Source: Cymodocea nodosa (lineage: Eukaryota > Streptophyta > Magnoliopsida > Alismatales > Cymodoceaceae). From it: 64,000 bases of DNA. The stretch is taken from NCBI GenBank assembly GCA_036874045.1, contig JAZBRI010000009.1:2976001-3040000 (forward strand), written 5' to 3'. The translations under genes were made by a program, and so were the position numbers. Below the pieces are notes generated by a model, which made no database searches, had not been told where the DNA came from, and saw only the letters and a list, made by a program, of their open reading frames with translations. This document shows, one piece after another, positions 1 through 64,000 of the stretch. Within the stretch, counting starts at the first letter, position 1; every line of letters starts with the position of its first letter.

Positions 1-349
1 GTATATGTATGTGTCTTTGTATATGGTTGTATTTCTTTGATAATTTGTATAGGGGCAAACTTGTCTTTTGGGTATCACCAATCGTTGCCCCTATATATGT
101 AAGGGGTCATCCACGTCCAAGGGATGCCATGCCAAACCATCCCTTGATTTCGTTCTCCCCCTTCTTTGTACCAGCAATCATACAGCAAGGAATCACGATA
201 GATTAATCACCCGTGGACGTACCCGTGTTGGAGAACCACGTAAATTTGTTGTTCTTCGAATTCTCTACTCACAATCCTCTCTTCCACGCAGATCTCTTCT
301 CTACGCCACCCCTAGATGCTCCACGTTTGTTTGATCTTTCCACACAACA
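1..349 (+). repeat. copia 5' LTR (3' portion)
   Basis: The LTR ends in CA at 349, two bases before the primer-binding site. A TATA-like CCTATATATG lies near 90-99, placing U3/R inside the visible part. The LTR start is outside the window. Confidence 0.75.
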
Positions 350-351
350 AT

Positions 352-365
352 TGGTATCAGAGTTA
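352..365 (+). other. copia primer-binding site (initiator tRNA-Met)
   Basis: TGGTATCAGAGTTA matches the usual plant copia primer site TGGTATCAGAGC, complementary to the 3' end of initiator tRNA-Met. It fixes the LTR boundary and strand. Confidence 0.85.
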
Positions 366-394
366 GGTTGGACATCTCTGGGTTTGCATCTGAA

Positions 395-770
395 GTTTCG
401 AAGAGTTTGATCAAGGTTCAGGCCAATTTCACAAGGGATCTCTCTATTGTTGTAACTACCGTCGTCGCTGGTGCCAGTCTACACACTCCGACGCCAAGTT
501 GTGCGCCTTCCTCGTCTATGCTCTGTTGCATCTCAAATTTTGAGGACGTGTAGTAAGATTCCTGAACTTCCTTCCTTTAAAATTTCAAAGAGATTGATCA
601 AGGTTCAAGCCATTTTCGCAAGGATACCCCCATTGTTGTAACTGCCGTCGTCGCTGGTGCCAGTCTACATACTTCGACGCCAAGTCATGCACCTTCCTCG
701 TCTATGCTCCATTGCATCTCAAATTTTGAGGACGTGTAGTAAGCTTCCTTCCTTTAAAATTTTGTAGTCA
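395..770 (+). repeat. 187-bp tandem duplication in copia leader
   Basis: Two imperfect head-to-tail copies lie between the primer site and gag. The shared segment TCAAGGTTCA starts at 411 and again at 598, a 187-bp period, and both copies contain GTCGTCGCTGGTGCCAGTCT. The copies have diverged by scattered substitutions. No coding function is visible. Confidence 0.8.
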
Positions 771-1091
771 GAAGTTTCGTATTCAGAGAGATACAGTAGG
801 AGGCGTCTGGCTAGGGCACAACAGTTTTCTAGACGAGTGACTCTTTGATTGTCAGATTTTGGGCATTTTGTGATTGTAGTTTTGTGCTTGGTTTGTGTGA
901 GTATTTGCTATTGTTTTGTGATAAGTAGTGTGTTTGGCTTGTGGCTGATTGCATTTCATTGAAATTAGTAGTTTCAGTAGCATATTGTTGTTGAGATATT
1001 GCTTGCTATTGTGTACCTTACCGTAGAATTGTGTTTGTTGAAACCACATTGTATCTCGTGTGTATTGCTGGTTGTTTGTTGTTTTGAAAAC

Positions 1092-3526
1092 ATGAATACT
1101 TCGGGGTTGAAGATAGAAAAGTTTGATGGTAAGAATAGCTTCAGCTTATGGCAAATTAAGATGAAAGCACTTCTAAAGCAACAAGGTATTTGGGCTCCTT
1201 TAAATAAGGAAACTACTTTGAACAAAAATTCGCCAGAGTTTGAATTACAGGAGGAGAAAGCTCACTCCACCATCTTGTTGTGTTTGTTTGATGAAGTTAT
1301 AATAGAAGTTGCTGATGAATCTACCTCATTAGGTCTTTGGCAGAAACTTGAGTCATTGTATATGACTAAGTCTTTAACAAATAAATTGTTGTTAAAGCAG
1401 AGATTGTTCTCTTTAAAGATGATAGAAGGTGTACCTCTTAAGCAGTATTTAGATCAGCTAAATGCTATTCTGATGGAACTCAAGAATATTGGAGTAATCA
1501 TAGAAGATGAAGATGCAGCTCTTATCTTACTTTGTTCACTCCCATTGAGTTATGAAAACTTTGTTCAGTCTTGTGTAGTTGGAAGAGATTCAATTACACT
1601 AGAAGAAGTGAGGTCCAGCCTTCATTCTAGGGAGCTTAGGCACATGGTGCATGGTAGAAACAAGGCAAGTGGTGTTGGCCTCTCAGCTTAGCAGCAAGAG
1701 AACAAGGGAAGAAGCTAGAGATAAGGTGGAGGGAAGAATAAAAGCAAAAGCAAGTTGAAGGGCAAGTACTCTAGGGATACTTGCCATTACTGTAAGGAGA
1801 AAGGACACTGGAAATCACATTGTCCCAAGCTTATGAACAAAGGAAAGGCTGCTGTGGCAGAAACCAGTTCTGCGTCAGGTGATGATTTTTCTCTTTCAGT
1901 TTGTTGTAGTGCCTATTCTGATGATCAATGGATTATGGACTTAGGAGCTTCACATCATATGACTCCTACTAGGGAGTATTTTGACACCTACGAGCAGGTG
2001 GAGGGTGGTCAAGTGACTTTGGCCAATGATGATGTGTGTTCTAGAGTTGGTGTGGGCACTATAAAATTTAAACTACATGATGGCACAGTTAGAATTCTAG
2101 AGGACGTTTGGCATGTCCCAAAGCTTGGGAAGAGTCTGATCTCACTAATGGCCCTTAATGCTAAGGGTTATAGATATACAGGTGGTGAGAGGAAGATCAA
2201 CATACTAAAAGGCTCGTTAGTTGTTATGAAGGGAACCAAATCTAGTCCCTTATACATTTTGCAGGGCACTCCAATTGTTGGCGCAGCTACATCAGCTATA
2301 TCTAGTCAGCAAGATTTTTCTATCATGTGGCACTCAATGATGGGTCATTTAGGGCAGAAAGGAATGCAGAAACTGAGTAGTCTAGGCAAGTTTGATGGGC
2401 ACAAGGTTGCTTGTATTGACATGTGCAAACATTGTGTCTTTGGAAAACAAAAAAGAGTGTCATTTGCACGCAGTCAGCATAACTCCAAGGGAGTTCTTGA
2501 TTATATTCATGTTGATTGTTGGGGGCCTTCACGTTAGCCTTCTATTACAGGTTCCAGATATTTTCTTTCTATCATTGACTGTCATTCAAGGATGAATTGG
2601 GTTTTCTTTTTGACACATAAAAGTGAAGTTTTTTCTTGCTTCAAGCATTAGAAGAAGTAGGTAGAAAACCAAACAGACAGAAAGGTAAAATATCTTAGAA
2701 CTGATAATGGTCTTGAGTTTTATTCTCAAGAATTTGATAACTTTTGTAAAGATGAAGGCATTACATGGCATAACACTGTCAGGTATACCCTTTAGCAAAA
2801 TCGAGTGGCTGAAAGATTGAACAGAACACTCCTAGAAAAGGCACATTGTATGCTATCTCATGCAGGTTTGAGCAAGAAGTTTTGGGTAGAGGCTATTAAC
2901 ACAGCTTCCTATTTGGTGAACAGGTCCCATTCTAGTGCCTTAGATGGGAAGATACCTCTTGAGGTATAGTTGAAAAGATCTGCTAGTTATTCAAAGCTCA
3001 GAATTTTCGAGTGTCCAGCTTACTATCATGTGAACAATGGCAAGCTAGAACCACGTGCCAAGAAAGGCATATTTGTGGGCTATGGTGTTGGTGTAAAGGG
3101 ATACAGGATATATGATATTGAATCTCACAAAGTAATATATAGCTGTAATGTTACTTTTGATGAGAATTCTCTTTTGCAGGCAACAAATAAACTAGCAGGT
3201 GAAACACTAGAAATTGAGCACACCCTTCCTGAACAGATGGAGATAGATGACGCACAGCAGCCACCTATCACTAATCAGGTTGAAATTAGAGAAATCTCAT
3301 CTGAAACTCAGGAAAATGAAGTTGAGGAGGAAGAGGTGGAGCAACCACCACCAAGAACCATTGGCAAAGATCATCCTAGAAGAGACGTTAGACCTTCGAT
3401 TAAATATGACTACGACAGTTTGGTTGCTTTTGCCTTACAAGTAGCAGTTGAGGTGGAGGATTCTGTTGATCCACCTACATATGAAGCTGCAATGAAAGAT
3501 TCAAAAGCTGGTCTTTGGATGTCTGC
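1092..3526 (+). pseudogene. copia gag-pol polyprotein, stop-ridden and 3' truncated
   Basis: The ATG at 1092 opens a gag with the copia N-terminal pattern (KFDGKNSFSLWQIKMKALL). A CCHC zinc knuckle (CHYCKEKGHWKSHC, nt about 1782-1825) follows. The protease site reads MDLGASHHM, with Leu where copia has Ser or Thr. The GAG-pre-integrase block has HxxxGH and CxxC. Integrase retains HVDCWGP, RTDNGLEF and NRVAERLNRT, so the D-D-E residues are visible. The frame then reaches the RVT_2 start (YEAAMKDSKAGLWMSA) and ends at the element A insertion. Everything stays in one frame, but there are stops at 1689, 1716, 1722, 2535, 2649, 2658, 2793 and 2967, so no polyprotein can be made. Confidence 0.9.
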
Positions 3527-5621
3527 TGTTTGGCTTTCCCAGCACTACACTAGAAAATCTTGGATTTGCTACTTCTATTTTTACTTAGTTAATTTATCTT
3601 TATGCCTATTCTTTCTTTTAGAAGTAAACAAACAACCTTTAATACAATTTAGATATTAATTCAATTTGTACTTTAACTGCAAGTGCACAATGTCTATTGT
3701 ATCAGTGTGCAAGTACAGGTCGATCCCACAAGGAATTGCTGACGAATTTAAGAAATGTTTGGTTGTGAACAATTCAAATTTATATTCAATAAGCACTCCG
3801 TTGAGTTACAGTTAACTCAACGGACTAAGTTCGTTGAGTTATGGATAACTCAACGGACTATCCTCGTGGACTTAAGTTAACTCCACGAGCCTGTCTCTTC
3901 TTTATAATACTGCTATTTACAGAGGAATTCGGCCAACCATTGGGCGATTCCACAGATTGTAAATAACATTAATTAAGCTTTTTAATGCTAGTTAACATTG
4001 GATTTATCATTAAGCAATACTAACATTCAGATAATTCAAACAATAACCATTAAAATCTTTAAGTTTTTTTGTACGAACCAATTTCAGTAAACTGTAAAAT
4101 TAAAACTAACATAAAACAATCACAAAACTGATACAGATAACATTAATCACAATACAACACAAACAATACAACACTCAAATACAACATACAAACAAAGATA
4201 AATTGTTTTTGGTATTTTTGTTTTGATGTGAACATGGAAATGAGCGAAAGGTGAAATGTAAAGTAATCTCACTTGACAGTAAATACTTCCGACACTACTT
4301 GCAATGCGATTACACCACTGAAAATTAAACCATTTACAATTTTGTCTCCTCTCCCTATAGAATCGCGAGTCCAGAATTGCAAGATGATCTCCTCTTCAGC
4401 ATATAGGCATCAACCCGAAGCCAAGGCTAAAAGCTTTACGATCTCCTGAAATATGAGTCGGCGCTTGGTGAAAATGTCTTCCCTTCCCGCGACGCGATCA
4501 CTCCTCACAATGGTTGTCAGGCACTGTGTTTGGCTCGGAATCGACCTGACATCAGGCAAGTATCCTCACAGACCTCCGATGATTGGTGATTATGGTGGTG
4601 ATACGATGGTTGGTGTGATACTTCGGAGAATCACCGAACTATCTGCAGAAAGCTCGGTGCTCCTCCTCTGTATACATTGCCGTCCATCGATCACACTTTC
4701 TTCTTTTTTTCTTCTTTTCTTTTATATTTCTTCAGTAGTAACCGCTTCTGCTTGAATGATTGATTGGATTTCCTTCCTTCAGATCAACGGTGATGCTTCC
4801 TTCTCCATGCGCGATTGAATTCCTACATGATACGTGCAAACGTGGTTTTTCCTTCCAACTGTCTGTTCCTACAACCGCTACAGTGCATTTTAGAAAATAA
4901 CTATAAAATACATGCAATAAAGAAATAAGCCGCTAACCTAACGCGTTACCTTAGTGTATATTCATGTAACTCAATGCGTGCAGTTATACTAACTTAACGA
5001 GTTAAACATGTGCATCTCACGTGATATTCTAAAGTATTTAAATTCAACACGTGCATAAAATACATGCAATAAAGAAATAAGCCACTAACCTAACGCGTTA
5101 CCTTAGTGTATATTCATGTAACTCAACGTGTACAGTTATGCTAACTTAACGAGTTATAACTTAAATAAATCTACCAGATCTCGACATGTGTCAGTAGCAG
5201 TTTAAACATAAAATAACATTTCAAAGAGTTACAGGTATAACTATCCGATGCTCAGATGCATTTTCGGATAGTTACAGCTAACTCACCGAAAATTCACTTA
5301 AGACATTCATTCTGGTTTCGACACATGTACATTTGGAAATAATAAAATATTCTCTCTAAACATAAATGTTCAGCAATTTAAACATAACTATCCGAAATAT
5401 CAGAAAATTCGGATACTTAAGAATTTCACAGCCTGCAACTTACCGACAGTTCATAAATGTAGTAAATTAACATTAATTCCCCAAAATTAAGCAGATTCTT
5501 CAATTAAAGCATATAACAGTGCAATTATAACATAATGGCTTAATTCTCATATGATAAGCTAAATATTATGCAATTAACCATCATTTAACCGTTAATAATA
5601 TGCACTTTTTCATTCTAAACA
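3527..5621 (-). repeat. element A 3' LTR, complete
   Basis: On the minus strand it starts TGTTTAGAATG at 5621 and ends CCAAACA at 3527, with TG...CA termini. It is 2095 bp long and homologous to the LTRs of elements B to F. It carries a TATAAAAG box, G-box cores and the GTTGAGTTA/TAACTCAAC inverted repeats. The plus-strand open frame at 4453-4755 is antisense to the element and recurs in the other LTRs. Confidence 0.93.
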
Positions 5622-5629
5622 CTTCCCCC
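5622..5629 (-). other. element A polypurine tract
   Basis: GGGGGAAG on the minus strand abuts the 3' LTR start. It is identical to the tract at the same place in elements B and C. Confidence 0.85.
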
Positions 5630-6927
5630 ATACCGAAATTTTGCTAGTCTCTTAGCAAACTAAGATCTAATTAATTGGTATTTCAAAAAGTGCTAGAATT
5701 AATTCTTCCCCTTTTGTTTTTTTTTTTTCTGTTTAGCATAAACATATATTCTGTATGTTTCAGTAATCAACCTGCAAAGATATTTAGAATATATGTAAAT
5801 TACATACAAAGTATATCATCTTCATATAGGTGTTAATTATATTATCGTTTGTTCTTCTTTTCATCATCTGTAATCCTGAATTTTCCAATAAGTTTTCTAG
5901 AAGAAATTTCAACAATATACGAATCAAAGTACAATCCAATTCAATCTAATTAAGACAAGTAGAATAAAGAATTGTATTTCCATTAAACAACTTTAAAAGT
6001 CAATTCCATATTCATATTTCAGCAATTCTAGATAACAGAAAATATACTCGATTCATAAGATATCTGTATTTGACAAAACACTTGTATCTTTTCAGAATAG
6101 TATATGTTTTTTTCTTTTTTTTTTGTGTACTTTAAAAGTTAATTTGACAAGCTTGAATCATACAAGAGCTTTCTAATGTACCCATGTAACGAGCTTTCAG
6201 TCAACAATCCCAGATCTGATCAGGATCTTAGGTTGCCAGATTTTCAGAGTCCTTTTTTAGGTCAACAATCCTTACATACCTATTTGCTCAAGTACAAAAG
6301 GGTCGTGATCAAACAAGTCAATAAACTCTCAAAGTTTTTTTTTCTTTTTTTTTTCTAAAAATAAATGCACACACAAAACAAAGCATTAATCGCATACTGT
6401 ATATGCACGTATTTCATTAATAAAGATGTAGTAAAACACCAATCTCATATAATCCTGCTTCTATCATTTACTAAACATATGAATCCATAACAATAAGCTC
6501 ATACTTTATTTATAGTTTAATAAAATCTACACATAAATCATTCTACAAGTTCAATCAGTCAAAGTAAATGTATCTTTCATCATATGTGTTTCATTTAATC
6601 TAGAATTTACATCTTAGCTCCTTCAGGACTTCAGATAATTTTCTGATTAAGCATTAAATATTCTGATTTCATTTTAAAATCGTGAAACTATTAAACTCAT
6701 GAAATTCAGAAAAATCATAAGATACTATATCTAGATTTACATAAATAATAAATTCTATAGCATCTTCTATAGCCTTCTAAATATAGCATTCAAGCAGTTT
6801 ATAAAAATTTTACAGTCTCAATTATCGGATAGTTACAAGTTCATAAAAATTTTCAATTTCCTCAAAACTTTGCAGTACCATTTTAATTCCTTTAATTAAC
6901 AAACTTACATGGTTGTTACTTTAATTA

Positions 6928-6940
6928 CCTCCCCCCCCAT
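6928..6940 (-). other. element A internal polypurine-like tract
   Basis: On the minus strand ATGGGGGGGGAGG follows a TTGAGGACAATG block, a pattern common near the 3' end of Athila/Tat elements. It lies about 1.3 kb inside the LTR. The same block recurs in B (38201-38236), C (about 49281-49313) and D (about 56740-56777). It may be a second plus-strand primer or a relic of an older 3' boundary. Confidence 0.5.
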
Positions 6941-7378
6941 ACCTACATTTTGCATTGTCCTCAATGTAAAAGATTTGACAATAAGTATAGTAATTGTAGC
7001 AGGCATGAATAAAGTTTTGTTTGATTTAAAATTCAAGATAAGTAATTGGTTACATACCTTGTTCCATTTGTATCTCTTTCTGCATATTCCGATTTTTGAT
7101 TCTGAAAAACTTTTCATTCCCAGATAAATACAGAATATAAAACAAAATAACATTTAATAGATATTAATAAATCAGTGTCTTGTGTGGAACCCAGGCTCCT
7201 ATGCCTTTGGTGGCTCACAAGAAAGTCAATTGGTTTCCCAAAACAGATACCAACAAACTGGATTGATATTTTGTTTTGTTTGTTTTTATAAAATGAACAT
7301 GAAAAACTTCAAAATTCCTTTTTTCTTTTTTCTAAAAATAAATGCAGAATACACACGTTAAACACACAAAATCACAGC

Positions 7379-8518
7379 TTAAGAACATGATTGAAAAGTA
7401 GAAACAAATGGAATAAATGTATCAGTCCAAGCAAACTTTTTAGGCATAGTTCTTCTTACTATTAATTTTGTTTTAATGCAGTTCTTATTCCTTTTTAATT
7501 TGTAAACATGCAATATATTATAAATTCCAAATACGAGTGTATTACCATTAATGATATGTAATGCAGAAAGGGATCCTTTTTGGTTCCAAGGTAATGCAGT
7601 AGTTTCTATTTCTACCTCTATTTCAATATACTCCTCTTCCCACTTCCATTCATTCATGTCTTCCATAATCCATATTTGAAATTTCATCAGTTCATCCCAC
7701 CATCTTATCAGACATAAAGTAGGATCATCTTCTTCATTATACCACATTCCTATTTGAATTTCATTAAATTCTGTAGATGGTGGTTTAGCTATTTCACTCG
7801 GTACAGGTAAAATTTCTATATAATCATCATAACTATCTATGCTCACTATGTATAAATCAGATCCATATGCTAATGATATCTCCGTGTCTAAATATATATA
7901 TCCATCAAGTATGACATGTGTTTGGTTAATTAATGATTTCTGTCCTAGATATATTATAATGTTTTCATTCCAAGATCTGTTCAGAAAATTATACACACTT
8001 AAGCGTAAATCTTCACCCTAATTTCCTGTAGGTCTCCAATAATATAATTTTTCAGGAATTGTAGAATTTTTATCAAAAAATATTAAAATTGACCTACAAT
8101 TTTCAGTTGGTGCTTCAAATATATTAGGTCTTCCTATATTCCATTCTTCTCCTGTTATAGGATTTCTTATCAAAATATCAGGTAATGATAAACTTGCATA
8201 CCTTGGTCTAGTCTTGTATATGATTAATCCTTCATCTATCCCCATAATATGACTCATTCTTTCTAATGCATTGGGTGGAATTCCAGTAGTTTCTTCCATA
8301 GCCAGATATTCATGGGTATTTGAACTACGATTAAATAACCTCCATATGAATCCATCTCTAATCTTAGTCATTTTTGCAGCTTGTAGTCCCTAAAAATATT
8401 TTTCTTCAATATAGTCTTTAATTTCCTTTGATACACAACATAACCTGCACAGATCTTTAGCTGACAAGTTACTTAGTATTTCCCTTAGTGCATCCAACGG
8501 TAATTGCATTAATTCCAT
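7379..8518 (-). pseudogene. F-box/FBA gene carried by element A, two stops
   Basis: The frame is 1140 nt (379 codons plus stop) from ATG at 8518. It starts with an F-box (LPLDALREILSNLS-type, about residues 5-42, with the CRLCCVSKEIKD core). The rest resembles the plant F-box-associated domain: RNPITGEEWNI about residues 115-130, VILDGYIYL, and near residue 280 a WIMEDMNEWKWEEEYIEI strand typical of the domain's closing part. F-box proteins are the substrate-recognition subunits of SCF ubiquitin ligases. TAG codons interrupt it at 8392-8390 (Gln in B and C) and 8020-8018 (Trp in C). There is no frameshift. A splice-acceptor-like TTTTATTTTACAG ends at 8528, ten bases before the ATG. It is a captured host-type gene inside the element, downstream of gag. 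Confidence 0.85.
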
Positions 8519-8706
8519 TTGTCGATTCTGTAAAATAAAAACAAAAATTTAGCAGAGACAAAAATTAACATAACTATTGCACACCCTCGTGGAGTTAAGG
8601 CATAACTCAACGAACTAAGTTTGTTGAGATAAAAATTAACTCTACGATACTATTAACTTAAAATAAAACATATATACATACAGATAGTTGCTTCAGATAT
8701 GCTGCT

Positions 8707-10097
8707 TCATTCATCTACCCTCCCAGAAGAGGTATCAATTTCATTAACCGTTCTATTGACAGGATTAGGTATAGCTTGTATTGGCAATCCTCCAATAGGT
8801 CTAACTTCCATTGGTTCCTTCTGTCTAAGTGATATATTTCTATTCTGATTTTGATTTGCAGCATTTCCAAATATAAATTCTAGACGATTGTTTACTTGTT
8901 GGATTATTTTTTCTAATTTCTCTATTCTAGCTCCTTATTCAATTAATACTTCATAACTTATGTTCTTCTCATTTATATTTTCTCCTCCTTGGAAATTATT
9001 GTTTCTCCAAGATAAATTCGGGTGATTTCTCCAATTAGGATTATAAGAATTTCCCAAGTTATCTCTTTGGTTTCTAGCATAAATAATATCTAAGTCATTT
9101 ATGTTTGTATTCTTTTCTGCTAGCTTTTGATTTAATGATAACTCTTCTATTTTCTTAGTTAATTCATTTAATTTCACCTCAAGCATAGTATTGGAATCTA
9201 TTTCATGCATTCCTCTTGACAATAATCTTTTATCTACAATAGCTTTAGCCGAATTTTCCCACTGTGCAGTTCTTTTTGCAAAATTTTCTAAATATGCTCA
9301 TGCTTCTTCACTACATAATTTTAAAAATCCATTTTGACAAGTAGATTCTAATAAAGATTTCGTTGAAACATCAATGCCTTCATAAATTATGCCTATTAAT
9401 TGTGCTTTACTCATTGCATGATGTGGACATTGAGTTAGTAAATCTTTAAATCTTTCAAAATATTTCCAGAATGATTCACCCTGTTTTTGGCTACACATTA
9501 ATATTTCTTTCTTCTTTTTAATCGTTTGATGTGTTGGATAGTATTTTTCTAGAAAAATAGAGCAAAATTCAGTCCATGTAGAAATTGAATCAGGCGATAG
9601 AGTATATAACCATCTCTTAGCTGTATCTTTTAAAGCAAAAGGGATATATCTAAGTTTAATAGCATCTATACTCATGTTCGGCATTCTCATCATTTGACAA
9701 ACTTCGTTAAATTCTCTAAGGAAATAATAGGCATCCTCTCTTTCTAATCCATGAAAATGTGGCAATTGACTAATATAATTAGATTTCAGTTCAAACCTAT
9801 CTCCCTCAAAGTTTGGCAATCGAATACATGAAGGTTCATCAATTAATTCAGGATACAGAATCTTTCCTAATGATTTTTCTACTGAAGTAGCTATCTCTAC
9901 GTTCTCTTTTAAAGAAAGGTTAGCTACACCCCAAAGAATTTCGTTAAAGTTTAGTTCAGAAAATTTTTCAATACTCCTCTGCAATGAAAATTCCTAGGTA
10001 AGTGTTCTTACTAATTGTTTAGTGCTTAGAGAACAAGTCCATGTGCTCATAAATAAATAGCAGAAGATTAATTACATACCAGTCTGAAGCTTTCCAT
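8707..10097 (-). pseudogene. gag: gag capsid gene of element A (spliced, two stops)
   Basis: Proposed model: exon 1 10097-10080 (ATGGAAAGCTTCAGACTG), intron 10079-9979 (GTATGT...TTGCAG, 101 nt), exon 2 9978-8707 (1272 nt). Exon 2 has the Athila-type capsid domain: the LPNFEGDRFELKS entry, AKRWLYTLSPDSISTW, FLEKYYPTHQTIKK and FKDLLTQCPHHAMSKAQL. It ends with the NSYNPNWRNHPNLSWRNNNF block that normally follows the zinc knuckle in Athila gag; the knuckle itself is absent. No in-frame ATG precedes exon 2 in its own frame, because a TAG sits just upstream, so splicing is the simplest way to give it a start. Stops: TGA at 9300-9298 (Trp) and TAA at 8937-8935 (Gln). The gene lies 3' of pol. Confidence 0.85.
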
Positions 10098-10616
10098 TCT
10101 ATAAATATTTGTTGTCGGATGAAGGTTGAATCAGCTGCTTCTCCTTCTAGTTCCTCCAATGCTTTTTCCTTTCTTTTAAAAGTGCTGCTAACTCGTAAAT
10201 AACATTCTGTTTCATATATATACTGCACATCCATAAAGTGAATAAATCTCGTTGCAAGAACGTGGCTTGCAACGTGCATCGTGGTTCCTGTTTTTATGGG
10301 TACGTGTACCACTACTAATTTCAAATTTTGGTAACCGCTAAACCAACGAAGTTTCGTTTGTGGTTAAAAGAATAACCGTTCTGCTTAATCCACGAACTAA
10401 CCTCGTTGAGTTACAGATTACTCAATAGAACACAGTCGGTTACTGTTGCTAACTCCACGGACTAACTTCGATGAGTTACAGATAACTCAACGAAGTGACC
10501 TTATATTATATTACTGACCTCGTGGAGTTATAGTTAACTCAACGGACTTACTTCATTGAGTTAACACTTGGCAACATTTAAGTTTCACTCTTGTAAGTTT
10601 TCTCTTCTATTATTTT

Positions 10617-10885
10617 TACCGGTTTAACCGATACTATGCTTCGATCAGACCTAAATATTTTTTATTTTTTTTATTTTTCTTTCGGTTGAACTGATACTAT
10701 GTTTCGATAAAACCAATATTTTTTTCTGAAAATTAATATACAATTTTTTTTCCGGTTTAACCGATACTACGCTTCGATCAGACCTAAATATTTTTTATTT
10801 TTTTACTTTTCTTTCGGTTGGACCGATACTATGTTTCGGTAAAACCAATATTTTTTTCTGAAAATTAATATATAATTTTTTTTAA
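10617..10885 (-). repeat. 133-bp tandem duplication in element A spacer
   Basis: CCGGTTTAACCGATACTA occurs near 10619, and again near 10752 with one substitution, each followed by the same T-rich stretch. Element B has a single, more diverged copy near 32150-32290. It lies between pol and gag and looks non-coding. Confidence 0.75.
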
Positions 10886-10998
10886 TGTTCCAGTCATATC
10901 GATGGATCCAGTCGGTTGAACCGCAACTATTTTTATGTTTTATATATATTTTTAATGTTTTTTTATATATATAAATAAACATAAAAACTGATTTCTTA

Positions 10999-12312
10999 CT
11001 AAATAAAGCTCGAGTAGTCCTCTACTCTAACTTATTCTATAATTCCAAAGGAGCTTTTTGGTGTTTTCAGAATAGGTTTAAGTCTTTGTCCATTTACTTT
11101 AAATATATTCTGATTTTTAGGATTTTCAATTTCAATAGCTCCATAAGGATAAACATTTCGAACTATGTAAGGTCCTACCCATCTAGATCTTAATTTTCCT
11201 GGATGGTTATGGAGTCTAGCCAAATAAAGATATACTTCTTGTCCTATTTCAAAGCTTTTAGGAATAATTTTTCTATCATGCCAGAATTTAATTTTCTCTT
11301 TTTCTCTTACAGTCTTCGAATAAGCTTCATTTCTAAATTCTTCTAATTCAATTAGTTGCATTTTCCTATTTTTAGCAGCTTGTTTTAAATTAGTGTTCAG
11401 AGTTTTTAATGCCCAATAAGCTTTATGTTCTATTTCAGCAAGTAAATGACAACTTTTTTCATATACTAGCCTAAAAGGTGACATACCTAAGCTCGTTTTA
11501 TAAGCAGTTCTATAAGCCCAAAGTGCATCTATCAATCTATTAGCCTAATTTGTTCTAGTAGGATTTACTACTTTTTCCAAGATTAATTTAATTTGTTTTT
11601 TTGCACCTTCTACTTGTCCACTTGTTTGCGAATGATATAATGTTGCAATTTTGTGGTTTACTCGATATTTCTTCATTAAGGCTTCAAAACTTCTATTACA
11701 GAAATGAGTTCCTCTATCACTGATAATAGCTTTAGGTATTCCAAATCTAGCAAATATATTTGTTCTTATAAATTGTATTACCACTTTGTTATCATTAGTT
11801 TTTGTAGGAATTGTTTGTTGTATATTTTGTAAGTTGTGCAGGTTTATAACATTATAATTTTCATTGTCCTGTTGCAAAACTTGTATTTTCATTGCATTCA
11901 ATTTTTGATCAATTCTCTTTATGGCTTTTACAGTTTCGTAAATTATATCTTGTTTAGGTTCTGAATATGTCTCCTTATAGTTTAACCGGTTGACTTCTTG
12001 TTGTTGACACACAAAGTATTCTAGTTTGTCCAGATTTTGCTCTATACTATGCTCCAGTCTGTCATAGCTATCTCAAACTTCAGTGTCTCTCATCATATTA
12101 CACATTCTATACTGACCATTAGTTGGGTAAACTATAGGATTCTCATACTTGGCTCTATTATATTGAGGATAATTCATTTGTTGTTCATGGGATCTAACAA
12201 TCTGTAAATGTTTCAATTTCAAACAATCAGAAATGTCGTGTCCTTCAGAATAGCAGAATTCACATATGCTAATTAAATGTTTCAGAAATCTTTGAGCATA
12301 AGCATATACCAT
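10999..12312 (-). pseudogene. pol: pol remnant of element A: zinc knuckle joined to integrase
   Basis: From ATG at 12312 the protein starts with MVYAYAQRFLK and a CCHC knuckle (CEFCYSEGHDISDC), then a helical, Gln/Asn-rich linker. At about 11811-11816 the linker jumps directly into the integrase core (KTNDNKVVIQFIRTN). Relative to B, protease, reverse transcriptase, RNase H and the integrase N-terminus are deleted. The core keeps ISDRGTHF and SGQVEGAKKQ; B and D have GQVES/RQVES here. The integrase C-terminus follows ([19 protein letters not shown]). Stops include TAG within 12073-12075 and TAA at 11034-11032. Element A could only move with enzymes supplied by another copy. Confidence 0.85.
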
Positions 12313-12426
12313 ATTCTCAATTACAGAAGAAAACACACAACTTTGACTATTAAAATGAAACAGCTCTAACAGTTGCTTATATCTATTCAATTCAATTCAA
12401 TTCACTTCGACTCAATTCAATTCAAT

Positions 12427-12444
12427 TCCCCGACAACGGCGCCA
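12427..12444 (-). other. element A primer-binding site (tRNA-Asp)
   Basis: Minus-strand TGGCGCCGTTGTCGGGGA differs by one base from the complement of the 3' end of plant tRNA-Asp(GUC). It lies 7 bp inside the LTR end, the same spacing as in B and E. Confidence 0.85.
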
Positions 12445-12451
12445 TAAAACT

Positions 12452-12957
12452 TGTTTGGCTTTCCCAGCACTATACTAGAAAAACTTGGATTTGTTACTTC
12501 TATTTTTACTTAGTTAATTTATCTTTATGCCCATTCTTTATTTTAGAACAAACAACCTTTAATACAATTTAGATATTAATTCCAATTTGTACTTTAACTA
12601 CAAGTGCATAGTGTCTATTGTATCAGTGTGCAAGTACAGGTCGATCCCACAGGAAATTGCTGATGAATTTAAGAAATGTTTGATTGTGAACAATTCAAAT
12701 TTATATTCAATAATCACTCTGTTGAGTTACAGTTAACTCAACAGACTAAGTTCGTTGAGTTATGGATAACTCAACGGACTATCCTCGTGGACTTAAGTTA
12801 ACTCCACAAGCCTGTCTCTTCTTTATAATACTGCTATTTACAGAAGAATTCGGCCAACCATTGGGCGATTCCACAGATTGTAAATAACATCAATTAAGCT
12901 TTTTAATGTTAGTTAACATTAGATTTATCATTAAGCAATACTAACATTCAGATGATT
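12452..12957 (-). repeat. element A 5' LTR, truncated fragment
   Basis: About 506 bp matching the U5 end of the LTR (compare 3527-4040) and then stopping in GATGATT. The sequence beyond it is the 3' flank of the receptor kinase. The missing 1.6 kb of LTR and the missing copia half suggest one deletion or rearrangement joined A to unrelated DNA here. Confidence 0.85.
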
Positions 12958-13187
12958 GAATTGTGTGACCAGTCGTGAATCTATCAGCTTCCCCACTTAA
13001 TTTAAATTTTTTTTTTTTGCGCCAACATTTACAAGTAGTGATTAAAGAAAAAGGCAGTTATGAAAGTAACTTAATTAGTTACATATAGTACAAGTAAACC
13101 AACAAGAAAACCCCAAGCACGACCTTTGTCCGCAAAAAACTACACACAATTCTTCCTCATGTCCACGGGGGAATGAGCAAATTATTT

Positions 13188-15335
13188 TCATGCATACGTA
13201 TATCCATATGCCACACCAAACGACGAACTACTGCCGGGAGAGTTGCTACTTTGGTACCTTCCCTCTAGCTCCACACAGTTCACGAGTACGCGTAGTACTT
13301 GAGCCATAGTTGGCCTTTCCATTGATGAGATTCTTGTACATTTCAATGCCACCTCAACTATCATCCTCACAGACGCAATGTCGTAGCCATTGTCGATTCT
13401 TTCATCAATGATCTCATCAACTTCCTCGTTTCCAAATTTCAATTGAACCCATGTCGTTACGTGTGTGCTTGTTTCTGTGACAAACGCTGGTTTACCTGTA
13501 ACTAACTCCAAGAGAACAACTCCGAAGCTGTACACATCACTTTTGTCCTTTAGCTTGAATGAGGTACAATACCTGCAACCAATATTTCTTTAGTTTCACT
13601 TTCATCATGCATTAGTTCATATTCAATCTACTCACCATTAGAAAACTATTCTAACATTTTTCCTCACTTATGACTTATTTGATTTACCTGGATTAACTTT
13701 ATGCCAATTAACTTTGAGTTAAAATTTCACACGTGCTGACAAAAAAATAACTTTTGAAAATAATGTACAAGATACATACTCTGGGTCAAGATATCCTAAT
13801 GTTCCAACAACTTTCGTAAGCGCATGCGTCATGTTATTGGCCTCGAAAATCTTTGACATTCCAAAGTCTGCAATCTTTGCTTCAAAGGATTTGGTTAATA
13901 ATATGTTGGCAGTCTTGATATCCCTGTGAATTATGGGTGGTGTGCAATTGTTGTGTAGATACTCCAACCCTGTGCATGTGTCAATTCTAATACGTCCATC
14001 AATATTGATACTTTTTTTTTAGGATAGTGGAAAGAAATTAAAAAAGAGATAGAGTTTCAAAGTGACGAAGAACCTTTTGCAGCTTCCAAGGCTATGCGCA
14101 GTCTTTTTTTCCAAGATCTTAGAGTGGGATTACACACTTTACCTACATTGTACATAGTTATATAAGACTAGTATGTAACATCCTTTTAAAATAAGTCGAA
14201 GACACATGGGTATTAAAAATGTTGATTGGCTTAAAAAAAATTTTGAAGTGTACGTACAAAGCAGAAGTATGTTACGTTGATCTTTTTTTTGAAGAAATAT
14301 GTAATATTGTTTATGGTTGGAATCAAGAATGTTTGGTAATCCCTTTTCTTGAGACTACCACCCTTGTTAGCTAATGTAGTATCAAAACATAGGAATGGAA
14401 AAGAAAAGAAAATTTAATGACAAATCGTTCTCTAATCACAAATCTGAACTCAAATAGCCTTTGGACAACTTTTCCTTGTTATTGAATTTGATATTTGAAC
14501 AATGAAATCAAAAACTAGATCAAAAATATTGGACCTCTTCATATCATACCCTTCTTGTTATGTACTTTAGTAAGATGCCAACATTACATGTGTAATATCG
14601 TTAATTAATAGTGTGTAGATGAGGAAATTTTGATTTTAATTTTTGTAAGAGGATTGGAAATTTATAAATTAAAAGCAAGTGTATGTAGAACTTCGCATTT
14701 GATTTGTGGATTTGAAATATAAGAATTTGAAGCAAACATTATAGATTGGATTTGAGTTATAAAAAAAACAAAATATTTCCTTTGTGTTACAAGACAAGAA
14801 AGTCCTGGTTCAAACTAAACACTACCATGGTCAAGAAAAAACTATCTTCCTTTTGTTTTAATGGAGCTCATTTGACCTACAATCATTATATTTGAATTTT
14901 GAAGGCCATTTCATTTATTATGGAAAATTAGAATTCTTAGAAGGTAAAATATTCTTAGAAGCATGCTGCGCGATTGATTTTAATGGTGTTTATTACAGCA
15001 TTTACTATATGGCAAAATGTTGTCATTTAACTTCTGTAATAAATATTTTTGAAATATTAACCATCTAATTTTGAAAAAATGCAAATATGCTCCATTTTGC
15101 GTGGAATGAAAGTATACATGAAGTGTCATACCGCGTGAGAGATGGTCTTTTAAACTTCCCTCTTCCATGTAATCAAATACAAGTGCTAGGGAACCATCAT
15201 CAACGCAGTAGCCAACCCAAGAAACCAAGTTTCGGTGACGAGTCCTCGTCAAGACATCAATCTGCAAGAAATGGTTTACTCAAAAACATGCACAGATTGT
15301 TTCAAATGCACGTCACGTCAATATTAACAAATATC

Positions 15336-15379
<44 letters not shown>

Positions 15380-17331
15380 AAATAATCAAATGACTTGTCT
15401 CTTTACTTTCGGCCATACAGAATGGTGTTTGGCCATCCTTTCAAGTATGTCTCTCTTGATAATGTTTCTAAGGATAAGGGGTATTATTGTGAATTCACTT
15501 CTCATTTAATATTTCCTCATAGGTTTCGGTTTACTTACTTCCCATTTCAGGTCCTCAGTCGAGGCCTTTTCCGCCTAATGCTGTGCATGAAAGTGCGATT
15601 GTATCCTCTAATTACTCTAATGAAAGCTTTATTTTATTTTATTATTTTTATTTTTCTTCCTTTTGTTATTTGTTTTCTTCTTTTTATTTTATTATATATT
15701 TGTTTATTATTACATTTTATTATTATTATTTTTTTTCTTGCTTTTGCTGTTTCATTTCATTTTCTTTGTTTTCTTCATTTTGTTTTTTTTTATTAATAAT
15801 TTTTTTACTTTATAAAAATTTTAATGTCAAAAGTTCCCTAATTTAACAAACTAACCCTAACTTTATATATACCATCTAATATATTGGATTGATTGCTTTA
15901 GAAAATTTTCATGAATAATATTACTTTATCGTACCAAAGTGTCTTTACCATTAATTCATAAGTATAAGTGAAAATAACAATAATTATTAGATAACTATGT
16001 CAACACAAAAATCTTAAATAGTATGTGAAAATGATTAAATTTATCTTTAAATGTTCAACGTTTTGACCCATTAACACAAACCAAAACTTTCATTTCAAAT
16101 TAGGTCAAGTGTAGTTACTAGTCGTGTTGAAGAAAGTGACAGAACTATATCCATATTCATCATCATATGTACAGCCATAGATTCAATTTATTCTCAGCCA
16201 TAGCCTCAATCGTGTACTAGGACTATCAGTACACATATTCTCCGTTGAAGTTCAATTTAATCTCCAAACTTAATTAAAATATATGATAAAATTCATTATT
16301 TTAAGAGAAGAAAAAGAAGTCCTCAATGTAAATTTAGTTAATTACCTCTATGCGGAATTGATCGAAACTTTCAGAGGAGGATAACTTTTTGACAGCCACT
16401 TAGAGTTTATTTTCAAGGATGCCAAGATACACAATCCCAAACCCTCCTCTACCTAGTTCATGCTTGAAATTTTTGGTGATGTCTGTCAATTCCTTGGAGG
16501 AAAACTTTCGTATTAATGAAAAATCATCGGTAGTTCGTGGCAAGCTTGGCTCAACGATATCGTCTGGGTTAGACACTTCAAGAGAAAAAGGAAGTCACTG
16601 TTAAAGCTTACTTTGAAACATTTATGGAGAGAATTGAAATTAGTAATTAATTAGTAGGGTTTGCAGTACCATTACTTGCTTGATTCCTTCTTTTCCTTAG
16701 AAGCAATACGACAACCGATACAATCACTACAACTACCGCTGACACTGATGCCACAATTATGACGAGGATTTTGTTGCTAGGATTTTTGTCGCCAGGTGGT
16801 TCTATAGGCTTTAAATCTGGATTACCTTCAATGCTGTTTTAAATAAGAAGAATTGAGATATTGGATAAATTTTCAAATCTACGTTAGCATCATTGAATTT
16901 TATAATATTTTGAATCATATCTTGATTTGACATCAATTAAGAAACATTACGTACCAATTAAATGATGACATAAAAAGCCTGAAATTGTCACTTTTGGACA
17001 TATTTATATTCCTGTTTTACACAGGTACGTACATATATATATATAGTTTTGTGCGTATGATGCAAACTGATTTTACCTTAAAGTGAGGAATCCATCCTTC
17101 TTACGATTTAAAAGTTCCATAGGGATTGATCCACTAAGTTGGTTGTGTGAAAGATTCCTGCAAGACAAAGGCTTAGATTAGAGCATAGTTTTCTCTCATT
17201 TTCTTCGGGAGAAAGAGACATTTAATTAAATTAGATGAGAATCGATGATGTATACTTACAAGAACGTGAGATGTTGAAGTCTTGCAAGGAAGTCTGGTAT
17301 TGCACCAACAAGCTTGTTGCTTGACAAATCT
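13188..17331 (-). pseudogene. LRR receptor-like kinase, 5' incomplete, one stop
   Basis: Eight exons with matching GT-AG borders and phases: 17331-17260 and 17157-17077 (leucine-rich repeats, DLSSNKLVGAIPDF and NLSHNQLSGSIP), 16833-16670 (membrane span ILVIIVASVSAVVVVIVSVV then RKRR), 16575-16346 (juxtamembrane, Gly loop GRGGFGIVYLG and VAVKK lysine), 15261-15132, 14142-14074, 13969-13780 ([23 protein letters not shown]) and 13572-13188 (DVYSFGVVLLELVTGKP to the C-terminus). This matches the malectin-like/LRR-I receptor kinase class, which signals from the plasma membrane. A TAA at 16402-16400 lies just before VAVKK, where a residue such as Gln would be expected. The signal peptide and malectin domain are absent up to the transposons at 18492. 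Kinase motifs are otherwise intact, so it is a recent pseudogene or a gene with one damaging mutation. Confidence 0.88.
15341..15373. repeat. (AT)n microsatellite
   Basis: Uninterrupted AT dinucleotide run of about 16 units within the intron between the 15261-15132 and 16575-16346 kinase exons. A T-rich stretch follows at about 15620-15830. Confidence 0.95.
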
Positions 17332-18491
17332 CTGTATATACAAAGGAGGATAGAAATGGCTAGAAATTTCACAGAAATAAAATAAATAAATTTCTTGCAC
17401 GTATCAACATTTAAAATATGAGCAAATTACTATTTACTACCTGCACATTTGGTTAGGAATAAAAATAAGTAGTTGAGAGGAGTTGACTATCTAGTTATAA
17501 ATATGGATATAGCTAGTAAAGTAAATGTTGACCATATGTGCAATTTACTCCTTATGACAAAAGTAGAAACTTTGCAGTTGAAACCCTAGAAATGTGGCAA
17601 ATCATGTCATTGCCTCTTGAAACCTATGCCCTCCTTGTGAGTGGTTTTATGATGAGCATCATCAACGTACTAACTATTGTTGATGATGCCACAGCCTAGA
17701 CCCTTGTACCTTCACCATCCAGGCCTTGATTGTCCTCCTACACACTACACTAACCTTTCACCATAATATTGTCAAGGCTAATCGTCAAACTTCGACCATA
17801 ATATGGCCTCTACACCAGTGTTCCAAGAGGAGAGATTGTTGGGTTCATATATAGTAATGCACGCCAGTGACCCTCCTCCATGTGGCTCAACAACTGAAGG
17901 GCATGCTCACTCCTAACATGGCCTTGTTGACACTAAAAAGTTGATTGTGTTCGCCTATCGCTCCACTCACATGTGGTTGTTGAGATTCCCGCATCTATTG
18001 CCCTACACACATCTTCATGTACTAAATGTAGGGAACTTAAAATATATTTTATGCTGTCATTTGAAAACAGCCTACCAATTTAATAATCGATGTATCATTT
18101 TTGGTAAAACAAAAATTTGTTTAAGTTATTGCAACAAAATTTTGACCTGTCGTTTAATCTAACACCATTTTTAAATAAATAGTAACAAGACAAAGTTACT
18201 AGACTAATGTCCAGTCCAATAATTTATCAGTTTCTAAGAAATAGTGATCAAGTTAAGCCTTTGGACAGGAAAATGGTATAACATTATACGATAATGGCAC
18301 ATCATTTAATCATCTACTGTCTAAGATGAACAAACCACTTACCAATGGTTCGACTGGCATATCATTTTTTGTAACAAGTAATACAAGCTCTAAAAATCAA
18401 AAGTTCAATATAGAAGGATGGTACATCATTAGTTCTTGAGGAGGTTATGGTTTAACTAATGGCTTATCAACAGATGTCATGCCATACCATT
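17332..18491. other. no gene seen; receptor kinase 5' side
   Basis: AT-rich sequence upstream of the first visible LRR exon. I searched both strands for further LRR or malectin exons and saw none. The receptor kinase presumably continued here before the region decayed or was displaced by the PIF/Harbinger element. Confidence 0.5.
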
Positions 18492-19683
18492 TCATATATG
18501 GATAGTACAAAATAGAAGATCCAAAGTTTCTTTATACATACCAATATTGTGATAGATTTGCAAGCGTCTGAAAATTTTCATATGTACTCGTAATATTACA
18601 AAACGATGTTTAACAACTCTAAATGATCGTTCAATCATTGATCTTAATTGTGAATGTTTATAATTAAAGTTTTCAACTGTATTTTCTAGAAGTCTATTAT
18701 TTTCATATTCAGATAGATGATTTCTCACTCCTTGATATGGACAAATAAATTCAAGTCAATTAGGATAACCAACATCAACCAAGTAAAACTTTCCTGTATA
18801 TAATTAAAAATTAGTGTAAAAAATATATATATATTCAATAATGTCATTTCATACTTGGTGGAACCTTCAGTAGATGATATCTTGTGATGGCATCTTGAAG
18901 AATTCTTACATTAGAAGCTAATCCTTCCCAACCACTAAGAATATATGTAAATTCCATATCAAAATTACATACAGCCATAACATTTTGACTTAACTCTCCT
19001 TTTATATTTCTAAATCTTGTTGTTTGTTGTCCATAAATAGTTGCCTTAACATGTATTCCATCAATAGCACCAATGCAATTCTGTTAACATATGAAGAAGA
19101 AAGTGAGAAAAAATAATGTACAAATCAATTCCATATGAAAATACATATTTACCTTAAAATAGGGATACACATTTGAATCATTTAGTATTCTACTTGGAGT
19201 TGATGCTAGAGGCATTGCAAGAAGTTGTTTATGTAAGTTCAAAATTGCATTAAGTACTTCATTGAAGTACGTACTAACAGTCCATGCAGACTGAGAGAAA
19301 TTCTCTCTTGTTACTCTATATTGTTGATTTTGACCAACAATGACAAGAAAGATTGCAAACTTCTCTTTGACACTAACATTGCTTGTATTTCCCATGCCAC
19401 CTTCTCTTCGTAACAAATTACAGAAGTCAAGGAATACATGTTGACTCATTCTATATATCTTCCAACAATTATATGCTTGATGTGGCAGTGATGGATCTAA
19501 TAATCTTCTAATGTAGTCATGCCCTTCTTTACTCTAAATGTGATGCGTAGTACTAGTCAATGTACTTGACATATATGCAACACCTGTAAGGAAGTTCCAT
19601 AGTGAAAGAAGTAACATTCGCTGTCTTTTTGCTTCTTCCTCAAACATATTCTTTAACAATTCCAAACCATCCATACTATTCAT
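18492..19683 (-). pseudogene. PIF/Harbinger transposase (DDE_Tnp_4 type)
   Basis: ATG at 19683. The N-terminal part has RMSQHVFLDFCNLLR and FSQSAWTVSTYFNEVL. A short intron (PYFK then GTAAATATG...TTAACAG) leads to NCIGAIDGIHV with the first catalytic Asp. A second intron follows KVPP. The next exon has GKFYLVDVGYPN (second Asp) and SMIERSFRVVKHRF (catalytic Glu). In-frame stops occur in the N-terminal exon (HHI then stop, before SKEGHDY) and after GYPN. The C-terminus departs from the family after RRLQIYHNIG. It catalysed cut-and-paste transposition and is no longer functional here. Confidence 0.85.
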
Positions 19684-19952
19684 GATAATTATTACCTACA
19701 AGAAGTAATGAGATTAGTACATCTTTTCGTAAAAATCTATAAGAATCTTCAACAATAATAAAAACATTTATTTTACATAATAAGATTTATATAAAATAAT
19801 AAGCAATAAAGCATTCACATATCAACTACAATAGTCGTCATCATTGTCTAAAATTCAACATTACACATTATTCACCATAATAATAAAGTTCATGACATCC
19901 ATTAACATTACTGAACAACAGAAAAGTACATTTATATGTTGTGATACTTTAT

Positions 19953-21015
19953 TCATTCTATCCTCATATCTGCTGAGATGCTACTAAATTGTTCTGCTAA
20001 TTCTTTTCTTTTTAACAAAGTCATTGCTTTGAATTTCTCACTATTAGTAAAACTTTCAATTTGCAGTAATGCTTCTATAGCTTGTGTTGTAAGACTTCCT
20101 TGTTTCACTTTCAAATGCAGCATTTGCTCTTGCACTTTAACTTGTTGTTTTTGAATCTGAAGTTGTTCTTTCTGTATGTTTGTCACATTATCATAATATT
20201 TTTTTCGAGCTTTAACTTTATCCTCTTCTTTTTCACATAATGACATAATAGCATATGTAGCTTCTTTAAATGAAGATGTCATTGGTTGTGCTAACTTTGC
20301 ATGTGGTCTTGGACGTTTTCCCTTTTTCATCTCATTGGACCTTCTTGATGAAGACATTGGAGATTGAAGTTGGATACTATTTGTATCCATTGGACTGTCA
20401 CTTGGTGATGTGAAGTATTGAAAATGATTTGGTGAATGTGTCATTTCATTTGGTTCATCCATAGGTAAAGCTCCTTCATTCTGACTAATTGTTTCAGGAT
20501 CTCTACTGACATTCCCTGTAGCCATATTACTTTCAAATAACAATTGCAGTTGATCATAAATAGGACATGGTTTACCTTTGAGGAGCACAATCTAGGTGTT
20601 TCTGCAACATTAGAAAAATGTTAGTATATACAGAACATACAAATTATATTAACACATTCAAAAATATTACCTTAATAAATTCATTCCAAACTTCATCTGA
20701 AATATCAGTATGACCTTGTATGTAATTCCATCCCTAACCACTTTGAGACATAATGTTTGTGTAGTTACGATACATTTGTCGCCATGTTTTAATTCGACTA
20801 CCAACATTTTTCTTTGTAATACCTGCATTTGTGTCATTATTATATTTCTCTATCACCTTGTTCCATGTTTCAACTTTAACTTTTCCACCATGAGTCTTTC
20901 CATTCCCTTCATTTAAAACATCTTCTAATATACCCAAAAATGTGGCATTTGCTTTTGCATTCCAACTAGTATAAGATCTTTGTCTACCTGGTAATATATT
21001 ATCTGTACTAGCCAT
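19953..21015 (-). pseudogene. PIF/Harbinger ORF1, Myb/SANT-like protein
   Basis: ATG at 21015 starts a Myb/SANT-like domain: SYTSWNAKANATFLGILEDV, WNKVIEKYN and VGSRIKTWRQMYRNY. A TAG at 20736-20734 interrupts it just before GWNYIQGHTDISDEVWNEFI. An intron with donor AAG|GTAATA (about 20672) and an acceptor near 20605 leads to KGKPCPIYDQLQLLF, but the frame is off by one at the junction. The tail (about 20200-19953) is Gln/Lys-rich and probably coiled coil. In this superfamily ORF1 binds the element ends and works with the transposase. Confidence 0.8.
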
Positions 21016-21929
21016 ATCTAATTTGGAAAACATATATATAAATGAAAAACACATTAGTGAAATATGGATGACAATGACAACATCAATCATTAATTTAAAA
21101 AATAAATAAGTTAATATTTATTCAATGACAACATGCATTAAAAATGGATAAGAATGAATAACATAAATAAGTTACTAGTTATTCATAACACATGAAATGA
21201 CACACCTAAGAATTTCATACTTTTTTTCGATGGATTTGTAATCAAAATATAACCAAAGAAAAAAGTTGAACATCATATACAACACAAATTAGTTTATTTA
21301 GTTTGATTTACTTTCTATTATTTTCCTTTTTGTTATTTTCTAGGTGTATAAACTTTTATCAATTACTTCACCAAATATGAGTGCAAGAAATTCTAATATT
21401 ACATTTTTTTGTCTAATATACCATGTCGAAAGAAAAGTTAATCAATACTTATCTTTTATTTCATTGTTACCCATATTTTCTACTACAACATTACTTCATG
21501 CCACATCACTAAACAATTGGGAAATGTTAGAATGTCAAGTAGCACTTAAAACAAATTGGGAGAGAGGTGGAAACCACATTTTAGTCTAATATATGCATTT
21601 TATTTTAAGTTGTAAGTTGGACAATCCCTTTCCTATATCCTTCAGATATTTGAAGATTGGGATGATGAGCTAAGAGCCTACTATCTATTCAGAAAAAAGA
21701 ACACAATAGAAGGCTGGCATGAAATCACATTGTAACTCACGAAAGTAGAAACTGAAGCATAAAAAAAATTGACGAGCTTCGAGCACAAGGCCGAGTAAGA
21801 ACCAATCACTCGGCTAAGTAAGAACAGATCGTCATCAAAAGCAACCATCACAAACAAAAAAATCGACAAATAGACATTCTCAACCAAACAACTAGGGTAG
21901 TAAAAAGAGCATGGGGTCTTCACCAACCG
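21016..21929. other. no gene seen
   Basis: AT-rich sequence between PIF ORF1 and the minisatellite. Short open frames exist on both strands without recognisable domains. Confidence 0.5.
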
Positions 21930-22140
21930 ATCGGCGGGCTTCGAGCAATCGACAGGCTTTGAGCGGTTGGTGGGCTTCGAGTGTAAGGTAGGCTTTGAGC
22001 AGTCGATGGGCTTTGAGTGGTCGGCAAGCTTCAAGCACAAGGCGGGCTTTGAGCGGTCGATGAGCTTCGAGCGCAAGGTGGGCTTTGAGCAGTCGACGGG
22101 CTTCGAGCGATCAACAGGCTTCAAGTAGACGACGAGTGCT
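21930..22140. repeat. 18-bp minisatellite, about 11 units
   Basis: Units of the form GGCTTTGAGCGGTCGATG repeat with an 18-bp period and substitutions but almost no indels. Because 18 is a multiple of three, the minus strand stays open (22199-21681) and reads as hexapeptides such as SKPVDC and SKPADR. G+C content is well above the surroundings. No start context or homology supports a real gene. Confidence 0.85.
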
Positions 22141-24311
22141 GGGCAGTCGACGTGTTCGGGCATATGCGATTCCTTGATTTCAAAGGGGAGAATCTTCAAA
22201 ATCAGGGAAATTTTTTCCTTTTATATTTGGGAAAGTTAAAAAACATCCCCAAGTTTCCAGATTTGCACAAACTAATCACATACTTTCTTTACTTTCATTT
22301 CTTTCCTTTCTTCAAAATCTTAGCATGCACAAACCCCCCTTTGATTTGAAAGTCAAGAAATGCTATCTATTTATATCTTGGAAATTTAGAAAAAAAATTT
22401 AACTTTTCAAGATGGCACAAACATTAGAATATGGAAAATTTATTTTCAACTTTCCAATTCTTAATATTCTAGGTGGCACAAACACCCCTTACGTGAATCT
22501 ACCTCATCAATCACCTTCAACTCTTATATATATAATCATAGTGATAATTTCATGAAGATTGTATAGTTGTTTACCCGATCATAGTGTCAACTTTACATTA
22601 ATATTATAAACTTATGATGTATAAATTATGAAAAAAATGATAAGAGAAAGTAATAATAATATAATAGATATAAAAGCAAAGGGTAGCGCATGTATTTATA
22701 AGTTGGGATGACTACATGTCATAGCTGATATTCACATAAATGAAAACGACAATAATGAATTTGAAGAGATGAAGGGAAGGGAAGGAAGAATAATATAAGC
22801 TGTCCACTATACATCCCCTTAAGAAAAAAGGAGAAAGGGGAAGAAATGATATGAAACTAATATAAAAAAAAGTGTATGTGATAGAAAACATGAGTACGAA
22901 ATCAAATGGCTGTTCTAGGGAAAAAATGCATATTTGACAAAGGAGATATGCACAGTCAGACTAAATGTGTGTGTAGGTAGATGATTCAACGTGACAACAG
23001 ACAAATCGAATATTCTATTTGGTTGGATCGAAATTGGTGTTTGTTCTTAACTTAGTGGATCATTGACTTGAACGAAGCTAAGTGCATGTGGTGGTAGGGG
23101 CATGCATCGAGCATCAAAACTAGAGATGCAACTAGTAGTTACATGTCAAGTAAAAGATTTGATAGCGAGCAAGGTAGACATGAAGGAAGAGGGGGCCTCA
23201 TGTGGGAAAATCAAACGTAGCATGAGCAAAGCAGACATGCATAAGTAGGGCAACAATCAAATTGAAGTGATTGTTCAATTAGACAGAAGGTGTTGTTTGG
23301 TCTAACCAAACATGTTGGACGAACGTATATAGGAAGGGGGCAGTGTGCAACAAGGAAAGGTAAGGCGCAAACATAGTAAGGGAAATGGTGCACATTGACA
23401 AGCAAGCAAAGCATATGCAACACCAATGGGTCAACATGCAGATATAGAGGTTCATAAGCGAGCATCGACACATGCAACAAATGGAACCTTACTCTAATAT
23501 CAATTGAAAAAATGACAATGACTAACAATCCAACAAGAAATCGAGGGTTTTAGCAAGCTTTCCAACTAGGGTTTTGAGTCTCCAACCAAAGTGGGTTGTG
23601 AGTTCTGGTCTTCCTTTTTCTTTAATTCTATACAATCTCCTTCTCCCCATTCCTATTTATAGAGCAAGCAAAAACCCTATCTTCTCGTCTACCCCAACCA
23701 CTCCCATCTCCTTACTCTAGTTGTGATCATTCCAACAAATCATAGCCACATTCTAACGACCTCAAAGTGGTGATGGTGGTCTTCACGACCACTTCTAGTA
23801 GGTGTGGTCTACATGACCATGAACCCACATTCTAACAAAAATGATGTAGATGCTACATCATAGTCACATCACCCACCATGTCAACATCATCCTCCCTTCT
23901 CCATTCTTTTAGAAACTTATTCCTATGGCCATTGACAACCATTCTCATCCCATCTTTCACATGACTATTCTCCTTCAATTGTTCTCTTTCCCCAATCTCT
24001 CTATTAACACTCACTAATTTATTTAATGGGGGAAGTGTATCCTTCCTCTCCCACAATGGTCATTCACACAAAGAATTGAGTTGTCAACACAAGCAACTAT
24101 AAATCCTTATGTTAGCAACCTAGCTCTACAAGGTTCATCATTCAGCCACTCAAGCACAACTTGACTTACACAACAACCCTACCACCTCTTTAAATTGCAT
24201 CCACCCACTACCCAAAAGTAGTCATTTGTCCACCACCATTACATGACCAACTCAAAGGAGGCATATTCATGATTATTCTTGCCTTGGTTAGATCAACCTC
24301 AATCACTCACT
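22141..24311. other. host sequence without a supported gene
   Basis: A possible transposon end lies at about 22200-22485 (see the PIF entry). The remainder has only short open frames on both strands. CT-rich sequence at 23590-24060 with many CAC and ACC runs gives misleading open frames. Confidence 0.45.
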
Positions 24312-24770
24312 AATTCACCATATATCCTAGTAACTTTCTAATTGAGGATTCAACCTTAACTTATATTTTCTTAGATAAGCTAAATAATCTTTAAGCTCTT
24401 TTATTTTGATAATCATGTTATTTACATATACTTCCATCTCTATATGCATCAAATTTTAAAAGAGAATAATGGTTAACTCTCTAATAAGTTTTTTCAAAAC
24501 TTTTGAGATTAAAAGGCATAACTTGATAACAAAAAATACTCCAATGAATGATAAAAGAGGTTTCTCCTTGTCTACCTCAACTATTTTGATTTGGTTACAA
24601 CTAGAGAAACTATTTATGAAGAAAATCGTTTATGTCTAATAGTATTGTCAATTAGAATATCAATATAAGATAAGGAGAAGTCATCTTTTGAATTAACTTT
24701 ATCCAAATCCTTGTTAATGTATATATAGACTCACTCATCTTTTTTTGACTCTAGTACCACATTGACAAAC
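24312..24770 (-). pseudogene. Ty3/gypsy (Tat-like) reverse transcriptase fossil
   Basis: Translating the minus strand across stops and shifts recovers gypsy reverse-transcriptase landmarks in order: VVLESKKDE, NKDLDKVNSKDDFSLSYIDI (family DLNKACPKDDFPLPHID), LIDNTIRHKRF, then EVYVNNMIIK where the catalytic YVDDM should be, then RKYKLRLNPQ and LLGYMV. It is a different lineage from elements A to F and far more decayed. Its catalytic aspartates read as asparagines. Confidence 0.7.
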
Positions 24771-25395
24771 TATAAGCACCCCAATTTTTGACATGTATAA
24801 GATAGATGTTCATAGTTATCCTGATAGCCTAAGGTTACTATCCACACCCATGATTGTGCATATGTGCTGTCCGTTCAGCATTTACATACTTGGATTGTTC
24901 AAATTAACTCTAAACAATCTTAGCCCTCCGTTTGCAAGATGTAGGATTGACTCCACTGTAAGGGCATGATCATACCCATTTAACCTTGTGATGGAGGTCA
25001 TTCTCCCTTTGATTGATCGATCGCTCTATCGGATCATTGTTTAGAATGAAAAAGTGCATATTATTAACGGTTAAATGATAGTTAATTGCATAATATTTAG
25101 CTTATCATATGAGAATTAAGTCATTATGTTATAATTGCACTGTTATATGCTTTAATTGAAGAATCTGCTTAATTTGGGGGAATTAATGTTAATTTAGCAC
25201 ATTTATGAACTGTCAGTAAGTTGCAGGCTGTGAAATTCTTAAGTATCTGAATTTTCTGATATTTCGAACAGTTATGTTTAACATACCGAACATATTCGGA
25301 CAATTATGTTTAACAGACTGAACATGTATCAGATAGTTATGTTTAAATTGCCGAACAGTTATGTTTTGAGAGAATATTTTATTATTTCCTAAAGT

Positions 25396-25815
25396 ACACG
25401 TGTCGAAACCATAATGCATGACTTAAGTGAACTTTTGGTGAGTTATCTATAACTATTTGAAATTGTAGTTGGGCATCGGACAATTATATGTATAATTCTC
25501 TGAAATCTCTTTTTATTTATAAAATAGCTGAGGACACGTGTCATGTTCTGGGAAAGTGACTTAAGTAGATTTTCGGTGAGTTATCTCTAACTATCTGAAA
25601 TGCATCTAAGCATCGGATAGTTAGCTCCGTAACTCTCCGAAATGTTATTTTATGATTAAACTACTACTGACACGTGTCGAGATCTGGTAGAATTACTTAA
25701 GTTATATATCGGTGAGTTATTTGTAACTATCCGAAATGCATCTGAGCATCGGATAGTTAAGTTTATAAGTATCCAAAATGTACCTGAGCATCGGATAGTT
25801 AAATTTATGCACGTG
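25396..25815 (+). repeat. U3 tandem repeats with G-box cores
   Basis: CACGTG cores at about 25397, 25535, 25671 and 25810 are spaced 136-140 bp apart, three of them as ACACGTGTC. Between them, variants of GGTGAGTTATCT and the inverted repeat AACTATCCGA...TCGGATAGTT recur. The 3' LTR has the same array at about 39902-40321. ACACGTGTC is a classic G-box/ABA-response type core bound by plant bZIP and bHLH factors. Enhancer function is inferred. Confidence 0.75.
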
Positions 25816-26032
25816 TTTTATAGTTAAATCAACAAAGAAAGTCCGTTGAGTTATCTGTAACTCCATGGACTATATATTTTCTAATATGCCAATGTAGCGG
25901 TTGTAGAAATAGGATAGTTGGAAGAAAAACCATGACTGCATGTATCGCGCAAGGAGAAGAAATCATCGCCGTTGATACGAATGAAGGAAATCCAACCGAC
26001 CATTCAAGCAAAAGCAGTTACTACTGAAGAAA

Positions 26033-26040
26033 TATAAAAG
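26033..26040 (+). promoter_or_regulatory. LTR TATA box
   Basis: TATAAAAG, conserved at the same place in the other LTR copies (for example 40539-40546 in the 3' LTR). It lies downstream of the G-box array, as expected for the U3 promoter. Confidence 0.7.
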
Positions 26041-27226
26041 AAAAGAAGAAAACGAAGAAAAGTGTGTGATCGATGGGCGGACAGTGTGTGTAAAGGAGGA
26101 TCAGCGTCGCAATTCTCTGAAGTACCACACCAACCATCATCATCACCACCATAATCACCAACCATCGGAGGTCTGTAAGAATACTTTCTTGATGTCGGGT
26201 CGATTTTGAACCAAACAAAGTGCCTGACAACCACTATGAGAAGTGATCACGTCGCGAGAAGGGAAGGCATTTTCACCAAGTGCCGACTCATATTTCAGGA
26301 GATCGTAAAGCTTTTAGCCTTGGCTTCGGGTTGATACCTGTATGCTAAAGAGGAGATCATCTTGCAATTCTAGACTCGCGATTCTATAGGGAGAGAAGAC
26401 AGAATTGTAAGTGGTTTAATTTTCAGTGGTGTAATCGCGTTGCAAGTAGTGTCGGAAGTATTTACTGTCAAGTGAGATTACTTTACATTTCACCTTTCGC
26501 CCATTTCCATGTTCATATTAAACCAAAAATACCAAAAACAACTTATTTGCTATTGTATGTTGTATTTGAGTGTTGTATTGTTTGTGTTGTATCGTGATTA
26601 ATGTTATATTTGTCAGTGTTATGATTGTTTTATGTTGTTTTAGTTTTACAGTTTACTGAAATTGGTTCGTTCAAAAGACTTAAAGATTTTAATGGTTACT
26701 GTTTGAATTATCTGAATGTTAGTATTGCTTAATGATAAATCCAATGTTAACTAACATTAAAGAGCTTAATTGATGTTATTTACAATCTGTGGAATCACCC
26801 AATGGTTGGCCGAATTCCTTTGTAAATAGTAGTATTAAAAAGAAAAGACAAGCTCGTAGAGTTAACTTAAGTCCACGAGGTTAGTCCGTTGAGTTACCCA
26901 TAACTCAACGAACTTTTGTTCGTTGAGTTAATTGTAATTCAACGGAGAGCTTATTGAATATATAAATTTGATTGTTAACAAATGAACAGTTCTCAAGTTC
27001 TTCAGTAATTCCTTGTGGAATCGACCTATACTTACACACTGATACAATAGACATTGTGCACCTGCAGTTAAAGTACAAATTGAAATTAATATCTAAATTG
27101 TATTAAAGGTTGTTTGTTTACTTCTAAAAGAAAAAATATGCATAAAGATAAATTAACTAAGTAAAAACAGAAGTAACAAATCCAAGTTTTTCTAGTGTAG
27201 TATTGGGAAAACTCAAACAAGTTTTA

Positions 27227-27243
27227 TGGCGCCATTGCGGGGA
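27227..27243 (+). other. element B primer-binding site (tRNA-Asp)
   Basis: TGGCGCCATTGCGGGGA lies 7 bp after the LTR. It matches the complement of the tRNA-Asp(GUC) 3' end except for a substitution and a missing base. Confidence 0.85.
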
Positions 27244-27358
27244 GTTGAATTGAATTGAATTGAATTGAAATAGAATAGAATTAAATAGATATAAGCAACT
27301 GTTAGAGCTGTTTCATTTTAATAGCCAGAGTTGTGTGTTTTCTTTTGTAATAGAGAAT

Positions 27359-30300
27359 ATGGCATATGCTTATGCTCAAATATTTCTGAAACCTGTAATT
27401 AGCATATGTGAATTCTACAATTTTGAAGGACACGACATTTCTGACTGTTTGAAATTGAGACGTTTACAGATGGTTAGATCCCATGAACAACAAATGAATT
27501 ATCCTCAGTATAATAGAGTCGAGTATGAGAATCCTATAGTTTACCCAACTGATGGTCAGTATAGAATGTGTAATATGTTGAGAGACATTGAAGTTTAGGA
27601 TAGGTATGACAGACTGGAGCGTAGTATAGAGCAAAATCTAGACAAACTGGAATACTTTGTGTGTCAGCAACAAGAAGTCAACCAATTAAACTATAAGGAA
27701 GCATATTCAGAACCTAAAAAGGATATAATTTATGAAACTGAAAAAATCATAATGAAAATTGATCAAAAATTGAATGCAATGAAATTAGATGATCTGGAAA
27801 GAAAATTAAAAGCATTAGACAAATATACAATGAAAATACAAGTTATGCAACAGGACAATGAAAATTATAATGTTATAAACCTACATAATTTGCAAAATAT
27901 ACAGCAAACAGAAAATACTAATGCAAGAGAATTTAAAGAATGCACTTTAAAACTAAAAACAATTAAAGATCATAATCACGAAAATGATATACAAAAACAT
28001 CATGAGAGTAACGAAAATCTGGAAGATGTATGTGTAACATTAAGATCTGGAACTAATATACCACCAAGAACTCAAAATGAAAATGACATGAAGGTGGATA
28101 AGAGTAAAAATCAAAATGATAATGAAAATGTAATAGCTGAAAATCTAGAAATCACTGAAGAACAATCTGAATCTGCGAATGAAGCTAAAAATGATCAAAC
28201 AAATCAACTGAAAGAAAAATAGCCTTTGAAATCAAAATCTTTAGCACCCTATCTTGAAAGATTACAACAAACAATACCTGAAAAATAAGAAAAAATTAGA
28301 GAAATTTTTGAAAAAGTACAAGTTAACATTCCTTTGTTAAATCTATTGTAGAAAATGCCACCTTGTGCTAAATTTCTAAATGATTGATGTACTAAGAAAA
28401 GAGAGCAAAAAGTTCTTAGAATGGTCTTTTTAGCTGAGCAAAGTAGTTCCCTATTTCTGTCACAAATTCCTAAAAAGTTATCTGATCTTGGAATCTTTGT
28501 TATATCATGCACCATAGGAAATACCATTCTAGAAAGAACCTTAATAGACTTAGGTGCAGGTATAAATGTTATGTCAAGTGATATATTTGCATCCTTAGGA
28601 TTAGAAGGCTTAACTCCTACTAGTACGGTCATTCAATTAGCTGATAGAAGTATAAGATACCCTAGAGGAAAAATAGAGGATGTCTTAATTAAAATCAAAA
28701 ACTTTATATATCCTATTGATATTGTAATTTTGGATTCCCAACAAATTAAGCATAAAAATAGTGATACATCTTTAATTTTGTGAAGGCTATTTTTAGCAAC
28801 ATCAAGGGTTGTTATAAATTGTAAAACGGGAGTAATGAAGTTAGCATATGGCAATGAGGATACTTAATTAAATATTTTCAAACTAGAAAGGTTTGAGGAG
28901 TTAGAAATGTCTTTACACACCATAGACTTTTTAGAGGATGAAGGAGATATGTTAGATGATGTGATTCAAGAAGAATTAAATAGGTAAATCAATTCTAAAA
29001 CTTTAGAGGAAAGTGAAAGCATAAATATAGGAGATCTGGAAGAAATTAATTTAGAAAAGGGTGATGTTCAATTAGGAGCTCTAGCTTTTGATGGGCAGCA
29101 TTTAGAATTAAAACCTTTACCTCCTGAATTAACCTATATATTTCTGGAAGATAAACGAACCTGTCCAATCATTATTGCTTTAGATTTAAAAGAAGATCAA
29201 AGAGCTAAATTAAAAGATGTAGTAAAAGGTTATAAAAAAGCAATAGGATGGACTATGACTGATATAAAAGGGTTAAGTTCAACTTTATGTTGTCACCACA
29301 TATATTTAGAAGAGAATGCTAAACCTGTTAGAATTCCTGAGAGGAGATTAAATCCAAACCTTAAAGAAGTAGTTTAGAAGGAAATAGTTAAATGGTTAGA
29401 TAATGACATAATTTATCTGATTTCTGAAAGCTCGTGGGTTAGCCCAATCCATGTAGTTCCCAAGAAATCAAGATTAACAGTTATTAGGAATGAAAGTCAA
29501 GACTTGATACCTACTAGAATTCAATCAGGCTGGAGAGTATGTATAGACTATAGAAAGCTGAATGCTGTGACTAGGAAAGATCATTTTCTCTTACCTTTTA
29601 TAGATCAAATGCTGGAAAGATTAGCAGGGCAAGAATATTTTTGTTTCCTAGACGGGTATTCAGGGTATAATCAAATTCCAGTAGCATTAGAGGATCAAGA
29701 GAAAACAACTTTCACTTGTCCTAATGGAACTTTTGCTTTTAAGAGAATGTCATTCGGATTATGCAATGCACTAGCTACCTTTCAAAGGTGTATGCAGGGC
29801 ATATTTACTGGAATGACTGAAAATTTTTTAGAAATATTTATGGATGATTTTACTGTATATGCTAACTCATATGAAGTCTATTTAAAAAATTTAGATTTAA
29901 TATTAAAATGCTGTGTGGAGAAAAATCTGGTTTTAAATTGGGAAAAATGTTACTTCATGGTTAAACAAGGAATAGTCTTAAGGTATGTTGTTTCTAAGAA
30001 AGGGTTGAAAGTAGATAAAGCTAAAATAGAAGTAATTTCTAATCTACCAGAACCTAAATCAGTAAAAGATATTAGATCATTTCTAGGACATGTTGGTTTT
30101 TATAGAAGATTTATTAAAGACTTTAGCAAGATAGCTAGACCTTTAACTAATCTATTAAAAGATGTTCCATTTAACTTTGATAAAAATTGTAAGGAAGCAT
30201 TTTTCAGACTTAAGACTAGCTTAATTTCAACTCCTATAATTCAAGCACCTGATTTGAACTATTCATTTGAATTAATGTGCGATGCTTCTAATTTTGCTGT

Positions 30301-31999
30301 AGGAGCAGTGTTAGGACAGAAGATAGAAAAATCTCCTAGAGTGATTCATTATGCAAGCAAAACCTTAAATGATGCTCAAGTTAATTACACAACTACTGAA
30401 AAAGAATTATTAGCTGTTGTGTTCACTTTAGAAAAGTTTAGATCATATCTGATTGGAGCTAAAGTAATAGTATACACGGATCATTCAGCTCTAAAACATC
30501 TAATGAAGAAAAAAGAAACTAAACCTAGATTGATCCGATGGATATTATTATTGCAAGAATTTGATCTAGAAATTAAAGATAAAAAAGGTTGTGAGAATGT
30601 AGTAGTAGATCATTTATCAAGATTACAAATAGAAAAATCAAATATTGAAATTAAGGATAATTTTCCTAATGACCAATTAATGACCATCAACACAATGTCT
30701 TGATATGCAGACATAGTTAATTACTTAGTTATTGGTTTAACACCTAAGGATTGGAATAGACAGGATAAGAAATTGTTTTTCTCAAGAGTAAAATATTACT
30801 ATTGGGAAGACCCATACTTATTTAAGAAATGTCCTGATTTGGTTTTAAGGAGGTGTATTCTAGAAACTGAATATCCAAGGATATTATCTTTCTGTCATGA
30901 CCAAGCTTGTGGAGGGCATTTTGGTTCAGGGAAAACTGCTGCAAAAATTCTACAATGTGGGTTTTATTGGCCAACACTATTCAAAGATGCTTATAAATAT
31001 TGCTTAAGTTGTTTAAGATGTCAACAAATAGGAAGAATATCAAAGAGGAATATCATGCCTCTTAATCCTATTGTTGAGGTTGAAATCTTTGATGTGTGGG
31101 GAATAGATTTTATGGGTCCATTTACTATGTCCAATCAATTTAATTACATATTGTTGTGGGTGGATTATGTATCTAAATGGATAGAAGTTATTCCTATAAA
31201 AACTAATGATAACAAAGTGGTAATATAATTTATAAGAACAAATATATTTACTAGATTTGGAATATCTAAAGCTATTATCAGTGATAGAGGAACTCATTTC
31301 TGTAATAGAAGTTTTGAAGCCTTAATGAAGAAATATGGAGTAAACTGCAAAATTGCAACATCATATCATCTGCAAACAAGTAGACAAGTAGAAAGTGCAA
31401 ACAAATAAATTAAATTAATCTTAGAAAAAGTAGTAAATCCTACTAGAACAAATTGGGTTAATAGATTGATAGATGCACTTTGGGCTTATAGAACTGCTTA
31501 TAAAGCGAGCTTAGGTATGTCACCTTTTAGGCTAGTATATGGAAAAAGTTGTCATTTACTTGTTGAAATAGAACATAAAGCTTATTGGGCATTAAAAACT
31601 CTGAACACTAATTTAAATCAAGCTGCTGAAAATAGAAAAATGCAATTAATTAAATTAGAAGAATTTAGAAATGAAGCTTATTCGAAGACTGTAAGAGAAA
31701 AAGAGAAAATTAAATTCTAGCATGATAGAAAAATTATTCCAAAAAGCTTTGAAATAGGACAAGAAGTATATCTTTATATGGCTAGATTCCATAACCATCT
31801 AGGAAAATTAAAATCTAGATGGGTAGGACCTTACATAGTTTGAAATATTTATCCTTATGGAGCTATTGAAATTGAAAATCCTAAAAATCAGAATATATTT
31901 AAAGTAAATGGACAAAGACTGAAACTTATTCTGAAAACATCAAAAAGCTCCTTTGGAATTATAGAAGAAGTTATAGAGGACTACTCGAGCTTTACTTAG
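27359..31999 (+). pseudogene. pol: pol polyprotein of element B (NC-PR-RT-RH-INT), at least 14 stops
   Basis: A single 4641-nt frame without frameshift. Order by approximate residue: zinc knuckle 17-30 (CEFYNFEGHDISDC, second Cys now Tyr), helical linker, VTLRSG about 230, Athila-type protease LIDLGAGINVM about 395, reverse transcriptase from about 715 with FMDDF about 827, RNase H with [10 protein letters not shown] about 973, integrase zinc finger HDQACGGHF...CLSCLRC about 1180-1222, catalytic WGIDFMG, ISDRGTHF and RQVESANK. There is no capsid domain at its start, unlike ordinary Athila gag-pol. Stops include 27596, 28220, 28286, 28349, 28385, 28781, 28865, 28985, 29375, 30701, 31226, 31406, 31718 and 31841, many at CAA, CAG or TGG codons of the other copies. 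Confidence 0.92.
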
Positions 32000-32053
32000 T
32001 AAGAAATTAGTTTTTATGTTGATAAAAGAAAAACATTACAAAAAAAGAAAAAC

Positions 32054-32092
<39 letters not shown>

Positions 32093-32327
32093 TATAAAAT
32101 ATAAAAATCGTTGCAGTTCAATCGATTGGATCCATCGGTATGACTGAAACATAAAAAAATATGTATATTAATTTTCAAAAAAAAATGTTGGTTTTATTGA
32201 AACATAGTATCGGTTCAACTGGAAAAAATATTTAGGTCTGATCGAAACATCGTATTGGTTAAACCGGTAAAAAAATAGAAAAACTATTATCTGTAGTATT
32301 TATATTATTATATATGTTTGTACGGGG

Positions 32328-32425
32328 AGTCTGTTGAGTTACGCTTAACTCAACGAGCTTACTCCGTTAAGTCTTGAGTTAGTCAACGAGCTTATTCCGT
32401 TGAGTTAACTGTAATTCAACGAAGT
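32328..32425. repeat. inverted-repeat cluster between pol and the next ORF
   Basis: Three hairpin-capable motifs of the GTTGAGTTA...TAACTCAAC family in under 100 bp, the same family as in the LTR. The cluster ends about 180 bp before the ATG at 32607. Confidence 0.75.
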
Positions 32426-32606
32426 ACTATAGCTAAGACCGCGGATAAAATAGTAATAGTTGGTTCGAAAAATGACCCGATTACTTGCCTAAACTTAGGG
32501 CTTATTTAAACTAAAACCTAGGGTTTTGGGGGCATTATCTAGCAAATCATTTAGTATCTAGAATAGTAGAAATTAGAGCAATTCTGTGTTGTTGTGTAAC
32601 TCCACG

Positions 32607-34208
32607 ATGAGGAAGATGTCGCTTGAATTTTGGGAAGAGGCAGTGGACACCGCATAGTTTATGAAGGAATCTAAAGAATAGCACACGTGGTAGAAGATAA
32701 GAAATACAACAAGAGAGAAAGAGCTACAAAAGGTAGAATCAGAACTCTTTAACATGAGGAAAGTTTTGGTTGAGTTAGAAATACAAATACCACAGATAAT
32801 GGAGACACGAATTAGAGTGGCAACTGAAATTGCAATAAGTAAAGAAAGAAAGATACGGCCAAACAATGAAGTAGCCCTAAAATTAATCCAACGTAAGTCC
32901 CAGCTCTGGTTCAAAAGACGAATCTGTAGACAAGCTAGATGGGTGATCTGGGAGCAAGAAAGAAAAGAAAATCAGGTTGAAATTAGTCTGCAGCCTGTAC
33001 AAGAAGAAAGAACAGAAATTAGGGTAGAAATGGAATTGCCCGTGACTCCATCCCAATCTGTTACAGAATCAGAAAGAACAGTAATAGAATAGATTGGTAG
33101 TTAGGAGGAAAAAGAAAGAGCAAAAACTGAAGAAGCTGAAAGAAGCCATTTGGACAAAAATAATTTTACAGATTCCACTGAAGAGCAAGAAACTCTTCAG
33201 CAATTTATGGAGAGAATTCAATACAAAGTGGAGAGTTCTGCCGGCTCACCATCACAAACAAAAGCAAAAATTCAGGAATCTGTAGAGAATGTTCAAATGC
33301 AGCCTATAGAAGAGGAAGAGCAAGTACAAACCCCTCTGGAACAACAAAGTCACCTTCCTGACCCGACTGAAACAACAATTTTGAATGAAGTACATTTTTG
33401 TAGTCAAGAAGCTTATACTAAATACCAAGAAATAAGGGGTTACGACATTATTTACAGTAGACCAGTAAATTGGGATGGAATGTAAGAAATCAAAGATTTA
33501 TTTGAATTCCAAGGTCTACTGCAATTCATTTCTCAAGAAAGAGGGCATGTAGTATATGAGAATTTAGTGCCCTGTTTTTATGCAAATTTAAGAGAAGGAG
33601 AAGGAGGATTAATTTCAAACGTGGAGGAAGCAGATGTACAGATAACACTAGAGCTTCTCCACAACATTTTTGGATTGAAGAATGAAGGACTAAAAATTTT
33701 GGAAGACACAACTGTAGTCAAGTGGACAGAATAGCAAATTAAAGATTGTTTAGCTATCAATCCTGGTGTGCCATTATTAAATAGATTGAAGCATTTAAAT
33801 GGTAAAGCGCACATGGTAGCTAACATTCTGATTAAGAATGTCTATCAACGACAGGGCCATGACATAGAATTAAGTCAATTTGTCAAATGAGCCACATATG
33901 TAGTTGTAAATAAGATTCAAATAAATTGGTCTACAGTTTTTATCTCCAAGCTGAAAGTAGTAAAGAAAAAATTGTTTTATGGAGATTTGATTCCACTACT
34001 GATGGTGGACTGTATCGATTTCACTAAATGGACATAAAAAAAAATCAGATCAAGAACCATTTCAGTGAAAGAATATAGAAATTTTGTAGCTGTAGAGATA
34101 GTTGTACCTTCTAGAGGCATTACAGGAGCTGTAGAAAGAATTAATCAATTAGAACTTCAATTAGAAAAACTCCAAAAGGAAGTAGATGAACTTAGGCATA
34201 AAGATTAA
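32607..34208 (+). pseudogene. plant transposon-type ORF of element B, eight stops
   Basis: A 1602-nt frame from ATG at 32607. The first third is charged and Glu/Lys-rich. The middle resembles the 'putative plant transposon protein' domain found in Athila/Tat elements: YENLVPCFYANLREGEGG, then a DVQITLELLHNIFGL segment, then a helical block. The end (about 34140-34205) is a leucine-spaced coiled coil. Stops lie at 32655, 32679, 32691, 33090, 33483, 33732, 33888 and 34035; the frame is otherwise continuous. Elements A and C lack the gene, though C keeps its last 50 nt (45191-45240), showing it was deleted there. The function of the domain is not known to me. It is not recognisable as an envelope: no signal peptide or membrane span is visible. 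Confidence 0.65.
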
Positions 34209-34612
34209 ATTGTATGAAATTGTATGATGTACTTGTAATGTAATTGATTCATAGTAATGAATGTAATTTTTTCAGATGCAATTTTCATACATGTTTTGGA
34301 TGTGAAATGAATGGAATTTATTGAATATTATGTAATTTGTGGAACTTTATGAATGAATATGTAACAGATTTACAATTTGCTGAATGACAAGATAAATGCT
34401 TAAAAATTTTTGCAAGTTGTAAGGTAAAATGCAAATTCTACATAACATAAAATAACCTACAAGTTAAATCTTTATATAATGTTCAGATTTAAACGTATTT
34501 TAATTAGAATGATGCATTAATGACATAGATTTAACTTTATTTCAGTTAGCAGAATGAAAAAAAAAAAAAAGAATAGAGAGGAACTTACGAGAGTAAAACT
34601 TAGAGGTTGATA

Positions 34613-34795
34613 AGTGTTAACTCAACGAAGTAAGTCCGTTGAGTTAAACGTAACTCCACGAGGTCAGTAATATAATATAAGGTCACTCCGTTGAGTTATC
34701 TATAACTCAAGGAAGTTAGTCCGTGGAGTTAGCAATAGTAACCGACTGTGTTCTGTTGAGTTATCTGTAACTCAACGTGGTTAGTTCGTGGATTA
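34613..34795. repeat. inverted-repeat cluster upstream of gag
   Basis: About five GTTGAGTTA or GTGGAGTTA motifs paired with TAACTCAAC or TAACTCCAC. Present also in A (about 10385-10565) and C (about 45670-45850), always before the capsid gene. Confidence 0.75.
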
Positions 34796-34958
34796 AGCAG
34801 AACGGTTATTCTTTTAACCATGAACGAAACTTCGTCGGTTTAGCGGTTATCAAAATTTGAAATTAGTAGTGGTACACGTACCCATAAAAACAAGAACCAT
34901 GTTGCATATTGCAAGACACGTTCTTGCAACGAGATTTATTCACTTTCTGGATGTGCAG

Positions 34959-34970
34959 TATATATATAAA
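34959..34970 (+). promoter_or_regulatory. possible internal TATA box for gag
   Basis: TATATATATAAA lies 115-126 bp before the gag ATG at 35085. A palindrome, TTGCAAGACACGTTCTTGCA, lies just upstream (about 34908-34928; first base varies between copies). Element A has TATATATATG at the same spot. A separate gag transcript is plausible but unproven. Confidence 0.35.
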
Positions 34971-35084
34971 AAACAGAATGTTATTTACGAGTTACCAGCA
35001 CTTTTAAAAGAAAGGAGAATGCGTTGGAGGAACTGGAAGGAGAAGCAGCTGATTCAACTTCATCCGACAACAAATATTTATTGA

Positions 35085-36475
35085 ATGGAAAGCTTCAGAC
35101 TAGTATGTAATTAATCTTCTGCTATTTATTTATGAGCACATGGACTCGTTCTCTAAGCACTAAACGATTAGTAAGAACACCTACCTAGGAAATTTCATTG
35201 CAGAGGAGTACTGAAAAATTTTCTAAACTGAACTTTAACGAAATTCTTTGGGGTGTAACTAACCTTTCTTTAAAAGAGAAAGTAGAAATGGCTGCTCTAG
35301 TAGAAAATCCATTAGGAGAGATTTTGTATCTTGAATTAGTTGATGAACCTTCATGTATTCGATTGCCAAACTTTGAAGGAGATAGATTTGAACTGAAATC
35401 TAATTATATTAGTCAATTGCCACATTTTCATGGATTAGAAAGAGAGGATGCCTATTATTTCCTTAGAGAATTTAACGAAGTTTGTCAAATGATGAAAATG
35501 TCGAACATGAGTATAGATGCTATTAAACTTAGATATATCCCTTTTTCTTTAAAAGACACAGCTAAGAGATGGTTATATACTCTATCGCCTGATTCAATTT
35601 CTACATGGACTGAATTTTGCTTTGTTTTTCTGGAAAAATATTATCCAACACATCAAATGATTAAAAAAAAGAAAGAAATATTAATGTGTAGCCAAAAATA
35701 GGGTGAATCATTCTGGAAATATTTTGAAAGATTTAAAGATTTACTGACTCAATGTCCACATCATGCAATGAGTAAAGCACAATTAATAGGTATAATTTAT
35801 GAAGGCATAGATGTTTCAACAAAATCTTTATTAGAATCTACTTGTCAAAATAGATTTTTAAAGTTATGTAGTGAAGAAGCATGGGCATATTTAGAAAACT
35901 TTGCAAAAAGAACTACACAATGAGAAAACTCGGCTGAAGCTATTGTAGATAAAAAAATATTGCCAAGAGGAATGCATGAAATAGATTCAAATACTATGCT
36001 TGAGGTGAAATTAAATGAATTAACAAAGAAAATAGAAGAGTTATCATTAAATCAAAAGCTAGTAGAAAAGAATGCAAACATAAATGACTTAGATATTATT
36101 TATGCTAGAAACCAGAGAGATAACTTGGGAAATTCTTATCATCCTAATTGGAGAAATCACCCAAATTTATCTTGGAGAAACAACAATTTCCAAGGAGGAG
36201 AAAATATAAATGAGAAGGACATAAGTTATGAAGCATTAATTGAACAAGGATCTAGAATAAAGAAATTAGAAAAGATAATCCAACAATTAAACAATCGTCT
36301 AGATTTTGTATTTGGAAATGCTACAATTCAAAATCAAAATAGAAATATACCACTTAGACAGAAGGAACCAATGGAAGTTAGACCTTCTAGAGGATTGCCA
36401 ATACAAGCTATTCCTAATCCTGTCAATAGAACGGTTAATGAAATTGATACCTCTTCTGGGAGCGTAGCTGAATGA
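35085..36475 (+). pseudogene. gag: gag capsid gene of element B (spliced, two stops)
   Basis: Model: exon 1 35085-35102 (ATG...CTA), intron 35103-35203 (GTATGT...TTGCAG, 101 nt), exon 2 35204-36475 (1272 nt), 429 codons plus stop. Exon 2 carries the Athila/Ty3 capsid domain: SCIRLPNFEGDRFELKS, REDAYYFLREFNEVCQMM, AKRWLYTLSPDSISTW, FLEKYYPTHQ and LLTQCPHHAMSKAQLIG. It continues through the KLNELTKKIEELSLNQKL coiled coil and NSYHPNWRNHPNLSWRNNN. The zinc knuckle expected between those last two blocks is missing; a knuckle occurs only in the 5' ORF. Stops: TAG at 35699 (Gln in A and C) and TGA at 35922 (Trp in C). Capsid would form the virus-like particle in the cytoplasm. Placement 3' of pol is abnormal for this superfamily. 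Confidence 0.87.
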
Positions 36476-36532
36476 AGTAGCATATCTGAAGCAACTATCT
36501 GTATGTATATATCTTTTAGTTTTATTTAATAG

Positions 36533-36600
36533 TATCGTAGAGTTAGTCCTTAATTCAACGAACTTAGTCCGTTGAGTTATGCCTTAACTCCACGAGGGTG
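36533..36600. repeat. inverted-repeat pair between gag and F-box gene
   Basis: CGTAGAGTTAGTCC...AATTCAACG and CCGTTGAGTTATGCC...TAACTCCACG, the same family as in the LTRs. Present at the matching place in A (about 8585-8645) and C (about 47586-47648). Confidence 0.75.
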
Positions 36601-36663
36601 TGCAGTAGTTATGTTAATTTTTATCTCTACTAAATTTTTGTTTGTGTTATATAGAATCGACAA

Positions 36664-37803
36664 ATGGAATTAATGCAATTACCATTGGATGCACTAAGGG
36701 AAGTACTAAGTAACTTGTCAGCTAAAGATCTGTGTAGGCTGTGTTGTGTATCAAAGGAAATTAAAGACTGTATTGAAGAAAAATATTTTCAGGGACTACA
36801 AGCTACAAAAATGACTAAGATTAGAGATGGATTCATATGGAGGTCATTTAATCGTAGTTCAATTAACCATGAATATCTGGCTATGGAAGAAACTACTGGA
36901 ATTCCACCCAATGCATTAGAAGGAATAAATCATATTATGGGGATAGATGAAGAATTAATCATATACAAGACGAGACCAAGGTATGCAAGTTTATTATTAC
37001 CTGATATTTTGATAAGAAATCCTATAACAAGAGAAGAATGGAATATAGGATGACCTAATAGATTTGAAGTACCAACTGTAAATTGTAGGTCAGCTTTAAT
37101 ATTTTCTGATAAAAATTCTACAATTCCTGAAAAATTATATTATTGGAGACCTACAGGAAATTTGGGTGAAGATTTATGCTTAAGTGTGTATAATTTTCTA
37201 AATAGATCTTGGAATGAAAATATTATGATATATCTAGGACAGAAATCATTAATTAACCAAACACATGTCATACTTGATGGATATATATATCTAGTCACAG
37301 AGATATCAATAGCATATGGATCTGATTTATACATAGTGAGCATAGACAGTTATGATGAATATATAGAAATTTTACCTGTATCGAGTGAAATAGCTAAACC
37401 ACCATCTACAGAATTTAATAAAATTCAAATAGGAATGTGGTATAATGAAGAAGATGATCCTACTTTATGTATGATAAGATGGTGGGATGAACTGATAAAA
37501 TTTCAAATATAGATTATGGAAGACATAAATGAATGGAAGTGGGAAGAAGAGTATATTGAAATAGATGTAGAAATAGAAACTACTACATTACCCTGGAACC
37601 AAAAAGGATCTCTTTCTGCATTTCATATCATTAATGGTAATACACTTGTATTTGGAATTTATAATATATTACATGTTTACAAATTAAGAAGGAACAATAA
37701 CTGCATTAAAACAAAATTAATAGCAAGAAAAACTATGCCTAAAAAGTTTGCTTGGACTGATACATTTATTCCATTTGTTTCTACTTTTCAATCATGTTCT
37801 TAA
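36664..37803 (+). pseudogene. F-box/FBA gene carried by element B, two stops
   Basis: A 1140-nt frame, ATG at 36664, with an F-box at residues 5-42 (LPLDALREVLSNLSAKDLCR and VSKEIKDCIEE). The F-box-associated part follows: IIYKTRPRYASLLLPDILIR, RNPITREEWNIG, LYYWRPTGN, ILDGYIYLVTE, YIVSIDSYDEYIEILPV, IQIGMWYNEEDDPT and MEDINEWKWEEEYIEI. The domain pattern is that of plant SCF substrate adaptors, so the normal role would be ubiquitin-ligase target choice. Stops: TGA at 37051 (Arg in A) and TAG at 37510 (Trp in A and C). The coding region has no intron. It sits 188 bp after gag and before the 3' untranslated part, so it is cargo of the element rather than an insertion target. Confidence 0.87.
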
Positions 37804-38200
37804 GTTGTGATTTTGTGTGTTTAATGTTGTGTGTATTCTACGTTTATATTTAGAAAAAAAAATTTAGTTTTCATTTTATTATAAAAAAAAAACAAAAAAC
37901 AAAATATCAATCTAGTTTCTATTCTGGGAAACCAACTAGCTTGCTTGTGAGCCACCAAAGGCATAGGAGCATGGGTTCCACACAAGACACTAATTTATTA
38001 ATATCTGTTAAATGTTATTTTGTTTTATATTTTGCTTTTATCTGTGAATGAAAAGTTTTTCAGAATCAAAAATCGGAATATGCAAAAGGAGATACAAATG
38101 AAACAAGGTATGTAACCAATTACTCATCCTGAATTTTAAATCAAACAAAACTGTATTCATGCCTGCTTCAATTACTGTACTTATTGTCAAATCTTTTACA

Positions 38201-38236
38201 TTGAGGACAATGCAAAATGTAAGTATGGGGGGGGAG
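38201..38236 (+). other. element B internal polypurine-like tract
   Basis: TTGAGGACAATG followed by a GGGGGGGGAG run, 1.3 kb before the LTR. It is conserved in A, C and D and resembles the tract at the LTR edge (both contain TATGGGGG). Confidence 0.5.
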
Positions 38237-39537
38237 TTAATTGAAGTAACAGCCATGTAAGTTTGTTAATTAAAGAAATTAAAATGGTACTGCAAAGTTT
38301 TGAGGAAATTGAAAATTTTTATGAACTTGCTGTAACTATTCGGTAATTGAGACTGTAAAATTTATATAAACTATAACTACTTGAATGTTATATTTAGAAG
38401 GCTATATAAGATGCTATAGAATTTACTATTTATGCAAATCTAGATATAGTATCTTATGTTTTTTTTCTGAATTTCATGAGTTTAACAGTTTTACGATTTT
38501 AAAATGAAATCAGAATGCTTAATGAAAAAATAGTAAATTATCTGAAGTCCTAAAAGAGCTGAGATGTGAATTCTAGATTAAATGAAACACATATGATTAA
38601 AGATACATTTAATTTGACTGATTGAACTTGTAGAATGATTTATGTGTAGATCTTATTAAATTACATAAAAAGTATGAGCTTATTGTTATGGATTCATATT
38701 TACAGTAAATGATAGAAGCAGGACTATATGAGATTGGTGTTTTACTACATCTGTATTAATAAAATACATACATATATAGTATGTGATTAATGTTTTGTTT
38801 TGTGTTTGTAGTTTGATTGAAAAAAAAAAAGGAAAATTTTGAGAGTTTATTAACTTGTTTGATCACGAGCCTTTTGTACTTGAGCAGATAAGTATGTAAT
38901 GATTGTTGACCTGAAAAAGGACTCTTGAAATCTAGCAACCTAAGATCCTGATCAGATCTGGGATTGTTGACTAAAAGCTCGTTACATGGGTACATAAGAA
39001 AGCTCTTGTACGATTCAAGTTTGTCAAATTAGCTTTTAAAAAAGAAAAAAAAAATATATATATATATATATACTGTTCTGAAAAGATACAAGTGTTTTGT
39101 GAAATACAGATATCTTATGAATCGAGTATATTTTCTGTTATCTAGAATTACTGAAATATGAATCTGGAATTGACTTTTGAAGTTGTTTAATGGAGATACA
39201 ATTCTTTATTCTACTTGTCTTAATCAGATTGAATTGGATTGTACTTTGATTCGTATGTTGTTGAAATTTCTTCTAGAAATCTTATTGGAAAATTCAGGAT
39301 GACAGATGATGAAAAGAAGAACAAACGATAATATAATTAACACTTATGTGATGATAATATACTTTTTATGTAATTTGCATATATTCTAAGTATATTTGCA
39401 GGTTGATTACTGAAACATACAGAATATATTTTTATGCTAAATAGAAGAAAAACAAAGAAGAAGAATTAATTCTAGCACTTTTGAAAGACCAATTAATTAG
39501 ATCTTAGTTTGCTAAGGGACTAGCAAAATTTAGGTAT

Positions 39538-39545
39538 GGGGGAAG
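39538..39545 (+). other. element B polypurine tract
   Basis: GGGGGAAG directly before the 3' LTR start TGTTTAG, the expected primer for plus-strand DNA. Confidence 0.88.
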
Positions 39546-41728
39546 TGTTTAGAATGAAAAAGTGCATATTATTAACTTAAATGATGGTTAATTGCATAAT
39601 ATTTAGCTTATCATATGAGAATTAAGTCATTATGTTATAATTGCACTGTTATATGCTTTAATTGAAGAATCTGCTTAATTTGGGGGAATTAATGTTAATT
39701 TAGTATATTTCTGAACTGTCGGTAAGTTGCAGGTTGTGAAATTCTTAAGTATCTGAATTTTCTAATATTTCGGACAGTTATGTTTAACATACCGAACATA
39801 TTTGGACAGTTATGTTTAACAGGCTGAACATGTATTAGATAGTTATGTTTAAATTGCCAAATAGTTATGTTTTGAGAGAATATTTTATTATTTCCTGAAG
39901 TACACGTGTCGAAACCATAATGCATGACTTAAGTGAACTTTCGATGAGTTATCTATAACTATTCAAAATTGTAGTTGGGCATCATACAATTATATGTATA
40001 ACTCTCCGAAATCTCTTTTTATTTATAAAATAACTGATGACACGTGTCATGTTCTGGGAAAGTGACTTAAGTGGATTTTCGGTGAGTTATCTCTAACTAT
40101 CCGAAATGCATCTAAGCATCAGATAGTTAGCTCTATAACTCTCTGAAATATTATTTTATGATTAAACTACTGTTGACACGTGTCGATATCTGGTAGATTT
40201 ACTTAAGTTATATATCGGTGAGTTATTTGTAACTATCTGAAATGCATCTGAGCATCAGATAGTTAAGTTTATAAGTATCCGAAATGCACCTAAGCATCGG
40301 ATAGTTAAATTTATGCACGTGTTTTATAGTTATATCAACGAAGAAAGTCCGTTGAGTTATCTGTAACTCCACGGACTATATATTTTCTAATATGCCACTG
40401 TAGCGGTTGCAGAAACAGGATAGTTGGAAGAAAAACCACGACTGCATTTATCGCGTAGGGAGAAGAAATCATCGCAGTTGATACGAATGAAGGAAATCCA
40501 ACCGACCATTCAAGTACAAGCAGTTACTACTGAAGAAATATAAAAGAAAAGAAGAAACAGAAGAAAAGTATGTGACTGATGGGCGGATAGTGTGTGTAGA
40601 GGGGGATCAGCGTCGCAATTCTCTGAAGTACCACACCAACCATCATCATCACCACCATAATCACCAACCATCGGAGGTCTGTAAGAATACTTTCTTGATG
40701 TCGGGTCAATTCCAAGCCAAACACAATGCCTGACAACCATTGTGAGGAGTGATCGTGTCGCGAGAAGAGAAGCCATTTTCACCAAGCGCTAACTCATATT
40801 TCAGGAGATCGTAAAGCTTTTAGCCTTGGCTTCGGGTTGATGCATGTATGCTGAAGAGGAGATCATCTTGCAATTCTGGACTCACGATTCTATAGGGAGA
40901 TGAGACAAAATTGTAAGTGGTTTAATTTTCATTGGTGTAATCGCGTTGCAAGTAGTGTCAAAAGTATTTACTATCAAGTGAGATTACTTTACATTTCACC
41001 TTTTGCCCATTTCCATGTTCATATTAAACCAAAAATACCAAAAACAACTTATCTGCTATTGTATGTTGTATTTGAGTGTTGTATTGTTTGTGTTGTATCG
41101 TGATTAATGTTATCTTTATCAGTGTTGTGATTGTTTTATGTTGTTTTAGTTTTACAGTTTACTGAAATTGGTTCGTTCAAAAGACTTAAAGATTTTAATG
41201 GTTACTGTTTGAATTATCTAAATGTTAGTATTGCTTAATGATAAATCTAATGTTAACTAACATTAAAGAGCTTAATTGATGTTATTTACAATCTGTGGAA
41301 TCGCCCAATGGTTGGTCGAATCCCTCTATAAATAGCAGTATTAAAAAGAAAAGACAGGCTCGTAGAGTTAACTTAAGTCCACGAGGTTAGTCCGTTGAGT
41401 TAGCCATAACTCAACGAACTTTGTCCGTTGAGTTAACTGTAATTTAACGGAGAGCTTATTGAATATATAAATTTGATTGTTAACAAACAAACAAACAATT
41501 CTCAAGTTCTTCAGCAATTCCCTGTGGGATCGACCTGTACTTGTACACTGATACAATAGACATTGTGCACTTGCAGTTAAAGTACAAATTGGACTTAATA
41601 TCTAAATTGTATTAAATGTTGTTTGTTTACTTCTAAAAGAAAGAATAGGCATAAAGATAAATTAACTAAGTAAAAATAGAAGTAACAAATCCAAGTTTTT
41701 CTAGTGTAGTGCTGGGAAAACACAAACA
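39546..41728 (+). repeat. element B 3' LTR
   Basis: 2183 bp, closely matching the 5' LTR over its full length with scattered substitutions and small indels. The same U3 G-box array (about 39902-40321), TATAAAAG at 40539 and terminal inverted repeats are present. It ends ACACAAACA at 41728, followed by the ATCAT duplication. Confidence 0.95.
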
Positions 41729-41733
41729 ATCAT

Positions 41734-42110
41734 CAATCAAACTCTGGATCATCTCGAATCAACTCTAGGTAATCTTGGCCATACATTTGTGATGAACGAT
41801 TTGCCCATTCATCCGAATGTCAGTTCGGCCAGCCTATGTCCTTAAAAGGACCAACTCCCCTCTGATTAGCTGATCTTTCAGTCAGATCACTAATCAAACT
41901 CTTGGGTCACTCCCGATCAGCTCCAAACGATCTAGGCCCTCCATTGATGATGGATCACTTATCTAACCATTCAAATGTTGATCAAGTCATTCGACTCTTG
42001 AAGAGGGGTATTTGTCCTCTTGATTGACTAATCATTCAATCAGATCATCAATCAAACCCTTGGATCGCCCCAAAACAGCCATAGATGATCTTAACCCTTC
42101 ATTTGAGATT
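41734..42110. repeat. degenerate ~157-bp host tandem repeat
   Basis: CAATCAAAC-type segments start at 41734, 41891 and 42049, each preceded by a TCAGATCA-like motif and followed by GGATC or GGGTC. The left flank of element B (about 25010-25037) supplies the missing start of the first unit, so B inserted into this repeat. It may be part of an old retrotransposon LTR. Confidence 0.6.
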
Positions 42111-43421
42111 TGGGCTTCTTGAGGCCATTTGAGCCTCAACTAAATCGAATTAGCCAAAATGAATGTCATTTTCAGATTTAGCACATTTGAATTACCCAAG
42201 GGAGATACTTTTTAGTATTTTGACTAGGTGCCACGTTAGTAATTATTGTAGAGCATCCCGTCAAATTCAAATCTGCTCAACTTGGATCCAAATCTAAATC
42301 TAGATCTAGGTGGTATAAAACCACCTAGGGATGTGTGCAAGAAGGAAAATCACTTTCCACCTTGTTGCAATACCACTAGCTAGCTGCTCATGTCGTTGTT
42401 GCTCTACCATCACCAATGTTGCCATTAATGAACTCCAGCTACTCGCTTCCACCGCAGGTAATGAGTTTTCTTCTTCAAGTTGCATGCGCCAGATTTCATT
42501 CTTTCGTGCTTTCACTTCTTTTTCCGATTTGCATGGCATTTAACACTGCATTTCAAGTTTTTCGTCCGTGGTCGTGTGTCACTAACCATCTCTTCTTGTT
42601 TCTTCCTTCTCCTAACCTTTGATGGTTGAGATTTTGTTGTTGTCAGGCGTAGGGAAGCTCTTTCTCCCTGCACCTAGCTTCTTTCACCGTGGACAGCTTT
42701 CTTTCCCCTTCTCAAGTTCGCCAAAGAAGTCCACCACCACTAAAGACAAAGGTTGTCTCTACCATAGACTTCATCGAATCCCAACGAATGTCGAGATTTA
42801 TTTTTGATTGTTGGATCTTCTTGTGATAGATCTAGGCCATTGGATCTAGACGATTAAGTCATGACCATCCATTCCTCTACTTTAAGTCACGAAAGATCCA
42901 ATCGTTGGATCTTGCTACGACAAATCTTGGCCATCCATCTAAGATTAAGGAAGATGATCTCAGTCTGATGAGAACCATCAGATCTCGATCTGACGATTCT
43001 TTGATTCATCCAATCCTGACCATAAGATTCAAATCTAACGGTCTTGCCGCTCAGTCACGTCATCGCTCTTTGCTGCATTATCACTCTTTGTCGCACTGTC
43101 GTTGGTGACGTTGCTCATCCACATCGATGCACTATGTTGTGCCACAACCACCCGACACTACTTAGTTATGCACCTTCCGCTACGATCTCCGCCACTCCAT
43201 CATTGCCCAACGTTGCTCCACTGTAATCGTCACAAGCTTCTATCGTGAGCTCTGCCACTCCACCACGACCTCGCCACTACTTCGACACTACACTTTCTCA
43301 CATCTCTCACCTCAAAGCTTTGACGCCTTAGGTTGCATTGCCATTAGTCTACTCGTGTGTTGGAGCACCGAAGGCTGGGTGGCGGGAGTGAAGAATGTAG
43401 TCATGCACTATCCTCGAGTTC
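42111..43421. other. host sequence, no supported gene
   Basis: More G+C-rich than the elements, with many short open frames but no recognisable domain. Repeated CCATCCAT and GATCTAGA-like phrases suggest a decayed LTR. Confidence 0.4.
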
Positions 43422-44931
43422 TGTTTAGAATGAAAAAGTGCATATTATTAACGGTTAAATGATGGTTAATTACATAATATTTAGCTTATCATATGAGAAT
43501 TAAGCCATTATGTTATAATTGCACTGTTATATGCTTTAATTGAAGAATCTGCTTAATTTTGGAGAATTAATGTTAATTTAGTACATTTATGAACTGTCGG
43601 TAAGTTGCAAGTTGTGAAATTCTTAAGTATCTGAATTTTCTGATATTTCGGATAGTTATGTTTAAATTGCCGAACAGTTATGTTTAGAGAGAATATTTTA
43701 TTATTTCCAGATGTACACGTGTCAAAACCAGAATGAATGTCTTAAGTGAATTTTCGGTGAGTTAGCTGTAACTATCCGAAAATGCATATGAGCATCGGAT
43801 AGTTAGACCTGTAACTCTCCGAAATGTTATTTTATGTTTAAACTACTACTGACACGTGTCGAGATCTGGTAGATTTACTTAAGTTATAACTCGTTAAGTT
43901 AGCATAACTGTACGCGTTGAGTTACATGAATATATACTAAGGTAACACGTTAGGTTAGCGGCTTATTTCTTTATTGCATGTATTTTATAGTTATTTTCTA
44001 AAATGCCACTGTAGCGGTTGCAGGAACAGACAGTTGGAAGGAAAAACCACGTTTGCACGTATCACACAGGAATTCAATCACGCATGGAGAAGGAAGCATC
44101 GCCGTTGATCTGAAGGCATGGAGAAGGAAGCATCGCCGTTGATCTAAAGGAAGGAAATCCAACCGATCATTCAAGTAGAAGCAGTTACTACTGAAGAAAT
44201 ATAAAAGAAAAGAAGAAAAAAAGAAGGTGTGATCGATGGACAGCTAGTGTATACAAAGGAGGAGCACCGAGCTTTCTACAAACAGTATCGGCGATTCTCC
44301 GAAGTATCACACCAACCATCGTTATTACCACCATAATCATCAATCATCTGAGGTCTGTGAGGATACTTGCCTGATGTCGAGTCGATTCCGAGCCAAACAC
44401 AGTGCTTGACAACCACTATGAGGAGTGATCGCGTCGCGGGAAGGGAAGACATTTTCACCAAGCACCGACTCATATTTCAGGAGATCATAAAGCTCTTAGC
44501 CTTGGCTTCGGGTTGATGCCTGTATGCTGAAGAGGAGATCATCTTGCAATTCTGGACTCACGATTCTATAGGGAGAGAAGACAGAATTGTAAGTGGTTTA
44601 ATTTTCAGTGGTGTAATCGCATTACAAGTAGTGTCGGAAGTATTTACTATCAAGTGAGATTACTTTACATTTCACCTTTCACCCATTTCCATGTTCACAT
44701 CAAAACAAAAATACTAAAAACATTTTATCTTTGTTTGTATGTTGTATTTGAGTGTTGTATCGTGGTTAATGTTATCCGTATCAGTTTTATGATTGTTTTA
44801 TGTTAGTTTTAATTTTATAGTTTACTGAAATTGGTTCGTAAAAAAAAAACTTAAAGATTTTAATGGTTACTGTTTGAATCATCTGAATGTTAGTATTGCT
44901 TAATGATAAATCCAATGTTAACTAGCATTAA
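43422..44931 (+). repeat. element C 5' LTR, 3' truncated
   Basis: About 1510 bp of LTR ending in GCATTAAA, then CATAGTATCGG from the internal spacer (compare about 32206). Both parents have AAA at the junction, a microhomology of about 3 bp. This LTR has fewer U3 repeat units than B (G-box cores near 43710 and 43853 only). Confidence 0.9.
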
Positions 44932-46138
44932 ACATAGTATCGGTTCAACCGAAAGAAAAATAAAAAATAAAAAATATTTAGGTCTGACCGAAGCATACTA
45001 TCGGTTAAACTAGTAAAAAAATAGAAAAACTATTCTCTGTAATATTTTTATTATTATATTTGCTTGTACGGGAGTCCGTTGAGTTACGCTTAATTCAACG
45101 AGCATACTCCGTTAAGTCTTGAGTTAGTCAACGAGCTTATTCCGTTGAGTTAACTGTAACTCAACAAAGTATTGTAGCTAAGACCTAAAATTAGAAAAAC
45201 TCCAGAAGGAAGTAGATGAATTTAGGCATAGAGATTAAATTGTATTGTTCGTCTACTTGTGTAAAATTGTATGAAATTGTATGGTGTACTTGTAATGTAA
45301 TTGATTCATATTAATGAATATAATTTTTTAGATGCAATTTTCATACGTATTTGGATGTGAAATGAATGGAATTTGTTGAATATTATGTAATTTGAGGAAC
45401 TTTATGAATATGTAACAGATTTATAATTTGCTGAATGACAGGATAACTGCTTAAAAATTTCTGCATGTTATAAGGTAAAATGTAAATTCTACATAACGTA
45501 AAATGAGTTGCAAGTTAAATCTTTATATAATGTTCAAATTTAAATGTATTTTAATCAAAATGAGGCATTAATGACATATATTTAACTTTATTACAATTAG
45601 CAGAATGAAAAACAAAGAAAAAAAAAACAGAAAAGAAAACTTACGCGAGTGAAACTTAGAAGTTGCCTAGTGTTAACTCAACGAAGTAAGTCCGTTGAGT
45701 TAACCGTAACTCCACGAGGTCAGTAATATAATATAAGGTCACTCCGTTGAGTTATCTATTACTCAATGAAGTTAGTCCGTGGAGTTAGCAACAGTAACCG
45801 ACTGTGTTTTGTTGAGTAATCTGTAACTCAACGAGGTTAGTTCGTAGATTAAGTAGAATGGTTATTCTTTTAACCACAAATGAAATTTCGTCAGTTTAGC
45901 GGTTACTAAAATTTGAAATTAGTAGTGGTACACGTACCCATAAAAACAAGAACCACGATGCACGTTGCAAGACACGTTCTTGCAATGAGATTTATTCACT
46001 TTATGGATGCGTAGTATATATATGAAACAGAATGTTATTTACGAGTTACCAGCACTTTTAAAAGAAAGGAGAATGCGTTGGAGAAACTAGAAGGAGAAGC
46101 AGCTGATTCAACTTCATCTGACAACAAATATTTATAGA

Positions 46139-47526
46139 ATGGAAAGCTTCAGACTGGTATGTAATTAATCTTCTGCTATTTATTTATGAGTACATGGACT
46201 CGTTCTCTAAGCACTAAACGATTAGTAAGAACACCTACCCAAGAATTTTCATTGTAGAGGAGTACTGAAAAATTTTCTGAATTGAACTTTAACGAAATTC
46301 TTTGGGGTGTAGCTAACCATTCTTTAAAAGAGAACGTAGAGATAACTGCTCTAGTAGAAAAACCATTAGGAGAGATTCTATATCCTGAATTAATTGATGA
46401 ACCTTCATGTATTCGATTGCCAAACTTTGAGGGAGATAGGTTTGAACTGAAATCTAATTATATTAGTCAATTGCCACATTTTCATGGATTAGAAAGAGAG
46501 GATGCCTATTATTTCCTTAGAGAATTTAACAAAGTTTGTCAAATGATGAGAATGTCGAACATGAGTATAGATGCTATTAAACTTAAATATATCCCTTTTG
46601 CTTTAAAAGATATAGCTAAAAGATGGTTATATACTCTATCGCCTGATTCAATTTCTACATGGACTAAATTTTGCTCTATTTTTCTGGAAAAATACTATCT
46701 AACACATCAAACGATTAAAAAGGAGAAAGAAATATTAATGTGTAGCCAAAAACAGGGTGAATCATTCTGGAAATATTTTGAAAGATTTAAAGATTTACTG
46801 ACTCAATGTCCACACCATGCAATGAGTAAAGCACAATTAATAGGCATAATTTATGAAGGCATAGATGTTTCAACGAAATCTTTATTAGAATCTACTTGTC
46901 AAAATGGATTTTTAAAATTATGTAGTGAAGAAGCATGGGAATATTTAGAAAATTTTGCAAAAAGAACTACACTGTGGGAAAATTCGACTGAAGCTATTGT
47001 AGATAAAAAATTATTGCCAAGAGGAATGCATGAAATAGATTCCAATACTATGCTTGAGGTGAAACTAAGTGAATTAACAAAGAAAATAGAAGAGTTATCA
47101 TTAAATCAAAAGCTAGCAGAAAAGAATACAAACATAAATGACTTAGATATTATTTATGCTAGAAACCAGAGAGATAACTTGGGAAATTCTTATAATCCTA
47201 ATTGGAGAAATCACCTGAGTTTATCTTGGAGAAACAATTTCTAGGGAGGAGAAAATATAAATGAGAAGAACATAAGTTATGAAGTATTAATTGAACAAGG
47301 AGCTAGAATAGAGAAATTAGAAAAGATAATCCAACAAGTAAACAATCGTCTAGAATTTATATTTGGAAATGCTGCAAATCAAAATCAGAATAGAAATATA
47401 TCACTTAGACAGAAGGAACCAATGGAAGTTAGACCTACTGAAGGATTGCCAATACAAGCTATACCTAATCCTGTCAATAGAACGGTTAATGAAATTGATA
47501 CCTCTTCTAGGAGGGCAGCTGAATGA
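46139..47526 (+). pseudogene. gag: gag capsid gene of element C (spliced, one stop)
   Basis: Same architecture as A and B: exon 1 46139-46156 (ATGGAAAGCTTCAGACTG), intron 46157-46257 (101 nt, acceptor now TTGTAG), exon 2 46258-47526 (1269 nt, one codon shorter). The capsid domain is complete (LPNFEGDRFELKS to CPHHAMSKAQLIG). The only stop seen is TAG at 47242 after RNHLSLSWRNNF, where B has a Gln codon. This is the least damaged capsid copy: the first 329 codons are open. Confidence 0.87.
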
Positions 47527-47715
47527 AGCAGCATATCTGAAGCAACTATCTGTATGTATATATGTTTTATTTTAAGTTAATAGTATCGTAGAGTTAATTT
47601 TTAACTCAATGAACTTAGTCCGTTGAGTTATGCCTTAACTCCACGAGGGTGTGTAGTAGTTATGTTAATTTTTGTCTCTGCTAAATTTTTGTTTTTTATT
47701 TTTCAAAATCGACAA

Positions 47716-48855
47716 ATGGAATTAATACAATTACCGTTGGATGCACTAAGGGAAATACTAAGTAACTTGTCAGCTAAATATCTGTGCAGGCTGTGTTGTG
47801 TATCAAAGGAAATTAAAGACTATATTGAAGAAAAATATTTTCAGGGAATACAAGCTGCAAAAATGACTAAGATTAGAGATGGATTCATATGGAGGTCATT
47901 TAATCGTAGTTCAAATACCCATGAATATCTTGCTATGGAAGAAACTACTGGAATTCCACCCAATGCATTAGAAGGAATGAGTCATATTATGGGGATAGAT
48001 GAAGGATTAATCATATACAAGACGAGACCAAGGTATGCAAGTTTATCATTACCTGATATTTTGATAAGAAATCCTATAATAGGAGAAGAATTGAATATAG
48101 GAAGACCAAATAGATTTGAAGCACCAATTGTAAATTGTGGGTCAGCTTTAATATTTTTTGATAAAAATTCTACAATTTCTGGAAAATTATATTATTGGAG
48201 ACCTACAGGAAATTGGGGTGAAGATTTATGCTTAAGTGTGTATAATTTTCTGAACAGATCTTGGAATGAAAACATTATAATATATCTAGGACAGAAATAA
48301 TTAATTAACCAAACACATGTCATACTTGATGGTTATATCTATTTAGTCACGGAGATATCATTAGCATATGGATCTGATTTATACATAGTGAGCATAGACA
48401 GTTATGATGATTATATAGAAATTTTACCTGTACTGAGTGAAATAGCCAAACCACCATCTACAAAATTTAATGAAATTCAAATAGGAATGTGGTATAATGA
48501 AGAAGATGATCCTACTTTATGTCTGATAAGATGGTGAGATGAACTAATGAAATTTCAAATATGGATTATGGAAGACATGAATGAATGGAAGTGGGAAGAG
48601 GAGTATATTGAAATAGATGTAGAAATAGAAACTGCTACATTACCCTGGAACCATAAACGATCCCTTTCTGCATTACATATCATTAATGGTAATACACTCG
48701 TATCTGGAATTTATAATATATTGCATGTTTACAAATTAAAAAGGAACAAGAACTACATTAAAACAGAATTAATAGCAAGAAAAACTATGCCTAAAAAGTT
48801 TGCTTGGACTCATACATTTATTCCATTTGTTTCTACTTTTCAATCATGTTCTTAA
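47716..48855 (+). pseudogene. F-box/FBA gene carried by element C, two stops
   Basis: Again exactly 1140 nt from ATG at 47716, colinear with the A and B copies and without indels that shift the frame. The F-box (LPLDALREILSNLSAKYLCR) and FBA segments are as in B. Stops: TAA at 48298 (Ser in A and B) and TGA at 48535 (Trp in A and B). The upstream splice-acceptor AG seen in A is lost here (TTTTTCAAAATCG). Open from the start to codon 194. Confidence 0.87.
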
Positions 48856-50615
48856 GCTGTGATTTTGTGTGTTTAACGTGTGTATTTTGCATTTATTTTT
48901 AAAAAGAAAAGAAAAGAAAAAAAAAGGAATTTTAAAGTTTTTCATGTTCATTTTATAAAAAAACAAAACAAAATATCAATCCAGTTTGTTGGTATCTGTT
49001 CTAGGAAACCAATTGGCTTGCTTGTGAGCCACCAAAGGCATAGAAGCCTAGGTTCCACACAAGACACTGATTTATTAATATCTGTTAAATGTTATTTTGT
49101 TTTATATTCTATATTTACCTAGGAATGAAAAGTTTTTCAGAATCAAAAATCGGAATATGCAGAAAGAGACACAAATGGAACAAGGTATGTAACCAATTAC
49201 TTATCCTGAATTTTAAATCAAACAAAACTTTATTCATGCCTGCTACAATTACTATACTTATTGCCAAATCTTTTACATTGAGGACAATGCAAAATGTAGG
49301 TATAGGGGGGAGGTAATTAAAGTAACAACCATGTAAGTTTGTTAATTAAAGGAATTAAAATGGTACTGCAAAGTTTTGAGGAAATTGAAAATTTTTATGA
49401 ACTTGCTGTAACTATCCGATAATTGAGACTTTAAAATTTTTATAAACTACTTGAATGTTATATTTAGAAGGCTATAGAAGATGCTATAGAATTTATTATT
49501 TATGTAAATCTAGATATAGTATCTTATGATTTTCTGAATTTCATGAGTTTAACAGTTTCACGATTTTAAAATGAAATCAGAATATTTAATGCTTAATCAG
49601 AAAATTATCTGAAGTCCTGAAGGAGCTGAGATGTGAATTCTAGATTAAATGAAACACATATGATGAAAGATACATTTACTTTGACTGATTGAACTTGTAG
49701 AATGATTTACGTGTAGATGTTATTAAACTACAGATAAAGTATGAGCTTATTGTTATGGATTCATATTTTTAGTAAATGATAGAAGTAGGATTATATGAGA
49801 TTGGTGTTTTACTGCATCTGTATTAGTGAAATACGTGCATATACAGTATGTGATTAATGTTTTGTTTTGTGTGTGCATTTATTTTTAGAAAAAAAAAAAC
49901 TTTGAGAGTTTATTGACTTGTTTGATCACGAGCCTTTTGTACTTAGGCAGATAGGTATGTAAGGATTGTTGACCTTAAAAAGGACTCTGAAAATCTGGCA
50001 ACCTAAGATCCTGATCAGATCTGGGATTGTTGATTGAAAGCTCGTTACATGGGTACATTAGAAAGCTCTTGTATGATTCAAGCTTGTCAAATTAACTTTT
50101 AAAGTACACAAAAAGAAAAGAAAAAAAAAACATATACTATTCTGAAAAGATACAAGTGTTTTGTGAAATACAGATATCTTATGAATCGAGTATATTTTCT
50201 GTTATCTAGAATTGCTGAAATATGAATCTGGAATTGACTTTTGAAGTTGTTTAATGGAAATACAATTCTTTATTCTATTTGTCTTAATCAGATTGAATTG
50301 GATTGTACTTTGATTCGTATGTTGTTGAAATTTCTTCTAGAAAACTTATTGGAAAATTCAGGATTACAGATGATGAAAAGAAGAACAAACGATAATATAA
50401 TTAACACCTATATGAAGATGATATACTTTGTATGTAATTTACATATATTCTAAATATCTTTGCAGGTTGATTACTGAAACATACAGAATATATGTTTATG
50501 CTAAACAGAAGAAAAAAAAACAAAAGGGGAGGAATTAATTGTAGTACTTTTTGAAAGACCAATTAATTAGATCTTAGTTTGCTAAGGGAATAGCAAAATT
50601 TCGGTATGGGGGAAG

Positions 50616-52542
50616 TGTTTAGAATGAAAAAGTGCATATTATTAACGGTTAAATGATGGTTAATTGCATAATATTTAGCTTATCATATGAGAATTAAGCC
50701 ATTATGTTGTAATTGCACTGTTATATACTTTAATTGAAGAATCTGCTTAATTTTGGGGAATTAATGTTAATTTAGTACATTTATGAACTATTGGTAAGTT
50801 GCAGGCTGTGAAATTCTTAAGTATCCGAATTTTTTGATATTTCAGATAGTTATGTTTAGAGAGAATATTTTATTATTTCTAGATGTACACGTGTTGAAAC
50901 TAGAATGAATGTCTTAAGTGAATTTTCGGTGAGTTAGCTGTAACTATCCAAAAATGCATCTGAGCATCGGATAGTTAGACCTGTAACTCTCCGAAATGTT
51001 ATTTTATGTTTAAATTGCTGTTGACATGTGTCGAGATCTGGTAGATTTACTTAAGTTATAACTCGTTAAGTTAGCATAACTGTACGCATTGAGTTACATG
51101 AATATATACTAAGGTAACACGTTAGGTTAGCGGCTTATTTCTTTATTGCATGTATTTTATAGTTATTTTCTAAAATGCCACTGTAGTAGTTGCAGGAACA
51201 GACAGTTGGAAGGAAAAACCACGTTTGCATGTATCACACAGGAATTCAATCGCGCATGGAGAAGGAAGCATCGCCGTTGATCTGAAGGAAGGAAATCCAA
51301 CCGATCATTCAAGTAGAAGCAGTTACTACTGAAGAAATATAAAAGAAATGAAGAAAAAAAGAAGAATGTGTGATCGATGGACGGCCAGTGTATACAAAGG
51401 AGGAGCACCAAGCTTTCTGTAGACAGTATTGGCGATTCTCCGAAGTATCACACCAACCATCGTTATCACCACCATAATCACTAATCATCGGAGGTCTGTG
51501 AGGATACTTGCTTGATGTCGGGTCGATTCCGAGCCAAACACAGTGCCTGACAACCACTATGAGGAGTGATCGCATCACGGGAAGGGAAGACATTTTCACC
51601 AAGCGCCGACTCACATTTCAGGAGATCGTAAAGCTTTTAGCCTTGGCTTCGGGTTGATGCCTGTATGCTGAAGAGGAGATCATCTTGCAATTCTGGACTC
51701 GCGATTCTATAGGGAGAGGAGACAGAATTGTAAGTGGTTTAATTTTCAGTGGTGTAATCGCGTTGCAAGTAGTGTCGGAAGTATTTACTGTCAAGTGAGA
51801 TTACTTTACATTTCACCTTTCACCCATTTCCATGTTCACATCAAAACAAAAATACCAAAAACATTTTATCTTTGTTTGTATGTTGTATTTGAGTGTTGTA
51901 TTGTTTGTGTTGTATCGTGATTAATGTTATCTGTATCAGTTTTATGATTGTTTTATGTTAGTTTTAATTTTACAGTTTACTGAAATTGGTTCGTAAAAAA
52001 AAACTTAAAGATTTTAATGGTTACTGTTTGAATCATCTGAATGTTAGTATTATTTAATGATAAATCCAATGTTTACTAGCATTAAAAAGCTTAATTGATG
52101 TTATTTACAATCTATGGAATCGCCCAATGGTTGGCTGAATTCCTTTGTAAATAGCAGTATTATAAAGAAGAGACAGGCTCGTGGAGTTAACTTAAGTCCA
52201 CGAGGATAGTCTGTTGAGTTAGCCATAACTCAACGAACTTAGTCCGTTGAGTTAACTGTAACTCAACGGAGTGCTTATTGAATATAAATTTGAATTGTTC
52301 ACAATCAAACATTTCTTAAATTCGTTAGCAATTCCCTATGGGATCAACCTGTACTTGAACACTGATACAATAGACACTGTGCACTTGCAGTTAAAGTACA
52401 AATTGGAATTAATATCTAAATTGTATTAAAGGTTGTTTGTTTACTTCTAAAATAAAGAATAGGCATAAAGATAAATTAATTAAGTAAAAAGAAAAGTAAC
52501 AAATCCAAGTTTTTCAAGTGTAGTGTTGGGAAAACCCAAACA
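50616..52542 (+). repeat. element C 3' LTR
   Basis: 1927 bp, preceded by the polypurine tract GGGGGAAG (50608-50615) and ending ACCCAAACA. It is shorter than B's LTRs mainly through fewer U3 repeat units, so C belongs to a different LTR sublineage or lost units by recombination. Confidence 0.93.
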
Positions 52543-52560
52543 AGTTCATTGAAGGACAAT

Positions 52561-52585
52561 TGTTTAGAATGAAAAAGTGCATATT
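52561..52585 (+). repeat. element D 5' LTR stub
   Basis: First 25 bp of the LTR, then a junction into pol (compare 28367 in B). It marks the true left end of D. Confidence 0.8.
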
Positions 52586-52587
52586 TT

Positions 52588-55500
52588 TGTGTAGTGCTAA
52601 ATTTCTAAAGGATTGGTGTACTAAGAAAAGAGAGCGAAAAGTTCTTAGAAAGGTCTTTTTAGCTGAGCAAAGTAATTCCCTATTTCTGTCACAAATTCCT
52701 AAAAAGTTATCTGATCCTGGAATCTCTGTTATATCATGCTCCATAGGAAATATCATTCTAAAAAGAACCTTAATAGACTTAGGTGAAGGTATAAATGTTA
52801 TGTCAAGTGATATATTTGCATCCTTAGGATTAGAAGGCTTAATTCCTACTAGTACGGTTATTCAATTAGCTGATAGAAGTATAAGATACCCTTGAGGAAA
52901 AATAGAGGATGTCTTAATTAAAATCAAAAACTCTATATATCCTATTGATATTGTAATTTTGGATTCCCAACAAATTAAGCATAAAAATAGTGATACATCT
53001 TTAATTTTGGGAATGCCATTTTTAGCAACATCAGGGGCTGTTATAAATTGTAAAACTGGAGTAATGAAGTTAGCATATGGTAATGAGGATACTCAATTAA
53101 ATATTTTCAAACCAGAAAGATTTGAGGAGTTAGAAATGTCCTTACATACCATAGACTTTTTAGAGGATGAAGGAGATATGTTAGATGATGTGATTCAAGA
53201 AGAATTAAATAGGCAAATCAATTCTGAAACTTTAGATGAAAGTGAAAGCATAAATTTAGAAGGAGATCTGGAAGAAATTAATTTAGAAAATGATGATGTT
53301 CAATTAGGAGCTCTAGCTTTTGATGGGCAACATTTAGAATTAAAACATTTACCTTCTGAATTAACCTACATATTTCTGGAAGACAAACGAACATGTCCAA
53401 TCATTATTGCTTTAGATTTAAAAGAGGATCAAATAGCTAAATTAAAAGATGTACTAAAAAGTTATAAAGAAGTAATAGGATGGACTATGACTGATATAAA
53501 AGGGTTAAGTTCAACTTTATGCTGTCACCATATATATTTAGAAGATAATGCTAAACCTGTTAGAATTCTTGAGAGGAGATTAAATCCAATTCTTAAAGAA
53601 GTAGTCAGGAAGGAAATAGTGAAATGGTTAGATAATGACATAATTTATTCGATTTCTAATAGCTCGTGGGTTAGTCCAATCCATGTAGTTCCCAAGAAAT
53701 CAAGATTAACAATTATTAGGAATGAAAGTCAAGACTTGATATCTACTAGAATTCAATCAGGCTTGAGAGTATGTATAGACTATAGAAAGTTGAATGTTGT
53801 GACTAGGAAAGATCATTTTCTTTTACCTTTTATAGATCAAATGCTAGAAAGATTAGCAGGGCAAGAATATTTTTGTTTCCTAGATGGGTATTCAAGGTAT
53901 AATCAAATTCCAGTAGCATTAGAGGATCAAGAGAAAACAACTTTCACCTGTCCTAATGGAACTTATGCTTTTAAGAGAATGTCATTCGGATTATGCAATG
54001 CACTAGCTACCTTTCAAAGGTGTATGTAGGGCATATTTACTGGAATGACTAAAGATTTTTTAGAAATATTTATGGATGATTTTACTGTATATGGCAACTC
54101 ATATGAAGTCTGTTTAAAAAATTTAGACCTAATATTAAAACGTTGTGTGGAAAAAAATCTGGTTTTAAATTGGGAAAAATGTCACTTCATGGTTAAACAA
54201 TGAATAGTCTTAAGGCATGTTGTTTCTAAGAAAGAGTTGGAAGTAGATAAAGCTAAAATAGAAGTAATTTCTAATCTACTAGAACCTAAATCAGTAAAAG
54301 ATATTAGATCATTTCTAGGACATACTGGTTTTTATCAAAGATTTATTAAAGACTTTAGCAAGATAGCTAGACCTTTAACTAATCTATTAAAAGATATTCC
54401 ATTTAACTTTGATAAAAATTGCAAGGAAGCATTTTTCAGACCTAAGACTAGCTTAATTTCAACTCCTATAATTCAAGCACCTGATTGGAGACATCCATTT
54501 GAATTAATGTGCGATGCATCTGATTTTGCTGTAGGAGCAGTGTTGGGACAAAAGATAGAAAAATCTCCTAAAGTGATTCATTATGCAAGCAAAACCTTAA
54601 ATGATACTCAAGTTAATTACACAACTACTGAGAAAGAATTATTAGCTGTTGTGTTTGCCTTAGAAAAGTTTAGATCATATCTGATTGGAGCTAAAGTAAT
54701 AGTATACACGGATCATTCAGCTCTAAAACATCTAATAAAGAAAAAAGAGACTAAGCTTAGATTGATCCGATGGATATTATTATTGCAAGAATTTGATCTA
54801 AAAATTAAAGATAAAAAAGGTTGTGAGAATGTAATAGCAGATCATTTATCAAGATTATAAATAGAAAAATCAAATATTGAAATTAAGGATAATTTTCTAA
54901 TGAACAATTAATGACCATCAACACAATACCTTGGTATGTAGACATAGTTAATTACTTAGTTATTGGTCTAACACCTAAGGATTGGAATAGACAGGATAGG
55001 AAATTATTTTTCTCAAGAGTAAAATATTACTATTGGGAAGACCCATACTTATTTAAGAAATGTCCTGATTTGGTTTTAAGAAAGTGTGTTCCAGAAACTG
55101 AATATCTGAGTATATTGTCTTTCTGTCATGACCAAGCTTGTGGAGGGCATTTTGGTTCAAGGAAAACTACTGCAAAATTCTGCAATGTGAGTTTTATTGG
55201 CCAACACTATTCAAAGATGCTTATAAATATTGTTTAAGTTGTTTAAGATGTCAACAAATAGGAAGAATATCAAAGAGGAATATGATGCCTCTTAATTCTA
55301 TTGTTGAGGTTGAAATCTTTGATGTGTGGGGAATAGATTTTATGGGTCAATTTCCTATGTCTAATCAATTTAATTACATATTGTTGGGGGTGGATTATGT
55401 TTCCAAATGGATAGAAGCTATTCCTACAAAAACTAATGACAACAAAGTGGTAATACAATTTATAAGAACAAATATATTTGCCAGATTTGAAATACCTAAA

Positions 55501-56075
55501 GCTATTATCAGTGATAGAGGAACTCATTTCTGTAATAGAAGTTTTGAAGCCTTAATGAAGAAATATGGAGCAAACCATAAAATTGCAACATCATATCATC
55601 CACAAACAAGTGGACAAGTAGAAAGTGCAAACAAATAAATTAAGTTAATCTTAGAAAAAGTAGTAAATCCTACTAGAACAGATTGGGCTAATAGATTGAT
55701 AAATGCACTTTTGGCTTATAGAACTGCTTATAAAATGAGCTTAGGTATGTCACCTTTTAGACTAGTATATGGAAAAAGTTGTCATTTACCTGCTGAAATA
55801 AAACATAAAGCTTATTGGGTATTAAAAACTCTGAACACTAATTTAAATCAAGTTGTTGAAAATAGAAAAATGCAATGAATTGAATTAGAAGAATTTAGAA
55901 ATGAAGCTCATTCAAAGACTGTAAGAGAAAAAGAGAAAATTAAATTCTGGCATTATAGAAAAATTATTCCAAAAAGCTTTGAAATAGGACAAGAAGTATA
56001 TCTTTATATGGCTAGACTCCATAACCATCCAGGAAAATTAAGATCTAGATGGGTAGGACCTTACATAGTATGACC
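52588..56075 (+). pseudogene. pol: pol of element D (PR-RT-RH-INT), stops and two frameshifts
   Basis: Starts before the protease (LIDLGEGINVM), then reverse transcriptase ([19 protein letters not shown]), RNase H ([24 protein letters not shown]) and integrase (CLSCLRCQQ, WGIDFMGQF, ISDRGTHF, SGQVESANK). The frame is continuous from 52588 to about 54890 except for stops at 52893, 54027, about 54201 and 54858. Single-base deletions near 54896 and 55175, both in homopolymers, shift the frame. The TAA at 55636 is at the same codon as the stop at 31406 in B. It breaks off in the integrase C-terminus at about 56070. Confidence 0.9.
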
Positions 56076-56090
56076 GGAAGAGGAATATAT

Positions 56091-56337
56091 TGAAATAGAT
56101 GTAGAAATAGAAACTGCTACATTACCCTAGAACCAAAAAGGATCTCTTTCTGCATTTCATATCATTAATGGTAATACACTTGTATTTGGAATTTATAATA
56201 TATTACATGTTTACAAATTAAGAAGTAACAAGAACTACATTAAAACAGAATTAATAGCAAGAAGAACTATGCCTAAAAAGTTTGCTTGGACTGATACATT
56301 TATTCCATTTGTTCCTACTTTTCAATCATGTTCTTAA
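56091..56337 (+). pseudogene. F-box gene 3' fragment in element D
   Basis: Last 82 codons of the cargo gene (EEEYIEIDVEIETATLP to FVSTFQSCS), joined to integrase by a deletion that removed the extra ORF, gag and most of the F-box gene. One stop, TAG at 56128 (Trp in the other copies). Confidence 0.88.
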
Positions 56338-57406
56338 GCTGTGATTTTGTGTGTTTAATGTTGTGTGTATTATACATTTATTTTTAGAAAAATTTTAGTT
56401 TTCAAGTTTATTTTATAAAAGAAAAAAAATATATATATATCAATCCAGTTTATTGGTATCTATTCTAGGAAACCAACTAGCTTGCTTGTGAGCTACCAAA
56501 GGCATCGGAGCCTGGGTTCCACATAAGACACTGATTTATTAATATCTATTAAATGTTATTTTGTTTTATATTCTGCTTTTATCTGTGAATAAAAAGTTTT
56601 TTAGAATCAAAAATCAGAATATGCAGAAGGAGATACAAATAAAACAAGGTATGTAACCAAGTATTTACCCTAAATTTTAAATCAAACAAAACTGTATTCA
56701 TGCCTGCTACAATTACTGTATTTATTGTCAAATTTTTTACATTGAGGACAATGCAAAATGTAGGTATGGGGGGGAGGTAATGAAAGTAACAGTCATGTAA
56801 GTTTGTTAATTAAAGGAATTAAAATGATACTGCAAAGCTCTTGTATGATTCAAGCTTGTCAAATTAACTTTAAAGTACAAAAAAAGAAAAAAACAAAAAC
56901 AAAAACAAAAACAAAAAAATATACATATACTATTATGAAAAGATACAAGTGTTTTGTGAAATACAGATATCTTATGAATCGAGTATATTTTTTGTTATCT
57001 AGAATTGCTATAATATGAATCTAGAATTGACTTTTGAAGTTGTTTAATGGAGATACAATTCTTTATTCTACTTGTCTTAATCGTATTGAATTGGATTGTA
57101 CTTTGATTCGTATGTTGTTGAAATTTCTTCTAGAAATCTTATTGGAAAATTCAGGATGGCAGATGATGAAAAGAAGAACAAACGATAATATCATTAACAC
57201 CTATGTGATGATGATATACTTTATATGTAATTTACATATATTCTAAGTATATTTGCAGGTTGATTACTGAAAAATACAGAATATATATTCTTATGCTGAA
57301 TAGAAGAAAAAAAGAAGAAGAAGAATTAATTCTAGCACTTTTAGAAAGACCAATTAATTAGATCTTAGTTTGTTAAAGAACTATCAAAATTTAGGTATGG
57401 GAGAAG

Positions 57407-59617
57407 TGTTTAGAATGAAAAAGTGCATATTATTAACGGTTAAATGATGGTTAATTGCATAATATTTAGCTTATCATATGAGAATTAAGTCATTATGTTA
57501 TATTTGCACTGTTATATGCTTTAATTAAAGAATCTACTTAAATTGGGGGAATTAATGTCAATTTAGTACATTTCTGAATTGTCGGTAAGTTGCAAGCTGT
57601 GAAATTCTTAAGTATCCAAATTTTCTGATATTTCGAACAGTTATGTTTAACATACCAAACATATGTCGAACAATTATGTTTAACAGACCGAACATGTCGG
57701 ATAGTTATGTTTAAATTGCCGAACAGTTATGTTTTGAAAGAATATTTTATTATTTCCTGAAGTACACGTGTCAAAACCATAATGCATGACTTAAGTGAAC
57801 TTTCAGTGAGTTATCTCTAACTATCCGAAATTGCAGTTGGGCATCGGACAGTTATATTTGTAACTCTCCGAAATATCTTTTTATTTATAAAATAGCTGTG
57901 GACACGTGTCATGTTCTGGTAAAGTGACTTAAGTGGATTTTCAGTGAATTATCTATAACTATCCGAAATGCATCTAAGCATCGGATAGTTAGACCTGTAA
58001 CTCTCCGACATGTTTATTTTATTATTAAACTACTACTAACACGTGTCGAAATCTGGTAGATTTACTTAAGTTATATATCGGTGAGTTATCTGTAACTATC
58101 CGAAATGCATCTAAGCATCGGATAGTTAAGTTTGTAAGTATCCGAAATGCACCTGAGCATCGGATAGTTAAATTTATGCACGTGTTTTATAATTAAATCA
58201 ACGAAGAAAGTCCGTTGAGTTATCTGTAACTCCACGGACTATTTATTTTCTAATATGCCACTGTAACGGTTGCAGAAACAGGACAGTTGGAAGAAAAACC
58301 ACGATTGCACATATCACGCAAGGAGAAGAAAGCATCGTCGTTGATATAATTGAAGGAAATCCAACCGACCATTCAAGTAGAAGCAGTTACTACTGAAGAA
58401 ATATAAAAGAAAAGAAGAAAAAGAAGAAAAGTGTGTGATCGATGGACGGCTAGTGTATACAAAGGTGGAGCACCGAGCTTTCTGTAGGCAGTATCGGTAA
58501 TTCTCCAAAGTACCACACCAACCATCATTACCACCATCATAACCACCACAATCACCAACCATCGAAGGTCTGTGAGAATACTTTCTTGATGTCGGGTCGA
58601 TTCCAAGCCAAACACAGTGCTTGACAACCACTGTCAAGAGTTATCGCGTCGCGGGAAGGGAAGCCATTTTCACCAAATGCCAACTCATATTTCAGGAGAT
58701 CGTAAAGCTTCTAGCCTTGGCTTCTGGTTGATGCCTATATGCTGAAGAGGAGATCATCTTGCAATTCTGGACTCGCAATTCTATAGGGAGAGGAGACAGA
58801 ATTGTAAGTGGTTTAATTTTTAGTGGTGTAATCGCATTGCAAGTAGTGACGGAAGTATTTACTATCGAGTGAGATTACTTTACATTTCACCTTTCGCCCA
58901 TTTCCATATTCATATTAAAACAAAAATACCAAAAATAATTTATCTATGTTTGTATGTTGTATTTGAGTGTTGTATTGTTTGTGTTGTATCGTGATTAATA
59001 TTATCTTTGTCAGTGTTATGATTATTTAATATTTATTTTTAGTTTTACAGTTTATTGAAATTGGTTCGTTCAAAAGACTTAAAGATTTTAGTGGTTACTG
59101 TTTGAATTATCTAAATGTTAGTATGCTTAATGATAAATTCAATGTTTACTAACATTAAAGAGCTTAATTGATGTTATTTACAATCTGTGGAATCGCCCAA
59201 TGGTTGGTCGAATTCCTCTGTAAATAGCAGTATTAGAAAGAAAATACAAGCTCATGGAGTTAACTTAGGTCCACGAGGTTAGTCCATTGAGTTAGCCATA
59301 ACTCAACGAACTTTGTCCGTTGACTTAACTGTAATTCAAAGGAGGGCTTATTGAAGATACAAATTTGATTGTTTACAAACAGGTAGTTCTCATTTCTTAA
59401 GCAATTCCCTGTGGGATCGACCTGTACTTACACACTGATACAATAGACACTATACACTTGAAGTTAAAGTACAAATTGGAATTAATATCTAAATTGTATT
59501 AAAGGTTGTTTGTTTACTTCTAAAAGAAAAAGAATAGGCATAAAGCTAAATTAACTAAGTAAAAATAGAAGTAACAAATCAGAGTTTTTCTGGTGTCGTG
59601 CTAGGAAGAACCAAACA
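57407..59617 (+). repeat. element D 3' LTR
   Basis: 2211 bp, TGTTTAG...CCAAACA, preceded by a mutated polypurine tract (GGGAGAAG, 57399-57406). It has the long U3 repeat array like B, and TATAAAAG at about 58400. Confidence 0.93.
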
Positions 59618-60889
59618 ACAACCGTTGGCGTTGGAGACGAAGGTCTTCACTGTTGTAGTTTAGTGACTCCTTGCGGCTGTTGGATCATCCATACGTGGAC
59701 TGTCCACATGTCCCAATCCATAATAAATCTTGAACTAGGTAGGTTGACGGATCTAGAATTCCATGATAATCTTGTAGATTTACTGGTTCAGCCAATAAAT
59801 CTCAAGTTAATCCCTCTTTTGACAGTCATTAATCGGTAATAATAGGTTAATCAAGCTTGGGTGACCAGATTAACCAATTAATCCACCGTCGGCGATGTTG
59901 ATGCCATCTCTCCATTCGATAACATCACCTCCCATCTACTGAAGTTAGCATTTCATTTGCTGATGTCAGCATTCCGTCTACAGTCAATTTCTTTAGGTGA
60001 CTTCCCACAGATTTTGGGCACCCTTTTTTGGCCATTTCAGTCACGTCTTTTCTGCTATAATTGCGTGAAAATGACATTTTTAACTCTTCAGGGAGGTCCC
60101 TTCGTGTATCATGTGCATTGCCTTAGAGGAGGAATTTACATACTTTGTGGTGAAGTTCCAGGCCATTGCATCCTCTAGGGAGTCATCTCCTACTAATTCC
60201 TCAAAGGAGGAATGTCATGTACTCTAGTGACATTCCAAGCCACCCTAGAAAGTCAAACCCCTCCCTTTCTGTTAGGTTAGGCTTGTGCGTGGACCTTCCA
60301 AGGGTTGACACATTTTGCTCCTTTGTCTACCTTAAGTGAAGTCACCTTGTAGTTGACCTTAACCATAGGTTAAGATTTTAGTAGACTTGGTCAGCTCTAT
60401 TGACCTTGGTTAAAGTCAAACCATTGACTTTGACTTTTGACATTTCTCCACGATTTCGACCAAAGACCTTTAGGGTCTTTACATGGGTCTCCTAGACTTA
60501 TGGTTTCTTTGCAGAAAGTCTAGTCCATTTATCTCAATACATTTAGAAGTTAGGATTACTCGCATTCATCTCTTTGAGAGGCTAGCTTTTCTAGGTGGAT
60601 AGGATGTCTCACACCTTCCCTATCCGTATTTGAGAAACTTACCTGAGTCTCTTCAATCAGCTCACTAGGGATTCTAGTTTCTCACCACTTAGGTTTTCCT
60701 AGTTTTCCTCTAATTAGACTAGGTGGCAACTCCATTCTTCCGAATGAGTTAGCTCACATTATTGAAAGTGTCATTTGTAGACCTTTTCGAGATTTTCTTT
60801 TTCCATCTCCCATTTTATTTTCCTCACGAGGGAAAGAGGTGTAAGCGAAATGGAAATTTTCTTTTTCTACACCTTTTCTCAGGTGGGGT
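59618..60889. other. host sequence, no supported gene
   Basis: Continues the host sequence left of C, interrupted by C and D. No coherent reading frame. CTAGGTGGCAACTCC near 60720 resembles phrases next to primer sites of Tat-type elements, so this may be another decayed retrotransposon. Confidence 0.4.
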
Positions 60890-63058
60890 TGTTTAGAATG
60901 AAAAAGTGCATATTATTAACAGTTAAATGATGGTTAATTACATAATATTTAGCTTATCAAATGAGAATTAAGCCATTATGTTATAATTGCACTCTTATAT
61001 GCTTTAATTAAAGAATCTACTTAAATTGAGGGAATTAATGTTAATTTAGTACATTTTTGAACTGTCGGTAAGTTGCAAGCTGTGAAATTCTTAAGTATCC
61101 GAATTTTCTAATATTTCGGACAGTTATGTTTAACAGATCGAACATGTCGGATAGTTATGTTTAAATTGCCGAACAGTTATGTTTTGAAAGAATATTTTAT
61201 TATTTCCTGAAATACACGTGTCAAAATCATAATGCATGACTTAAGTGAACTTTCAGTGAATTATCTCTAACTATCCGAAATTGCAGCTGGGCATCGAACA
61301 GTTATATGTGTAACTCTCCGAAATATCTTTTTATTTATAAAATAGCTGTGGACACATGTCATGTTTTGGTAAAGTGACTTAAGTAGATTTTCGGTGAGTT
61401 ATCTGTAACTATCTGAAATGCATCTGAGCATCGGATAGTTAGACTTGTAACTCTCCGACATGTTTATTTTATTATTAAACTACTGCTGACACGTGTCGAA
61501 ATCTGGTAGATTTACTTAAGTTATATATCGGTGAGTTATCTGTAGCTATTCGAAATGCATGTGAGCATCAGATAGTTAAGTTTGTGAGTATCTGAAATAC
61601 ACTTGAGCATCGAATAGTTAAATTTATGCACATATTTTATAGTTAAATCAACGAAGAAAGTCTGTTGAGTTATCTGTAACTCCACGGACTATTTATTTTC
61701 TAATATGCCACTGTAGTGGTTGTAGAAACAGGACAGTTTGAAGAAAAACCACGATTGCACGTATTGTGTAGGGAGAAGAAAGCATCGTCGTTGATATGAA
61801 TGATGGAAATCCAACCGACCATTCAAGCAGAAGCAGTTACTACTGAAGAAATATAAAAGAAAAGAAGAAAAAGAAGAAAAGTGTGTGATCGATGGATGGC
61901 CAGTGTGTACAGAGGAGGAGCACCGAGCTTTCTACAGGCAGTATCGGCAATTCTCCAAAGTACCACACAAACCACTGTTACCACCACCATAATCACCAAC
62001 TATCAGAGGTCTGTGAGAATACTTTCTTGATGTCGGGTTGATTCCGAGCCAAACACAATGCTTGACAACCAATGCGAGGAGTGATCGTGTCGCGAGAAGG
62101 GAAGCCATTTTCACCAAATGCCGACTCATATTTTAGGAGATCGTAAAGCTTTTAGCCTTGGCTTCAGGTTGATGCCTGTATGCTGAAGAAGAGATCATCT
62201 TGCAATTCTGGACTCACGATTCTATAGGGAGACGAGACAGAATTGTAAGTGGTTTAATTTTCAATGGTGTAATCGCGTTGCAAGTAGTGATAGAAGTATT
62301 TACTGTCAAGTGAGATTACTTTACATTTCACCTTTCACCCATTTCCATGTTCATATTAAAACAAAAATACCAAAAGCAATTTATCTATGTTTGTATGTTG
62401 TCTTTGAGTGTTGTATTGTTTGTGTTGTATCGTGATTAATGTTATCTTCGTCAGTGTTGTGATTGTTTTATGTTTGTTTTAGTTTTACAGTTTACTAAAA
62501 TTGGTTCGTTCAAAAGACTTAAAGATTTTAATGGTTACTGTTTGAATTATCTGAATGTTAGTATGCTTAATGATAAATCTAGTGTTTACTAACATTAAAG
62601 AGCTTAATTGATGTTATTTACAATATGTGGAATCGCCCAATGGTTGGCTGAATTCCTTTGTAAATAGTAGTATTTAAAAAGAAAAGATAGGCTCGTGGAG
62701 TTAACTTAAATCCACGAAGTTAGTCCGTTGAGTTAGCCATAACTCAACGAACTTTGTCCGTTGAGTTAACTGTAATTCAACGAAAGGCTTATTGAAGATA
62801 CAAATTTGATATTTAACAAACGGGCAGTTCTCAGTTCTTAAGCAATTCTCTGTGGGATTGACCTATACTTGCACACTGATACAATAGACACTGTGCACTT
62901 GTAGTTAAAGTACAAATTGGAATTAATATCTAAATTGTATTAAAGGTTGTTTGTTTACTTCTAAAAGAAAAAGAATAGGCATAAAGCTAAATTAACTAAG
63001 TAAAAATAGAAGTAACAAATCAAAGTTTTTCTGGTGTCGTGCTAGGAAAATCCAAACA
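60890..63058 (+). repeat. element E 5' LTR
   Basis: 2169 bp, TGTTTAGAATG...TCCAAACA, most like the LTR of D (shared TCTGGTGTCGTGCTAGGAA end and ATCAACGAAGAAAGTC U3 segment). Confidence 0.93.
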
Positions 63059-63065
63059 AGTTTTA

Positions 63066-63083
63066 TGGTGCCGTTTCCAAGGA
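63066..63083 (+). other. element E primer-binding site, degenerate
   Basis: TGGTGCCGTTTCCAAGGA, 7 bp after the LTR; recognisable as the tRNA-Asp site with three changes. Confidence 0.75.
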
Positions 63084-63197
63084 ATTGAATTGAATTGACT
63101 AGAATAGAATTGAATTGAATTAAATTAATATAAGCAATTGTTAGAGCTGTTTCGTTTTAATAGCCAGAGTTGTGTGTTTTCTTCTGTGATTAAGAAT

Positions 63198-63341
63198 ATG
63201 GCATATGCTTATGCTCAAAGATTTCTGAAACCTATAATTAGCATATGTGAATTCTGCAATTCTGAAGGACACGACATTTCTGATTGTTTGAAACTGAAAC
63301 GTTTACAGATGGTTAGATCTCATGAACAACAAATGAATTAT
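63198..63341 (+). pseudogene. 5' ORF start of element E (zinc knuckle)
   Basis: ATG at 63198 (MAYAYAQRFLKPIISI) and an intact CCHC knuckle CEFCNSEGHDISDC at residues 17-30, then RLQMVRSHEQQMNY. It is cut by the LTR at 63342. It confirms that the ORF next to the primer site starts with a nucleocapsid-type knuckle and no capsid. Confidence 0.8.
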
Positions 63342-64000
63342 TGTTTAGAATGAAAAAGTACATATTATTAACGGTTAAATGATGGTTAATTGCATAATAT
63401 TTAACTTATCATATGAGAATTAAGCCATTATGTTATAATTGCACTGTTATATGCTTTAATTGAAGAATCTGCTTAATTTTGGGGAATTAATGTTAATTTA
63501 GTACATTTCTAAACTGTTGGTAAGTTGCAGGCTGTGAAATTCTTAAGTATCCGAATTTTCTGATATTTCAGACAGTTATGTTTAACATACCGAACTTATT
63601 TCGGACAATTATGTTTAACAGACCGAATATGTCAAATAGTTATGTTTAAGTTGCTGAACAGTTATGTTTTGAAAGAATATTTTATTATTTCCTGAAGTAG
63701 ACATGTCGAAACCATAATGCATGACTTAAGTGAACTTTCGGTGAGTTATCTATAACTATCCGAAATTGCAGTTGGGCATCGGACAGTTATATGTATAACT
63801 CTTCGAAATCTCTTTTTATTTATAAAATAGCTAAGGACACATGTCATGTTCTGGTAAAGTGACTTAAGTGGACTTTCGGTGAGTTAGCTGTAACTATCCA
63901 AAATGCATCTGAGCATCGAATAGTTAGACCTGTAACTCTCTGAAATGTTTCTTTTATTATTAAACTACTAGTGACACATGTCGAGATCTAGTAGATTTAC
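63342..64000 (+). repeat. LTR F, 5' part, runs off the window
   Basis: Starts TGTTTAGAATG directly after AATTAT of E. It matches the first 660 bp of the family LTR, including the U3 array. It is either a new element inserted in E or E's own 3' LTR after a large deletion. Confidence 0.9.

Follow-up and report, generated by a model that had tools for sequence, protein, structure and literature searches.

Why does a plant LTR retrotransposon carry an F-box gene, and does the gene serve the element or has it been copied along passively? The question is raised by a window of 64,000 nt of the Cymodocea nodosa genome, i.e. the whole stretch of DNA that was analysed and to which all coordinates refer. 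An earlier note on this sequence had described an F-box/FBA gene as fixed cargo of an LTR retrotransposon, and had proposed either a benefit for the element or a recent capture. Plant LTR elements often capture genes, captured genes that are selected for the element have rarely been shown, and such selected genes seldom have a nameable activity.

F-box genes in the window

The window contains F-box sequences in four elements, A to D:

7379-8518, minus strand: F-box gene of copy A, exactly 1140 nt, stops at 8390 and 8018
36664-37803, plus strand: F-box gene of copy B, exactly 1140 nt, stops at 37051 and 37510
47716-48855, plus strand: F-box gene of copy C, exactly 1140 nt, stops at 48298 and 48535
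56076-56337, plus strand: F-box 3′ remnant of copy D, 262 nt corresponding to positions 879-1140, fused to the end of pol

These coordinates bear out the claim that a 1140-nt F-box gene lies directly 3′ of gag in A, B, and C, the gag gene being recognized by PF03732 in B and C and by DNA homology in A. It is also true that D has kept the 3′ end of the gene, the last 262 nt of which are joined straight to the end of pol, and that the stops differ between the copies, i.e. none of the six positions in A, B, and C is common to two of them. The D junction was considered as a splice product and rejected, because it falls within the F-box reading frame, away from the acceptor. Among A, B, and C there are no indels across the 1140 nt of the F-box gene and 0-1 per pair in gag; their 1.74-kb 3′ region has 7-11 indel events per pair. 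The window and its flanks together form a contiguous 264 kb with nine F-box copies or pieces, four in the window and five in the flanks.

Identity of the F-box protein

The label F-box/FBA was upheld in its first half. In scans up to the first stop, PF00646 was found in B (E 4.6e-11, 42.6 bits) and in C (E 9.1e-10, 38.5 bits) against a cut-off of 20.5 bits, and it was matched by all seven copies with an open frame, between which the F-box domain is conserved. The identification had been made dependent on such a profile match, and the match is real. The FBA half did not hold, as PF07734 (FBA_1) stayed below the Pfam cut-off, with E values of 0.026 and 0.068 in two of five open copies and a best score of 14.8 versus 21.1 bits; at E≤1 it was found in four of the seven open copies.

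Protein searches with the C piece, one open copy, and an alignment of the seven open copies retrieved no relative, and PDB searches with the pieces and one open copy retrieved nothing relevant. For the seven-copy profile, the sole PDB entry retrieved was F-box only protein 4 (E 0.78). Structure predictions for two window pieces had pLDDT values of 34 and 30, too low to be of use.

Element structure and position of the capsid gene

The elements and the parts of element B are the following:

25038-27219, plus strand: 5′ LTR of element B (TG...CA), with the target-site duplication (TSD) ATCAT at 25033-25037
27227-27243, plus strand: primer binding site (PBS) of element B, TGGCGCCATTGCGGGG-like
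27359-32020, plus strand: first gene of element B, with NC zinc knuckle, PR, RT, RNase H, and integrase; interrupted by stops, no capsid domain
32694-34207, plus strand: Transposase_32-like region of element B (PF20167, E 0.022, below cut-off)
35085-35102, plus strand: short coding exon of element B, ATGGAAAGCTTCAGACT(A/G), encoding MESFRL, with the splice donor GT at 35103
35103-35203, plus strand: predicted 101-bp intron of element B before gag (GTATGT...CATTGCAG), from frame and site evidence
35204-36475, plus strand: capsid gag of element B (PF03732), 3′ of pol
36654-36663, plus strand: F-box splice acceptor of element B, TATAG/AATCGACAA, just 5′ of the F-box ATG
39533-39545, plus strand: polypurine tract of element B, GGTATGGGGGAAG
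39546-41728, plus strand: 3′ LTR of element B, followed by the TSD ATCAT
43422-52542, plus strand: element C, consisting of LTR (3′ truncated), gag, F-box, and LTR, with the TSD AGTTC on both sides
about 3527-12960, minus strand: element A, 5′ LTR cut at 12960
about 52561-59617, plus strand: element D, TSD ACAAT/ACAAC (4 of 5 positions match)

Element B has the full set of LTR retrotransposon features, i.e. a pair of TG...CA LTRs, a PBS, which is presumably of the tRNA-Asp type, a polypurine tract, and a 5-bp TSD. B and C are complete insertions with perfect 5-bp target-site duplications; C has its LTRs, polypurine tract, and TSD, and is devoid of the PBS, pol, and the Transposase_32-like region. 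The LTR-LTR divergence (K2P) is 0.062 for B and, over the 1454 sites remaining in the truncated LTR, 0.043 for C. RVT_1 and RT_RNaseH (29504-30703) precede Integrase_H2C2 (30704-31228), which is the order of Ty3/gypsy elements, and the protease match of B (PF13650, E 0.00019) is just below the cut-off. The domains of the element are of plant type.

The element has the order LTR - NC-PR-RT-RH-IN - Transposase_32-like ORF - capsid - F-box - LTR, the Transposase_32-like ORF being no longer present in some copies. The earlier note overlooked that the capsid gene is 3′ of pol, and also that gag is removed by splicing (see below). Gag is split, with the NC zinc knuckle heading the pol gene (27359-32020) and the capsid encoded separately at 35204-36475. 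The first gene of B begins about 140 nt past the LTR with MAYAYAQ... and the zinc knuckle. Nine such 5′ starts were found in the window, the flanks, and one further genomic locus (L040), in a search that relied on the zinc knuckle, so that ends without this motif would escape it; CX2CX4HX4C is whole in seven of the nine, and the second C is replaced by Y in B and in one flank copy.

Pol - gag - F-box is the order common to A and B, and the Transposase_32-like region is absent from A and C. In 200 kb of flanks, the order is pol - Transposase_32 - gag in L010, L016-17, and L024-25, and pol - gag without Transposase_32 in L027-28. None of these elements (A, B, and the four in the flanks) has the usual Athila order with gag before pol; we take gag and the PBS to resemble those of the Athila clade. 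Among the freely accessible papers listed by literature searches, none matched in having gag 3′ of pol.

Some copies have lost the Transposase_32-like region and retained the F-box gene. In C (45185-45263), L040, and L045 the region was lost by a common deletion with ends that are not GT-AG, and the F-box gene stayed. The gap common to these three, at about 32441-34158, was considered as a second intron, and this was rejected because GT-AG is not found at its ends in the sequence of B.

Distribution in the genome

A PF00646 profile search of the 374.6-Mb genome yielded at least 150 matches (150 of 4219 candidates were scored), and the loci were ranked by F-box score. We inspected 38 of them, i.e. 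the best eight, the 20 loci that had the longest open frames once L005 was set aside (282-411 aa), and ten spread over the ranking (about every 14th). The F-box gene of the element accounted for 37 of the 38, namely for seven of the best eight, for all 20 long-frame loci, and for all ten spread loci. For annotators this is a warning, since nearly all inspected F-box matches of this genome are transposon genes. The exception, L005, has F-box/kelch domains of plant type, resembles an ordinary host gene, and has no match to the element.

The 39 F-box copies used below have nucleotide identities of 76-96% to copy C. In L001, L002, and L008, the amino acid identity of the F-box protein is as low as 54-59%, and the gag preceding it in L002 and L008 has an identity of 68-77%. 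A recent capture, one of the two explanations offered earlier, is disfavoured because copies of the same pair of gag and F-box genes have diverged to this extent.

Purifying selection on the F-box gene

To estimate dN/dS (w), we used a purpose-written codon likelihood model of the GY94 type (F3x4, stops treated as missing) on a single nucleotide tree whose relative branch lengths were kept fixed, and separate values for internal and terminal branches. The set comprised the 39 F-box copies of at least 1000 nt among 47 pieces, and the eight shorter ones were left out. The estimates were 0.262 for internal and 0.433 for terminal branches (lnL -9439.30). Fixing the internal value at 1 gave lnL -9491.30 and was rejected at 2dlnL 104; the fully neutral model had lnL -9577.57. 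The gene was thus under purifying selection during the spread of the element. With the F-box domain removed (codons 47-379), the internal value was 0.274, so that the C-terminal part is constrained, too.

Sixteen copies from the window, the flanks, and the spread sample, which had not been chosen for open frames, gave values of 0.325 (internal) and 0.406 (terminal), and again neutrality of the internal branches was rejected (2dlnL 43.7). The seven local copies alone had an internal value of 0.455 with a weak rejection of neutrality (2dlnL 4.2). For comparison, we applied the same model to gag (n=11), with values of 0.150 (internal) and 0.436 (terminal), and to the 3′ non-coding region in three frames (n=8). 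The latter had overall values of 0.744, 1.076, and 0.853 and internal values of 1.37, 1.21, and 1.05; as a control it is imperfect, as frame 0 (0.74) departs from neutrality with 2dlnL 7.7.

These values bear on the possibility that a host gene was caught once, was then copied along passively, and decayed neutrally. Such decay could explain that 32 of the 39 copies are not open and that 12 carry a frame-breaking indel, as well as the pairwise dN/dS of 0.49-0.61 among A, B, and C. However, it does not account for the low internal value and its clear difference from 1, for the overall values of 0.74-1.08 in the 3′ non-coding region, or for the fact that, compared by length, it is 3-bp indels that recur in numerous copies. 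The earlier note had named internal values near 1 and a lack of intact copies as the mark of passive hitchhiking. Seven of the 39 copies are open over their full length; all seven belong to the 20 loci that had been selected for open frames, and none of the other 19 is open. We therefore regard neutral decay as quite improbable, and the view of the F-box gene as fixed cargo that is useful to the element is supported by the internal value of 0.26 and the open copies.

Another explanation would be that the copies are a large host family located near insertions, or that selection acted on copies that became useful to the host after insertion. L005, the one F-box/kelch locus among the 38, does resemble an ordinary host gene. 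Against this, the F-box gene lies inside LTRs flanked by target-site duplications in B and C, gag adjoins it wherever the upstream DNA sufficed (the spliced copies described below excepted), and the constraint is found on internal branches, which together make this explanation highly improbable.

Removal of gag by splicing

Among the 42 copies in which both the start of the F-box gene and the upstream region are present, five are devoid of gag, and the gap extends precisely from a GT donor to an AG acceptor. In four of the 20 long-frame loci (L032, L040, L045, and L046), the region that precedes gag runs directly into the F-box gene at a joint corresponding to B 35101/36654, and L049 of the spread sample is a fifth copy with the same joint. 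At this junction, ATG(A/G)AAAGCTTCAGACTG is joined to AATC(G/A)ACAA-ATG, with A in L032 and G in the other four. The unspliced copies of the window and the flanks mostly have the donor GACTGGTATGT, with A before the GT in B and GTTTGT in one copy. The acceptor AG after a T-rich tract was recognized by eye in 30 of the 37 unspliced copies (29 with a script pattern), and the AG is missing in seven of the 37, including C (CAA for CAG). The intron, which has gag inside, is 1.55 kb long.

The five copies without gag are five separate tips of the tree. As L040, L045, and L046 form one tight group, at least three independent events were counted. The exact loss of gag between GT and AG argues that spliced RNA was retrotransposed, and these genomic copies show that an RNA existed in which gag had been spliced out and the upstream ATG exon joined to the F-box exon. 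L032, L040, and L045 retain pol sequence or the region just 3′ of pol, and therefore their RNA had been deprived of gag without all of pol being removed. Ordinary deletions instead of splicing would be in line with the irregular deletions found elsewhere (pol of L040, the F-box gene of FL, and D), but they would have had to hit the same two endpoints, with GT...AG and a T-rich tract, at five separate tips, and we consider this highly unlikely.

Without splicing, the ATG exon would run into a stop after nine codons. It is in frame with gag across the 101-bp interval in six of the seven donor matches of the window and the flanks; the seventh match, which is without that ATG, has no gag acceptor, and one of the six in-frame copies has AA for AG at this acceptor. 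We infer that the same donor is also spliced to gag across the 101-bp intron. A copy with this splice to gag was not found in either the window or its flanks, nor was leader-to-gag splicing from the LTR found in the 3 kb that precede four spliced copies. As the ATG exon is joined to the F-box gene in the spliced copies and is in frame with gag across the 101-bp interval, one start exon may serve the capsid and the F-box protein in turn.

Possible function of the F-box gene

The F-box gene was kept at a dN/dS of 0.26 while dead copies decayed, and therefore the lineage must gain from it. Taking all data together, we consider it probable that the gene is a selected accessory gene of a Ty3/gypsy lineage that is expressed in the manner of retroviral env and encodes a putative SCF adaptor. 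A plant Ty3/gypsy lineage would have acquired an F-box gene long ago and retained it as an accessory gene. The gene occupies one and the same place in many diverged copies, travels with the element, and has been under purifying selection during its spread. Alternative splicing would pick either the capsid or the F-box protein, as is the case for the env and accessory proteins of retroviruses. The F-box protein would dock on SKP1 and hand a host protein over to the SCF ubiquitin ligase; a conserved F-box together with a constrained C-terminal part would fit an SCF adaptor that has a substrate. F-box genes serve cells in tagging proteins for degradation, and one that selection has kept functional and that seems to be expressed by splicing suggests that the element employs it either against its host or in concert with it. 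The likeliest kind of target would be a host factor by which the element is restricted, a silencing component would be a guess by analogy with polerovirus P0, and the gag protein of the element itself is another candidate substrate.

Alternatively, the F-box protein might regulate the element's own proteins, e.g. by tuning the capsid level, and not a host factor. This deserves consideration because gag and the F-box gene would compete for one splice donor. The common donor and ATG exon fit such a role, as does the presence of gag before the F-box gene in all seven element loci of the best eight and in 16 of the 20 long-frame loci, the remaining four being the spliced ones. On the other hand, plant-virus F-box proteins are mostly described as targeting host factors (cf. 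PMC3588083), and we judge a role of this kind to be unlikely, albeit less so than the alternatives discussed above.

Returning to the accessory gene with a host target, a more specific scenario can be formulated, which is possible but in our estimate somewhat doubtful as a whole: the lineage would have become retrovirus-like with a split gag, NC leading pol and the capsid located 3′ as a separate gene, and the ATG exon would be alternatively spliced either to the capsid or to an F-box protein that serves counter-defence by directing the SCF ubiquitin ligase of the host at a restricting factor. Some plant viruses use targeted protein destruction against their hosts, and if the element does have a spliced and selected SCF adaptor, the same strategy would become directly testable for transposons. 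Likewise, a displaced capsid gene and the expression of gag and F-box from one start exon would, if true, be a new expression layout of Ty3/gypsy elements in the literature searched.

Comparison with known elements

Additional ORFs of plant LTR elements (eORF/aORF, env-like; Athila, SIRE, Ogre) resemble the F-box gene in being sense ORFs between pol and the 3′ LTR that are present in many copies. Athila ORF-1, the plant mobile domain, and Transposase_28 are eORFs named in an excerpt of PMC6317226. The dN/dS values of 0.19-0.38 for Athila gag and env (excerpt of PMC2410132) are similar to that of the F-box gene. Unlike the known eORFs, the present element has a recognizable host-type F-box gene, and the capsid gene lies beside it 3′ of pol. 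Among the freely accessible papers listed by literature searches, none matched with an F-box gene in a retrotransposon. The main texts of PMC9289625, PMC13317346, PMC11963269, and PMC2410132 do not contain the word F-box, and neither do those of PMC6317226 and PMC7264820, the eORF domains of which are listed in their supplements.

The nearest case of a captured enzyme that we found is the orchid element Gypsy_Pa_2799, a Ty3/gypsy element with a 2-ODD (m6A demethylase) ORF that was kept through replication (excerpt of PMC9289625). Both elements have retained an acquired gene, but that of the orchid encodes an RNA demethylase and not an F-box protein, gag and pol form one ORF, and the same excerpt describes neither a displaced capsid gene nor a splice that removes gag. 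Maize Bs1 and other transduced genes are similar in that host coding sequence lies inside an LTR element; Bs1, however, contains segments of three genes, none of them a full-length ORF (excerpt of PMC13317346), whereas here one full-length gene is under selection in copies that have diverged.

Spliced element RNAs have been described for Ogre (excerpt of PMC6317226), Bagy-2 (PMC7264820), and BARE (excerpt of PMC3735527). In contrast to these three, the capsid gene itself is the intron here and the accessory gene is the product. Polerovirus P0 is also an F-box protein carried by a genetic parasite; P0 of some poleroviruses can target AGO1, and the role of its SKP1 binding is called unclear (excerpt of PMC6593998). 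P0 has an F-box-like motif, and a functional likeness to the F-box protein of the element would be a guess.

Other features of the window

A copia-type element at 393-3659 (Retrotran_gag_2 at 999-1691) adjoins element A at the end of its LTR, near position 3527. At 60890-64000, an LTR, a PBS, and the first 280 bp or so of the internal region are followed by a second LTR start at 63342, and this region is a further, internally deleted member of the family. On the minus strand, a 211-aa frame at 19953-20588 has a weak match to At2g29880_C (E 0.029, below cut-off), and an open frame at 21681-22199 contains a tandem SKPVDRSKPVD-like repeat.
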